Shown here: in pieces, positions 1-64,000 of the stretch | Layout of the letters: each line of letters starts with the position of its first letter | How positions within the stretch are numbered: the stretch's first letter is position 1 | Origin: Taxillus chinensis | Taxonomy: Eukaryota; Streptophyta; Magnoliopsida; Santalales; Loranthaceae | DNA: 64,000 nt | Reading direction: 5' to 3' | NCBI GenBank assembly: GCA_023512835.1 | Contig: CM042084.1 | Coordinates: 46,113,609-46,177,608, forward strand | Position numbers and translations under genes: made by a program | Notes under the pieces: model-generated | Databases searched by the model: none | Told to the model about the DNA's origin: nothing | The model's input: the letters and a program-made list of their open reading frames with translations, nothing else

Positions 1-712
1 TCCGCCACTTGCCCAACCTGGGTGGCGGGCTCTTCTGTCGTAACAGGTCATAATTTTTCAGAGGCTAGGTACACGAGGAGTAACGCTCCAGGTTAACACT
101 CAACGCTCTTAATACCATTACCGACTAGGCGTTTGGAGCTATAACTAATCTCAAAACACACATTATTACCACACGATTCGCGATTCACATTTTACGAGGC
201 TATACAAGTTCACACCTTCACATTGCACATATCATTCATACTCAAGTGAATATCTCATCATTTTGAACACCACATTGCTTATTCCACACAATACCATACA
301 AAGGCACACACTTAAGCATTCATATATCTCACCTAGTCATTTTCAGATTATCAACAGTATTATCTCTATGTAGTTCATTCACATTGCACAAGTCCACTAG
401 TACACAAATTCCATACCACATATTCCTTTTTTTTTGTCGTCATGATTAAGTTGTCACAATATATCAGAGTTGCACAATTACATTTTTTTTCATTTAAAAC
501 ATTCCCACAGTTATCGATACATTCATACACAAACAACAAATGCAACTAGTGCCCTAATGCCAATGTATGCAAATCTTACCACAAGATTGGACTACCCTAA
601 GTACACCTTAGAGGCTCCAAGAGGACCATGTTGATCAGGCACGTCCCTCCAGGCTCCTCCAAAGGACTCAAGATAGCCAGGTCCGCCCACTACCCTAGGC
701 CAACTAGACCAT
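1..712 (-). mobile_element. Tekay-like gypsy element G: leader and extreme gag N-terminus (partial)
   Basis: This is the part of a minus-strand Ty3/gypsy element that follows its primer-binding site. Positions about 540-712 are nearly identical to the leader regions beside the primer-binding sites of elements A (about 28799-28976) and B (about 48990-49166). At the left edge (about 1-50) a minus-strand frame reads EEPATQVGQVA, matching EEPATQAGPVG in the Gag of element A (about 28320-28356). The rest of gag and all of pol would lie to the left of the window. The intervening sequence is AT-rich and shows no open frame of note. Family assignment rests on the LTR and leader match to B, which encodes Tekay-type pol domains. 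Confidence 0.75.
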
Positions 713-724
713 GCTCTGATACCA
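713..724 (-). other. Primer-binding site, initiator tRNA-Met type (inner copy)
   Basis: The minus strand reads TGGTATCAGAGC, the standard plant retroelement site complementary to the 3' end of initiator tRNA-Met. Here it abuts a short TRIM-like LTR (727-941), not the long Tekay LTR. A second copy lies at 1002-1013. Confidence 0.85.
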
Positions 725-726
725 TA

Positions 727-941
727 TGAGATAGCCCAGCCCATACCCGTCACAAGAATTTTGTCCGCTTTGGCCAACCAGTCTTAGGCCTCGCCCCCAT
801 GGCCTGCTCCACACGGTTTTGTCTTTGGGCCTCGCCCAAAACGCGTCCCTGTGAGGTGAGGTATCCTTCCCGTCCTATAAGGCGGACTTTGTTCTCCTCA
901 CCAAGCAATGTGGGACTAACACCCACTCATGGGTCGTTACA
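727..941 (-). repeat. TRIM-like short LTR (215 bp)
   Basis: On the minus strand the segment starts TGTAACGACCC and ends GGGCTATCTCA, so it has TG...CA termini. A primer-binding site lies directly downstream (713-724) and a purine-rich tract directly upstream (942-956). The body (phrases such as GTCCCACATTG, GAGGATACC-like and AAAGCGGACAA-like) resembles common plant TRIM LTRs. Only one LTR of this type is present, so it is not a complete TRIM. Elements A and B lack the insertion at the equivalent site. Confidence 0.65.
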
Positions 942-1016
942 ATCCACCCCCCTTAGGAGGTCCATGTCCCCGTGGGACCATGGCATACCGCTCCGGGTCT
1001 GGCTCTGATACCATAT
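942..1016 (-). other. Short internal segment with polypurine tract and outer primer-binding site
   Basis: Seventy-five bases separate the TRIM-like LTR from the Tekay LTR. The minus strand carries the primer-binding site TGGTATCAGAGC (1002-1013), about 45 bp of unique sequence, and a tract ending AAGGGGGGTGGAT (942-956) just before the TRIM-like LTR. This is the order PBS, internal, PPT, 3' LTR expected for a TRIM whose 5' LTR has been replaced by a Tekay LTR. Confidence 0.6.
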
Positions 1017-2144
1017 TGTCACGCCCCAGTTTTCCAACCCGAGGAGACCGGAACGTGACCCTCCCTTTACCCGGGTTTGGATAAAGGGTTGGAACACAAC
1101 ATACACTTGAGAAACCAAAATCACACAATTATTTAATTGAAACCATATGCCTTTATTATGTTTCAAACTTCATTACAATATCTCCCCGCTGGGGTTACAA
1201 TGCCTCAACAAAATTACATAATGCAAATAACACAAAACAAAGCCACAAAAATAGAACTCTTCCACCTTGGTGTTCCCACCTAACGCCTGTAGGTTCTGCA
1301 AGAAAACACACCATAGTAGGAGGGGTGAGCATCCACGGCTCGATAGGGATCAAGTCTCCCCAACCCATCCCATGCTCCTAGCATCTACATGCCATGTATA
1401 CAAGTGCAGTGTCGTGTTACGATAATTTCAACAGACAATAACAAACCATACCAGTAGTTACAATTCTCTACCACATAAGCCACAAGTGATTTAACCGCCT
1501 CTTCAGGCCAATGATTTAACCACCTCTCGGGCATAGTTTCCCCGGTCGGTCTCACGACATTAACTCGACCTCTCGGGCTCCACGGTCGGTCTCACCGACA
1601 TCAACTCAACCTCTCGGGCTCCACGGTACACAAGCATTGCCTCGGCCTCTCGGGCTTCTTAGGCTCCACAGACAACAACAAACATTTAACATATATCTCG
1701 GTTATTCAGGCATAACAACAAACACTTAACATGCATGTCCACCCTGGTATAACATCAAACACCTAGCATGCATATCCTCACAGACATTACATCAAACACC
1801 ATTCAGGCATAACCACACTGGCATAAAATCAATTGCATAACATGCATGGCCTGACAGGCATAATATCAAACACCTAGTGTGCGGTGCCACACGAGCCTAA
1901 TCTCGACCCCATACATGCCATCAAGGCCAACATTCATATAGGAGGTCACACCTATATGAATTTACATATAGATAGTATAACAATAACAATAGAAGCTCTA
2001 TAAATCCTCTACACAAGGCCTAACCCCAGAACAGATCAGGTGAGACAGAACCCGTACCTTGGAAATGTCCTCCTGCTCTTGCTCCCACGCTAGACGCCGT
2101 CTTTCCCCACGCAAGATGTTCGGCGGCAACCGGGAGCTCTCCTT

Positions 2145-2179
<35 letters not shown>

Positions 2180-2888
2180 ACGGCCGGTGGAGCAACAAAC
2201 CCTAAACCTAAAACAGAGGGGCTTCTCCTCCTTATATAGACAACACAACATCAAAACGACGTAGTTTTGATTAAGTGAATCCCCAAGATCAAAACGATGT
2301 AGTTTTGATGGAACAAGCTACAACCTTCCCTCATCCATACACGCCAAAATATCCACAATTCCAACATGGTCCTTTGGGAAAATATGGTTAGAATAACAAA
2401 ACTAAGGTAACCATGCAAAAATATGCCTGCACGCCAATTTGCACGCCAATTCCCCAATTGGCGTGTAGCTCCAAATGCACTCAAACTTTACCCCCAAACC
2501 TCCTTGCATCTTGTAGAGGCCGAGAAGCAAAAAATATGCTTGCACGTGAAATGGGTGAATTCGCGTGCAGCTCCAAATGCTCTGAAATTTCTGTGGTAGG
2601 TAGAGGACCTCATTCTAAGTAACTTTTGTTTTTGCACGCCAATTGTTTGAGGCCATCTACTATATCAAAAGTGAGCTCCAAAATCTACCAAAACGAGCCA
2701 AAGCGCCGTATGTGCATAGCATCTTCCTAGGGCATAAATGCACGTTATTACTTGTCACATGCACCTCCCAAAAGTCCCCTCTTGGGCTCATCTCTTACCT
2801 CAAACTTGTGCACTAACATCCAAAGTGTTTGTGGTTAACTTCTTACACACGGGTCATTACATCACATCCCAAAATACGGGTCATTACA
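1017..2888 (-). repeat. 5' LTR of Tekay-like element G
   Basis: The plus strand begins TGTCACGCCCC and ends GGGTCATTACA, matching the LTRs of A and B. In element orientation the LTR reads TGTAATGACCC to GGGGCGTGACA. It carries the family promoter module (2231-2309), a CCCC-loop inverted repeat (2441-2466), a CT microsatellite (about 2149-2178) and a transcribed-side array of degenerate CACAGGCATAA-type repeats (about 1660-1900). The outer end is duplicated: GGGTCATTACA occurs at both 2851-2861 and 2878-2888. It interrupts the gag of element E; the base run after it is GTCAG, the candidate target-site duplication whose partner would be off the window. Confidence 0.85.
2231..2309 (-). promoter_or_regulatory. 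LTR promoter module of G: two ACGT palindromes plus TATA
   Basis: Two 22-bp imperfect palindromes with arms ATCAAAAC and GTTTTGAT lie at 2250-2271 and 2288-2309. Twelve bases downstream on the minus strand is TATATAAG (about 2231-2238). The second palindrome has lost one CpG (CGATGT in place of CGACGT). The same module occurs in every Tekay-family LTR in the window. Confidence 0.6.
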
Positions 2889-4006
2889 GTCAGTCCCAAA
2901 TGCAAAATGTTATCTATACTCTTAGATAGAACTTTGAGAGCTTCAATCACAAACCTGACGAATCCCTCAAGAGCATCTATCAGCGATTCGGCATGCTCAT
3001 CCTTGAGCTAAAAATTGTCAATGAGCACTACTCTCAATCCCAAATTAATGACAAGTTTTTTCGCTCCTTGCCGGATTGCTACTACTCCAAGCAGCTCCAG
3101 ATGCCAACCGACAAGAACTGGAAGTATGTTCCCCTTGAAGAACTATACGGAGAGCTACGGACTCACGAGGTTAGGTTCAAATACTCTGATCGAGATGAGA
3201 AAATAGCTCGGAAAGAAAAGGGAGTAGCTTTCAAAGCTACAGAATGTCTCAGCATACTGAGGAATGGTGATATGGAAGAGTCAGAGAACTCTGACTCTGA
3301 CGCTGAAGAAGAAATAGCTCTTCTAGTCAAATCCTTCGAGAGATTCCTACGAAAAAGCGGAAAAGGATTCAGAAGAGGCTCCTCATCATCATCCAGAAGG
3401 AAAGAGCGATCAGAGTCGAGTTCCCAAGAATGCTAAAACTGTGGGAAACCCGGTCACTGGGCCAAGGATTATAAATCCAAATCTAAGATGGCCGAGAAAA
3501 GTGACAAGGTAACTCCTCGACGCTCCACCTCAGACAACAGCAAGAACAAGAGAAAGGCGTTCGTCACAAAGTACGTTAGTGGCTCGGAAGAAGAGGAGGA
3601 ATCCTCAGATGATGAGCCAACCCCAAAGCCGAACATCTGCCTCATGGTAAATACTGAGGTAACTTCTATCTCTGAGCTCATGAGTAAATTAGAATCTCTT
3701 ACTGCTGAACGTGATCATAAAAAGAATGAGAGACTAATAATTACTCAAATGTACAAAGATATGAAAAGTCAGAACAAACATCTTGAACTTACTGTTGCTA
3801 GACTTGAAAAAGACATAGCTGACTTCAGGGGTAAAAAGGCTTAGTATCATGACTTAAGAGCTGAAAATCACTTGTTAAATACCAACCTAACTAGCCTAAA
3901 AATTATTATAAAAAGACTTGAGAATGAACTAGAAAAGGAAAAGGAAATAAATCGTATGTGGCTAAAATCCGGGGAAATAGCCTCTACATTTAGGACTGAT
4001 CCGGAT
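2889..4006 (+). pseudogene. gag: Gag of element E (middle part: UBN2-type region, first CCHC knuckle, coiled coil)
   Basis: The copia Gag forms the virus-like particle and binds RNA. An open stretch at 2993-3436 contains RSLPDCYYSKQL and LEELYGELRTHE, typical of UBN2-type copia Gag, then an acidic Ser/Arg-rich tail. The first zinc knuckle (about 3430-3475) is doubly damaged: a TAA follows its first Cys and the last Cys is Tyr, leaving C-stop-NCGKPGHWAKDY. A second open stretch at 3488-3844 is lysine/glutamate rich and ends in a heptad-like coiled coil. The N-terminus is removed by insertion G. The equivalent C1 knuckle carries a different lesion. Confidence 0.8.
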
Positions 4007-5415
4007 TGTTGGTCCCTTAGAGCCTAAAGGGGGGGTGAATAGGCTCTTATCGAAACTCCTTTCTTAACTCTTTAGCGCAACACCTATCTGGCTAAGAGAT
4101 AGAATCAATGAGGAAAATAACCAGATAGTGGAAGTATTGTTTATTATTAAAAAGATAAGTATAACACAATGGAAGCAGATTAGAGCTTGAAGAGCTTTAA
4201 TCTACTACATAACTCTCAAACACTCTGATTACAAAGTACTCACACCCTAGCCTCTTTTATCTACTTGAGCTCTTGTATATATTCTTACATATTTTTTTAC
4301 AAGGTTTACATAACATATATATATATAGTACATCCTTGAGAAACAATCTTGGAACTTGTTGTTTCGGACTATGTGCACAATTATTGTTCCTCGTAATCCT
4401 CTCCGTCTTAAGTGCTACAAATGTGGAGCTCAATGTCTTGGGTTTACAAAGCATAAGTGTAATTATGAGTTCCCAAGTTCAGTGAAAGTTGTGTCCACAT
4501 ATCTGGATGATTCACGTGTAAGATGCTTTAGGTTCTTCAATGAGTTTGTCTTACATCGGGAAATAGCGAGCCGGTGACTTTGAATACGAAGAGATAAGTT
4601 GAAGTAGTGTCATCTTAAATCCGGTGTAAGGTTCCTTACTCCGTGTTAAACTAAGCTCGGATATTTACTCTGCAGCAATGATTGCTTACTCCGTATCAAT
4701 TTAGAACTAGAATTCTTATTCCGTGTAAGCGCTTCCTTATTCCGTATAAATGATAAGGTTGGAGTGCTTATTGCGCATTAGTGTTTCCTTACTCAGCATC
4801 TAGTTTTCTTACTCCGCATGAGTTAAAGGAACGAAAGGCTTACTTCGTATCAGCGCTTCCTTACTCTGCAAGAGTAACAGATTCGGATTCCTTACTCCAT
4901 ATCAAATTTCCTTACTCCAAGCGAAATTAAGACTCGAGTCCTTATTCCGCATAAGTCGTTCCTTACTTCGTATGTATAGAATGCTCCAGATTTCTTACTC
5001 GGTGATTCTTTTCCTTAGTCCATTTGAGTGGAAGACTTAGCCTTTTTACTCCGTAATAACTGTGATTTTCTCCGTGCGACTTATGGACTAGGATTCTTAC
5101 TCCGCATCTATTGACTTAGTCCATTTTAAAGTATTAAATGCAGATTCCTTAGTCCGTAGCTTTAACTCATTAGTCCGCACGTATGATCCTTATTCCGTAT
5201 GAAGTGAAGACTTGGTTATGTACCAAGTTTTTGACGATGCACACTCTCATCCAGATCAGGATTATGTATCCCGTCCTTAGCTTTCATCTCATGAGTGTAG
5301 GTCCGGATTAAGTTCATGTCATCTGTAATTACTTAACATGAAGCACAACAAAAGTCTCAGATCAAGTTACATAGGGTTCTGTTCGCATCATCCAAATTCT
5401 GGGCTTGATCCAACA
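4007..5415 (-). repeat. Solo LTR of the SIRE-like family, inverted, TSD CGGAT
   Basis: The minus strand starts TGTTGGATCAAGCCC and ends GGGACCAACA, like the LTRs of C1 and E. It is flanked by the perfect 5-bp duplication CGGAT (4002-4006 and 5416-5420). No internal region is attached, so it is a solo LTR left by LTR-LTR recombination. It sits inside the gag of E, opposite in direction. About 4600-5200 holds many copies of the inverted TTACTCCG motif seen in all LTRs of the family, and a TATA-like run lies at about 4313-4327. Confidence 0.92.
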
Positions 5416-6186
5416 CGGATGACATCCGAGTTAAACCTGGCCTTGGCTCCGAACCATCAACCTCCACATAAGCTACTGAGTGTCCTCCGAATTTCATTCC
5501 GAAACTAAACAACCTTTATCCTGTTAGTACATCTAAACCATTGGATGGTTTCATTTCAGGTGGCATCATAGTCTATGATTGTGGAAGTGAGGCTATTACT
5601 GCTGATCCTGAAGTAGTAGCACCCGAACCTAAAGATAAAGGGAAGGCTGCTGCAGTTAAAGCCAAAATTGTAATACCCAAAAAGAAAAAAGGCAAAGGCT
5701 GACGTATCTAGGGCCAAGAGCGCGTCACCCATTCGCAAAGGATTAGGCCATAGGGAACAGTGTAGAAAACCTGTAAAATATAAGAAACCTGTATCCCCTA
5801 TTTGTGCTCTGCACCATAGTGTCTGTTCCATTTGTAGAGAAATAGGTCACTATCACTATAAATGATGGAGATTATCTGATAACTGGCTTTGTAATCAAGT
5901 TTGTATTAATAACGATCAGTTCATCAAAAAAGGTTCTTCAAGCAAATCAAAATCTAAATCTCAAAGGAGTGTCTCTCTCATGAAAACCCAAATAAAATAA
6001 GCAACTCACGTAACAAAGTAAAGTCAACTTGGAAAGCTAAAGTTCCTAACAATGTTAGATCCGGAACTGTTGACACTGCTGTTGTTTCTCCTAACCGCCC
6101 AAAACAAGTTTGGGCACCAAAAGTGTAAACTGTTGTCTTGCAGGAGCATCTCTGGAATGCATTGCCGAATAACTTGAAGCTAAAGA
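5416..6186 (+). pseudogene. gag: Gag C-terminal part of element E with second CCHC knuckle
   Basis: The sequence resumes exactly after the solo LTR and matches C1 10135-10850. At about 5818-5865 it encodes a second zinc knuckle, CSICREIGHYHYK, in which the final Cys codon has become TGA; C1 keeps that Cys. A Lys/Ser-rich stretch follows (about 5930-6120), ending in NRPKQVWAPKV-like sequence as in C1. Two zinc knuckles per Gag is a recognised trait of SIRE-type copia elements. Several stops and frameshifts make this non-coding. Confidence 0.7.
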
Positions 6187-6780
6187 TCAATCAAAGCCAG
6201 TGGATCCTTGATTGTGGGTGCTCTGGACATATGACGGGTGATTAATCTCTGCTCGTTGAAGTTACTAACAAACGAGGCCCATCCGTATCATATGGGGACA
6301 ACAACAAAGGTAAGACTGTAGGCATGGCACTTTAACCAACGGTACGTGTATCAATTACTAAAATTGCACTAGTCGAAGGTTTGAAGCATAATCTGCTAAG
6401 TGTCGATAATTTATACGACAAAGGATTTCTTGTTTCCTTCTTGTCCAACACTTGCAGATTAGAGAAAACTTATCCGGAGATGTTAAGTTATCCGAATTAA
6501 GAGATGAGGACATATACTCAATGGTTTTAAGAAATAATTTCTCGACCTGTATGCTTCCTCACCAAAGCATCGGATGAAGAAAGTTAGCTATGGCACGAGC
6601 GGTGCTCACATTTAAATTTTAAGACTTTGTCTAAATTTGCGTTGCTTGACTTAGTACACGGTCTGCCCAAACATAGATACTCCGAGAGACTCTCTCTATC
6701 AAGAATGCCAACTCGGCAAGCGGACCAAGCACGGCCTTAAGAGCAAATCGATTAATTCAATAACGACTCTGCTGCAACTT
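6187..6780 (+). pseudogene. Aspartic protease and GAG-pre-integrase region of element E
   Basis: The retropepsin region reads WILDCGCSGHMTGD followed by a TAA codon (about 6200-6243). The active-site triplet DSG seen in C1 and F is DCG here (Ser codon AGT to TGT), and the frame then stops. Downstream, the sequence follows the C1 protease and the HHCC-like pre-integrase region (about 6590-6730) but with frame breaks. It is inactive. Confidence 0.7.
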
Positions 6781-6786
6781 CTTCAC

Positions 6787-7110
6787 ATGGACCTCTGTGG
6801 TCCCATTTCTATTGCTTCTCTTGCCGGTGCGAGATATACCCTAGTGGTTATCGATGACTTCACCAGGTATACATGGGTGATGTTCCTGAAATCAAAGGAT
6901 CAAACCTTTGAATATCTAGTAGATCTCTTCAACTGGATAAGCAATTCACAAGGACTGCGAATTAAGTGTATCAGGAGTGATCATGGTACGGAGTTTGATT
7001 TTTCAGATATGAAATCATATTATTCTGAACAGGGTATTCAGTACGATATCTCTGCACCCAGGACTCCACAACAAAATGGAGTTGCTGAGCGTAAGAATCG
7101 CACTTTAGTC
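6787..7110 (+). pseudogene. Integrase catalytic core of element E (truncated)
   Basis: An open frame starting MDLCGPIS encodes a copia integrase core. All three acidic catalytic positions are visible: Asp in MDLCG, Asp in SDHGTEF and Glu in AERKNRTL. Homology with C1 stops at about 7110; the frame then runs about 40 bp into unrelated fragment D. The equivalent C1 frame is broken by a 1-nt insertion near 11712, so the older copy keeps the better core here. Confidence 0.8.
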
Positions 7111-7388
7111 ATGTTGTCATCACTGGTTTTGGTCCGGGCCCTTTTGGGGTGAGCTCAAACTAAACCAATGGTGAGAAATTTAGAGTCGCCACCAACTGTT
7201 TTTGGGGTATAGTTGGGTACCTCTACTTTGAGTAGTGTAAAGTGTGGTCTGCGTTATCAGAGAAGGGTTCGGGAGTTGGTTACGTGTAGGGAAGGATTAG
7301 CACCCCTACAACGCCCTTTTGGTATCTATTTTTGGAAAATGAGGTTTTCTATTTATTATCACTACTGTGCTTGGGTTGGGTTTTCTAG
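7111..7388. other. Unclassified insert D, left half (split by C1)
   Basis: This sequence matches neither E nor C1 and ends exactly at the C1 target duplication TCTAG (7384-7388). It contains GAGTCGCCACC and, further on, GGGAAGG with TTAGCACCCC, phrases I associate with plant LTR elements of the Tat/Ogre type; that is recollection, not a search. Its right half is 19923-20112. Together the halves form about 460 bp replacing roughly 2.6 kb of E. Confidence 0.35.
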
Positions 7389-8491
7389 TGTTGGATCAAA
7401 CCCAAAATTTGGATAATGCTGATAAAGCCTTATGTAATTTGATCTGAGATCTTTTGTGTTTATTTGATCATTGCAGAAGATATGTTACTAATCCAGAGAT
7501 GCACTCGTGAGAGCAAAGCTAAGGACAGGATACATAATCCTGATCCGGACAAGAGTGAGTGTCGTCAAACACTTGGTAAATAACCAAGTAACAAATACAT
7601 ACGGAATAAGGAACATTCCTACGGACTAAGAACTTAAAGGAAATTACATACGGAGTAAGGAACTTACATGCGGAGTAAGAAAGCGCTGACATGGAATAAG
7701 TTATCAGACTTTTCAAGACTCGCCCGGAGTAAGGAACTTACATACGGAGTAAGGAACTTACATACGGAATAAGGAACTTACATGCGGAGTAAGGAAGCGC
7801 TGACACGGACTAAGGATTCCAGTACTAAATAGATACGGAGTAAGCAACCACTGACACGGAGTAAGGTTCCAAGCTTCATTAACTACGGAGTAAGGATAAT
7901 TACACCGGACCAAGAAGACACTTGCTCCAACTAAACCGCATTTAAAGTTATCGGCTCTTGGTATCCCGATGTAAGATGAATGAATTGAGAACATGAAGAA
8001 TCTTACACGTGGATCATCCGGATATATGGACACAACCTTAATTGTATCTCGGAACTCACAAAGACACTTATACTCTTCAAATCCAAGATCTTGAGCTCCA
8101 CAATCCGCAGCAGTCAAGGCAGAGAGATTACCGAGGGATAGTTAGTGCGGAACGCATTCCGGAACTACAAGTTCCAAGGTTGTCTCTTAGGAATGTTTTG
8201 TATAAATATTCATACTTATACTTTATGTAAAAAGTAGTGAGGAGCTTTATCATCTTTAGAGATAGAACTTGGCTAGTGTGTGAGTTCATTTTGTAAACGA
8301 GTGTAAGAGAGTTTTGCTTCTATTTTGTTGTATTCATCTTGTGATAATAAAACAAAATACTTCCACTATCTGGTTAACTTCCGTGATGATTCTATCACTT
8401 AAACTAGATAAGTGTTTGTGTCTTGAGTGAAAGGAAAGAGTTTGAATAAGAGCCTATTCACCCCCCCCCTTTAGGCTCCAAGGGACCATCA
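7389..8491 (+). repeat. 5' LTR of C1
   Basis: It starts TGTTGGATCAAACCC and ends GGGACCATCA. U3 holds an array of CGGAGTAAGGA-type repeats (about 7600-7910). A TATA box (TATAAATA) lies at about 8201, and the A-rich AATAAAACAAAATAC near 8345 could serve polyadenylation. It is 22 bp shorter than the 3' LTR, mainly because one 20-bp repeat unit is absent. Confidence 0.92.
7600..7910 (+). promoter_or_regulatory. Array of CGGAGTAAGGA-type repeats in the C1 5' LTR
   Basis: About a dozen degenerate copies of (A/C)GGA(G/A)TAAGGAA occur at 10-30 bp spacing, some as a clean 20-bp tandem unit. They lie upstream of the TATA box, in U3. Equivalent arrays occur at about 19010-19325, 33125-33500, and inverted at about 4600-5200 and 61090-61650. 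A regulatory role is inferred. Confidence 0.5.
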
Positions 8492-8493
8492 AG

Positions 8494-8505
8494 TGGTATC
8501 AGAGC
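8494..8505 (+). other. Primer-binding site of C1 (initiator tRNA-Met)
   Basis: TGGTATCAGAGC begins two bases after the 5' LTR end. It is intact. Confidence 0.93.
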
Positions 8506-8553
8506 ACGTTCTACTTTGTTCTAAGTAGAGATCCCACTCTTTCAATCTCAGAA

Positions 8554-10081
8554 ATGGCCGAAGAAAGCAGTATGCTATTCAACACTCGCCTTAACTCCGG
8601 AGGTGCACAGGAGCCCGTCCCGAATCGAAGCGGCGAGTGAAAATGTCGACCCACCTCAACCTGCTGCGCCGCCGCTTCTCAACCACGGAGTTCGGTTTTA
8701 CTTTAACGAAACCGCCCAAATTCACACCCGAGCTTTTCTCCCGGTGGAAAGCTCGCATGAAGATGTTTATGGTATGCCATGATCATCTTATGTGGCCATG
8801 TCTTCATCAGGAGATTCCAATTCCGATGACTATCGGAGAACATGGAGTTAGGAGGCCAAAGACAGATGCTGAACTTACCAACGATGAAAGAGCCTGGCAG
8901 TGCGCTAGTGAAAAGGCTCGGCTTATGTTACATCGTCTTTGGATTCCGAGGCTTTCCACGAACGTCCAGGGCTGCACGACAAAGAAAAGCCGTTTGGGAC
9001 AAACCGACAATCCTCTATGAGGGGAGTCAGTCCCGGATGCAGAATGTGATCCGCACTCTCGTACGTAACTTTGAGAGTTTTAATCATAAACCGGGCGAAT
9101 CACTTGAAAGCATCTATCGGAGATTCGGCAAGCTCATTCTTGAACCGAAGATCGTTAATGAGCACTATTCTCAATCCCGCATCAATGACAAGTTCTTTCG
9201 CTCCTTGCCGGATCGCTACTACTCCAAACAACTCCGGATGCAATCGGACAAAACCGGCGGTATGTTCCCCTTGAAGAACTGTATGGAGAGTCATGGACTC
9301 ACGAAGTCGGTTTAAGTACTCGACGAGATGAGAAAATAGCTCGGAAAGAAAAGGGGTAGCTCTCAAAGCTGCGAGAATGTCTAGACATCCTGAGGAATGA
9401 TGATACGGACGTATCCGACAATTCCGATTCGACGAGGAGGAGGAGATAGCCCTTCTTGTCAAATCCTTTGAGCGATTCCTACGGAAAGCGAGAAAAGGGA
9501 TCAGAAGACGCTCATCATCATCGTTCCAAAGGAAGGAGCGACCGGAGTCCAGCTTCCCAGGAATGTTTCAACCGTGGGAAAACCGGTCACCGGGCCAAGG
9601 AATGCGGGTCCAAAACAAAAGTGGCCGAGAAAAGTGACAAGGTAACCGCTCGCCGCTCCACCTCGGATAACAGCAAGAGCAAGAGGAAGGTGCTCGTGAC
9701 AAAATACATGAGTGGCTCGGAAGAAGAGGAGGAATCCTCGGATGATGAGCCGACCACTAAGCCGAACGTCCGCCTCATGGCAAATCGAGGTACCTTCTAT
9801 CTTCGAGCTCTCGAGTAAATTAGAATCTCTTACTACTTGCATGTGATCATGAAAAGAATGAGAGACTAATAATTACTCAAATGTACAAAGATATGGAAAG
9901 TCGGAATAAACGTCTTGAATTTACTATTAATAGACTCGAAAAGGACGTCACCGACTTGAGAGGAAAAGAAGCTTGGTATCATGATCTAAGAGCTGAAAAT
10001 CATTTGTTAAATACCAATCTCACAGGCCTAAAAGTTATAGTAAAAAGACTCAAAAATGAACTGGAACAGAAAAGGAAATAA
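8554..10081 (+). pseudogene. gag: Gag of C1 (N-terminus, UBN2-type core, damaged first CCHC knuckle, coiled coil)
   Basis: The probable start is ATG at 8554 (MAEESSMLF); this frame meets TGA at 8638-8640. Coding continues in other frames: 8637-9020 (FSRWKARMKMFM, the usual Gag N-terminal motif), 8842-9315 (RSLPDRYYSKQL core), 9456-9818 and 9881-10081 (coiled coil, RNKRLEFTINRLEKD). The first knuckle reads CFNRGKTGHRAKEC: the second Cys is Arg, so zinc binding should fail. Each frame change can be explained by one missing or extra base relative to E. It was ancestrally one Gag frame and is now non-functional as written. Confidence 0.82.
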
Positions 10082-10479
10082 ATCGTAAGTGGCTAAAATC
10101 CGGGAAATAGCCTCTACCTTTAGGACCGATCTGACGACATCCGAGTCAAACCTGGCCTAGGTTCCGAACCATCAACTTCCATAGCTCAAGCTACTGAGTG
10201 TCCTCCGGATTTCACTCCTAAACTAACCAACTTATATCCTGTTAGTACATCTAAACCGTTGGATGGTTTCATTTCAAGTGGCACCATAGTTTATGACTGT
10301 GGAGCTAAGGACATCGGCTTCCCGAACCATTAGCACCCGTAACTAAAGATGAAGGGGAGAGGCTGTGCAGCTTAAAGCCAAAACCGTAGCACCCAAAAAG
10401 AAAGACAAGGCTAAGGCTGACGAGTTAGGGCCAAGAGCGCGTCACCCAAACGTAATGGATTAGGCCACAGGAACAAGTA

Positions 10480-10842
10480 GAAAATCAGAAAAACTAAGAG
10501 ACTGTATCTCCTGTTTGTACTTCACATTATAGTGTCTGTTCCATCTGTAGGAAAATGGGTCATTATCACTATGAATGTTGGAGTCTATCTGATAGCTGGC
10601 TTTGTAATCAATTTCAATCCAATAAAGATCAGTTTTATAAAAGGGGTTCTTCGAGCAAAACAAAATCTAAATCTAAAAGGAGTGTCTCTCCCAAGAAAAC
10701 CCAAATAAGAGAAGCAGCTGAAACTAACAAGTTAATATCAACTTGGAAAGCTAAGAGTCCTAACAAATTCAAATCCGTAAATGTTGACAATATCTATGCT
10801 CTCTCTAACCGCCCAAAACAAGTTTGGGCACCAAAGGTGTAA
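10480..10842 (+). pseudogene. gag: Gag C-terminal part of C1 with intact second CCHC knuckle
   Basis: The frame reads CSICRKMGHYHYEC, a perfect CX2CX4HX4C zinc knuckle at about 10536-10577, followed by a Lys/Ser-rich basic stretch (SSSKTKSKSKRSVSPKK) and ending at the stop codon at 10840-10842. It lies between the coiled coil and the protease, matching the second-knuckle position in SIRE-type Gag. The upstream join (about 10082-10480) contains frame breaks. Confidence 0.75.
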
Positions 10843-10875
10843 ACTGTTGTCTTTCAGGAGCATCTCTGGAATGCA

Positions 10876-11175
10876 TTGCCGGATCACTTGAAGTTAAAGA
10901 TCAATCAAAGCAAGTGGATCCTTGATAGTGGATGCTCCGGACATATGACGGGTGATCAGACTCTGCTTGTAGAAGTTAATGATAAACAAGGTCCATTCGT
11001 TTCATATGGCGACAACAGCAAAGGTAAAACTGTCGGGTATGGCACTTTAACTAACGGCTGTGTATCAATCACTAAAGTTGTACTAGTCGAAGGTTTAAAG
11101 CATAACTTGCTAAGTGTCAGTAAGCTATGTGACAAAGGATTTCCTGTTTCCTTTTTTGTCCAACACCTGTACTAG
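10876..11175 (+). pseudogene. Retropepsin-like aspartic protease of C1
   Basis: This frame carries WILDSGCSGHMTGD, with active-site DSG at 10924-10932, then VSYGDNSKGKTVGYGTL and LKHNLLSVSKLCDKGF, the usual copia protease layout. It is the polyprotein-processing enzyme. The frame breaks at about 11160, just before the pre-integrase region; the domain itself looks intact. Confidence 0.82.
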
Positions 11176-12134
11176 AAGAGAAAACTTATCCGGAGATGTT
11201 AAATTATCCGGATCAAGAGATGGGGACATATACTCGGTGGTCTTAAGAAATAATTCTTCGACCCCGTATGCTTCCTCACGAAAGCAACAGATGAAGATAG
11301 TTGGTTATGGCACAAGCGATGCGCACATTTAAACTTTAAGACTTTGTCTAAATTAGCGTCACTTGATCTTGTCACCGGTCTACCCAAACTCAAGTTCTCC
11401 AGAGACACTCTCTAGTCGAGAATGCCAACTTGGTTAACGGACCAAACACAGCTTTTAAGAGCAAATCGGTTAACTCAATAATCGCTCCACTACAACTTCT
11501 TCATATGGACCTATGTGGTCCGATATCTCTGTTTCATCACTAGCTGGTGCGAGATATACCCTTGTGGTTATCGATGATTTCACCAGATACACATGGGTGA
11601 TGTTCCTGAAATCAAAGGATCAAACTTTTGAACATCTTGTAGATCTCTTCAATTGGATAAGCAACTCACAAGGACCGAGCATTAAATGCATCAGGAGTGA
11701 TCATGGTACGAGAATTTGATTTTTCGGAAATGAGATCATATTGTTCCGAACAGGGCATACAAAGATGACTTCTCTGCTCCCGAACCCCACAACAAAATGG
11801 GGTAGTTGAGCGCAAGAATCGAACTTTAGTTAAAGCTGGTAGATCCATGTTAGCAGGGGCAATGCTTCCTCTCGCCTATGGGTCAAGGCGTGTCCATCGC
11901 CTGCTATGTTCGAACAGAACTCTAATAAATAAATCTACCATGAAAACACCCTATGAGATGTGGAGAGGACGAAAACCTTCAATTTCACATTTCAGAGCTT
12001 TTGGGTGTACTTGCTATATATTGATAAATGACAAAGAGACCCGAAATAAATTTGAACCAAAATCTGATGATGGGATTTTTGTCGGGTACTCACTTCATAG
12101 CAAGGCTTATCGGGTCTTCGATGAAAACTTTTAA
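11176..12134 (+). pseudogene. Integrase of C1 (pre-integrase zinc region, core, C-terminal region), frameshifted
   Basis: The pre-integrase region (about 11190-11450) contains LDLVTGLPKL and CQL-like residues in broken frames. The core at about 11503-11712 reads MDLCGP, YTLVVIDDFTRYTWVMF and IRSDHGT. A 1-nt insertion near 11712 then breaks the frame before the catalytic Glu (RTPQQNGVVERKN, about 11783). The C-terminal part is open at 11847-12134 (TPYEMWRGRKPSISHF, FVGYSLHSKAYRVF). It is inactive as written. Confidence 0.8.
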
Positions 12135-12179
12135 AGTTGAAGAATCTATCCATGTAACCTTTGATGAAGCTAATCTCGT

Positions 12180-13688
12180 TTGGTCAAAAGTCGGTTCTTG
12201 AAATTCCAATATGCAGGTCATGGACGGAACGTCGATTACTCGAAGCTTATGAATATTCCTGTTACATATCCTGACCAACCACGTGGCATCAGCGAAACAC
12301 AACGAAATTTTATGGATGATGCTACGGATGACTCTGACTCAGGACTACCATTTAGCTTCGGACATACTCCTACGGATACACAAAATTCCGGAGCACCTTC
12401 AAGTCCGTCCGGACTAGTTAACACTGGAAGAAACAGTGTTGAAAAACCAACTAGTTCATCCGTACCTCTCAACACGGAAACATCTACTCCTGGACGAAGC
12501 TCAACCAGTCGATACAACCGAACCACCCAACTGGAAGAGCTTCAAATTGTTCAAGATCAACCAACACATGCACAGAATTATAGATGGACCCGAAACCATC
12601 CCTCAGATCAAGTGATTGGTGATCCTACTGTTGGTGTAAGAACAAGAGCAGCCACCTCCAACATGAGTCTTTACTCGTGCAAGATGAAGTCTCAAATAGA
12701 ACCAAAGGTGGTAGATGAAGTTCTTCAAGATTCGAATTGGATAGAAGCCATGCAAGAAGAGCTGAATCAATTTAAGAGAAATAATGTGTGGACCTTAGTA
12801 CCAAGGCCTAAGTCTCAGCAAGTCATTGGCGTTAAATGGGTGTTCCGGAACAAGCTTGATACGGATGGAATAGTAATCCGGAACAAAGCCAGACTGGTAG
12901 CCAAAGGATATCGTCAAGAAGAAGGAATTGATTATGATGAAACCTTTGCTCCGGTCGCAAAACTTGAGGCAATCCGTATGTTTCTGGCGTATGCTTCATA
13001 TGAAAACTTCATAGTTTATCAAATGGACGTCAAGAGCGCATTCCTGAATGGAGACCTTCAAGAGGAGGTGTATGTTGAACAACCTCCCGGCTTCATTGAA
13101 CCTAAGGCAGGACATCTTGTCTACAAACTTCGGAAAGCTCTATATGGTTTGAAGCAAGCTCCAAAAGCCTGGTACGACACCTTTGTCGAATTCCTACTTG
13201 CTCATAACTTCCAAAAAGGGAAGATAGACACCACCCTCTTTCTACGAAAAGAGAAAGGACACACTCTGATCGTACAAATATATGTGGATGATATCATTTT
13301 CGGATCAACGAATCCGAAGCTTTGTGAAGAGTTTGCTAAGTTGATGACAGGCAAGTTTGAAATGAGCATGATGGGAGAACTGTCCTACTTCCTTGGAATT
13401 GAAGTCAAACAATTAAAGGAAGGAATCTTCATTAATCAGGCTAAGTACACTCGCGATCTTATTAAGAAGTTTGGTATGGAAGGCTCATCTCCCGTCAAAA
13501 CTCCCATGCCTGTCGGTGCCAAGTTAGATCCGGATGTGGACGGCATATCGGTAGAATGTGATCGACTACAGAGGGATGATCGGATCCTTGTTGTATCTTA
13601 CGACAAGTCGCCCAGGTTATTATGTTTGCAACTTGCATTTGTGCATGATACCAGGCGAATCCCAAGGAGTCACATATGCTTCATGTAA
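12180..13688 (+). CDS. Reverse transcriptase (RVT_2) of C1, long open frame, C-terminally frameshifted
   Basis: A 502-codon frame encodes the copia RT. In order: a Ser/Thr-rich linker, then [78 protein letters not shown] and the catalytic YVDD at 13281-13292. The RT core (about 12700-13500) is uninterrupted. A frameshift near 13555 turns the tail into unrelated residues; the true continuation ([16 protein letters not shown]) appears in another frame at 13558. It is ancestrally part of a single gag-pol polyprotein, so this frame has no independent start. Confidence 0.85.
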
Positions 13689-14231
13689 AACGGATATTAA
13701 GGTATCTCAAAGGGACGATGAATTTGGGACTCTAGTACCCAAAGGAGTCCAACTTCACCTTATCCGGGGTACTCGATGCCGACTTCGCTGGATGTCGCAT
13801 CGACGAGAAAAGCACAAGCGGTACGTGTCGGTTTCTTGGAAATAGATTGATCTCATGGTTCAAGTAGAAGCAGAATTCCGTATCAACCTCTACTGAGAGG
13901 CGGAATATATAGCTGCCAGGAAGTTGCTTTGCGCACACTACTTTGGATGCAAAGTCAACTTACCGACTACGGATTCGACATGTCCTCTATTCCACTTTCT
14001 TGTGACAACACTAGTGCAATTGCCATCAAGAACAATCCTGTCATGCATCCTAAGACGAAGCACATTGAGGTCAGGTATCACTTCATACGCGATCATGTTC
14101 TCAAAAAGCATATTTCACCGGAACATGTTGCCACTGAAGATCAATTAGCAAACATACTTACAAAGCCCCTACCTGATGCGAGGTTTTCCGAACTACTCTT
14201 CCGATTAGGTATGCTCGACTTCTCTGCATAG
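13558..14231 (+). pseudogene. RT tail and RNase H of C1
   Basis: Fragments of the RT tail ([16 protein letters not shown]) and RNase H follow the RT. The last part (13929-14231) is open and ends naturally: WMQSQLTDYG, SCDNTSAIAIKNNP, HPKTKHIEVRYHFIRDHV and DQLANILTKPLPDARFSELL, the usual copia C-terminus. The middle (about 13560-13930) has several single-base frame breaks, which destroy the domain as written. Confidence 0.8.
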
Positions 14232-15895
14232 TTTCTCATTTGAATTACCCAACAAGATATTTACTCACAAACCATGCATTGTACGTTCTTGAAAGTAGTA
14301 GAAACTCACCGACTATCTTCTTGATCATACTTACTTGTTTAACGGTTTCATGTTTCGATATTAATCTCAACCTCATATTGGAAGGATGCTTGCGTTTCCC
14401 GACTGAAGTCGTTTAAAGCTAACATAATTACGGTGTATATGATTTACCTCTTTCGGGTTCATGATCTTAACTTCGTTAATCACCACATGACAAAAGCATG
14501 TTCATTTAGATTACTCTATTAACATGCATAGTTGAAGAAGTGAAATGGGTTAGCTTGGAATGCCTGGTGGATGAATACTCAAACGCAGTCGATCGATCAC
14601 GAAGTATAGTTTTCTAATAAGATAGACAGTGCTGAACTACAAATCGGAACGGTCAACCGAGAGGATTGCACAATCTACGGGGGAGAAAATGCTTTATATA
14701 TTATTCAGTAATACCCCCCGTATATGTCTCATGACCTTTTCTATTTGTCTATCCGAGGGGGAGCCTTTCATTGAGAGGATTAAATGATCTACGGGGAGCA
14801 GCAATGAACCCCTAATATGTCTCGGATTCTCCCTCCTCTAAACTTTTACTTCCGGATCTGATGGACATCTTGTTTTAAATTGGAAAAGTGGCATGTTTGG
14901 ATGTATTTTCTTCTTCAACCATGCATTTTAATCGACTAATCATCTGCTTTCTTTTGATATGTGTTCGCTTTATTATTGCTCACTTATGAATCCTAATGGA
15001 GCCAAATCATATGCTCTGTAATTAATCTTAGCTACGCTGTTCAGCAAGACGGTTTCGCTATGTTGACCTATATGAACCTGTGTATTGCTATCTGACATAT
15101 GCCCTGATTCAGTAATATTGATCACTTTCACGTTGCATACGTCTACTACATTCTTAGCCATGCATGAGTTCTGTTTCTTATTAGTTCGGATTATGTTGTT
15201 TTTCACTGATTATCTTCTTTACTCCGTACTAATCCTTGCCTGTTAAGCTTTTGTATTTTCGGTATATCTTTATTTAGCTACTAGGTTCAGATTTTCTTTG
15301 CAACCGTATTGATAAATCCAGTCCATAGTCTCGGATTTGAAGTGTTGTGGTACTTCTCTTCACTTCGACTTATTGATCGCAAAGGAATCTACTCTACTTT
15401 CTCACTAAACTCGTTTACGACGGACAAGGTCCATTATTCATCCGGATACTCTTTCATGAATATTATTAACTCCGGATGAGTGTCGGCTCTTTCCTCCGGA
15501 CTCCGACTTTGTTCAATTGTGACAATCCACGTATACTCATATGTCGCATGCTTTTGAGGAGGAATAATGATGATTCATTAAATGCATATCTCGGGTTGCA
15601 CACACACCTCTCTCGGATGGCAACCGGTTGTAATCTCTACTTGGTCATGCGGTCTCCACGACATCGTTTTATTCGGAGACGCCTTGATATCCGGACAAAT
15701 GACATCGGCATGTCGTGCGGGTCCCTACCTCACTCACACATTCCTAGACCCGCCGACATTTGCGGACTCGGTCTTATATGTTCCGATCATTCTGCTGAAG
15801 CACGAGTATTGCTCATTTCAAATCCCTAACCCTCTCATTCCCCCTTCTACTGTCAAGACCTCACCTTTCCTCTTTTCCTTCCCATCAAATCTGCA
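14232..15895 (+). other. Spacer between pol and the extra ORF of C1, with duplicated G/C-stem structures
   Basis: No convincing coding frame is seen. At about 14655-14825 two related units each hold a purine run (CGGGGGAG type) followed by about 30 nt and a complementary C run, each ending TATATGTCTC-like. The first gives an 8-bp stem (14676-14683 with 14715-14722). The same arrangement, with altered but still paired bases, is in E at 20345-20520. Confidence 0.5.
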
Positions 15896-18650
15896 ATGGC
15901 ACCCAGAATCTTTCTCTCCGGCGTTAATCCTGGCCATCTAGTTGATTGGAATGTCGTTTCCGATCCTCCGGATTGGTTTTACCAGCTTCGCCCTCTTCTT
16001 GAAGCCTCGCACATACTCAACCTGGTCTCCAATCCCGTCGCTCTTCTTATCGATGACATTCTTGAGTATTACCAACGGATTCACTGCACCACCGATTCCA
16101 TAACCTCTTATGTCCGCGGTGAATCCATCATCATCACTCCGGCTGTTCTCCTTGCTGCTCTCCACCTACCTCTTGGTGAACCACAGCGTCCGGATGCCGA
16201 TCCAATGGCGGCTTCTATGGGTTGCACGAACAAGGGGAAGGAATACAAGGTGAAATCCTTCCAGGGTCGCTATCAATGTATGGCGACGATTCTAAGTCGA
16301 TGCCTCTTCGCTCGCACATCAGCCCTGGACTCGGTTTAATACGATCTTCTACCGGCCATGTACGGCGTTTTTGAAGGTCTTCCGATGGATTGGGGGATGT
16401 TCTTATTTCGTTTGCTGCTGAGAATGGTCCCAAAAACCATTCCTTCGGGCGCATCCTCATCATTGTCTTCCCGATCTACGTCCGGACCATTTCGCCCGAA
16501 TTGATGCCGTCTCGTTTCCCTCGGCTTATTACCTTCGTCACCTTACGCCGGACGGGGAACATGACCGCTCGCCGACCCACTTGTAGCTCTCCGCATTCTC
16601 CCTGCCCTGAACAACAAGGCGGCTCCGTTGGTGACCCCTCCGACGCCCAAGCCCACGAGGTCGGGCTCGCACACCGGTCCTCCCGGATTCGGTCCGTTGC
16701 TGCGCCCTCCCACTCACGGGCCTCCCGACCAAGCGTCCGTGCTGAACCGTCCGAGGTTGCGGGGCCCTCTCGCAGCGAGTGCTTCTAAAGCCGTTTTCTC
16801 GGCCCCCTCTGCTGCGATGTTCCCACTCCCTCCACATCCGCTATAGCCGCTGCGGTTGATACCGCCTTGTTGTCGCCACCGCCGATGTCCCGCTGCTTCT
16901 CCAGGAAGCCCCCTTGCCTCCTCTACCTCAACCCCGAGATTACCTTGACCATCTCTCCGCCGTCACCTTAACGGACCTCTGGCTCCGTTTCGGCCTAGCC
17001 CACACCTCCTCCATTCCTGACACCGATCTCCGGGTGTTTTACACACGCAATACCCAATCCCCGGAGACCATGATCATCCGGAATCTGGACCACGGCTTTC
17101 TTCGCCGGCCGCCATTCCCGATGTGTCATTCCCTACACCCTCCGGGCCTCGCCGCACGGAGTCCTTCTCCCCTCGGGCCGGACCCTCTTCTCCTGCCGCC
17201 GCGATTCCCGTGGTTGACTTATCCGGTCAAAGTGGGTCTCTTGCTCCGGATGCCTCTAATGCTCCGGATGCCTCCGAAGCTCCGGATGCCTCTCGATGCT
17301 CCGGATGCTCCTCGCTGCTGCCGATACTCCTGCGGACTCCTCTCGCCCACCGCACTCCTGCTCTTGTTCATGCGGGGGAGTCCTCCAAAGCTCCGGAGTT
17401 AGTACTTGGGCGTGCCTCTTTTGGCACGGTCCACCCGATGCTTGTGCTTTCCGCTCAGCTGGACCGCCATGCCCAAGCTCAAAGCGCCCAAATTTCCGCC
17501 ATCGTTGCCAAAGTTGATGCCCTCGGCGCCCAACTCCTCTCCGCTCTCACCGACTCCTCCACTTCCATGGAGCAGAAAATGGATCTTGTCGCCACCTCCG
17601 TCCATTCACCGTCTACTTCCTTCGCGGATCCGGCGCATACGATGGCTCGTCCTCCTGTTGTTTCCCGGCGATCTCGCCAAACCGGGGAGAGAGTGTCATC
17701 CGATCCGTCTACTCCTTCGCCCCACAACCATCTACTCGGATTGAGAACCGGCCTGCCACTTCGTTGCTTCGGGGAGTTCAAATTCCCAAACGAAGCCGCT
17801 TCTCTCAACCAAGCTCCTCTCTGCACCTCCAGCTCCTCTTCCATCCTCCTCATCCGCAGTGATACCTTCCTCCCATCCTATGCGGAGTTTGACCCGTCCG
17901 ATGCGGATGGAAGCTTGCGCAAGGCAATGAAATCCTATGTTTGCGTCTTCTGTGAGAGAAGATGTCTTTACGAAATGTGCCCTTTCTCTCCGGCCGACAT
18001 TCGGACTCTTTGTTCGGAGAAAGGACTCTTTACTACGAGAAGACATTGACAACTTCTCGAGAGCTGCTAAAATGAAGATAAGGCTGTTTCCATCTCTTTA
18101 CGAAGATGGGCACTTGTTTGAAGTTCTGCCATGTTGGAATGAGGGCTATCTCCCCAGTGTGGAGTTAATTCAGACTTTCATCGACGGAACTGCTGAGGAT
18201 AGCAAGCCATGGAAAACTCTCTCAACCATCCTCATTCCGTACCGGATCATGTCGCCACACTTCATGATGGCTGTCTTCATGATTCGGTCCAGCGAGATGA
18301 TTCTCATTGATTCTCATCGGATTGTGGAGCACTTCGTTAGGAAGAATCAATGGGAACCTCTGTGTCTCGAACTAACGAAGCCATGAAGAAAGCCGGATTA
18401 TATAAAGAGTTGGGTATCACACCCCTCGCGTCCGGCCGAGAAACTCAAGGCGACATTCCGGGGCAAGAAGCAAGTACCACAACAGCCGGATGGAGATAGC
18501 TAGGAGCCTTTGTCCTGTCACTTCATCAAGTCGTTCTTAACTGTGGACAAACATTGGAGCCAACACTCCACCTTTACGATGAAGCGGGACAATGGAGCTG
18601 AGAGAGAAGGCAGCAACTATGATCTTCAAGTATAGTAAGCCTTATGTACC
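15896..18650 (+). pseudogene. Extra post-pol ORF of C1: plant-transposon-protein-like N-terminus, coiled coil, Ulp1-like C-terminus
   Basis: The probable start is MAPRIFLSG at 15896. The N-terminal region (15896-16450) has PPDWFYQLRPLLEASH and EYYQRIHCTTDS, then YVRGESIIITPAVLLAALHLP, resembling the 'putative plant transposon protein' family; a TAA at 16337-16339 interrupts it where E has Pro. A Pro/Ser-rich linker in shifting frames follows (about 16450-17400). A probable coiled coil comes next (QSAQISAIVAKVDALGAQLLSAL, about 17480-17560). The C-terminal region (about 18050-18640) has IPYR then HF (His at 18258-18260), LIDSH (Asp at 18309-18311) and VPQQ at 18474-18485. A TAG (18501-18503) lies six codons after the second Gln. 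That is the Ulp1/SENP layout with the Cys replaced by a stop. SIRE relatives carry 'env-like' ORFs here, but no signal peptide or membrane span was recognised. Confidence 0.65.
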
Positions 18651-18787
18651 TTAGTGAAAAACCTGTATTGAGGCTGAATTGTATTTAGTTGCTGATTAAT
18701 GAAATTGGTTGTGTTGCGTATTTTGTATGTTATTCTTTTGCATTGCTTACCGGATCAGATTACAAAGGGTTTGGGCATATCCATAAT

Positions 18788-18797
18788 TGGGGGAGAT
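18788..18797 (+). other. Polypurine tract of C1
   Basis: TGGGGGAGAT lies directly before the 3' LTR (18798) and primes plus-strand DNA synthesis. The same tract precedes the E 3' LTR. Confidence 0.88.
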
Positions 18798-19922
18798 TGT
18801 TGGATCAAACCCGGAATTTGGATAATGCTGATAAAGCCTTATGTAATTTGATCTCGAGATCTTTTGTGTTTATTTGATCATTGCAGAAGATATGTTACTA
18901 ATCCAGGAGATGCACTCGTGAGAGCAAAGCTAAGGACGGGATACATAATCCCGATCCGGACAAGAGTGAGTGTCGTCAAACACTTGGTAAATAACCAAGT
19001 AACAAATACATACGGAATAAGGAACATTCCTACGGACTAAGAACTTAAAGGAAATTACATACGGAGTAAGGAACTTACATGCGGAGTAAGAAAGCGCTGA
19101 CACGGAATAAGTTATCAGACTTTTCAAGACTCGCCCGGAGTAAGGAACTTACATACGGAGTAAGGAACTTACATACGGAGTAAGGAACTTACATACGGAA
19201 TAAGGAACTTACATGCGGAGTAAGGAAGCGCGACACGGACTAAGGATTCCAGGTCTAAATAGATACGGAGTAAGCAACCAACGACACGGAGTAAGGTTTC
19301 GAGCTTCATTAGCTACGGAGTAAGGATAATTACACCGGACCAAGAAGACACTTTGCTCCAACTAAACCGCATTTAAAGTTATCGGCTCTTGGTATCCCGA
19401 TGTAAGACGAATGAATTGAGAACATGAAGAATCTTACACGTGGATCATCCGGATATATGGACACAACCTTAATTGTATCTCGGAACTCACAAAGACACTT
19501 ATACTCTTCAAATCCAAGATCTTGAGCTCCACAATCCACGGCGATCAAGGCGGAGAGATTACCAGGGATAGTTAGTGCGGAACACATTCGGAACTACAAG
19601 TTCCAAGGTTGTCTCTTAGGAATGTTTTGTATAAATATTCATACTTATACTTTATGTAAAAAGTAGTGAGGAGCTTTATCATCTTTAGAGATAGAACTTG
19701 GCTAGTGTGTGAGTTCATTTTGTAAACAGAGTGTAAGAGAGTTTTGCTTCTATTTTGTTGTATTCATCTTGTGATAATAAAACAAAATACTTCCACTATC
19801 TGGTTAACTTCCGCAGTGATTCTATCACTTAAACTAGATAAGTGTTTGTGTCTTGAGTGAAAGGAAAGAGTTTGAATAAGAGCCTTATTCACCCCCCCCC
19901 TTTAGGCTCCAAGGGACCATCA
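18798..19922 (+). repeat. 3' LTR of C1
   Basis: It starts TGTTGGATCAAACCC, ends GGGACCATCA, and is followed by the duplication TCTAG. It is nearly identical to the 5' LTR. Differences are mainly C/T or G/A changes at CG or CHG sites, single-base indels and one extra 20-bp CGGAGTAAGGA unit at about 19140-19200. Confidence 0.92.
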
Positions 19923-20112
19923 TCTAGAAAGTCTATGCTTCTTATTTTAGCTAAGTTATTTGTTAAAGTTATGGTTAAAAATTGATTTATCCTAAATTTC
20001 TAAAGGGGAACCTAAAAATTTTGGTTTTGAAGTGGAAAATGAAATCTTTTTGGTTTTTAGTTTGAAAATATTTGTTTTTCTTTTTGTTTTTATCAATAAA
20101 ACCTCCTTAGGA
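19923..20112. other. Unclassified insert D, right half
   Basis: This begins with the second copy of the C1 target duplication and continues fragment D: AT-rich, with T runs and no coding frame. Similarity to E/C1 resumes at about 20113 (TTCATGATTCTT), equivalent to C1 about 14460. Confidence 0.35.
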
Positions 20113-21592
20113 TTTCATGATTCTTATTTCCATCTCTCATCACATGTCCAATGACTTCTCATATTGATTGAATTATTAACATGCGTGGTTGAAGAAATGA
20201 AATGGGTTAGCTCGGAATGCCCGGTGGATAAATCCACTGTTGAAGTCTGATCAGCTTTTTGAGTGGAGTTCATCATGGATAGACAACAATTTCTCAAGAT
20301 CTAAATGTTAAGCAGGAAACGTCCATCAAGAGGATCGCATGGTCTAAGGGAGAGAAAATGTTTTATCAATTACCCAAGTAATACCCCCCTTATATGTCTC
20401 GTGACCTCTTTCCTGGCTGTATATTTGAGGGAGAGTCTTTCTCGAGAGGATCACATGATCTAAGGGGGAGCAAAGACTTTATTTATTACTTAAGTAATGA
20501 CCCCCTGATATGTCTCGGATGCTCTACCCTATACACTCTCACTTTTGGATATGACTCGACATGCATTGTTGAATCAAAATTGTGACATGATTGAATGTTT
20601 TTGTTTCTTCAACTGTGCATCTTAGGTATGACAATCAATTGATTATTCTTGGCATGTATTATTCATCCATTCTCACTCATGAATCTTCAATTGGATAAAT
20701 CATATAGATTTAATTAATCTTAGTTACGTCTTTCAGCATGAAGGTTTTGCTATGTTGGCTTATATGAACTTATCTTGTTTCTTATCTGTCATATGCATTG
20801 ATTTCAGTAAAATGATCCTTAACTCATATGTATGTGTCTCGCTTTCACTTTGTTTATGCATAAATTCCATTATTTTTCATTAGTTCGGATTATGTTGCAT
20901 TTTTCGTATTTATCTCATATCCATACTAATTCCAACCTGTTAAGTCTTCCGTTCTTTTAGTTTATCTTTATGAAGTTTCAGGTTCGATTCTCTTTGCAAA
21001 TGATCGGTATATCTTGTCGATGTCTCGGATCTGATGTGTTGTGGTACCTCCTATCTTCTTGACTTCAAGATCACAAAGGAATCTACTTCTCTCTAGTTCA
21101 ACGACTTGTTTCTACGGACTTAGTCTGTCATTCATCCGGATGTTCTTACTACGGATACACCTTACCCGGATAATAGTCGGTTCATTTCCTCCTGACTCTT
21201 GAAACTCTCAAATTGCGATAATCCAAGTATTATCTCACATCACGTATTTTTGAGGAGGAATAATGATGGTTCATTAAATGCTCGTCTCAAGCCGGGCAAT
21301 TAGTCACTTCATTTTTCGGAAGAAGGCATACAACTGTCATAAATGCTTGGTTTTGCTACCTCCACATCATCTCTTTACCCGGAGACGCACAACTATCAAG
21401 TCTAATGAGATCAGATTGTCAGGCGGCTCACTATTCATTTCGCTTAAACCCTAAACCCGCTGGCATCCACTAACCCATTATATATATCTCAAGCATTCAA
21501 GCTAAGAGCGACTTATCACTCTCAAATTCAATAGTCGTTCTTCATCTTTTCAAAACCCTACATTTTCTTTCCCTTTTCTCAATCCGACTTCC
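20113..21592 (+). other. Spacer between pol and the extra ORF of element E
   Basis: This aligns with C1 14460-15895 and has no convincing frame. Two repeated units at about 20325-20520 carry G-run/C-run stems (20345-20350 with 20387-20392; 20463-20468 with about 20501-20506). Confidence 0.5.
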
Positions 21593-22407
21593 ATGGCACC
21601 CAGAACCGCTCTATCCGGCGTCTATCCAGGCCATCTGGTTGATTGGAACGCTGTTTCCAATCCTCCGGCGTGGGTTTTGGAACTACACCCCTTACTTGAA
21701 GCTAGCAATCTGTTAAATCTAGTCTCTGATCCGGTCGATCTTCTTATCAAAGATGTCGCTGAATACTACCGCAACATTTGCTGCACCACCGACTCCATCA
21801 GATCCACCGTTTGGGGTGAATCCATTGTCATCACCCCTACCGTTCTTCATGCCACTCTTCATTTCCCCTCTGATACTCATTAGCGATTTGGACCTAGAGC
21901 CAATGGCAGCCTCAATGGGTTGCACTTATAAAGGGAAGGAATACAAGCTGAAGTCCTTCCAGGGTTGCTATCGTTGTATGGCCACCATTTTGAGCCGGTG
22001 CTTTATGGCTTGTACAACAGCCCTCGACTCTATCCCATACGATCTGCTTCTAGCAATGTACGGAGTCTTTGAGACTCTCCCGATGGAATGGGGGACCTTT
22101 TTGTTTCAGCTGCTAGGCAATAACCCAAAGAATTAATCTTTTGGGCGGATACTCAGCATTGTTTTCCGGCATTTGTGTCCATCCCATTTCAACAGACATA
22201 GTGTTATCCCCTTCCCCTAAGCATACTATCTCCACCATCTAATGCCTGACGGGACTCTGACTTCTCGCCGGCCTTCTGCTTCTATCCGCCTTCTTCACGC
22301 TCAGGAACAACAGGGCAGTTCGGTTGGTGACCCAGCCAACAGCTCCGCCCCCGAGGTCAGCTCTGCCCACCGGTCCTCACGGATTCGGTCTGTGGCCGCT
22401 CCCTCTA
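21593..22407 (+). pseudogene. Extra post-pol ORF of element E, N-terminal part
   Basis: It starts MAPRTALSGVYPGHLVDW, closely matching C1 15896. EYYRNICCTTDS and the VWGESIVITPTVLHATL stretch correspond to the conserved N-terminal domain. The frame stops at 21881-21883 (TAG) and continues in another frame to about 22136 (MAASMGCTYKGKEYKLKSFQG, PYDLLLAMYGVFETLPMEWG). Element A then interrupts the reading at 22408, in the Ser/Pro-rich linker. Amino-acid similarity to C1 despite many silent changes suggests this ORF was under coding constraint. Confidence 0.65.
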
Positions 22408-23433
22408 TGTCACGCCCCGGATTTCCAACCCGAGGAAACCGGTTCGTCACTCCCCTTTACCCATCCAGTGGGCAAGGGGTTGATGTACAACATCTCACGC
22501 AAGACATCGTACACACAGCAGAAATTCACGAAGATGTAAATCAAATATCTTTATTAATTTCAAATCACAATAAACGTTTACAAATCCACATGCCTTTATT
22601 ACAATAAAATCCACTTTACAATATCTCCCCTCTGGGGTACAAGGCCTCTCAAAAATAATAATACAAATAACATCAATTAAAACCACAAACAGAACTGTTG
22701 TTCACCTTGGTGTTTCCACCTAACGCCTGTAGATCCCTAAGAAAAACAGAACACAGTAGGAGGGGTGAGCAACCACAACTCAATAGTGATCAAGTCTCCC
22801 TAACCCATCCCATGCACCTAACCACTACATGAGAATGTGTACTAGTGCAGTGTCGTGGCAGTAGTAAATACAAGTAAAGCACACCACTCAAATGGGCATA
22901 ACCACAGCCCCAGCCACGCTGGCTCTACAGCCTCACAGGCTACCAATTCCACAGCCTTCCAGGCTAACAATTTAACCGCCTCTCGGGCAAATATTTAACC
23001 CCTCTCAGGCAAACGTTTAACCGCCTTTCAGGCAAATAGTTTAGCCGCCTCTCAGGCAATAGTTCCCACAGCCTCTCAGGCTAACAATCATACAATCAAA
23101 CACATAACATACATTTCTGCCACACAGGCATAAAATCAAAGGCATGGCATGCGCACATTCACGGGTTTTCAAACTCAGCCAGACGGGCATAAAATCAAAC
23201 ACATAGCATGCATAGCCACACAGGCATAATCTCAAACACATAACATGCATAGTCACACAGGCATATTATCAAACACATAACATGTGTGGCCTCACAGGCA
23301 TAATATCAAACACTTAACATGCGTGGCCTCGCAAGCATAATATCAAACACTTAACATATGTATATATATACATCCAAGCAAAACACGCCATTGAAGGCCA
23401 ACATTCATATAGGAGATCACACCTATATGAATT

Positions 23434-23493
<60 letters not shown>

Positions 23494-24221
23494 ACCAAAC
23501 AGCCACATTGCCTATCACAAGGCCAAAGCCTTGGGATAGGTTCAAGGAGGAACAGAACCCCTACCTCTGGAAGATCCTCCCACGCTAGATGCCGTCCACC
23601 CACGCTAGACACTCCAGCAGCAACCAGGAGCTCTCCTTGTCTCTCTCTCTCTCTCTGCGACGGCTACAGTGGCTAACCAAAAGAAGAACCCTAAACCTAA
23701 GAGACCTCCACCTCTTTATATAGACATCACAACATCAAAACGACGTAGTTTTGATTAAGTGAATCCCAGCATCAAAACGACGTAGTTTTGATGGAACAGG
23801 CTACAACTTTCCTGCATCCACAGAAGACAAAATACCCACAATTCCAACATGCCCCTTTAGGAAAAGATGATTAGAATCACAAAACCAAAGTGATGGTGCA
23901 AAAATATGGATGCACACCATAATGCACGTCATATCCCCATATGACGTGCAGCTCCAAATGATGTGAAATTCTACCCCAAGCTTCCTTGAATGATGTAGAA
24001 GCGGGCATGCAATAAAAACCTTGCACGTCATAATGCCCCATATGACGTGCACTCTATTTCTGCCTCCCTAGGCTGCCCTCTTTCGTCAAAAGTTCCCTAT
24101 TTGGTAAATAAAATGATTTGGCTGAAGTCCATGAGTAGAAGTTCCCCAAAAACTAGAAAATTGCCACTCAAAAGGCAAAACTATGACTGACTCCACATAT
24201 CCCTAAACATGGGTCATTACA
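22408..24221 (-). repeat. 3' LTR of element A
   Basis: The plus strand runs TGTCACGCCCC to GGGTCATTACA. It contains a TA then TG microsatellite (about 23433-23491), a short CT tract (about 23639-23657), CACAGGCATAA-type repeats (about 23090-23360), the promoter module (23711-23792) and two CCCC-loop inverted repeats (23924-23949, 24023-24050). Confidence 0.9.
23711..23792 (-). promoter_or_regulatory. Promoter module in the A 3' LTR
   Basis: Palindromes with arms ATCAAAAC/GTTTTGAT lie at 23734-23755 and 23771-23792, start-to-start spacing 37 bp, both with intact CGACGT cores. A TATA run (minus CTATATAAAG) is at about 23713-23723. Confidence 0.55.
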
Positions 24222-24236
24222 TCCTCTCCCCCTTAA
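24222..24236 (-). other. Polypurine tract of element A
   Basis: The minus strand reads TTAAGGGGGAGAGGA directly before TGTAATGACCC, the start of the 3' LTR. Confidence 0.88.
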
Positions 24237-27200
24237 GACTTTTCGTCCTCGAAAAGACACAACGTGTAAGGAAAACAAACACATGTTACCCATTTGCTAA
24301 AACGGCAAACCCCAACACCCAAATGGGTCATACATCGCACACAAAGATGTAACAAGGACATACGTCCACAACCCAACAAAGCACCACCATAATTCATAAC
24401 GACATGCATCACAATATAACACATATCTGCATCTCAAAATACATCTCATATACAAATATGGGTCTCAAAAGGATAATACACAACATAAAACCGCATCACT
24501 ATCACTTGGCCAAAAGCCACCTCCCACCCTCAAGATTGTTCGTCCTCGGACAACTCCGGGTGTTGCTCACACAACGTGGACTTACGTTCCCATGTCCTTT
24601 CTGCAAGACGTCGTCCTCGAAAAGACAACACACCTTCCAGAACGCACATGCGAATGCACATCACCCACAACCATTCTCATACCCGCGACTGATGACATCA
24701 CACAATAACACACAAGAAGGCACGTACCTACAAACCCAATATAACACAACATGATAGGGAAACACATATTCGAATCTCACAAACAACCCATGTCCTCGTC
24801 ACTTAACACATATTTCACGAGTATGCACATGTCACGACAGTGTAAGACAACTCACATAGGTAGGTCACAGACCAAGTCACAGCACCAATGCTACTACAAG
24901 GAAAAACACCACAAATAAAATGAAACTTAAACATTCCACTGCCCAACTCAGCCGTAGGGAGTTTCCTCACAACCTTCCTACCTTTAGACTTTTCGTCCTC
25001 GAAAAGAGAAACCAAATAGCAAACAGCACGAGAAGATCAAAGCAACACATAACACTCATGAGCAAATCATGAACTAGAGCTTGGCCAATTAACGCACTGA
25101 CAACAACTCTTGTGAGCAAGTTTGACAACAGTGAGGTCGAGAAACCTCCCATAGATTTGCTAAGACCCCGACGACCAAACAAGGCCAACACCATCAGCCT
25201 ATGCATGAAGCATGCGGTCGCTAGAATTCATATGATTGAACGAGGAGGCACTGCATCGACACAACGGGGTACTCTACTGTAACTGCCTACGCGCGTCACA
25301 ATAGAACCAACACTCCAAAATTTAAGATACCTAACAGTAACCCACCACTAAGATTTGATGCAACTGACACCAACAATTTACAACGCAGCCACACCCCAGA
25401 TGTAAACCTCACCCTTACAGCAAGCATAATGAGGTCACAATGAAACACAGACAATCATGATAAGGGCATGATTCAAACCACAATCACATTCCCACACAGG
25501 GATATCACTACAGCAGCACAAGCATCACTGCTGAAATCCCCAAACTCTAACGCAAAACATGCTTGGGGATCCGAGGAACACATCCTCCATCGAGGCACAT
25601 TAAAACCCGACCAACACCAATGGCGGCTCACAACAACTTACAATCCAGGACACAATGATACTAGGATGGAGTTTGCCCTCAATCATTCGATTATCGTTAT
25701 GACTCCCAACAAAGTTCAAGGATGAATTCAAAATAGTAAATTCAGTTCCATACACAACCACAGTGAGACCAAAATCTATTATCGGGCTAACACCAATTAC
25801 CAACGTTGAGAGACTAGTAAAGAATCCCATGAACTAGAACGCCACACAAATAATACCTCTCTGACGACGGTCAAATAGGGATCCACCAAGGTCCCACACA
25901 GCCTTCACTAACTGAGGCTTATGTTACAACCCAAGTGATAACGCCTTACTCAGTCGGCAGACATTCCATGCGATAGGAATCCTTTGACGCCGGGTAGTTA
26001 CCAACAACGTAGTTCTCTCCACCCTAGAAAACTCTCTTACCTGCAACATGACAATAACGGAATCCTCGGAGTCACCACTCACAGGTCACAAGGGATTCCG
26101 TTGCCTCCAGGACATACTCCACCTCATGGCTCATTAACCCCGCTATACCAACCGTCACGTTCTATCTCAACACACCAACAAAACACTCAAACTGATCAAG
26201 AAATGCTCAGGCTCTAGCCTCAGCTAAATGTGATCACTGCCATTCCTTCGGGTAGGTACAGGAAACAAGACATGCAAATGCCTGATTCGGGACTTTCACG
26301 TAGCTCCCAAACACACCAACACCTTGATAGCGTGAACCATCACCCTTACCGCGTGATACTGTACATGAAAGGTTTTCAAGAGCACAAATGTAGGCCATCC
26401 GCCTACCCGTACTGCTCTAAAACATGCACATTTGTGACATCCGCCCGACATAAATCTCTCCCCAAGGAGTAGCACTAATACTCCTTCCAAGTAAAGACTG
26501 TTAAGTGACGCAACTCTGGGAATCAAACAGCCTTTTTCCCAACTTACCAACACTTTAATAACACCAGACAAGGAATAACATAAACAACATCACTTCTAAC
26601 ACTCTTCCTCATCCTCACACCACAATTAATATACCAATACACCACGCTTCATCATTCTCTACGCATATGTGTCGCAACACCCACACGTAGCAACTCCGCT
26701 ATATACCTTTACCACTTATGCAACACAATGCAACGAAACACAAGACACCTGACGAGTAGAACTTATCAGCTTTACACCTTCTCCTCTCCTTTAAGCCTAC
26801 TTCCCACAAGATATGGACCAAGGGAATGGCCCTACCATGCAAAAGCACACCCTTAGCCCCTAGAGAAATGTTTTCCAGATGTGGGTAAAAAGCCCGAACA
26901 AGGCCTGCCAAATCTTACTTGCTTACCTCTTTTTACCAATTGGATGCACCGGGCACGACCCATGAAACCCACTCACACCCGATAGGCGAGCTCCAGAACA
27001 CTTCACATTTCATACATGTGCATACCCATTTCACAACATATTCTAGGAACATTACTCAAGGTCTTTCACACACCACAAACATGACACATGGCCACTGCTT
27101 GACCATCCGAGAACCCGAACACCTCTATAGTTACTAACCAAAACTTGCAACGACCACTCTAGCCAACAAGATAACACTTCAAGGACTCTAAGAGCAGGCT

Positions 27201-27890
27201 ATACTAGCTACGTTTTCCACCCTCAACCACAACGCTTGGAAAGGTAACCATAGGAATATCCCTTTCAAGTAGTACTCCAACACATACCTTTATCCACATA
27301 AGAACATATCTCTATTATTCAAGGTTGCCATGGAGGGGTCACACGTTACCCCCAAGTCATCATCACCTCATGCCTCAAGCTCCACTAGCTAGCAAAAAGG
27401 TAGCCTACAAGGTTTGATTACTTTAAATTTTCACAGATGCCGAAGTTGAATGCTACTCATATATAAAATCAACACCCAAATGTTTATAAGTTACTTATTA
27501 TTCTTCTAGTGTTATAAATATATATATATATATATATTCATTTTACTTTTTTTAACAGGTCTCCAACCACATTCATTTGGAATGGTAACCCAAATGATCT
27601 CCTAAGCTTTACTTAACATAAAATGGTGGCTCAAAGCCCTCCCAGAGAACATACCCCACTATCACAAGAATTAGCAATAAAAGGTTCGCCAGCCCTCACA
27701 TAAACTAGTACGAGACTCAACCGACAACTCACTAAGAGAACACCTTACCACCAATAAAAATGAGATCTTATCACATGAGAATTGAAATCATACCCTTTAT
27801 TAAGGTAAGTCCTGTCTTGCTCTTCTACTGGCCTCACTAGGTAGTCCTCTTGCCTCCAATCGGGGCTCGACATTAAGCTTTACCCCTAGC
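24237..27890 (-). other. Internal region of element A without recognisable coding capacity
   Basis: About 24501-24620 resembles the 3' end of pol in element B (43930-44030: AAGATTGTTCGTCCTCG and the following chromodomain tail). Beyond that, about 3.2 kb shows no domain and no frame over about 120 codons. The composition is AC-rich on the plus strand. Its origin is unknown; it may be decayed pol or captured sequence. Confidence 0.5.
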
Positions 27891-28400
27891 TCACCGAGCA
27901 AGTCCTCTAGCTTCGCTCCTGGTCCTACCAAAACAGACTGTACGAAGATGTCCTACTTTTCCACAAAGGCGGCACCGGTACTCCTTCTTGGCACACTCTC
28001 TTTTCCAATGTCCCGGTTGTCTACAGCAAGCACAACCCTTAGGGAAACAGAACTCAAATGGAAGTGTTGAGGGTTGACCCCCAACTTGAAACTCGTGACC
28101 ATTCTCAACTTGCGCCCTTTGCCTCTTAAGTCCTTCCAGCTGATTGGGAAAATTTGGCTTCCGTTGATCCGCACCCAAACTCCCCTCAATGATATGGGTT
28201 GATAGCTCTCGGCGTACCTCGCTCCTAATCAGTTGTCGAATCTGATCCCTCATCCCTTGAATAATCGGGCCAAAACGCCAACCTCTGCCGTGATTAGATT
28301 ATCACCTTCAGCCTGCAGCTCTCCAACTGGCCCAGCCTGAGTGGCAGGCTCCTCTGTTACCCCGATAGTCGCACGGTCTACAGTGTTCAGAGACATTGGC
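27891..28400 (-). pseudogene. gag: Gag remnant of element A with two CCHC knuckles
   Basis: On the minus strand a possible start lies at about 28400 (MSLNTVDRA). The frame is broken near 28260. The rest (28253-27891) reads MRDQIRQLIRSEVRREL and ends with CACCRQPGHWKREC and CRLCGKVGHLRTVC, two intact CX2CX4HX4C knuckles. Element B has the same knuckle pair in Gag, separated by a long capsid-like region that is missing here. Retaining RNA-binding knuckles, LTRs, PBS and PPT but no pol fits mobilisation by a partner element. Confidence 0.72.
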
Positions 28401-28976
28401 TACATGAAAAGGTAGTGATCTAGATTAACCCTCAACGATCTCAACAACCTCGAGGCCACCACCGACTAAGTAGCTTAAGCTATAACACGCATTAATACTA
28501 CACGAATCCATAGATTCACATTGCACAGACGATATAAATTCACACCCCACCACATTGTTCATAACCGCGGTTATTTCACACAATACCACACAAATCACAT
28601 GCTCAATCATTCCAAGAACACCAACATTATTGTTATTTTTCAGTTCGTTCACATTTCACAAGCTTCAAGTTCACAAGGACAGTTTCAATACCACAAATTC
28701 TTTTCCATGCTTTCATGCTCAATTCATCACAAAATTTCAGAGTTGCACAATTAAAACTTTATCACGTTCAAACCATTTATCATGCAATTACACATAAGCA
28801 ACAAATGTAACTAGTGCTCTAATGCCAATGCATGCAAATCCTACCACAGGACTAGACTACCCCAAGTACACCTTAGAGGCTCAAAGAGGACCATGTTGAT
28901 CAGGCACGTCCCTCCAGGCTCCTCCAAGGGACTCAAGATAACAAGTCCGCCCACTACCCTAGGCCAACTAGACCAT

Positions 28977-28988
28977 GCTCTGATACCA
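28977..28988 (-). other. Primer-binding site of element A
   Basis: The minus strand reads TGGTATCAGAGC, three bases from the LTR end (28992). It is intact. Confidence 0.9.
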
Positions 28989-30023
28989 TACTGTCATGCC
29001 CCGGATTTCCAACTCGAGGAAACCGGTTCATGACTCCCCTATACCCACCCAGTGGGCAAGGGGTTGATGTACAACATCTCACGCAAGACATCGTACACAC
29101 ACAGCAGAAATTCACGAAGATATAAATCAAATATCTTTATTAATTTCAAATCGCAATAAACATTTACAAATCCACAAGCCTTTATTACAATAAAATCACT
29201 TTGCAATATCTCCCCTCTAGGGTACAAGGCCTCTCAAAAATAATAATACAAATAACATCAATCAAAACCACAAATAGAACTGTTGTCCACCTTGGTGTTC
29301 CCACCTAATGTCCGTAGATCCCTGAGAAAAATAGAACACAGTAGGAGGGGTGAGCAACCACAGCTCAGTAGTGATCAAGTCTCCCCAACCCATCCCATAC
29401 ACCTAACCACTACATGAGAATGTGTACTAGTGCAGTGTCGTGGCAGTAGTAAATACAAGTAAAGTACAACACTCAAATGGGCGTAATCACAGCCCCAGCC
29501 ACGCTGGCTCTACAGCCTCACAGGCTACCAATTCCACAGCCTTCCAGGCTAACAATTTAACCGCCTCTCGGGCAAATATTTAACCGCCTCTCAAGCAAAT
29601 GTTTAACCGCCTCTCAGGCAAATAGTTTAACTGCCTCTCAGGCAAATAGTTCCCACAGCCTCTTAGGCAAACAATCATACAATCAAACACATAACATACA
29701 TTTCTACCACACAGGCATAAAATCAAACACATGGCATGCGCATATTCACGGGTTCTCAAACTCAACCACACGAGCATAAAATCAAACACATAGCATGCAT
29801 AGCCACACAGGCATAATCTCAAGCACATAACATGCATAGTCACACAGGCATATTATCAAACACATAACATGTATGGCCTCACAGACATAATATCAAACAC
29901 TTAACATGCATGGCCTCGTAGGCATAATATCAAACACTTAACATACGTATATATATATACATCCAAGTAAAACACGCCATTGAAGGCCAACATTCATATA
30001 GGAGATCACACCTACATGAATTT

Positions 30024-30083
<60 letters not shown>

Positions 30084-30223
30084 CCAAACAGCCACATTGC
30101 CTATCACAAGGCCAAAGCCCTGGGATAGGTTCAAGGAGGAACAGAACCCCTACCTCTGGAAGATCCTCCCACGCTAGATGTCGTCCACCCACGCTAGACA
30201 CTCCAGCAGCAACCAGGAGCTCT

Positions 30224-30226
<3 letters not shown>

Positions 30227-30310
<84 letters not shown>
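30227..30310. repeat. CT microsatellite, about 42 units
   Basis: An uninterrupted TC run lies in the transcribed part of the A 5' LTR, just downstream of its TATA box on the minus strand. The paired LTR has about nine units. Confidence 0.95.
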
Positions 30311-30311
<1 letters not shown>

Positions 30312-30365
30312 ACGGCTACAGTGGCTAACCAAAAGAAGAACCCTAAACCTAAGAGACCTCCACCT

Positions 30366-30445
30366 CTTTATATAGACATCGCAACATCAAAACAACGTAG
30401 TTTTGATTAAGTGAATCCCAAAGATCAAAATGATGTAGTTTTGAT
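30366..30445 (-). promoter_or_regulatory. Promoter module in the A 5' LTR (CpG-eroded)
   Basis: The palindromes at 30386-30407 and 30424-30445 keep the ATCAAAAC/GTTTTGAT arms, apart from CpG losses: CAACGT in the first and TGATGT in the second. A TATA run is at about 30366-30375. This LTR would drive transcription of A. Confidence 0.55.
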
Positions 30446-30880
30446 GGAACAAGCTACAACCTTCCCGCATCCACACAAGACAAAATACCCACAATTCCAA
30501 CATGCCCCTTTAAGAAAAGATGATTAGAATCACAAAACCAAGATGATGGTGCAAAAATATGGTTGCACGCCATAATGCACGTCATATCTCCATATGACGT
30601 GCAACTCCAAATGATGTGAAATTCTACCCCAAGCTTCCTTGAACCATGTAGAAGGCAAGCATGCAATAAAAACCTTGCACGTCATAATGCCCCATATGAC
30701 GTGCACTCTATTTCTGCCTCCCTAGGCTGCCCTCTTTCGTCAAAAGTTCCCTATTTGGTAAATAAAATGATTTGGCTGAAGTCTATGAGTAGAAGTTCCC
30801 TAAAAACTAGAAAATTACCACTCAAAAGGTAAAACTGTGACTAACTCCACACATCCCAAAACATGGGTCATTACACTCCA

Positions 30881-32079
30881 TCTCCCGCGGCTCCCAGCAT
30901 AGCGTTCACGCTGATCCGTTCGAGGTTGCGGGGCCATCTCAGCCTAGCTGTCTTCCGGCTGTTTCGTCAGCACCATCTGCTGCTAATACCCCCGCACCTA
31001 TTTCTCCTGACGTTGCTGCTGCCGGTGTTGCTGCTGTAGTGGCTGATGTTCCCGCATCTCCTCTGGAAGTCCGTTTGCACCCACTTCCTCAACCCCGAGA
31101 CTATCTAGACTGTCTCCCTGCCGACACTCTTATGGACCTCTAGTTCCATTTTAGCATTGCATACACCGCTACCATCCCTGACAATGATCTCCAGGTGTAT
31201 TATGCACGCCATACCTAAACCCCGCAAGATATGATCGTCTGGAATCTGGACCACGGCTTTCTTTTGCTGGCTTTTCTTCCTGACGCACCGCTTGCTGCTG
31301 TTACCTCTGGACTAGCCCATGACGCACAAGTTCCTTCCCCTACTAAGGTCGGGCCCTCTTCTCTTGCTGCAATTCCTATTGTTGACCTCTCTAGTCACAG
31401 CGGATCTGCTGCCTCGGATGCCTCTGATGGTCCGGCTGACCCTCCTACTGCTGCTACTTAAAAACCTCTCTATCCTCCTATCGACTCCTCTGCCCCGTGC
31501 ACTCCTGCATCTCTTCATGCGGGGGAGTCCTCCAAAGCTCCAGAGTTTGCACTTGGGCGAGCTTCTTTTGGCTTGGTCCATTCCGACACTGTGCTCTCCG
31601 CCCAGCTGGACCACCATGCTCAAGCCCAGAGTGCCCAAATCGCTCCCATCGCCGTTAAGGTTGATGCCCTAGGCGCCCAACTCCTCTATGCGCTAACCGA
31701 CTCTTCCACTTCCATGGAGCAAAAAATAGAACTTGTGGCCTCTTCCGTGCATTCATTGTCTACCTCCTTTGCGGATATGGCTCACGCTCCTGCCACTCCC
31801 CGGCGATTTGCCAAAACGGGGGAGAATGCGCCATCTGATCCTGCTGCAGCTCCCTCCGTTCATGCTGGTAAGTGGCGTGCATTTACACTTCCTCCAGGAA
31901 TACCTATCCCCAAACGCAGCCGCTTCACTCAGCCCAGCTCCTCCATTGCAGCTCCTCCTTCGACTTCTCCATCTAAGGCCATCACCTTCCTTCTATCATA
32001 CGCGGAACTCAATCCACATGATGCGGATGGAAGTCTTTACAATAATATGACTAAGTATACCACCTCTATTGCCGAGTGA
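30881..32079 (+). pseudogene. Extra post-pol ORF of element E, linker and coiled-coil part
   Basis: The reading resumes after element A, in the Pro/Ser/Ala-rich linker. Frames break several times, but 31573-32079 is open and closely matches C1: HAQAQSAQIAPIAVKVDALG, then TDSSTSMEQKIELVASSVHS, PKRSRFTQPSSS and LSYAELNPHDADGSLYNNM, ending in TGA. The first part is a probable coiled coil. Function is unknown. Confidence 0.65.
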
Positions 32080-32772
32080 AAATGTCTGGCAGATATCTCT
32101 CCCTTCTCACCTCAAGATCTAAGTACTTTACGTTCTGAGAAGGGCTTGTTCACTAGTGATGACATAGACAACTTCTCTCGGGCGGTAAAGATGGAGAAGA
32201 GGCTGTTTCCGTCTCTGTACGAGGACGGACACGTTATTGACGTTCTGTCGTGTTGGTCTGAGGGTTATCTTCCAAATGTGGCCCACATCCGGACCTTCAT
32301 TGACGAAGCTGTTGAGGACAACAAACCTTGGAAAAATCTTACCTCTGTCCTCATTCCGTACCGGGTCAAGACTCTGCATTTCATGTTTATTATCTTTATG
32401 ATGCCTTCAAAGCAGCTGCTCCTAATTGATTCTCATTAGATTGTGGAACACAAGGTAAGAAAGAATCAATTAGAACCTTTGCGGCTTCGTTTGACAGAAG
32501 CAGTAAGACAAACCAAGCTTTATGAAGATATGGGTCAAACACCCTTGGCTCCTACTGAAAAGCTAAAAGCGGCGATCCGGAACAAGAAGAATGTGCCTCA
32601 ACAGCTCGAAGGAGATAGCTAGGGAGCTTTTGTCTGCTTCTTTATAAAGTCCTTCGTGAAGGTAGATGAAGACTGGAACAACATCGTCAACTTTACGATG
32701 GAGCAGATGATGGAGCTTCGTGAGAAAGCAACAACAATGATCTTCAAGTATAGTAAGCATTATGTTCCATAA
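32080..32772 (+). pseudogene. Ulp1/SENP-like C-terminal region of the extra ORF in element E
   Basis: Conserved with C1: DIDNFSRAVKMEKRLFPSLY, GYLPNVAHIRTFIDE, then IPYRVKTLHF with His at 32377-32379 and LLLIDSH with Asp at 32428-32430. The His-Asp spacing of 17 residues matches human SENP1 as I recall it. Then VPQQ (32593-32604) and, six codons after the second Gln, a TAG at 32620-32622, followed by GAFVCFFIKSF. In Ulp1/SENP enzymes the catalytic Cys followed by Gly occupies that spot. C1 has TAG at the same place. E has a further TAG at 32437-32439 where C1 has CGG. These proteases normally cleave SUMO-type conjugates; activity here is not expected. The frame ends at about 32772. Confidence 0.62.
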
Positions 32773-32912
32773 TGTAATAAATTTGTACTAAGGATGAAAA
32801 TGTATTCATGTTGCTAATGAATGGAATGTGGAAGCTATCTTTATTTTTATTTGTATATCTTGTTGCCTCATTTACCAGATCAGATTACAAAGAGTTTTGG
32901 CATATCCATATT

Positions 32913-32921
32913 GGGGGAGAT
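32913..32921 (+). other. Polypurine tract of element E
   Basis: GGGGGAGAT directly precedes the 3' LTR. Confidence 0.85.
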
Positions 32922-34116
32922 TGTTGGATCAAACCTAGAATTTGGATGATGCGATTAAAACCCTATGTAATTTGTTTTGAGATCTTCTATGTCTATTCTA
33001 AGTTATTGCAGAAGATAAAACTCTAAATCGGATCTTCACTCGTGAGAGCAAAGCTAAGGACAGGATACATAATCCTGATCTGGACCAACATGAGTGCTCT
33101 CAAATACTTGGTAAATAACCAAGCCCTCATACGGAATAAGGATTATTCGTGCAGACTAAACACTTCAAGTTATAGACCAAGGAATCCACATCTTACATTG
33201 CTGAATAAGGACCCAAGTCCTTTGTTCGCTCAGAGTAAGGAAAAGAAATATGGAGTGAGGAATCCAAACCTTTACTCGAGTGGAGTAAGGATGTGCTGAT
33301 ACAGAGTAAGCCATCCGGACCTTTTTCTCATGCGGAGTAAGGAAGCGTTGATACGGAGTAAGCCCTCCGAACCTTTCATTCACACGGAGTAAGGAAGCGC
33401 TGACACGGAATAAGGATTCCAGTATCAATTTAACACAGAGTAAGTAACTACTGACACGGAGTAAGAATCCAAGCTTCACTAACACGGAGTAAGGAATCTT
33501 ACGACGGACTAAGAAGACACTACTTCACTTTATCAGCTTCGCATTCAAGTTATCAGCTTGTTGTGTCCCGATGTAAGAAAGATCTGTTAAATATCTAAGT
33601 CATCTTACATGTGGATCACACGGAGATATAGATAGAGCCTTAAATGCAATTAGGATCACGTGAAGAAATTCAATATGTTTAAAGTCCCAAGATTTTGAGC
33701 ACCATATCGGCGAAAATTAAAACAAAAGCATTTTCTGAGAAGAACTTCAATGCTACACAGTGCTCGTAAAATCCAATTCCAAAAATGTCTCCCAGGCATG
33801 TCTATATATATTAAGCTTTGTATATTTTCACATGGGCGCATACATGTACAAGAGCTCTTAGAGATTAATTTGGCTAGTGTGTGTTATTGTAAAATAGAGT
33901 GCTAGAGAGTTTTAGTAAATCAAAAAGCTTATCATTAGCTTTAATCTGCTATTATTTTGTTGTAATTATCTTTTGATAATAAAACAGAATACTTTCACTA
34001 TCTGGTTATCTTCCGCACTGATTCTATCTTTTAACTAGAAAAGTGTTGTGCTAAAGAAGAAGAAGAGTTTTCGATAAGAGCCTATTCACCCCCCTCTAGG
34101 CTCCTAGGGACCAACA
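32922..34116 (+). repeat. 3' LTR of element E
   Basis: It starts TGTTGGATCAAACC and ends GGGACCAACA. The U3 array of CGGAGTAAGGA motifs spans about 33125-33500 and a TATA run lies at about 33802-33810. It has clearly diverged from the C1 LTRs, fitting an older copy or another subfamily. It is followed directly by copia F LTR sequence. Confidence 0.9.
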
Positions 34117-34478
34117 ATACTATTTTTGTATTTGTATTTAAGAAAAAAAAAAAAAGCTGATCCTACTGTAACAAGGGCTAGACCTTATTGTATCCAAAGC
34201 TTACAATGGATTGGACTCGGTGTAGGTACACCCTCACCATCGTGGAGTAAATCACATTAATCAAACCACGTAAATCGTGTCTTTGTCTTTTACTTCCTAT
34301 ACATACCTGCTATTAATTTGATATTGCATAAGACACTGAAATACCACTCAAACAAGAACCACATCTGTACAATACCTCTTAAAACTATAGGAAATAGTTT
34401 TAAGTATACAGATTCACCCCCCTCTCTGTATACACACACATATACCCAGACGATCTTGCTTGGATCTTGGGAATATCA
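34117..34478 (+). repeat. 5' LTR of F, 3' portion only
   Basis: Sequence from ACTATTTTTGTATTT to GATATTGCATAAGACACT matches 53010-53230 in the 3' LTR. It then continues about 130 bp further, ending GGGAATATCA next to the primer-binding site. The left part is separated by insertion E and lies outside the window. Confidence 0.82.
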
Positions 34479-34480
34479 AT

Positions 34481-34492
34481 TGGTATCAGAGC
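34481..34492 (+). other. Primer-binding site of F
   Basis: TGGTATCAGAGC begins two bases after the LTR end (34478). It is intact. Confidence 0.9.
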
Positions 34493-34649
34493 TAAGTTCT
34501 CACTGGAGACAGATCTATCACTCTGTAGAGAAGTGATCACACATATTGATATATTTGCGTTGTTGAGATCTATGGCTTAACATCTTAGTGACCAAGCACG
34601 AGTTCATTGGTATATTTTAAAGAAATAGAGATTCCTATCAGCGAACCGA

Positions 34650-35567
34650 GTACTAGCTCCAACTACGTAAAAAGAGTGCCTATTTTTATGGCACAAATTA
34701 CAAGATGTGGAGAGCAAGAATGGAGACGGTATTTATGTCCATGGGTATGGACATTGAGCGGGTAATCAGAGATGGATACATAGAACCAGCCAACGACAGA
34801 GAACCCACAAAAGCTGAATGAATAACCTATGAGCTAAATGGCAGAGCTCTGAGTGTGATTACATCAGCACTCACAGAGTCTGAATATGCAAAGGTGATGG
34901 ACTATATAGTAGCAAAGGAGCTATGGGATAGACTGGAAAGTGCCTATCAAGGTGATGGCAGACTAAAGGAAACTAGGCTGCAATTGTATACTCAGAGATT
35001 TGAAGCTCTCAAAATAGAGGAGCAGGAGAGTGTACAAGAGTTCTTTGTACGGTTAACAGAGATTGTCAATGACATGAGAAGCATGGAAAAAATAAGAAGA
35101 ACTTTGCAATTGTAAAGAAGGTGCTAAGAGTTCTACCCAAGAGATTTATTCCAAGGGTGGAAGTTCTAGAAAATAGTCGGAACCTGGAGACAATGACATT
35201 GCAAGAGTTGCAATGTAGTCTGACTGCATTCGAAATGAAGTTGCACTCTTATGAAGAGTCATCTACTTTAACATCAAAGCCTACAACCAAGGAATCAAAA
35301 GAAGTAGCCTTTAAGACTACGAAGAAATTAAAAATTAAGAAAGAAGCTGAGTCCTCAGAAGAACAAGAGGACAGTGATAGTGAAGATGGTGAAGATGAGG
35401 TTGTAGCCTACTTCACTAGAAAATTTAGAGGAGGTGGAGTAGGGAAGCAAGCTGCAGGAAAAGGGAAAGGTGGATTTTCCCTTAGGTGTTTTAAGTGTGG
35501 AAAGCCAGGGCACTTTGCATCTCAATGCAAGGTGAAGGCTAATGACTTGGATGATAAAGCCTTATAG
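34650..35567 (+). pseudogene. gag: Gag of element F (UBN2-type domain and first CCHC knuckle)
   Basis: The frame containing GTNYKMWRARMETVFMSMG (about 34690-34745) is a copia Gag N-terminus, broken by TGA near 34819. Coding continues with ELWDRLESAYQGDGRLKETR (about 34917-34976) and KVLRVLPKRFIPRV to 35567, after a stop near 35113. An acidic stretch precedes an intact knuckle CFKCGKPGHFASQC (about 35488-35529). Two or three lesions break an otherwise long frame. Confidence 0.8.
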
Positions 35568-36898
35568 GAAAAGGACGCAAAATGGAAGAAGTCATCATAC
35601 CGAAGAAACAATTCCACAAGGAAACCAGCAACTCCACAGAAGAAGAAAGGCTCACACAAGAATTATATGAGCTAGATCTCTGAATCAGATGATGAATATG
35701 CATATTCATCAGATTATGCTTTTGTCGCCAAGATAGAGGTGGACAATGGCAGCACTACCTCGGAGGAGGAAGAGGCGAGAAGAAGAAGAAGTTGATTTGG
35801 AGGAAGAGCTCGAGCTTGCAATAGAGGAGATCTGCATGAGAGGGTGTAGGATCAAGCAGCTCAAAGAAGAGCTCAAGCAAGCCAAGGGAGAGCTTGTAGA
35901 AGTCAGAGGAGAAAAAGACAAGGTGTTGGAGGACTCAAAGAAGTTCTGAGAGGAAATTGTCAGCCTAAAGCTCAAACTAGAGGAGCAAATCAAGATATGT
36001 GAGGACATTACCACAGAACTCACCACCAGAGATATAACAATCCAATGACTTAAAGAAGAACTGGTAGACCTTCGAAAGAAACTCTCAAAAGACAAGGCCA
36101 CTCAAGCCTCAACCTTTGAATGCATCCATATCACATCTCTCACAACACCACAGATTGCTCAGAAAACTGGGGCAACACTGCAGGAGGCTAGGAAGGAGAT
36201 CACGACACTGTAGATGGCGAGGAAGGTCATCAATCCAAATTTCCATGACAATCCTAAGAAGACCACCGTTGTGACCCAAAGCCACAAGAAAGGAAAGGGT
36301 GGTGTAAATGATGAGAAGATGGAGATACATCCGAAGGAGTCCAAGACTACTGGAGTGAACAAATGCATTCAGAAATCTGAGCATTCCAAGAATGTGAAGA
36401 AATCTAATGCAAATGTCATTTCTACGAGTGTGCAGGTGCCCCCAGGAAAGAAGGTAAACCTGTGAAGCCAATTATCAAGGCCAAGCCTGTTTTAAAGAAG
36501 ATCCCAAATGTTCAAAAGTTTAGCGACACCAGGTTTCAGGGTCACTGCTACTACTGTGCGGTATGGGGTCACATGACCAGATTTTATTGGTGGAGCCAGT
36601 ACAAGCTTCTGGAACAGACATGAAAACATCCAAAAAGAGCTTGTATCTTACGGAAAGAAGGAAACCAGTAAGAAGTTTTTGCACTTACTGTCAAAAATAA
36701 GGACATGATGAGACTTCATGTTGATGGAAGCCAAAGCCCATTACCACGAACAACAAATTTGTTGTACTTAGAGGCTTGTGATAAGTGTGGCAGTGAATGT
36801 CATAGTGCAAGGAAAGTACTTATTCCTGAACAGAATAAAATGAACACTGTGAAGGTTCAAGAGAAAAGAAAAGAGAAAGCATTTTAGAAGACTGTGAA
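35568..36898 (+). pseudogene. gag: Gag C-terminal region of F: coiled coil and damaged second knuckle
   Basis: A Glu/Lys-rich coiled coil is encoded at about 35746-36100 (LEEELELAIEEICMRG, then KQLKEELKQAKGELVEVRG). A basic linker follows at 36214-36465. The second knuckle reads CYYCAVWGHMTRFY at about 36548-36590, where the final Cys position is Tyr. The layout parallels the second knuckle of C1 and E. Stops at 35947-35949 and elsewhere break the frame. Confidence 0.68.
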
Positions 36899-39245
36899 TG
36901 TAAGGACCCGTATTTGAGGGGTTCTTAGAGTTAGCCTTGCGATTGGGACTTGGTCCTAGACAATTGACATCAGAACAGTAATGTGCTAGTCGAATGGAGA
37001 ATTTTGACTATACTTGGGCTCAAGTTGGAGTTCGAGGCCCTAAGGGGTATTTTGGGAATTTCACATATCGTAAATAATATTTATTTGACAGATTTATTTT
37101 AAATATTTGTTGGGCTTAATGAATTGGGCTGTTGAGCTTAAGAGATGGGTTAGAAAACCTTGGCCTTTGGGCTTATAGATGATGGGCTTTAGATTAATCA
37201 AAACTACGTCGTTTTGATGTAGGGATTCACTTAATCAAAACTACGTCGTTTTGATTATGTGGGAATATATATAAAGAAAAAGGGCTTGAAAATTAGGGGA
37301 TTTCTCATTCCAAAACCCTAGCAGCCGTCACCCCTTGAAAGAGAGAGAAAGAAACACGGCCAGAGAGGGAGACTGCCGAAAAGAGGGAGACACAGCCTGA
37401 GACGGCGAGGACGATCCAAGGCCGGCGATCCAAGGTCGGACGGGAGCCCGAAAACGTGATTGCTAGAATACAATGACCAGTTGTATTCTCTGACTTTGAG
37501 GTAGGGATTCGTTGTCAACCCTTGTACCTCCTCCAAATTCTGGAATTTCACCTGTTGTGATTCTTCTCTCAACCCCAATTCTGAATGAGATAATTAATAT
37601 ATATATATAAACATGTAGATGTGTGTGGGATTAATATGAGATTTTTAATATATATAATTGAAAATAATTAAGTTGGATGCCTTGGATTTGTCTGGATGGG
37701 TAGTTTGGCATGAGTATTCCAACTGGAATTGAAAAGTAGGCTGTGTATCCAATTTTTAAAACCTAATAACTCACAAACGAAAAGGAATTTAAGATGGATT
37801 CTTTAGAGAGAAGTCATTAGAATAACAAAATAATGATCACTGTGCAAAAACATGGCTGCACGCCATATTGCACGCCATATCCCCATATGGCGTGCACATC
37901 CAATTAGTCTGAAAATTTACCCCAGTCTTCCTTGAGACATGTGGAAGTTAGGGAGCCAAAAATAACCTTGCACGTCATATGGCCCATATGACGTGCACCC
38001 TTCATTTTGCCTCCTTTGGCTGCCCCGTTTAGCCAGAAGTCCCTTGTGTGGAAAATAGAGTGATTTGAATGATGTCCATGAGTTGAGTTTGCCTAGAAAC
38101 TTGCCAAAACAGTTCAAAAACACTTACATAGGTAAAACTGTAAACTGTGAATGTTATTGAGAGTGTTGCTGCACTGCATGAGCTGAGTACACTGTTGAGT
38201 TATTTTGTTATGCCTGAGTTGTGTTTGCTAAGCTATATTAACATGTTTGTATTGAGATATATTGTTAAGTACCTTGTACTGAGTTGGGATGTACACCTGA
38301 GTTGCATTACTGAGATATACTTGCGCTTGAGCTGTGTTTACTGAGATGTACTCTGATGTACTTGCTGAGATGCTGTGAATTTGTGATTGAGTTTGAGTAC
38401 CCAAATACATGTGGGTTGAACTGAGTTATGGGCCAGGCACAATTATTGGACCCTTTGAGATTTTGCCAGGGCTGCGGTCCTGAGTCTCGGTGTAGCACTC
38501 ACGACAATGGGCTAAGTCTGCACCCATTCCTGAGGGTAGGTATGGCGTCCAAGGAGGTGATGGCCATATCTGACTCGGGTGGAAAATGTTGCATTGGTGA
38601 CCATGCAACATTTGCCTGCATGTGGTATGTCATGTCGCCGTGGTGGCGGGGTGTCCTCTGCCCTCCAGTGTGGGCATAGGTAAATGGTGTGTTACTAGGT
38701 GATGTGTGTTGTTTAGTTTTAGGCACTACACGAGCACAAGCATACACTTGTCATGCATATTGTAGAGTGGGATGGGTCTGGGGAGACTTGAACCCTACTG
38801 AGCTATGGTTTGCTCACCCCTCCTATAAACTGTTCTTTTGCAGGGTCTAGCATGCGGTAGGTGAAAGAGTTGTGGTGGTAGGCTACTGAGGCTGAAGACT
38901 TATTATTAATTTTATTGCTTTTGTGGACCTGTGTTTTATGGTTTGGATTGGTTATAAACAATATGTTGTAGTTTGATGGGAGTTTTTCCCAGTTGAGTTG
39001 TAATAAATTTGGAACTCTTCTTGAGATGTAATAGATTGAGATATGTTTATTGTTTGATCTATGTTTGTGTGCGTGGTTTGGGATCAGGAGCATGCCCCGT
39101 GGCATGTTAGCCTGGTTGTACAGGTTTGGGACAGCACCCGTGACATAAGTCCTTTGTTGGTGCTTGCACCAACCCCTTGACCCTTCGGGTGCGGGCATGG
39201 GCAGTTACTCCTCATTTCCAAGTGAGAGGAAATTGGGGCGTAACA
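36899..39245 (+). repeat. Solo LTR of the Tekay-related gypsy family, TSD GTGAA
   Basis: It starts TGTAAGGACCCG and ends GGGGCGTAACA, i.e. the family LTR in plus orientation. It is flanked by perfect GTGAA duplications (36894-36898 and 39246-39250). It has the promoter module (palindromes 37197-37218 and 37234-37255, TATA at about 37266-37274) and CCCC-loop inverted repeats (37870-37895, 37970-37996). At 2347 bp it is longer than the other family LTRs and has a distinct R-U5, so it represents a separate subfamily. Confidence 0.92.
37197..37274 (+). promoter_or_regulatory. Promoter module of the solo LTR
   Basis: Two ACGT palindromes spaced 37 bp (37197-37218, 37234-37255), both with intact CGs, are followed 11 bp downstream by TATATATAA (about 37266-37274). 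Confidence 0.6.
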
Positions 39246-39329
39246 GTGAAGCCTACGCCTCAGCGGGAGTGCTTCAAGTTTAAAGTAAAACAGGAAGAGC
39301 ACTTCAAGTCTAAAGTAAAATAAGTCTAC

Positions 39330-39778
39330 ATGGCTAAGGGGAAGGAAGTGGCTCATATTGCTGAGATTGCATTGAAGGCAAACATTAAGGACAGACAATG
39401 GATCCTTGATAGTGGATGCTCAAGTCACATGACTGGTGATCTAAAGAAGTTGTCAGATGTTAATAAAGACAAATCTAGCAAGGTGAGATTTGGCAATGAC
39501 AGCTCTCTGAAAATCAAGGGGCTAGGATCTGCCAAATGGGGAAAGAATAAACTAAGAATGTTCTACACGTTAAAGGATTGAAATACAATCTGGCATCTGT
39601 CAGCCAGCTATGTGATGCAGGTCATGAAGTGACCTTCACAAAAACAAGTTATCAAGTGAAGAGAGAAAACGGCAACACATTAATAGCTGGAAGAAGGACA
39701 GATGGGGACTTGTATATGATTAATGAAAACAAGACCCATAGTTGTCATATAACGAAGATTGAAGAGAATGAACTTTAG
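39330..39778 (+). pseudogene. Aspartic protease and pre-integrase start of F
   Basis: The frame reads WILDSGCSSHMTGDLKKLSD (active-site DSG at about 39407-39415), then VRFGNDSSLKIKGLG. A frameshift near 39575 leads to KYNLASVSQLCDAGH and TDGDLYMINE, the normal copia continuation to pre-integrase. The protease core itself is uninterrupted. Confidence 0.78.
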
Positions 39779-40640
39779 CATAGAAGACTGGGACATCTCA
39801 ATCAACAGAATATGAGGAGACTTGTAAAATGCAAGGCTATCAGAGACATCCCAGATATTAAAAGAGAAAGAGAGCATGTCTACTCAGTATGCTTATATTG
39901 AAAACAGACCAGATTTCATTACAAGGTAAAGGAGTATAATTCAGAAGTAGCTCTAGATATTGTGCATACTGACCTATGTGGACCAATGAGAAATAAAGGA
40001 CTCAATGGTGAGAGGTATTTCATTCTATTTGTGGATGACTTCACCAGAAGAACTTGAATAATGTACTTAAAGCACTAGACATAAGCTCTGGAGTGCTTCA
40101 AGAAGTATAGAAGAATGGCTAAAAATGATTGTGGTTGAAGAATTAAAATCTTAAGATCTGATCAGGGTACTGAGTTTACTAATGAAGCCTTTGAAAAGTA
40201 TTTGAATAAACATGGGATTCAGCATTAATTATCAGCAACAAGAACTCCACAACAAAATGGGGTAATTAAAAGGAAGAACAGGGCTATCATTAAAATGGGT
40301 AGAACCTTCCTACTGGAAGCTAATCTACATGCAAAGTTTTGGACAGAGGCCACTAAAACAGCAGTACATTTACTAAACAAAGTAACATTGAGACCAAGGA
40401 CAGACTGCACACCTTATGAATTATGGTGTGGGAAGAAGTCAACAGCCAAGTACTTCAGAATATTTGGGAGTCCTTGCTTTGTAAAGATAAAGGAGCAAGG
40501 AAGAGGAAAATTTCATACTAGATCTGAGGAAGGAACATTTGTTGGGTACTCAATTCAGACAAAGGGGTTTAGAGTATTTCTTCCAAGACTTGGAAAAGTA
40601 ATAACTTCAAGTGAAGTTAAGGTTGATGAGAACTGGAAGA
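39779..40640 (+). pseudogene. Integrase of F
   Basis: After a TAG at 39776-39778 the sequence encodes HRRLGHLNQQNMRRLVK (HHCC region), VHTDLCGPMRNKG, FVDDFTRRT, LRSDQGTEF and RTPQQNGVIKRKNR. At the third catalytic position Glu is replaced by Lys (GVIKRKN against GVAERKN or GVVERKN in E and C1). Several TGA/TAG codons fall between about 40056 and 40230. The C-terminal part (40295 on) is open: EATKTAVHLLNKV, CTPYELWCGKK, FVGYSIQTKGFRVF. Confidence 0.78.
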
Positions 40641-41817
40641 AGGATGTAACTGAGGATAAGAATCCAGAATTTGAAGAAGAAGAACCTCAGGAAGAAGAAA
40701 AGTTTGAGCATGAAAAAGAAAAGAAGAATGACACAGACTTTGAGAAGTCTAATGAAGATGAGAAGGAAGATTCCAATTCTAGCGAAGATTCTAGTAAGAA
40801 AACTAGGAGGACATGGTCCAGTGTACATGACAAGGATCAGATCCTTGGTGATCCCAAAGTAGGTGTAACAACTAGGAGAAAATTTACAAGAGCTACTGCA
40901 TTACTCTCACAAATTGAACCAAAGTTAGTTGGAGAAGTAGCAGAGGATGACGCTTGGATCAAAGCAATGAATGAGGAGCTGGATCAAATTGAAAAAAACA
41001 AGACATGGGAGGTTGTTCCTAGACCAAAACACAAGAATGTCATCGGCACCAAGTGGGTATTCAGAAATAAACTGAATGAGGATGGCAAGGTTGTGAGGAA
41101 CAAGGCTAGACTGGTATGCAAAGGATACTCTCAGATTGAGAGTATTGATGTGGATAAAACATTTGCACCAGTGGCAAAGCTAGCAATAATCAAGATGTTT
41201 CTTGCGTTAGTAGGACATATTCAAAGTTTATCAGATAGATGTGAAGTTTGCATTTCTGAATGGTTTGCTAAAAGAAGAAGTATATATTGAGCAACCAAAT
41301 GGAGTACAGATTGCTGATGATGAGACACATGTATGCAGATTGAAGGCTCAAAGACACATGTATGCAGATTGTATGGCCTAAAGCAAGCTCCTAGAGCATG
41401 GTACAACTGATTGGATGATATTTAAAGGGAATGAATTTCAGTAGAGGTACAGTGGATCATAATCTGTATATTTTGAATTCAGATAGAGGATAGCTGGCTA
41501 CCATAGTCTATGTAGATGACATTATTTTCGGGGAAAGTCACTCAAAATTATGTGAAGAATTTGCTAAAAGGATAAGTGATGAATTTGAAATGTCTCTCAT
41601 AAGGGAATTAACCTACTTCTTAGGACTGTAGATTAGGCAGACTGTTGATGGTATTTTCATATCTCAGCACAAGTATGCCAAGGAAATACTAAATAAGTAT
41701 GGTATAAAAGATAGCAAGCCTGTTAGAACCCCAATGGCTACAGGCTGCAAACTATACAAGGATCATGAAGGCAAAAGTGTAAATCAGAAAGAGTATCGAG
41801 GCATGATTAGAAGCCTC
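40641..41817 (+). pseudogene. Reverse transcriptase of F, 5' part (interrupted by B)
   Basis: An acidic linker is followed by [40 protein letters not shown] and [18 protein letters not shown] frameshift near 41225 and a small duplication near 41340 (the GACACATGTATGCAGATTG-type run occurs twice) damage the middle. YVDD is at 41509-41520. The reading stops at RSLLY, where element B is inserted; the TTATA duplication lies in this codon run. Confidence 0.8.
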
Positions 41818-42306
41818 TTATATGTCACGCCCCGGATTTCCAACCCGAGGAAACCGGTACGTGACTCCCCTTTTTACCCACACGGAGGGCAAAGGGGTTA
41901 GGATACAAACCAAGAACTGAACATTTTAAACATTCACAACACATTCAAGAAAAATAAAGTCCATCAAGTCCACAAACCAAATCAGGTCTTTAATACAAAG
42001 TCTTCTTTTCAATCCATCCCCATTGGGGTTACATCGATTCCCATAATAAAATAACATAAACAATAAAATAAATAAGGTCTTCCACCTTGGGGTCCCACCT
42101 AACGCCTGTAGGTTCCTGTAAAGAAAACAACATGGTAGGAGGGGTGAGCAACCACAGCTCAGTAGGGATCATGTCTCCCCAACCCATCCCATGCACCTAA
42201 TATCTACATGCCTTGTGTACAAGTGCCGTGTCGTGATAAAATTATTCCACCAGATATAGTTACAGGTATAACAAGAAGCACAATCATACATGGGCTGGTA
42301 CATAAA

Positions 42307-42480
42307 CACTCCTGGGCTTCCACCCACCGGGTTTGAAGAACGGTCCCGGGCTTCCACAGCCACCGGGTTCTACAAAACAGTCCCGGGCTTCCACAGCCAC
42401 CGGGTTCCACAAAACAGTCCCGGGCTTCCACAGCCACCGGGTTCCACAAAACAGTCCCGGGCTTCCACAACCACCGGGTG
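42307..42480. repeat. 37-bp tandem repeat, five copies, in the B 3' LTR
   Basis: The unit starts TCCCGGGCTTCCACAGCCAC and recurs at 42344, 42381, 42418 and 42455, with a diverged first copy at about 42307. The 5' LTR has only four units. Confidence 0.92.
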
Positions 42481-43118
42481 TACAAGCAAACACGCAGCAC
42501 ACATGGCCATACAGGCATAACATCAAACACTTAGTATGCTTAGTCACACAGGAATAACATCGAACACTTAGCATGCATATATCCACAAGCTCATAAACCC
42601 AGCCACACAGACATAATCTAACACACTGGACGTGCGTGGCCTCACAGGCATTACCTCAAACACATAACATGCACAGCCTCACCGGCATTACCTCAAACAC
42701 ATAACATGCACAGCCTCACAGGCATTACCTCAAATACATAACATGCACAGCCTCACAGGCATTACCTCAAACACTTGGCAGGCATATATACATATATCCA
42801 AACAACACGCCATTGAAGGCTAACATTCATATAGGAGATCACACCTATATGAATTTACATATAAATAGTATGATAACAAGGACAATATCCAACGGGTAAT
42901 TCACCACAGGGCCTAACCCCGGATCGGGTATAAGAAAACAACCCCTACCTTAAAGAAGATCCTCCTTGCTCCCGCGTTAGATGCCGTCCTCCCCACGCAA
43001 GATGCTCCGGCAACGAACCAGCTTCTCCCCCCTTTCCCTCTCTCTAGCTCTCTCTCTCTCCATGACGGCTGCAATGGCTGAAAAACCCCTAACCCTAGAA
43101 CAAGGAGTCTCCTCATCC

Positions 43119-43195
43119 TTATATAGGCCTCCCACTATCAAAACGACGTAGTTTTGATTAAGTGAAACCCAGGATCAAAACGACGTAGTTTTGAT
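43119..43195 (-). promoter_or_regulatory. Promoter module in the B 3' LTR
   Basis: Palindromes lie at 43137-43158 and 43174-43195, both with intact CGACGT, next to a TATA run (minus CCTATATAAGG, about 43118-43128). Confidence 0.55.
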
Positions 43196-43623
43196 CACAC
43201 AAGTTAGCACCTTTCCGCACCCATATAGGCCAAAATACTCGGAATTTCAACATGGTCCTTTGGAGAAAGTTCCTTAGAATGTCAAAACCAAGGGAACCAT
43301 GCAAAAATATGCATGACGCCAATTTGCACGTGAATTCCCCAATTCACGTGCAACTCCATATGCACTCCAAATGCTCTCAAACTTCACCCCTAGCCTCCTT
43401 GCATCATTTAGAAAACAACCACACTTGCACGTGAATTGGACCCATATCACGTGCACCTCACATACATGTCCATTTGGCCTGAAACTTCGTGGTAGATAGA
43501 GGACACCATTCTAAGCATCTTTCCTTTTGCACGTGAATTCATTGGAGTCCATTTACTAGGTCAAAATCTAGAAAAACTCTACTCATGAGGCAAACCGACT
43601 AACTCAAGGTACGGGTCCTTACA

Positions 43624-43638
43624 TCCTCTCCCCCTTAA
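43624..43638 (-). other. Polypurine tract of B
   Basis: The minus strand reads TTAAGGGGGAGAGGA directly before the 3' LTR start TGTAAGGACCC. Confidence 0.9.
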
Positions 43639-43957
43639 GACTTTTCGTCCTCGAAAAGAAATGACATAAGAGGAAAACAAACACAAGCTACCCATTTGCC
43701 ACACGGCGAGCCACAACACCCAAATGGGTCATACACCACGCACAAAGACAACAAAGACATAACAAGCACCACCATAATCCATAACCACAATAATGCACAT
43801 AACACATGTCCACATGGCACGAATACACATCTCAAGGCACATCACAAATAAGAACACATCTCTTTAAAAGACAATACAAATACATCAACTAATACAAGAA
43901 AACACATCACAAGAAAACATCACTATCCATCCCTTGGCCAACAGCCACCTCCCACGC

Positions 43958-44332
43958 TTAAGATTGTTCGTCCTCGAACAAGTCTGGGTGCTGCTCACGC
44001 ATCACGGACTCACGTTCCCATGTCTCCTCCTCAATGCCACGGTGCTGCCACAGCACGACCGAACCAAAGGAATAAGCACGACCACGCAAAAGCTTCTCTC
44101 GCCGATCTAGGATACGGATAGGGGCCTCAATGACGGACATGTCATCCGCAATGTCCAACGTCCCCCAATCAATCACATGAGTGGGGTCAGGGTGATACTT
44201 CCGCAACTGGGACACGTGAAACACGTTGTGCACTCGACTCAGCCGCGGTGGCAACGCTAACCGGTAGGCCACAAGCCCCACACGATCCAGAATCTCAAAA
44301 GGACCAATTAACCGCGGAGATAGCTTGGAACC
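43958..44332 (-). pseudogene. C-terminal integrase tail and chromodomain of B
   Basis: The minus-strand frame 44281-43958 reads [20 protein letters not shown] (conserved integrase tail), [17 protein letters not shown], then [19 protein letters not shown] and HPDLF. The last part is the chromodomain pattern (VxWxH...EEATWE) typical of Tekay chromoviruses, thought to steer integration to heterochromatin. A frame break separates it from the integrase core at about 44333. Confidence 0.82.
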
Positions 44333-45480
44333 TCACCCAAACCGTCGATGTCCACGACGTGGAGAGACACGAAGGAACACATGATCACCAACAGAAAACT
44401 CCAAAGGTCGCCGCCGCTGATCCGCATAAGATTTCTGCCGACTCTGAGCTGACAACAAACGCTGACGAATCAACTTGACCTTCTTAGTAGCCTCTTGAAC
44501 CAACTGTGGCCCCAAGAGAGCTGTCTCCCCCACCTCAGTCCAACACAAAGGTGACCGACACGGCCGTCCGTACAATGCCTCAAAAGGAGCCATCCCAATG
44601 GATGCCTGATAACTGTTGTTGTAGGCAAACTCCACCAAAGGAAGGTGAGTTGCCCACGAACCCCCAAAATCTAGCACACAAGCCCTCAACATGTCCTCCA
44701 TGGTCTGATTCGTCCGCTCAGTCTTACCGTCAGTCTCAGGGTGAAAGGCTGTACTCAGGTGAAGCTTGGTCCCCATAGCCTCCTGCAAACCGGCCCAAAA
44801 ACGGGAAGTGAATCGCGAATCCCGGTCAGAGACAACCGATGATGGTACGCCATGCAGTCTCACAATCTCGTTCATGTACGGCTGACTCAAGGTCCCAATA
44901 GAGTCCCGCTCGCGAACGGCTAGGAAATGAGCCGACTTTGTGAGTCGATCCACAATCACCCAAATCATATCCTTCCTCCCAGGTGGTGGGTGGAAGACCA
45001 CCACAAAATCCATCGCGATATGGTCCCACTTCCACTCTGCTATGGGCAAGGGTCAGAACATGCCCGCCGGCCGCCGATGCTCGGCCTTCACCTGCCGACA
45101 CATGAGGCACCGCGAAACAAAGGCAGCTACATCGCGTTTCATCCCAGGCCACCAAAAATGTCCGCGAAGCGCATGGTACATCTTCGTACCCCCTCGGATG
45201 CACAAGAACTCTAGATTGGTGAAACGCCCTCATCACCTCATCCCCGAGGGAAGAAGCCACTACCAACTGCCCCTGAAATGACAACTCATGCTCGGGACCC
45301 TCTCGTCCAGTCCCCAGATAGCTCCCCGGCCTCAATACGGGCACGGAGAACCTCGCACTCAATGTCACCCACTGTTCCTCCCGGACGCGCTGGTACAACT
45401 CAGGCACAACCACCAAAGGACTCAGGATCGTCCCACCATCATGAGCAACGGGCTGCAGCTGCAACGTCGCCAACCGCTCC
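44333..45480 (-). pseudogene. Integrase of B (HHCC region frameshifted, catalytic core intact)
   Basis: The core frame 45049-44333 begins MPIAEWKWDHIAMDFV (first Asp) and continues with IGTLSQPYMNEIVRLHG, VVSDRDSRFTSRFW (second Asp) and HPETDGKTERTNQTMEDML (Glu). After it come GRPCRSPLCWTEVG and the integrase tail. The upstream zinc-binding region (about 45100-45260: HQSRVLVHPRGY, RTFLVAWDE) is present but in broken frames. It catalyses integration of the DNA copy. Confidence 0.85.
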
Positions 45481-46177
45481 ATTAGCTTCCACTCTCTCAC
45501 GGCCACCTCGGCTTTCCCTTTTCCGCTCAATGCATCGCCCACAACATTACCCTTGCCCGGGGTATAGGCAAGAGTAAAATCAAAGGTCTGCAAATACTCC
45601 ACCCATCTCCTTTGCCTCAAATTCAAGTCCTTCGAGTAAAGATGTACTTGAAGGCTCTTGTGATCCGAGAACACCACAAACTTTTCCCCCAAGAGGTAGT
45701 GCTGCCAACTCTTCAGGGCGAAGATGACAAGACTAACTCAAGGTCATGAGTAGGATAATTCTGCTCATGAGGTTTCAATTGCCTCGACCCATAAGCTACC
45801 ACACTGTGCTCCTGCATAAGCACACACCCCAAACCAACCCCGGACGCATCACAGGATACCTCATATGGAATATCCTCCCTAGGCAACCTCAACACAGGTG
45901 CGGTGGTCAAACGGGTTTTGAGAGTCTCAAACGCCTGCCGACACTTGTCGGTCCAATCAAACTTCACGCCCTTCCGAGTCAACGCCGTCATAGGAGCCGC
46001 CAAACGGGAGAACCCCTCTACAAAACGACGATAGTACCCCGCCAAACCAAGAAAACTACGGATCTCAAAAACGTTGGTTGGCCTTGCCCAAGATGCCACG
46101 ACCTCAATCTTGGCCGGGTCCACCCTAACTCCCTCACTGACACCACATGGCCAAGAAAGTGAACCTCCTGCAGCCAA
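45481..46177 (-). pseudogene. RT connection and RNase H of B
   Basis: The minus-strand frame 46177-45713 contains [51 protein letters not shown] and [15 protein letters not shown], the start of gypsy RNase H. The next frame (45692 downward) continues KFVVFSDHKSLQVHLYSKD, LNLRQRRWVEYLQTFDFTL and PGKGNVVGDALS. Catalytic Asp residues are visible in SCDAS and FSDHKS. A frame shift near 45710 separates the halves. Confidence 0.83.
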
Positions 46178-46943
46178 AACTCACACTTGCTAAACTTAGC
46201 AAACGGCTCCCTGGTCCCTCAAGGTTTGCAACACTGTTGCCAAGTGCTCCACATGCTCCCTCTCGGTCTTGGAATACACCAAGATATCGTCGATAAACAC
46301 CACCACGAACGAGTCTAAGTATGGGGCAAAGACTTGGTTCATCAAATGCATGAACACCGCTGGCGCATTAGTGAGCCCGAAAGGCATCACTACCCACTCA
46401 TAATGCCCATACCCGCACCGAAAAGCCGTCTTAGGGATGTCCTCCTCCCTAACCCCGAGCTGGTGATACCCCGACCGTAAATCTATTTTGGAAAACCACC
46501 TGGGCCCCACTCAATTGGTCAAACAGGTCATCTATCCGAGGCAACGGGTACTTGTTCTTCACTGTCACCGAATTCGACTTCCTGTAGTCGATGCGGAGAC
46601 GTAGTGTACCATCGGCCTTCTTCGCAAAGAGCACCGGAGCACCCCAAGGTGAGGTACTCGGTCCGATATACCCCCGACCCACCAACTCCTCGATTTGCCT
46701 CTCGAAGCTCCCTCAACTCGCTGGCCCCATACGATACGCTACTTGGGAAATCGGACCCGTCCCCGGCACCAACTCAATGGTGAACTCCACACTCCTCTTA
46801 GGTGGCAAACTCCTCAACCGCTCAGGAAAAACATCCCGAAATTGGTCCACAACAACGGGCCACACCCTCTTTTCCACCTTACCCTCCTCGGAAAGGTCGG
46901 GGCTGCTAACCTGTGAGTAATGGCACCCCACTTGGTCCAACAC
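46178..46943 (-). pseudogene. Reverse transcriptase of B
   Basis: From about 46943 the frame includes FPERLRSLPPKRSVEFTIEL and VAYRM, then [40 protein letters not shown] and [17 protein letters not shown] frameshift near 46500 leads to [34 protein letters not shown] and [13 protein letters not shown], with catalytic FIDD near 46290. All RT blocks are present, split by two frame breaks. Confidence 0.84.
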
Positions 46944-47335
46944 TGGCCCGGCCCGACTCGCCTCACAATCCCACTCCCCCTGCAGGGTGCAAGAGGTCCC
47001 CTGCAGGTGTCACGAAGGTCACACGCCGCCGATAACAATCTATCTTGGCCTGGAAAGCCATAAGCCAATCCATACCCAAGATCAGGTCAAACGTCCTCAA
47101 AGGCATTACATGCAAGTCAAAACTCAGCTCCACCTCGCCTATGGTTAACACACAGTCACGACACACTCTCCGTACCTCAATCATGCCTCCCACCGGAGAC
47201 TCCACAACTAGGGGCCTTGCGGCTTCCACACAAGCTAACCCCAAGCCGTCTATTACAAGCTCGGCAACAAACGAACATGATGCACCCGTATCGAAAAGAA
47301 CGAAGCTAATGTACGGGAGATCAAGAGGGTACCTC
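46944..47335 (-). pseudogene. Aspartic protease of B
   Basis: On the minus strand FVLFDTGASCSFVAELV (about 47310-47260) holds the DTGA active site. LTIGEVELSFDLHVM and FDLILGMDWLMAFQAKIDC follow (frame 47244-46963), the usual gypsy retropepsin pattern with the C-terminal ILGMDWL. Confidence 0.83.
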
Positions 47336-47399
47336 TAACCACCGATGGTCCTGCTCCACCCTCGGTGGTGGGGGTGGTAGCTCAGCCTCCTCCTGGTAT

Positions 47400-48751
47400 G
47401 TCGCCTCCAGCGCAAACACCCTTCCTTGGCCCGTGCCACTTGTCGGCTCACTCACTGGACGCTTCCCGCTAAGGTTGCCTCCAGCCTCGGTCTGCTACCG
47501 CTCCGGCCTCCCCTGGGGTCGGGTCTGACTAGATCCTGCCTGACTAGCCGGCCACTGATGAGCTGGTCTCTCTGCTGGTGCACGAAAACTGGCATCACTC
47601 CTTGTGCTGGATGTCATGCCTCCAACTCCCCTGTTGCCACTCCGGCAAACCCGGCTCAGATGGCCCTCTCGTCCACATCTATGGCATTTCCGGTCCCTCT
47701 TTGGACACTCCTTTCTCAAGTGGCCTTGCTCCCCACAAGCAGAACAACCGCCGGGGAGACCCCCTGCTTGGACCGCCCGTCTGCCACCGCCAAAGCTAGA
47801 CCTCCCTGGGTTCACCAATGTCTGTCCCCTGCTGCGGAAGGAACTGCTATCCCTCTCCTCCGTCTTGAGCCTCTTGGACCCTGCATCTCGATCAGGCCCA
47901 CTCTGCAACTGGCAACCCTGATGGGCCTGCCTCCCACCATCCAGCTCTCTCTCAGCGATACGGGCCGTCTCCACAGCCTCAGCATAGGTCCTCAAGCGTA
48001 GAATCGCCACCCTCTCCCTAAGGGCTGGCCTAAGACCCGAGTGAACTTGTGGGCCTTCAGGGTCCTCCTTTGCCACCGTCTCGGGGGCAAACCTACTCAA
48101 GCTCTGGAACTCCCGCTCATACTCGGGCACCGTCTTTGATCCTTGCTTCAGTCGCCAAATTCCTCCCTCTTCTGCCATCTCACTAATTCCGGAATAACTC
48201 CTCATGGAAGAGTTGCAAGAATTCCTCCCAAAACATGAGTTGCACCGCACGGCTCCCCGCAACACTCGTCCACCACTCCAAAGCATCCCCCTCCAGTTGC
48301 CGAATTGCCGGGCCGCACCTTATCCTCCTCCCCCTGGGCAGGAGAAAGGAGAACACATGCTCAATCTGCCTCAACCACCGCTCGCCTACCACAGGATCTT
48401 CTCCCCCCCTTAAATCGCGGAGGTTGTTCCTTTCGGAACCGTGTCACCACGTCATCCTCTCGCACGGGTCGGTACACCACCCGGCGAACTCTCACGCTCA
48501 CGAGGCGGCTCTCCCATCGGTGGTGGTGGTGGTGGCACCACCGCCGTGTTGCCATCTCACGGCGCACCTCCTCCCGAACGTCCTGCCGGAGTCCCTCCCG
48601 TAGCTCTCGTACCTCCACCCGGATGCCTTCTTGTAGCCGTGCCGGGTAACAACGCATGCCCTCCAATGGATGGCCCCGCACCCGGACCCTCATGGGCAGA
48701 TGACTCATCGCCCATTGCCCCGGACGCACGTGTCACTCTCCTCGGTGGCAT
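47400..48751 (-). pseudogene. gag: Gag of B with two CCHC knuckles
   Basis: The likely start is MPPRRVTRAS at 48751 (minus). The capsid-like part reads VVGERWLRQIEHVFSFL and LEGDALEWWTSVAGSRAV (frame 48392-48183), then GSKTVPEYEREFQSLSRFAP. It ends with CSACGEQGHLRKEC and CHRCGREGHLSRVC, two intact zinc knuckles (about 47700-47610). At least three frame changes occur between 48751 and 48180. Confidence 0.82.
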
Positions 48752-49166
48752 TCTTACTACATGAAGTAAGATGCACAAACGTCGAACGCGTTTGACTACT
48801 AACAAGTTGACTACCTCTACCTCATTATCAAGTCAAGCCGTACATGGCATTATACACATTTTAACCATTGCATCAATCAATATTGCACACAAAGACACCA
48901 CATTGTAGTCATACCCAAGGCATTCCAAGAATATTCGAGTTGCACGGTTCACACATAATCATGTTATGCACATCCTTCACACATGACAACAAATGCAACT
49001 AGTGCCCTAATGCCAATGCATGCAAATCCTACCACAAGACTCGGACTACCCTAAGTACACCTTGGAGGCTCAAAGAGGACCATGTTGATCAGGCATGTCC
49101 CTCCAGGCTCCTCCAAAGGACTCAAGATAACCAAGTCCGCTCACTACCCTAGGCCAACTAGACCAT

Positions 49167-49177
49167 GCTCGATACCA
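49167..49177 (-). other. Primer-binding site of B with a 1-nt deletion
   Basis: The minus strand reads TGGTATCGAGC, lacking the A of TGGTATCAGAGC, three bases from the LTR end. The equivalent sites in A and G are intact. Confidence 0.82.
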
Positions 49178-49668
49178 TATTGTCACGCCCCGGATTTCCA
49201 ACCCGAGGAAACCGGTACGTGACTCCCCTTTTACCCACACGGAGGGCAAAGGGGTTAGGATACAAACCAAGAACCGAACATTTTAAACATTCACAACACA
49301 TTAAGAAAAATAAAGTCCATCAAGCAGTCCACAAACCAAATCGGCTTTTAATACAAAGTCTTCTTTTCAATCCATCCCCATTGGGGTTACATCCATTCCC
49401 ATAATAAAATAACATAAACAATAAAATAAATAAGGTCTTCCACCTTGGGGTCCCACCTAACGCCTGTAGGTTCCTGTAAAGAAAACAACATGGTAGGAGG
49501 GGTGAGCAACCACAGCTCAGTAGGGATCATGTCTCCCCAACCCATCCCATGCACCTAATATCTACATGCCTTGTGTACAAGTGCTGTGTCGTGATACAAT
49601 TATTCCACCAGATATAGTTACAAGGTATAACAACAAGCACAATCATACATGGGCTGGTACATAAACAC

Positions 49669-49800
49669 TCCCGGGCTTCCACAGCCACCGGGTTTCAAGA
49701 ACAGTCCCGGGCTTCCACAGCCACCGGGTTCCACAAAACAGTCCCGGGCTTCCACAGCCACCGGGTTCCACAAAACAGTCCCGGGCTTCCACAACCACCG
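49669..49800. repeat. 37-bp tandem repeat, four copies, in the B 5' LTR
   Basis: Units start at 49669, 49705, 49742 and 49779 with TCCCGGGCTTCCAC. This is one unit fewer than in the partner LTR. Confidence 0.92.
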
Positions 49801-50445
49801 GGTGTACAAGCAAACACGCAGCACACATGGCCATACAGGCATAACATCAAACACTTAGTATGCTTAGTCACACAGGAATAACATCGAACACTTAGCATGC
49901 ATATATCCACAAGCTCATAAACCCAGCCACACAGACATAATCTAACACACTGGACGTGCGTGGCCTCACAGGCATTACCTCAAACACATAACATGCACAG
50001 CCTCACCGGCATTACCTCAAACACATAACATGCACAGCCTCACAGGCATTACCTCAAATACATAACATGCACAGCCTCACAGGCATTACCTCAAACACTT
50101 GGCAGGCATATATACATATATCCAAACAACACGCCATTGAAGGCCAACATTCATATAGGAGATCACACCTATATGAATTTACATATAAATAGTATGATAA
50201 CAAGGACAATATCCAACGGGTAATTCACCACAGGGCCTAACCCCGGATCGGGTATAAGAAAACAGAACCCCTACCTTGAAGAAGATCCTCCTTGCTCCCG
50301 CGTTAGATGCCGTCCTCCCCACGCAAGATGCTCCGGCAACGAACCAGCCAGTTCTCCCCCCTTTCCCTCTCTCTAGCTCTCTCTCTCCACGACGGCCGCA
50401 ATGGCCGAAAAACCCCTAACCCTAGAACAAGGAGTCTCCTCATCC

Positions 50446-50522
50446 TTATATAGGCCTCCCACTATCAAAACGACGTAGTTTTGATTAAGTGAAACCCAGG
50501 ATCAAAACGACATAGTTTTGAT
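50446..50522 (-). promoter_or_regulatory. Promoter module in the B 5' LTR
   Basis: Palindromes lie at 50464-50485 (CGACGT intact) and 50501-50522 (CGACAT), with a TATA run at about 50445-50455 on the minus strand. Confidence 0.55.
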
Positions 50523-50958
50523 CACACAAGTTAGCACCTTTCCGCACCCATATAGGCCAAAATACTCAGAATTTCAACATGGTCCTTTGGAGAAAGTTCC
50601 TTAGAATGTCAAAACCAAGGGAACCATGCAAAAATATGCCTGCACGCCAATTTGCACGTGAATTCCCCAATTCACGTGCAACTCCATATGCACTCCAAAT
50701 GCTCTCAAACTTCACCCCTAGCCTCCTTGCATCATTTAGAAGACAACCACACTTGCACGTGAATTGGACCCATATCACGTGCACCTCACATACATGTCCA
50801 TTTGGCCTGAAACTTCTGTGGTAGATAGAGGACACCATTCTAAGCATCTTTCCTTTTGCACGTGAATTCATTAGAGTCCATTTACTAGGTCAAAATCTAG
50901 AAACACTCTACTTAGGAGGCAAAACTGACTAACTCAAGGTACGGGTCCTTACATTATA

Positions 50959-51597
50959 CATTACAGCCTCTAGACCTGATTTAATGGAAGTTGTATGTCA
51001 GTCAAGTAAATATCAAGTAGACCCCAAGGAGTCTCATTTGCTGGCAGTCAAATGGATCCTTAGATACCTAAATGGTACATTAGAAATGGGGTTGTGGTAC
51101 CCTTCTAAGGACGTCATTGAATTACAAGCATACACTGATGCAGAATGGGCTAGAAATATTGATGATAGACGTTCTACCAGTGGCTGCAGTTTCTATTTGG
51201 GCTCCAAATGTGTTGCATGGTTGAGCCGTAAATAGAACAGTGTAGCCTACAACACAACAGAAGCTAAATATATGGCTGCGCATGCTGCATGTACTCAGGT
51301 GGTATGGATGAATACTCAACTGTCAGACTTGGGAGTCAATGTGGAGTTACCTGTCAATATCTGGGTTAACAACCAGAGTGCTATCAATATAAGCAGAAAT
51401 CTCATTCAACATTTGAAGACAAAGCATATTGATTATCACCACCACTACATCAAAGAACAAGTGGAAGAGAGAAATATGCAATTGGTGTATGTTCCCACTC
51501 AGGAACAAACTGCTGATATCCTCACCAAACCTCTATCCATTGAGCTGTTTGGTAGACACCGACTCGGGTTGTCTGTACTGCTTGCTCCTCACACCTA
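50959..51597 (+). pseudogene. RT tail and RNase H of element F
   Basis: This continues the F frame right after the B target duplication: TASRPDLMEVVCQ, ESHLLAVKWILRYLNGTLEM, LQAYTDAEWARNIDDRRSTS (RNase H Asp), WLSRK then TAG (51233-51235), TTEAKYMAAHAACTQVVWMN, WVNNQSAINISRN, KTKHIDYHHHYIKE and QEQTADILTKPLS. It ends at the TAA at 51596-51598. One stop apart, the domain is well preserved. Confidence 0.85.
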
Positions 51598-51763
51598 AGG
51601 TGTTAATAGGGTTCCCCCCTTGTTCTTTGTAATTGGTTGGCAAAGGGGGAGAAGAAGATACTGTGTCCAGGGAGAGTATAGTGGGAGGAGTTCAGGGGGA
51701 GTTTGGGAGCCTTGAAGAATTGGAAGGCTCGTAGATTGTTCCCATATGTTGCCAACAATTCCA

Positions 51764-51774
51764 AAAGGGGAGAT
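51764..51774 (+). other. Polypurine tract of F
   Basis: The purine run AAAAGGGGAGAT directly precedes the 3' LTR start TGTTTTCCC at 51775. Confidence 0.82.
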
Positions 51775-53244
51775 TGTTTTCCCATGGTATTTTGGTTGTC
51801 ATTGTTGTCAACAGAATGCGGAAGCAGGAGGATGCAGAGTCGAAGATCCGTACTGGGTTGGATAACTTCGTAGAGTGAGCTCTGAGAGTGAGCTCGTAGA
51901 GGGAGTCTAACCATCTTACAGAGTTGAAGCTCAGGGTTGAAGATCCGGAGACTTGTAGACTCACAAGGTCAAAGATCAAATGACTCAAAGATATGCAAAG
52001 TCGAAGATCATCAAACCATCAAGCTCGAAGCATCACCGAAGGAACATAAGGCTGCAGACTTGTAGATCCACAGGGTCGAAGATTTGAAGACCCAAGGTGT
52101 AATCAGGTGAAGAGCAGTGTCTCGGAGACTCAAAGACTTGCAGGATCAAACACCTGTTGGGTGTAGAGTGGCAACATTGTAGAGTCGAAGCCCGTAGGAT
52201 CGAAGCTCGCAAGGTCGAAGATTGGGAGACCCATTGACGAGAACAAAGACCCGTTGACGAGTACAAAGACACGTTGATGTGAATAGATGATTAGCCAAGG
52301 TAGAATGAGGTTATCGCTGGCGCTCAAAAGTGGAGACATAAAGACTCATAGAGTGAAAGTCAGTTGATCACTTGTTCTAACCTAGATTCGAAGCCAGAGA
52401 GCAGAAGAATTGGAAAATCAATTCGAAAATCCAAGGCTCGAAGACTCAGACTCGAAGATTTGAAGGTGAAGACTTGGAGATAGTAGTGTGTGTACCTGAA
52501 GAGGTAACAACGAAGCTACAAGGCATACATCTTCGAGGGTGTGGCTAGTTGAAGGAGTGAAATGCACTGAAGGCCGCCGTTTAAGTAAGTTACTGCTCGG
52601 ACAACGTTTCCTTTAGCATGCTAAGCACTGGAAAACATGTGGACATATCTAAGGTTGGCTTAACATGTTTCAACGATGGAGATCAGAAGATGGAACATGC
52701 TTAACCTTAGCAGAAGGGTTTCATACTACGACCGACCTATATAAGTCAAGTATATGCCTTACTTTAAAAAGAGCGTCAGAACATTAGAGAACACAAGAAA
52801 GGCATATTGTGCAACACTAAGAATACGCAGAGAGGGAGAGAGGAAGATCGTAAGCGAGATAATAGTGAGTTAATTGGTCTTCATTCCTCATACATTCACG
52901 AATAGATTGTGAGTTTGGCAAATGAGTAGTTGAAGGCTGAGCAGTGCGAACGATTAAATACACAGGAGCAAGTTGCGCTAGACAGTTCATCACAGTGAGT
53001 GAGTTGATCCTACTATTTTTGTATTTTTATTTAAGAGAAAAGAGAGTTGATCCTACTGTAACAAGAGCTAGACCCTATTGTATCCAAAGCTTATAGTGGA
53101 TTGGACTCGTTGTAGGTACACCCTCACCACCGTAGAGTAGATCACATTAATCAAACCACGTAAACCGTGTCTCTTTGTTTTTTACTTCCCATACATACCT
53201 ATTGTTAATTTGATATTGCATAAGACACTTGAAATTTCTTATCA
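51775..53244 (+). repeat. 3' LTR of F
   Basis: It starts TGTTTTCCCATGG. U3 (about 51835-52480) is packed with degenerate TCGAAGA(T/C) repeats. A TATA box (CTATATAAG) is at about 52737-52745. The part from about 53010 matches the surviving 5' LTR up to about 53230; the last about 130 bp of the 5' LTR have no counterpart, so the 3' end is deleted or diverged. The stated end is approximate. Confidence 0.78.
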
Positions 53245-54945
53245 AACATAGATAACTAAAGTTGGAATAATTTGGTATAATTTGAAGTTATTTAGAGTTG
53301 TATAACCAAAGTACGAAGTCTTGACAATAATCACTAGATCAGCGCTAATCTATACCCTCTAAACATAAGCTACTATAAATAAAATTTTTATCGTTTACAA
53401 CTTTTAATAAATTTTGATGTGATAAATTCAAATTTATATTCCATTTGATTTAGATTCAATATTTCAAGCAAAAAATTATTTATTTAATATAACTAAATAA
53501 TACGATTAATTAAAATAACTATATAGTTATATAAAATAATATAATACCACATTATAAAACTTAATAAAATAACACATTTATTTCCTCAAACTAAAATATA
53601 TATCAAGCGTAATTTATTTATGTAAAATAATTCTTATATTCTGAAAAAGTGAGATTTAATTGAAACTACTAATATAATTATCATATGCAGTATTAAATTA
53701 ATTACATTTTCTAAATATAGGATCAAAATAGTTTAATTATGAACATAATAATAACATGATAAATACCTATTATTTTCATTAAAATTCTCGAGTTTTACAT
53801 TTAATTTCTATATAAATTTCTTCAAATAAATGCTTTAGTTTCATTATAATCTAAACTGTGGCATTTCAATTATATATTTATCCATTATTTTGACAATTTT
53901 AACGATAACATTTGCTTATTATAGATTTAGCAATGATATTATTATTTAGCAATAATCAAAGAAAAGTTTTTACAAGTTTTGCAATAAACTTAATAATAGA
54001 GGCATGGTATAAAAACACATGATTAATCAAATTACTAAGATACAACAATTTGAATCATAGCTTAAAAGATTATTTACAATTTGATATATTCAAGAAAGAA
54101 AGCTGACAGATTTTTAGTTGAATAATTGAAGTGATTTTCTAAGTTAAATTTTCGAGTTTGGGTTCGCTGGTGAGCAATGTCAGCTCACTACTGTGGTGAT
54201 CTGACTTATTTCGGGTTTTGTCGATATTTGTTTCAAAAATCAACCGTTAGATTGAATATTCATATAGTATATATTATGACTGTAAAATTTCAAGGCAATC
54301 TAATGATTAATTTTTGTGCAAATTCAATTAGAAAAAATATGAAGATAAATAAATAAAATTTAATTTATTATTTTCTAATTGAATTTTCATAAAAATCAAA
54401 TCCTTGAAATTTCATAGTAATAATATATACTACATGAATATTCAATTTAACGATTGATTTTTGAAATAAATATCGATAAAATCTGAAATAAATCAAATCA
54501 CCACGGTGGTGAGCTAACCTTGCTCACCACCAAATTCAAATTCTAAATTCTCAACTTATCTTATTAATCATATGTTCCTAGGAGTTTGAAATAATTTGTA
54601 ATCCAATAATCATAAATGACAATTGAGAACCTAGATATAAGATAGGGTTGAAGACTTGAAGTTGTGGAGCAACCTAACAAGCTATTTAATTAGGATCCAA
54701 ATACTATTAGCCTATTACAATACTCACTATATGTATTCAACTTGAAACAGATTCATATTTCATGTAGTACTCATATATTTATATAATTTTTTCGATTTAA
54801 TTTTACAGGACTAGCTGAAGTGAAATGTATGTAATATTAATAATGATAATAAAATGTATAGTTAAATCTGTTTTTAATGGCTGAAATTAAAATACTATAA
54901 CAATATACACATTCAGTTACGGTCTGACTTTCTACTGCAGACTCT
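53245..54945. other. AT-rich non-coding DNA upstream of the host gene
   Basis: Apart from a MITE (54167-54531) I see no gene, RNA gene or repeat in this stretch. The last few hundred bases should contain the promoter of the downstream gene, but no convincing TATA box or motif can be fixed by eye. Confidence 0.6.
54167..54531. mobile_element. Foldback MITE (about 365 bp)
   Basis: The left arm (from GGTGAGCAATGTCAGCTCAC) and the right arm (inverse of GGTGAGCAAGGTTAGCTCAC) are inverted repeats of roughly 165 bp each, meeting near 54345. Shared blocks include TTTCAAAAATCAACCG/TTTCAAAAATCAATCG, GAATATTCAT, AGTATATATTAT and AATTTCAAGG. Identity is high but imperfect. No coding capacity is present. 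A target duplication could not be fixed, so the superfamily is open. Confidence 0.82.
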
Positions 54946-54999
54946 GAGCCGGGCGACGCAATAATCAATTCTACGAACAAACAAGTCAACAAAACCACA

Positions 55000-55278
55000 A
55001 TGGAAACAGTCGAACCCCGCTCCTTCCTTCCCGCTCACAAGAAGTCTCAACTGGCTCCGCCATGCTGCCGCCACAGATGGCTTCGCCGACACTGGGCTCC
55101 GCCGCTCGTCTCAACTCCTTTCGACACATCTGCCCCAATCCATCCCTCCCAACAACAATCAATTTCTCGCCGGCGACGACTTCCGCCGTCGCCGCCGCCT
55201 CCGCGAGTTACCACCACCCGTCGCTGGAAGTGCTCGGCGGCGCTCGCGATGCCCTCCTTCCGGCGCTCAAAACGCTAG
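55000..55278 (+). other. Overlapping upstream ORF (92 codons) before the hydrolase gene
   Basis: ATG at 55000 has A at -3 and G at +4, a stronger initiation context than the in-frame hydrolase start at 55062. It runs out of frame through the hydrolase coding start to 55278. The translation is Arg/Pro-rich and resembles nothing I recognise. It may be a regulatory upstream ORF if the transcript starts before 55000, or a chance frame. Confidence 0.35.
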
Positions 55279-56105
55279 TCCACCCCTACCAATCGACGAT
55301 GTTCGTTGGATGGAACGGACACGCGGAGACGATCTTCGCCGCCTTTTTCCGGTCCCTCCCCGACGTCCGGTACCGGCGAGAGTGCCTCCGCATGAAAGAC
55401 GGTGGCGTCGTCGCTCTCGATTGGCACTCCGGCGATCGCTTCCGCTTGGCTCTCGACTCTCCCGTCCTCATTTTACTGGTTTGTTTCCCCGTCAATTCGT
55501 TGCCTCCTATTCTGAACACTTGTACAAGGATTCTCTGATTTTTATGTCCCATACTAGGATTCTCCAATTGATTGCTTTCTATTATTTTGAGCATTTGCAC
55601 TATGATTCTCCAATTGATCCGACAATAGTCTCCCCTAAGATATGCTATTGCCTTTTTTTAACGTGGTTGGTTGTTGCAGCCTGGTCTGGCCGGAGGGAGT
55701 GAAGATCGTTATGTCAAGCATATGCTGGTTAAAGCTAGAGCTAGAGGATGGAGGGCCGTCGTGTTCAATAGCCGTGGTTGTGCGGATAGCCCTGTCGTCA
55801 CACCTAAGGTGAGGAATTATTGTGAATTGTGGCCTGTGGTCAAATGAAGAATGTGTTAATATGTGTGAATGTTGGGATCATCTGTTATGATTTTCTTTTT
55901 CCTAGGACAATTGGAGTATGTAGGAAATTGATTTGTGCATTGAAACTTATCTCTTGGGGATGCTGATCTGCAGTTCTATTCAGCTGCCTATACCGAAGAT
56001 CTCCATCAAGTAGTAGCAGAGGTTGCTGCTCGATACCCAAAAGCCAATTTATATGCAGCTGGTTGGTCCCTTGGGGCAAATATTCTTGTTCGCTATTTGG
56101 GTCAG
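55062..56105 (+). CDS. EMB8/ABHD-type alpha/beta-hydrolase, exons 1-3 (3' end missing)
   Basis: Exon 1 is 55062-55478, exon 2 55680-55808 and exon 3 55974-56105, each joined in phase 0 with GT-AG introns (55479-55679, 55809-55973); 226 codons are visible. The start is the first in-frame ATG after a TGA at 54945-54947, and the Ser/Ala-rich N-terminus looks like an organelle transit peptide. Family motifs: HPSLEVLGGARDALLPALK, ETIFAAFFRSLPDVRYRREC, PVLILLPGLAGGSEDRYV and VVFNSRGCADSP. The nucleophile elbow is AGWSLGANILVRYLG (GxSxG). These match plant embryogenesis-associated EMB8-like hydrolases (YheT/ABHD1-3 group), lipase/esterase-like proteins of uncertain substrate. The catalytic Asp and His would lie in later exons, absent before the retroelements begin. 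It is either interrupted in intron 3 or a truncated pseudogene. Confidence 0.88.
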
Positions 56106-56395
56106 GTAAGATAATTAATCTGCTCAGCTATCTCCTTTTCCCTGGGTTTTATTACTCTTGCTTAATTAAGTACTTGAATTTTTTTTCCCATTCTCATACT
56201 AGCTGAGCTTTTTTAGTTACTGAAAATGATAAAAAAAGGTAATGCCATGAAGATAAATTTATTCATTAATTTGTTGGTAACCAAACCAAAAAAAAAAAAA
56301 AAAGCTTGACAAGATAGTTGGTAGGAGTGTAGGTTTATCCTTCGCTGGTAAAACTAAGGAAAACTAAGGTAAGCTTTTGGACTAGTGTTTGATTG
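56106..56395 (+). other. Start of hydrolase intron 3, then junction to retroelement
   Basis: This begins with the splice donor GTAAGA after CAG. It is T-rich, with a poly-A run at about 56287-56303, and then passes into minus-strand gypsy coding sequence at about 56395. No acceptor or fourth exon is visible before the junction. Confidence 0.65.
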
Positions 56396-57660
56396 CTCAT
56401 CTACACCAAAATTTATATTCGTCTTGCCAAGCTTATATTGCAACTTGTAATCGAATTCGGCCAAGAAGTCCGCACCGCACCGCGCCGTTGGGGCTTAGCT
56501 TCATTTGCGATTGGAAGTAGCTTGTCGCAACATTGTCTGTCATGATGACAAACTTACTCCCAAGCAGATAGTGTCGCCAGGTGCGAAGACAATGGATGAT
56601 TGCGATCATTTCTTTGTCATGCACCGTGTATCACCTCTCTCGTATCATTTAGTTTTCGACTTTCATAGGCAATAGTGTCTGTCTGCATTATAACTCCTCC
56701 TATAACATAGTCGGATGCATTGGTGTGGACTTCAAAGAGTTTGTCATAATCGGGCAACACCACAATTAGCTCCTCCGAGATCGCTTGCTTCAACCGCTCG
56801 AAGGAGGCTTAACACTCGTTTACCCATTGCCAAGGATGGTTCTTCTTCGATAAGTCGGTTAAAGGTGTTGCAATGACGGAGTAACCCTTAATAAACGGAG
56901 GATAGTAGTTTACGAGTCCCAGGAACGATCGTAGCTCTGGAACTTTCGTTGGCGGCTCCCATCTTTAGATGACTTTCACTTTTACTGGATCCATCATTAG
57001 TTTTCCGTCCTTGATGCGGTGTCCGAGAAAGTACATCTCCTGCCTTACAAACGAGCACTTCTCTTTCTTGACATATAAATCGTTTTTCTGTAGCACTTGA
57101 AAGACTTCCTTGAGGTGTGCGACATGCTCCCCAAGTGTGTTGCTGTATACAACAATGTCATCCGAATAAACAACAACAAATTTGTCAAGGAACAGATTAA
57201 GTACCTTGTGTATTAGTGTACAAAAAGTGGCTGGTGCATTCGTGAGGCCAAAGGGCATGAATAAAAATTCGAACGCTCTGTATCTTGTCATGCACGTCGT
57301 CTTTGGCTCATCCTTATCTACTATCCGGATTTGATAATATTCCGATCGAAGGTCCAGCTTTGTGAAATATCTCGCCTTCCTGAGTTGGTCGAACAAGTCT
57401 GCTATCAAGGATATTGGATATTTGTTCTTGATAGTGATCTTGTTTAACACTCGATAGTTGATACACGTTCTTAGTCCGCCATCCTTTTTCTTCTGAAATA
57501 GCACCGGGCGCCGAATGGAGCTTTCGATGGTCGGATATAGCCCGACTTGATCAAATCCTAGAGTTCTTCTGCAATTTTGCCAACTTTGGGGGTGCCATGT
57601 GATAGGGTGACATGGCAGAAGGCTTTGTGCCCGGCTCCAACTCGATGTGGTGATCCATAT
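56396..57660 (-). pseudogene. RT and partial RNase H of gypsy element H
   Basis: The RT frame (57504-56965) reads MLFQKKKDGGLRTCINYRVL, IKNKYPISLIADLFDQLRKA, YFTKLDLRSEYYQIRI and [19 protein letters not shown]. The catalytic box is YSDD (57157-57168) in place of the usual Y(L/I/V)DD. RNase H remnants follow: HDKEMIAIIHCLRTWRHYLLG and FVIMTDNVATSYFQSQ (56624-56433), then ADFLAEFDYKLQYKLGKTNI near 56400, where homology stops. No integrase follows. Confidence 0.82.
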
Positions 57661-57661
57661 C

Positions 57662-58200
57662 TCATTTCGGAGGTAATTTCTTGGGCAACTTCGAAGGCAT
57701 CACATCTTGGAACTCCTTCAGTACTGTATCCATAGGTTTAGGCAGTGTGGGAGAAGGCGTCGCCAACCCTTCCTCTTCCGTTAGTTCCCTCATTGAAATC
57801 ATATAACTTGGGTCCTGCTTGAGTTCTCGTTTAAACTGCATGACAGAAATTATTGGTGCACTCGATTTCCCTATGCCTTTGAGTGCGATCACTCGAATCT
57901 TCTGATTGTTGAGGATCACAAGGGAACTTGACGCTGAACAGGAAACACTAGCGCTTGGCAGAAGAAAGCAAGTCCCAACACTATCTTAAAATTATCCATC
58001 AAAATGACGGTGAAGTCGAGCTTTCCTTGCCAATTTTCGATTTTTACTGTTACGCTCCTTGCAATACCGTGGACTAGTTTAGCTTGTGAGTTCACTGCTT
58101 TGATTGTGTCGGTTCCTTTAGAGAGTTTGAGGCCCGGCCGCTTGGCCTCTTGCGAATCGATGAAGTTGTGGGTCGCTCCCGTATCAAGCATTGCGTCCAT
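57662..58200 (-). pseudogene. Aspartic protease of gypsy element H
   Basis: The minus-strand frame starts MDAMLDTGATHNFID (active site DTGA, about 58188-58177) and continues LDFTVILMDNFKIVLGLAFF, the FKIVLG block of gypsy proteases. Another frame (57919-57662) links it to RT: PSYMISMRELTEEEG and KEFQDVMPSKLPKKLPP. Confidence 0.8.
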
Positions 58201-58845
58201 AGTTTGGCCCCCGATGGATACATCTCGTATATAACAAGTTTTTCTCCTTCGGGTCCTTCGGAGAGAAAAGCTTCGAGAGAGTACTCAAGTGTTGGATGAC
58301 CCTTAAATCAACTTGAGGCTCCTCGTCCTTCTCCTTGTTATATTTCGCCACAATAGCATTCATCGCTTTGTGGTTTGGACAATCTCTGGTCCAATGTTGC
58401 CCATCACAAATGAAGCACAGTCTCAGTGTGTCTTTCTTTTGTGCGAAAAATTTCGATTTATAACTTGTCAAGGGTTTTGGATGTCCACTCTCCTTGTAAC
58501 CAACATCCTTCTTTGGTATACCTTTGTCTCTCCCACTTTTACCCGAGTATGACTTTTTTACAAACTTGGATTGGGGCAAGTAGTCGACCAGTATCTCGGC
58601 GATCGCAATGACATCATCTAGTGTTTGCACATTGTGCTTATCCAACCCTACTCTCGCCTATTCCTTCAAGCCGGACATGTTTCCCTCGAAACGGACTTGT
58701 CTCTCTCCCGTTCCTTAGCATTGTGCTCCTTGTCGCGGCCTTCGTGGCCAACACTACTAATGACAATAGATCCTCCGTTTGTCATTTTGGACTGTCACGA
58801 AGCTTTTGATTGTTTCACCGAACTTGGCACCGAACTCGTTATAAG
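58184..58845 (-). pseudogene. gag: Gag C-terminal part of gypsy element H
   Basis: The frame 58645-58184 contains MDKHNVQTLDDVIAIAEILV, a Lys/Ser-rich stretch, and CFICDGQHWTRDC, a CX2CX3HX4C knuckle of the kind seen in some plant chromoviruses. Upstream (58645-58845) are short remnants of the Gag N-terminus next to an LTR. Most of the capsid-like region is missing. Confidence 0.72.
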
Positions 58846-58851
58846 ACCACT

Positions 58852-59230
58852 TGTCACAGGTCGGTTTTGTATTGCAACTTAACCCGTGCGAAACCTAGTT
58901 CCTACTCGTACGAAGGAACGCTAAGTTAGCCTAACTCGTTGCATTTGATTGGAACCCAACGATCATTTGTAAAACAATTGTGTAGGGAAGCGCTTAGCAG
59001 AAGAAAGATTGAACAAAAGCAACAAAATCAATTGTATTAATTGTTTGAAAGCTTTACAAGATTCAAAGACACTACTCTCTTACATATAGATCTTAAGACT
59101 TTTATGGCTCTGTCACCAGGAGAGTTCTAAATCTCTACAACTCACTCTATAAAATAAGTTACAACACTTTACAAAGGAAAAATACTCTAAAATGTCCTAA
59201 GTGTGCTAGGATAAGCCTCGGTTTGTGACA
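58852..59230 (-). repeat. 5' LTR of gypsy element H (379 bp)
   Basis: The plus strand runs TGTCACAGG to TTTGTGACA. It is related in layout to the LTRs at 62861-63355 and 63674-64000 (TTACATATAGAT block, GTGCGAAACCTAG-like start). The adjacent primer-binding position reads TGGTCTTATAACGAG on the minus strand, a decayed or different primer site. It interrupts the gag of element I. Confidence 0.7.
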
Positions 59231-59253
59231 CATGTGTCGACTACGCAAAGTCC

Positions 59254-59640
59254 TTAATCTCGCTCAGCATATTTCCGTCTCCACCACAATTGGGCGGCTT
59301 TCTGAAAAAAGACTGGGGCATTGCTTATCCAGGCAACGTCATCGACAATGCTCATGGCCTTGAAGTATTGTTTTAGGCCAAATATAAAGTTTTCCACTGC
59401 AGTGGCATTGTATGTACCGTTGTATATCGCTGGTTTAAGAACTTTCCACATATGCCTCTGTCCACTACTAGTAACACTCGGGCGTATATCCCCACCGATT
59501 GTGGATTGGTTCGACGGAGTGCATCCATCTCTTTGCGAGATGTTGTGGATCTCACATTCTACATATTTTCGCAGGTCTGCCATATTCTCGCTAAGAGCCT
59601 TAATTTGCCCCTTGAATGATTGGTGGCATTTACGGATCAT
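59254..59640 (-). pseudogene. gag: Gag N-terminal part of gypsy element I
   Basis: The minus-strand frame starts MIRKCHQSFKGQIKALSENM and includes MWKVLKPAIYNGTYNATAVE and WISNAPVFFQKAAQLWWRRKY, the capsid-like Retrotrans_gag pattern. It begins seven bases from an LTR end (59648); the primer-binding site there is degraded. It is truncated by the H LTR at about 59231-59253. Confidence 0.75.
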
Positions 59641-59647
59641 GGCCTTA

Positions 59648-59808
59648 TGTCACGGGGCCGGATTTATCCTCGGCACACTACCCGTGCGGCATCTAGTTTT
59701 CCTTGTATCTCGGTCCACTAGGTTCAGCTGTCTTCATCGGATCGACTCCTTTGATCCTGGATCTTCACTGGATCGTTTCCTTCGATCTTGAAACCTGTAA
59801 GCAATCAC
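59648..59808 (-). repeat. Truncated 5' LTR of gypsy element I
   Basis: TGTCACGGGGCCGGA onward matches the first about 160 bp of the J LTR at 62861 (TTTATCCTCGGCACAC, CCGTGCGGCATCTAG, TCCACTAGGTTCAG). The match ends at about 59808 inside protease-coding sequence of element J. Confidence 0.8.
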
Positions 59809-60481
59809 ACAATGCATATCTTCCCTTCAACTCTTCCTCCCTCATCATCAACACCATGCATGTCTTCCCTTCATCCATGATGCAGATTATATTGGTACTA
59901 GAAATTGGAATGGTTTGAACCTGATCAAGGAACTTCATTCGAAGCACCATTGGGTAGTCGTTCATCGAGACTATGGAGAGATTCACCTTGCCCCTCCATT
60001 CCCTAATGCAAAGCTCAACACCTTGAGTTACGCCATGTATCGGACTCGGCTTAGAGTTCACCGTCTTGACCGACCTTTCTTTTCCTTGAAATCTAGCCCC
60101 ATGTGTCAAGCTTTCTTGACTTGATAAAGTTGTTTGTTGCCCCTATGTCCACCAAGGCTCTTGTTTCGTGACTACCTGATTTAGAAATCACGTAGATTCT
60201 CCCTTTCCTTCCTGACTTGGGTACTTCTACCCTCGCCTTGATTGCATTCAAGGGTTGCAAGGAACCAAGACGTGGATCACTTGCTTCTCTTCCATCTTCT
60301 TCCTTAATCATCGTCGTTAGCTTCAACTTCTTCGGACACTCGAACGCCTTATGGGGTCCTTTGCAAAGGAAACAAGAGAATTTTGGTCTCTCCCCACTCT
60401 TGGAATTATTCAGATTAGTTTTATTCCTATAGTCCTTAGATGAGCTAGAGGTTCTCTCCTTCTATTGGTTTGGACTATCTC
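59809..60481 (-). pseudogene. Protease and Gag zinc knuckle of gypsy element J
   Basis: From the right: FSCFLCKGPHKAFEC (about 60392-60348) is a CX2CX3HX4C knuckle. Protease follows with RALVDIGATNNFIK (about 60160-60119), where the usual DTGA is DIGA (Thr codon ACA to ATA). VTQGVELCIREWRGKVNLSI and MNDYPMVLRMKFLDQVQTIP come next. It is truncated at about 59808 by the element I LTR. Confidence 0.75.
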
Positions 60482-61810
60482 TGTTGGTCCTTGGGAGCCT
60501 AGAAGGGAGTGAATAGACTCTATTTGAAAACTCTTTGCTCGTCTCTGACACAACACTTATCTAGTTAAATGATAAAATAAGTGCGGAAGATAATAAGATA
60601 GTGGAAGTATTTTGTGCTTATTATCAAAAGATAAATACAATAAAACAGTAGCATATTAAAGTTTGTGAAGCTTTTCGATCTACTTAACAATTCTCTTACA
60701 CTCTGTTTATAATAACTCACACACTAGCCAATATAATCTCTAAAGCTCTTGTACATATACGCGCATTTATGAAAATATACAAGTATTAATATATATAGCC
60801 ATCTGTTAAAAAACATCTTTGGAACTTGTTCTTTCGAGCGAGTGTGTAGCATTGATTGTTCCTCGAAAATCTCTCTTGCCTTGATTGTTGCGGATGTGGA
60901 GCTCAAGATCTTGGTTCTTTAAACTTTGAATTACTTTGCATGATTCCAAGTGCAATTAAAGTTATGTCCACATCTCCGTGTGATCCACGTGTAAGATGAT
61001 TTAAGTTTTCAACGGGTTTGTCTTACATCGGGACACAACGAGCTGACGACTTTGAATGCGAAGGCGATAAGTTGAAGTAGCGTCTTCTTAATCCGTCGTA
61101 AAGTTCCTTACTCCGTGTTAATGAAGCTTGGATCCTTACTCCGTGTCGGTTTGATACCTGGAATCCTTATTCCGTGTCGGCGTTTCCTTACTCTGTATGA
61201 ACGAGAAGTCCGGAGAGCTTACTCTGTATCAGCGCTTCCTTACTCCGCACGAGTTCCGTACTCCGCATGAGTTAAAAGGTCCGAATGGCTTACTCCGTAT
61301 CAGCACATCCTTACTCCGCTTGAGTAAAATGTTCGAATTTTTTACTTTGCATCTTTTTTCCTTATTCCGTGCGAATAAAGAACTTGAGTCCTTATTCCGC
61401 ATAAGTCGTTCCTTACTCCGCATGAATGAAAGACTTGGATTCCTTACTCTGTCTTCTTATTCTTAATCTGCTTGAATAGAAGACTTAGCCTTTTATTCGC
61501 AATAACTTTCTCTTACTTCGTGCGAGATGTAGACCGAGATTCTTATTCTGCATCTATTTAACTTAGTCCGTTTAAAGTATAAGATGCGGATTCCTTAGTC
61601 CGTAACTTTAAGCATTTGGTCCGCACGAATGATTCTTATTTCGTATGAAGACTTGGCTATTTATCAAGTGCTTGATGACACTCACGATGGTCCGGATCAA
61701 GATTATATATCTTGTCCTTAGCTTTGATCTCACGAGTGTAGATCCAAATTAGAGTTATATTTTCTGTAATAGCTAAGAATAAACATACAAATTCTTGGTT
61801 TGATCCAACA
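60482..61810 (-). repeat. Solo LTR of the SIRE-like family, inverted, TSD ATCTC
   Basis: The minus strand runs TGTTGGATCAAACC to GGACCAACA. It is flanked by perfect ATCTC duplications (60477-60481 and 61811-61815). It carries the inverted TTACTCCG array (about 61090-61650). It lies within the gag of gypsy element J. It is the fifth LTR of this family in the window. Confidence 0.92.
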
Positions 61811-62846
61811 ATCTCTCCCACGTCTGTCCTTGCTGAACTTCCGATTCTTCTTCGGTGATGAAGTTGAGGTAGCCCTCTCTGTCTTTTTCCATTCTGACTT
61901 ATACTCATGAGAGATTCATCCATAAAGGCAAATAGCTGAAGCAAGGTCTTGTACATTTCTTCTTTGTAACTCAAGCTTCGTCCATATCTGCAATCCATCC
62001 ATAAAGGTAAATAGGGAATCCTTCGGGGACATATCTTGGATCTCCAACATCAACTCAGAGAATTCTTGAACGAAACGTGCCTTTCTGAGCAAGGCGCTTG
62101 AGCTTTGCTCTAGATTCATCCCCCTCATTCTTGGGATAGAAATGAACTTTGATTTCCTTCTTGAAATCTGCCCAACAAGAAATAACACACGTACCGCTCT
62201 CCATGTCAGCAGGCCTTCGTCGCCACCATATCATAGCTGAATCTACTAGGTATAAAGGCGCGGTCTTGATCTTCCTAGCATCTTGATCTTCCAAAGGAAT
62301 TTGTTTAATTCCCTTGTGCTTTGTGACCCACCATAGTTATTTGGTTTTGACACTTCCATTTTGGAAAAGGATTGACCGCTAACTCCACCTCGAGTAACTG
62401 CCTTTTTACAAAGAGACCAATCTACTTTGACCTCTTTGATTTCCTCCTGCATCGCTAGGATCTACGCTGTGAGATTCGCCATCAAGTTATTGAACTGAGG
62501 TTTGAGTTCATCTACAATAGAGTCGAGTAGCCCTTGCATCTTTATGAACATATCACAGTCTCCCGACTCAATTCTTTCTATGACTTCACTGTGCTGCTCG
62601 ACGGCCTCCATGTGGTCCGTCAGTGCCAACTCCAATTTGGACAGTCGACCTTCCAACGACATCTCTCCCTCATACACGACTTGTCTCTCTTTGAGTCCTT
62701 CGCGTTGCGCTCTTTTTCCCTTCCATCGTGGACACCACCTATGACTGTCGAACTTGTTTCTGCGCTCGGCATCGTACCGCTTCAAAAATGGATAGTTTCT
62801 TGGCTGACGAGCTCGAACAAGGTTTGACACCTCTTGTTCGATCATT
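61811..62846 (-). pseudogene. gag: Gag of gypsy element J
   Basis: Just after the primer-binding site the frame reads AMIEQEVSNLVRARQPRNYP, then an Arg/Lys/Glu-rich segment with heptads (RLSKLELALTDHMEAVEQHS). Capsid-like blocks follow in other frames: KIKTAPLYLVDSAMIWWRRR (62294-62055) and SALLRKARFVQEFSELMLEI (62188-61916). At least three frame breaks occur. The solo LTR at 60482-61810 separates this from the knuckle and protease. Confidence 0.75.
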
Positions 62847-62858
62847 GCTCTGATACCA
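62847..62858 (-). other. Primer-binding site of gypsy element J
   Basis: The minus strand reads TGGTATCAGAGC, two bases from the LTR at 62861. Confidence 0.88.
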
Positions 62859-62860
62859 CT

Positions 62861-63355
62861 TGTCACGGGGCTGGATTTATCCTCGGCACACCACCCGTGC
62901 GGCATCTAGTTTCCTTTGTATCTCGGTCCACTAGGTTCAGCCTGTCTTCAATCGGATCGACTCCTTCAATCTTGGATCTTCAATCGGATCGTCTCCTTCG
63001 ATCCTGGAACTTGTAAGCAATCACACACACAATAAAAAAGATACACGCGGAAGCTCTGTGAGAATATGATCTCTTGTATTGATGTAAGGAAAGCTTTATA
63101 GTATTGAAGCTATCCTATAGAGCCTTGCTCTACATATAGATGTTAGCACTATTTCGTCTTCGCCATCAAAAGACATACAAAGTGATTCAACATACACGAT
63201 GGCTTAACTTTGCCCCTCACGCATCAGGAAACATCTAATCTATTACAAGATTCTTGATGAAGTGTCTATGCCCTATTTGTCACCAAGAAAACATCCTGTA
63301 TGATAGTATGTAAGTCCCCACAACAAGTGCGGTACAAAATTCTCCAAGTGTGACA
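62861..63355 (-). repeat. 5' LTR of gypsy element J (495 bp)
   Basis: The plus strand runs TGTCACGGGG to AAGTGTGACA, with short inverted ends TGTCAC/GTGACA. It is inserted in the gag of element K; the following CTTAG would be its target duplication. Confidence 0.75.
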
Positions 63356-63631
63356 CTTAGCAACCTTTGCGATTTTCGCATTTTCCGTAATCAAGTCATC
63401 AACTTGATCACTTAGTTCCTCAACCACGGAGTTCACGGCTGTGAGATTCTCTTCCAGTAATGAAATCCAAGCTTCTGTGGGGTCCTTTAGCGCCATTTTG
63501 GACTTCTCACATTTCGGTGGCGCTGGAGTGCACAGCTCCTCACGACCACGACCATGTTGTTGCTCCATGAGCGGTTCGTCCGTCACAACAAACCCTTCCT
63601 CATGTGCTATTGCCTCGACTCTTTCCACCAA
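63356..63631 (-). pseudogene. gag: Gag N-terminal fragment of gypsy element K
   Basis: The minus-strand frame from 63631 reads MVERVEAIAHEEGFVVTDEP, then MALKDPTEAWISLLEENLTA and VEELSDQVDDLITENAKIAK, a coiled-coil-like Gag start. It lies just downstream of a primer-binding site. The element J LTR cuts it at 63355. Confidence 0.65.
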
Positions 63632-63659
63632 CTAACCAAATTACGATTAAATGTAATTA

Positions 63660-63671
63660 GATCTGATACCA
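63660..63671 (-). other. Primer-binding site of gypsy element K
   Basis: The minus strand reads TGGTATCAGATC, one mismatch from the initiator tRNA-Met consensus. Confidence 0.75.
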
Positions 63672-63673
63672 CC

Positions 63674-64000
63674 TATCACGGAGTTAGACTTACGATGAGT
63701 TAATCCGTGCGGCAATTAGTCACTTAGCGGAAACTTCGTGAACTAAGTAAGTCTTAAGTTCGAGTGAATATTTTTAGAGTCGAACGGGACGACAGATAAC
63801 GATTAACGAAAGTTGTAGAGAATGCTTGAAAGTAAGAAAACTTATATTAAAACCAATGTCAAGTGTAAGTTTTAATATTAGAGCTTTGCTTTACATATAA
63901 GATTTAGAACAATTTTATAACCGATATCGAGAAAACATTAAATTGGTGCGAAAGTACAAATCGCCTATACATGAGCTAACTCGTTCTACGAGCTATATAA
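63674..64000 (-). repeat. 5' LTR of gypsy element K (partial, runs off the window)
   Basis: TATCACGGAG (TG of the end changed to TA) begins an LTR similar in layout to 62861-63355: AATCCGTGCGGCAATTAG and a TTACATATAAGAT block near 63890. The right end is outside the window. Confidence 0.65.

What the first reader, a model, noticed from the sequence alone, without database searches (positions are those of the whole stretch)
32080..32772. Ulp1/SENP-like protease domain at the end of a copia retrotransposon's extra ORF
Seen: two SIRE-like copies (E here; C1 at about 18050-18640) encode, after pol, IPYR-x4-HF, a LIDSH 17 residues after the His, and VPQQ, followed by G-A-F-V-C. Known: Ulp1/SENP (C48) proteases use His, Asp, a Gln in a PQQ-like motif and a Cys-Gly; as I recall, the His-Asp gap in SENP1 is also 17 and the Gln-Cys gap 6. 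Inference: this extra, usually 'env-like', ORF ends in a deubiquitinase/deSUMOylase fold. Ulp1 domains are known in some plant MULE transposons; I do not know of one in a copia post-pol ORF.
Basis: partly seen in the sequence, partly recalled or inferred. Interest (0 to 1): 0.88.

Follow-up and report, generated by a model that had tools for sequence, protein, structure and literature searches.

The report
SUMO-protease-like domain in plant retrotransposons
The puzzling extra ("envelope-like") gene of an abundant family of plant jumping genes ends in a protease domain related to the enzymes that strip the SUMO tag from proteins, which suggests that these elements carry their own tool for tampering with a host regulatory system.

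Summary
Window 32032-32763 (copy E) and about 18015-18575 (copy C1) encode a decayed Ulp1/SENP-type (Pfam PF02902, C48) domain. With X at each stop, E passes Pfam's cut-off; a profile of relatives that excludes E finds E at 1.8e-49 and C1 at 3.1e-35. Both window copies have a stop exactly where the catalytic Cys belongs, so neither makes an active enzyme. Elsewhere in the genome His-Asp-Gln-Cys stands in 41 of 42 distinct loci examined, and Cys in 9 of 10 sampled members of E's own family. Profiles of natural domains match SENP1 and Ulp1. The ORF lies between copia pol and the 3' LTR of Sirevirus-type elements, has a Transposase_32-like N-terminus, no clear membrane segment, and dN/dS of 0.13-0.36. 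One relative sits behind Ty3/gypsy pol. C48 domains are known in MULE, Ginger and NeSL-type elements; I saw no report for copia/Sirevirus in the listings of 10 library searches, and a 121-genome screen reported none in Copia. Activity, substrate and purpose (anti-silencing is my favourite) are inferred. No fold was computed.

The parts
32080..32769 (+). C48 (Ulp1/SENP-like) protease domain of copy E, decayed; profile match 32032-32763; broken by stops at 32437-32439 and 32620-32622 (the latter at the catalytic Cys position)
32377..32379 (+). catalytic His codon of E
32428..32430 (+). catalytic Asp codon of E (17 codons after His)
32602..32604 (+). oxyanion-hole Gln codon of E
32620..32622 (+). 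stop codon in E at the position where relatives have the catalytic Cys
30876..32772 (+). rest of E's extra ORF (linker plus C48), one frame with in-frame stops at 31141, 31216, 31459, 32077, 32437, 32620
21506..22405 (+). N-terminal part of E's extra ORF (Transposase_32-like), separated from the rest by a nested LTR element
22408..30886 (.). nested LTR element that splits E's extra ORF (LTR-like repeats about 22408-24230 and 28992-30886, 93-94% identical)
32912..32919 (+). Sirevirus-like polypurine tract of E (TGGGGGAG, then AT, then LTR TG)
32922..34116 (+). 3' LTR of E
18015..18575 (+). C48 domain of copy C1, decayed (frame breaks; stop at 18501-18503 at the Cys position)
15830..16339 (+). 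N-terminal, Transposase_32-like piece of C1's extra ORF
17021..18049 (+). middle piece of C1's extra ORF
12174..13688 (+). copia reverse transcriptase (RVT_2, PF07727, 5.7e-79) of C1
13851..14231 (+). RNase H end of C1 pol, upstream of the extra ORF (named by reading, not by a family hit)
10915..10947 (+). retained aspartic-protease motif of C1 pol (motif recalled)
7389..8491 (+). 5' LTR of C1 (preceded by TSD 7384-7388, followed by primer binding site 8494)
18798..19922 (+). 3' LTR of C1 (95.6% identical to the 5' LTR; followed by TSD 19923-19927)

Best explanation
What it is (shown by sequence): the post-pol extra ORF of several Sirevirus-type copia groups in this plant genome encodes a protein with a Transposase_32-like N-terminal domain, a low-complexity linker, and a C-terminal C48 cysteine-protease domain of the Ulp1/SENP type with His, Asp, Gln and Cys in place; the two copies in the window are dead remnants of it. 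How it works (inferred): the N-terminal part directs the protein to element DNA, RNA or chromatin, and the C48 domain removes SUMO (or a similar modifier) from host silencing factors or from the element's own Gag/integrase, so that the element escapes SUMO-dependent transcriptional silencing for long enough to replicate. My confidence is about 0.95 for C48 homology and the post-pol location, about 0.8 that the domain was catalytically active in the copies that transposed, about 0.4 for deSUMOylation in aid of anti-silencing. The number below is for the whole statement.
For: PF02902 above cut-off for E with X at stops and for 10 of 10 natural open ORFs. Profiles of the element domains hit SENP1 at 1.6e-10 (mixed set) and Ulp1 at 1.2e-7 (copia-type set only). 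H, D, Q, C kept in 41 of 42 distinct loci; Cys in 9 of 10 sampled members of E's own family. Purifying selection: dN/dS 0.13-0.36 in the nine pairs. Copy number: 8636 first-look candidates for E's domain, 150 scored (a cap), all 150 with E <= 2.3e-102, 66-83% identical apart from E itself, 32 of 150 without a stop by my count of the table. Location: C1 has LTR pair, primer site and 5-bp target-site duplication around pol and the ORF; copia pol lies upstream in the same orientation in 10 of 20 ten-kb loci; the Sirevirus PPT-AT-TG junction lies downstream in 18 of 42 loci. C1 keeps the usual aspartic protease motif, so the C48 domain is not a replacement for it. SUMO1/2 act in transposon silencing and MOM1 binds SUMO in Arabidopsis (PMC6084981, passages); Ulp1-bearing VANC proteins of MULEs are described as causing hypomethylation of related elements (PMC13317346, passages).
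Against: No activity, expression or fold was tested. Both window copies lack the Cys and are dead; 118 of the 150 scored family members have stops in the domain. In the ten 31-base slices one has Tyr for Cys, and three more have the Gly beside the Cys changed. The SUMO link rests on family resemblance; the same profiles also match bacterial deubiquitinase/deneddylase ChlaDub1, so the modifier could be ubiquitin or NEDD8. The loci for the residue count were chosen by a C48 profile, and 17 of the 42 are rows of the profile used to read them, so the count leans towards a conserved motif. [quoted passage not shown] The N-terminal domain's name says nothing tested about DNA binding.
Confidence: 0.5

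Rival explanations
1. The C48 domain is a second maturation protease that cuts the element's own Gag or extra-ORF protein inside the particle, in the way of adenovirus-type CE-clan proteases.
For: CE-clan folds include viral polyprotein proteases (recalled). The domain is carried at the end of an element-encoded protein and has stayed with pol in several groups.
Against: C1 keeps the aspartic protease motif of pol; the motif scan also found it at window 39399 and in L049. In seven extra ORFs looked at for Gly-Gly, two had none and the others had 2-4, with no repeated pattern that I could see. The best PDB matches are SENP1/Ulp1 and ChlaDub1, not viral maturation proteases.
Confidence: 0.15
2. 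The domain is a deubiquitinase or deneddylase that protects element proteins or particles from the proteasome rather than a deSUMOylase that acts on silencing.
For: The profiles match ChlaDub1/2, named deubiquitinase and deneddylase, in the PDB. Plant DEN1 is a deNEDDylase of this family (PMC6117577, passages).
Against: The best SENP1 and Ulp1 entries score better than ChlaDub1 in both profiles; sequence alone does not settle the substrate.
Confidence: 0.25
3. A passenger: a captured host gene fragment with no use for the element, spread by hitch-hiking.
For: Most scored members of E's family carry stops in the domain (118 of 150 by my count, E included). Transduplication of host genes is common in plant elements.
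Against: dN/dS 0.13-0.36 in nine pairs; catalytic residues kept across groups that are only 22-31% identical to L025; two-domain architecture kept in copia groups and behind a gypsy pol.
Confidence: 0.07
4. A retrovirus-like envelope protein, as the usual label 'env-like' implies.
For: [quoted passage not shown]
Against: C-terminal C48 domain. No strong membrane segment in eight ORFs, as far as they are open: in 4 of 8 no 19-residue window exceeds 1.6 on the Kyte-Doolittle scale, and in the other 4 a single window does so barely, at 1.63-1.65.
Confidence: 0.03

Closest known systems
KAONASHI (KIU) / VANC-type Ulp1 genes of plant MULE (Vandal) DNA transposons
   Same: Element-borne C48 domain, many copies, long conservation; KIU-carrying Vandals are described as causing hypomethylation of relatives (PMC13317346, passages); at least 97 MULEs with intact C48 domains (PMC6117577, passages).
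   Different: Those are DNA transposons; here the carrier is an LTR retrotransposon with copia pol, LTRs, primer site and Sirevirus-type PPT, and the N-terminal domain is Transposase_32-like. I did not compare the sequences directly.
Cellular SENP1 / Ulp1 / plant ULPs (family C48)
   Same: His-Asp-Gln-Cys with the same 17 and 6 residue spacings as SENP1; profile matches 1.6e-10 (SENP1) and 1.2e-8 (Ulp1).
   Different: Distant: single element ORFs find Ulp1/SENP1 only weakly (L025 0.031; L041 9.9e-8); carried by mobile elements with another N-terminus.
Ginger1 DNA transposons with C-terminal Ulp1 or OTU domains (PMC2836005, passages) and NeSL/Utopia non-LTR retrotransposons with N-terminal Ulp1-like domain (PMC4640811, passages)
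   Same: C48 domain attached to mobile-element proteins.
   Different: Elements of other classes from other organisms; domain fused to transposase or to the RT protein, not in a separate post-pol ORF of a copia element.
Sirevirus 'env-like' genes (eORF-3'F of the SIRE lineage)
   Same: Same place and strand. 74% of SIRE elements have one, in 19 mutually dissimilar groups, function doubted (PMC6317226, passages); origin called unknown (PMC3414828, passages).
   Different: No C48/Ulp domain is named in the main text (terms peptidase and ulp: 0 occurrences); its Additional file 4 was not readable here.
Athila 3' aORF of sunflower with a Transposase_32 (PF20167) match (PMC11728184, passages)
   Same: Transposase_32-type domain in a 3' extra ORF.
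   Different: The words Ulp, SUMO and protease do not occur in that paper's main text; here a C48 domain follows.

Membership tests
Peptidase family C48 (Pfam PF02902) | profile match above the curated cut-off | tested here: met
   E with X at stops 22.8 bits vs 20.7; natural ORFs 44.1-79.7 bits in 10 of 10. Single open pieces of E and C1 alone: no PF02902 hit.
Peptidase family C48 (Pfam PF02902) | His-Asp-Cys catalytic residues and oxyanion Gln, in the window copies | tested here: not met
   E and C1 have His, Asp, Gln but a stop at the Cys: dead remnants.
Peptidase family C48 (Pfam PF02902) | the same residues in the family outside the window | tested here: met
   HDQC in 41 of 42 distinct loci, one with Tyr for His (17 of the 42 are rows of the profile); Cys in 9 of 10 sampled members of E's family, one Tyr.
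Peptidase family C48 (Pfam PF02902) | papain-like SENP fold | not tested
   No fold was run; sequence profiles match solved SENP1/Ulp1 chains.
Peptidase family C48 (Pfam PF02902) | cleavage of SUMO or another ubiquitin-like modifier | not testable with these tools
   Needs a biochemical assay.
Sirevirus (SIRE lineage of Ty1/copia) | copia-type RT (RVT_2) and pol upstream of the ORF | tested here: met
   RVT_2 5.7e-79 in C1; copia RT/RH upstream in the same orientation in 10 of 20 ten-kb loci.
Sirevirus (SIRE lineage of Ty1/copia) | terminal PPT octamer AGGGGGAG followed by AT and LTR TG, with extra octamers upstream (per PMC2829016, passages) | tested here: met
   Of 11 fetched loci scanned: exact terminal octamer in 9; extra octamers between ORF and LTR: 3 each in L018, L021, L024, L026, 2 each in L015 and L017, 1 in L019, none in L010, L028, L025; L016 (gypsy) has none at all. 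C1, E and L025 have TGGGGGAG-AT-TG, one base off, and no extra octamer behind the ORF: only partly met for the window copies.
Sirevirus (SIRE lineage of Ty1/copia) | inverted repeat around the terminal PPT | tested here: inconclusive
   No exact 8-base arm found in C1 or E by a simple scan.
Sirevirus (SIRE lineage of Ty1/copia) | placement in an RT tree with named SIRE elements | not tested
   No named reference sequences were at hand.
KIU-type MULE | MULE transposase / DNA-transposon ends around the C48 gene | tested here: not met
   For C1: bounded by LTRs with primer site and 5-bp TSD, with copia pol. The carriers of L011, L041 and L044-L046 were not determined and could be of another kind.

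The most novel reading that the evidence does not exclude
The 'env-like' gene of many plant LTR retrotransposons is not an envelope gene but a portable two-domain anti-silencing module (Transposase_32-like targeting part plus C48 deconjugating protease) that has been passed between copia and gypsy lineages and stays under selection because it lets the elements undo SUMO-dependent silencing.
Probability: 0.25. Interest if true: 0.88.

Novelty: new variant of a known kind. Interest (0 to 1): 0.7.

Why it matters
What the Sirevirus env-like gene does is an open question: its origin is called unknown and its function unproven (PMC3414828, passages), and whether such ORFs have any function has been questioned (PMC6317226, passages). 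A conserved C48 protease domain turns that question into a biochemical one that a single assay can answer. It also puts a SUMO-type protease into an LTR retrotransposon group, beside the MULE, Ginger and NeSL cases, which suggests that very different elements have repeatedly taken up the same way of meddling with host protein modification. The number of copies means that counts of plant ULP genes and the annotation of such genomes will be affected.

Tried and rejected
Chance match: rejected. Single open pieces of E and C1 against Pfam and E's first piece against the PDB gave nothing useful; the signal needs the whole domain. The idea that the E/C1 lineage had lost its Cys in common (both have a stop there) was tested with other family members and not supported: 9 of 10 have Cys. 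Why both window copies carry a stop at that very codon stays unexplained. A first reading of L028 as a gypsy element with the C48 ORF was dropped: its 3' end is Sirevirus-type although gypsy-like gag/INT pieces lie upstream. The gypsy case that stands is L016, one locus, whose LTR pair was not shown. LTR pairs were looked for and not found for L017, L010, L028, L025 within the 8 kb fetched upstream. Frame or offset slips (C1n, En; C1) were redone. Viral contigs: 43 pattern hits, none a relative. The tree of the domain separates the groups, but joins of long branches are not trusted and I draw no branching order from it. One unrelated chain, dynein light chain 10, also passed the PDB search at 0.0044. 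In the titles and abstract starts listed, and in the passages that I opened, I saw no C48 domain in copia/Sirevirus elements; many listed papers were not opened. Subscription papers, supplements and figures were not readable.

Full report
Setting. It holds nested LTR elements. C1 is a complete one: LTRs 7389-8491 and 18798-19922 (95.6% identical), primer binding site at 8494, target-site duplication TCTAG on both sides, RVT_2 reverse transcriptase at 12174-13688 (5.7e-79), pol ending at 14231, and an extra ORF from about 15.9 to 18.65 kb, on the + strand. E is an older copy: its extra ORF starts near 21506, is split by a nested LTR element (22408-30886), goes on at 30876-32772, and is followed by a polypurine tract at 32912 and a 3' LTR at 32922-34116. 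A pol fragment at 2888-7109 may be E's own pol, cut off by the insertion of C1 (inference).

The observation. His and Asp are 17 codons apart, and the second Gln of VPQQ stands 6 codons before a stop that is followed by GAFVC. Searched piece by piece against Pfam no PF02902 hit appears. Read with X at each stop, the only family above its cut-off is PF02902, Peptidase_C48, at 22.8 bits against 20.7, E = 9.4e-5. A profile of 17 relatives from the same genome, E left out, finds E at 32032-32763 with 162.6 bits (1.8e-49) and C1 at 18015-18575 with 116.1 bits (3.1e-35), and no other place in the window at E <= 1e-3. In both, His, Asp and Gln are present and the Cys position is a stop. C1 has frame breaks besides.

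The family outside the window. A PF02902 search of the genome gave 4308 first-look candidates, of which the 150 scored were all over the cut-off. Forty places were fetched by coordinates (20 of 10 kb; 20 of 1.8 kb), besides the eight short loci. Leaving out four duplicates (L001 = L009, L003 = L010, L005 = L011, L007 = L028), L009 (cell-type, only a partial match) and L027 (no match), 42 distinct loci match the profile of this domain type; 41 of 42 have His, Asp, Gln and Cys (L023 in two pieces), and L012 has Tyr for His. These loci were picked by a C48 profile, mostly among its best scores, and 17 of them are rows of the reading profile, so this count leans towards conservation. The carrier element was not determined for all 42. 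Ten natural open ORFs scanned with Pfam all hit PF02902, from 3.5e-22 (L009) to 2.9e-11. With E's own domain as the query, 8636 candidates were seen and 150 scored; all 150 have E <= 2.3e-102, are 66-83% identical apart from E itself, and 32 of the 150 have no stop inside (my count of the table). Thirty-one-base slices at the Cys codon of 10 of those 150 (6 without stops, 4 with stops elsewhere) give Cys in 9 and Tyr in 1; in three of the nine the following Gly is changed. So E and C1 are dead members of a family whose sampled members mostly keep the nucleophile.

Relation to solved structures. A profile of 18 domains matches SENP1 at 1.6e-10, yeast Ulp1 at 1.2e-8, SENP2 at 5.2e-7 and chlamydial Dub1 at 1.8e-6; 23 sequences passed 0.01, one of them unrelated (dynein light chain 10, 0.0044). 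A profile of the 10 copia-type domains only still matches Ulp1 at 1.2e-7 and SENP1 at 2.8e-6. In the printed SENP1 alignment the His-Asp distance is 17 and the Gln-Cys distance 6, as in E. L025's whole ORF alone gives Ulp1 only at 0.031, behind an unrelated match to ATP synthase delta. No fold was computed: the folding tool does not take loci of this genome, and a read-through of a broken proviral ORF was left out.

Where the domain sits. In 10 of the 20 ten-kb loci copia RT or RNase H lies upstream in the same orientation; for L010 it was found in the next stretch. In 18 of the 42 loci the exact string GGGGGAGATTG followed by T or C, the Sirevirus PPT/LTR junction, lies 560-891 bases downstream of the His motif. 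Of 11 loci scanned for octamers, L018, L021, L024 and L026 have three extra AGGGGGAG between ORF and LTR, L015 and L017 two, L019 one, L010, L028 and L025 none, and L016 has no octamer at all; such extra copies are given as a Sirevirus hallmark by PMC2829016 (passages). C1, E and L025 have TGGGGGAG at the terminal tract and no extra behind the ORF. The pol of C1 keeps its aspartic-protease motif, so the C48 domain has not taken over that task.

The rest of the protein. The N-terminal parts are homologous across C1, E, L025, L010, L013/L014, the L015-L024 group and L016 (for example L014 against L016 2e-26, C1 against L014 9e-15, L010 against L014 5e-41). L016 and L014 match PF20167, Transposase_32, below its cut-off of 45 bits (7.1e-8; 9.4e-4); C1's and E's own N-terminal pieces have no Pfam hit. 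Between the two ends lies a low-complexity stretch with weak coiled-coil-like hits. In eight ORFs, as far as they are open, no 19-residue window exceeds 1.65 on the Kyte-Doolittle scale, so a membrane anchor is not evident. In L016 the upstream genes are Ty3/gypsy: RVT_1 2.4e-30, RNase H, integrase zinc domain, and an integrase core and tail read by eye, ending about 700 bases before the extra ORF on the same strand. Thus the same two-domain ORF stands behind copia pol in several groups and behind gypsy pol in one locus; I did not show L016's LTR pair.

Selection. Nei-Gojobori dN/dS over the domain: E-C1 0.16 (0.06-0.30), E-L025 0.26 (0.15-0.40), C1-L025 0.16 (0.09-0.39), and six other pairs 0.13-0.36, none with an upper bootstrap bound over 0.56. 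One search, over pairs of 18 open domains with unsaturated dS, also shows four very close pairs at 0.45-0.52 and two distant pairs at 0.53 and 0.73; open frames were chosen, which lowers the ratio somewhat. Three RNase H pairs of the same elements give 0.06-0.16, so the domain is under somewhat weaker constraint than pol.

Meaning. Shown: C48 homology, retained catalytic residues in the family, post-pol location, many copies, purifying selection, death of the two window copies. Inferred: that the enzyme works on SUMO rather than ubiquitin or NEDD8, and that its use is to counter silencing. The inference leans on SUMO1/2 acting in transposon silencing and MOM1 binding SUMO (PMC6084981, passages) and on the anti-silencing role described for VANC proteins, some with Ulp1 domains (PMC13317346, passages). 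Against it, the same paper reports PIAL1/2's SUMO-ligase activity as dispensable for silencing, and the review calls the function of the Ulp1 domain unknown.

Against the literature. C48 domains are known in MULEs (PMC6117577, PMC13317346), Ginger1 (PMC2836005) and Utopia/NeSL (PMC4640811), all seen as passages. A review of extra ORFs in plant LTR elements does not contain the words Ulp1, protease, SUMO or ubiquitin (PMC7264820, term search). A screen of 121 angiosperm genomes reports 15 uncommon domains, all in Gypsy and none in Copia (PMC9289625, section 12 read), but it looked within 5 kb of the RT and filtered out protease categories (passages), so it could have missed this. Neumann 2019 found an extra ORF in 74% of SIRE elements, in 19 dissimilar groups (PMC6317226, passages); its domain table is in a supplement I could not read. 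The library searches aimed at C48/Ulp1/SUMO proteases and retroelements listed no title or abstract start that reports it in copia/Sirevirus. I therefore rate it a new variant of a known kind: transposon-borne C48 proteases are known; this carrier and this domain pairing are, as far as I could see, not described.

Noticed in passing
L016:3-5235 (G000:C6:17799800-17809799): The same Transposase_32-like plus C48 extra ORF stands about 700 bases behind a Ty3/gypsy integrase, same strand.
   Followed up: partly
L009:4505-7780 (G000:C191) and L027 (G000:C254): Small contigs with GC 0.52-0.54; C191 bears an unbroken 1092-codon ORF with a cell-type Ulp1 domain (best PDB match 6dg4, 2.6e-28). Possibly foreign DNA in the assembly.
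   Followed up: no
window 18501-18503 and 32620-32622: Both window copies, about 30% different in DNA there, carry a stop at the very codon of the catalytic Cys, while 9 of 10 other family members sampled have Cys. Chance or a shared history is not settled.
   Followed up: partly
window 41823-43624 and 49181-50954; also 1702-1913, 23142-23390, 29729-29977: Another LTR-like pair (95.8% identical) and a 37-base-period repeat shared by the LTR-like parts of several elements in the window.
   Followed up: no
L051:4986-6592 and L028:338-5671 (G000:C9): Gypsy-like gag and integrase pieces lie upstream of a Sirevirus-type 3' end with a C48 domain; nesting or a chimaera, not resolved.
   Followed up: partly
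window 4005-5416: A reversed LTR-like stretch sits inside the pol fragment 2888-7109.
   Followed up: no
alignment A1, profile positions 45-105: A weak PDB match to dynein light chain 10 (0.0044). A listed paper title says that Sireviruses interact with dynein light chain 8-like proteins (reference seen); probably chance.
   Followed up: no
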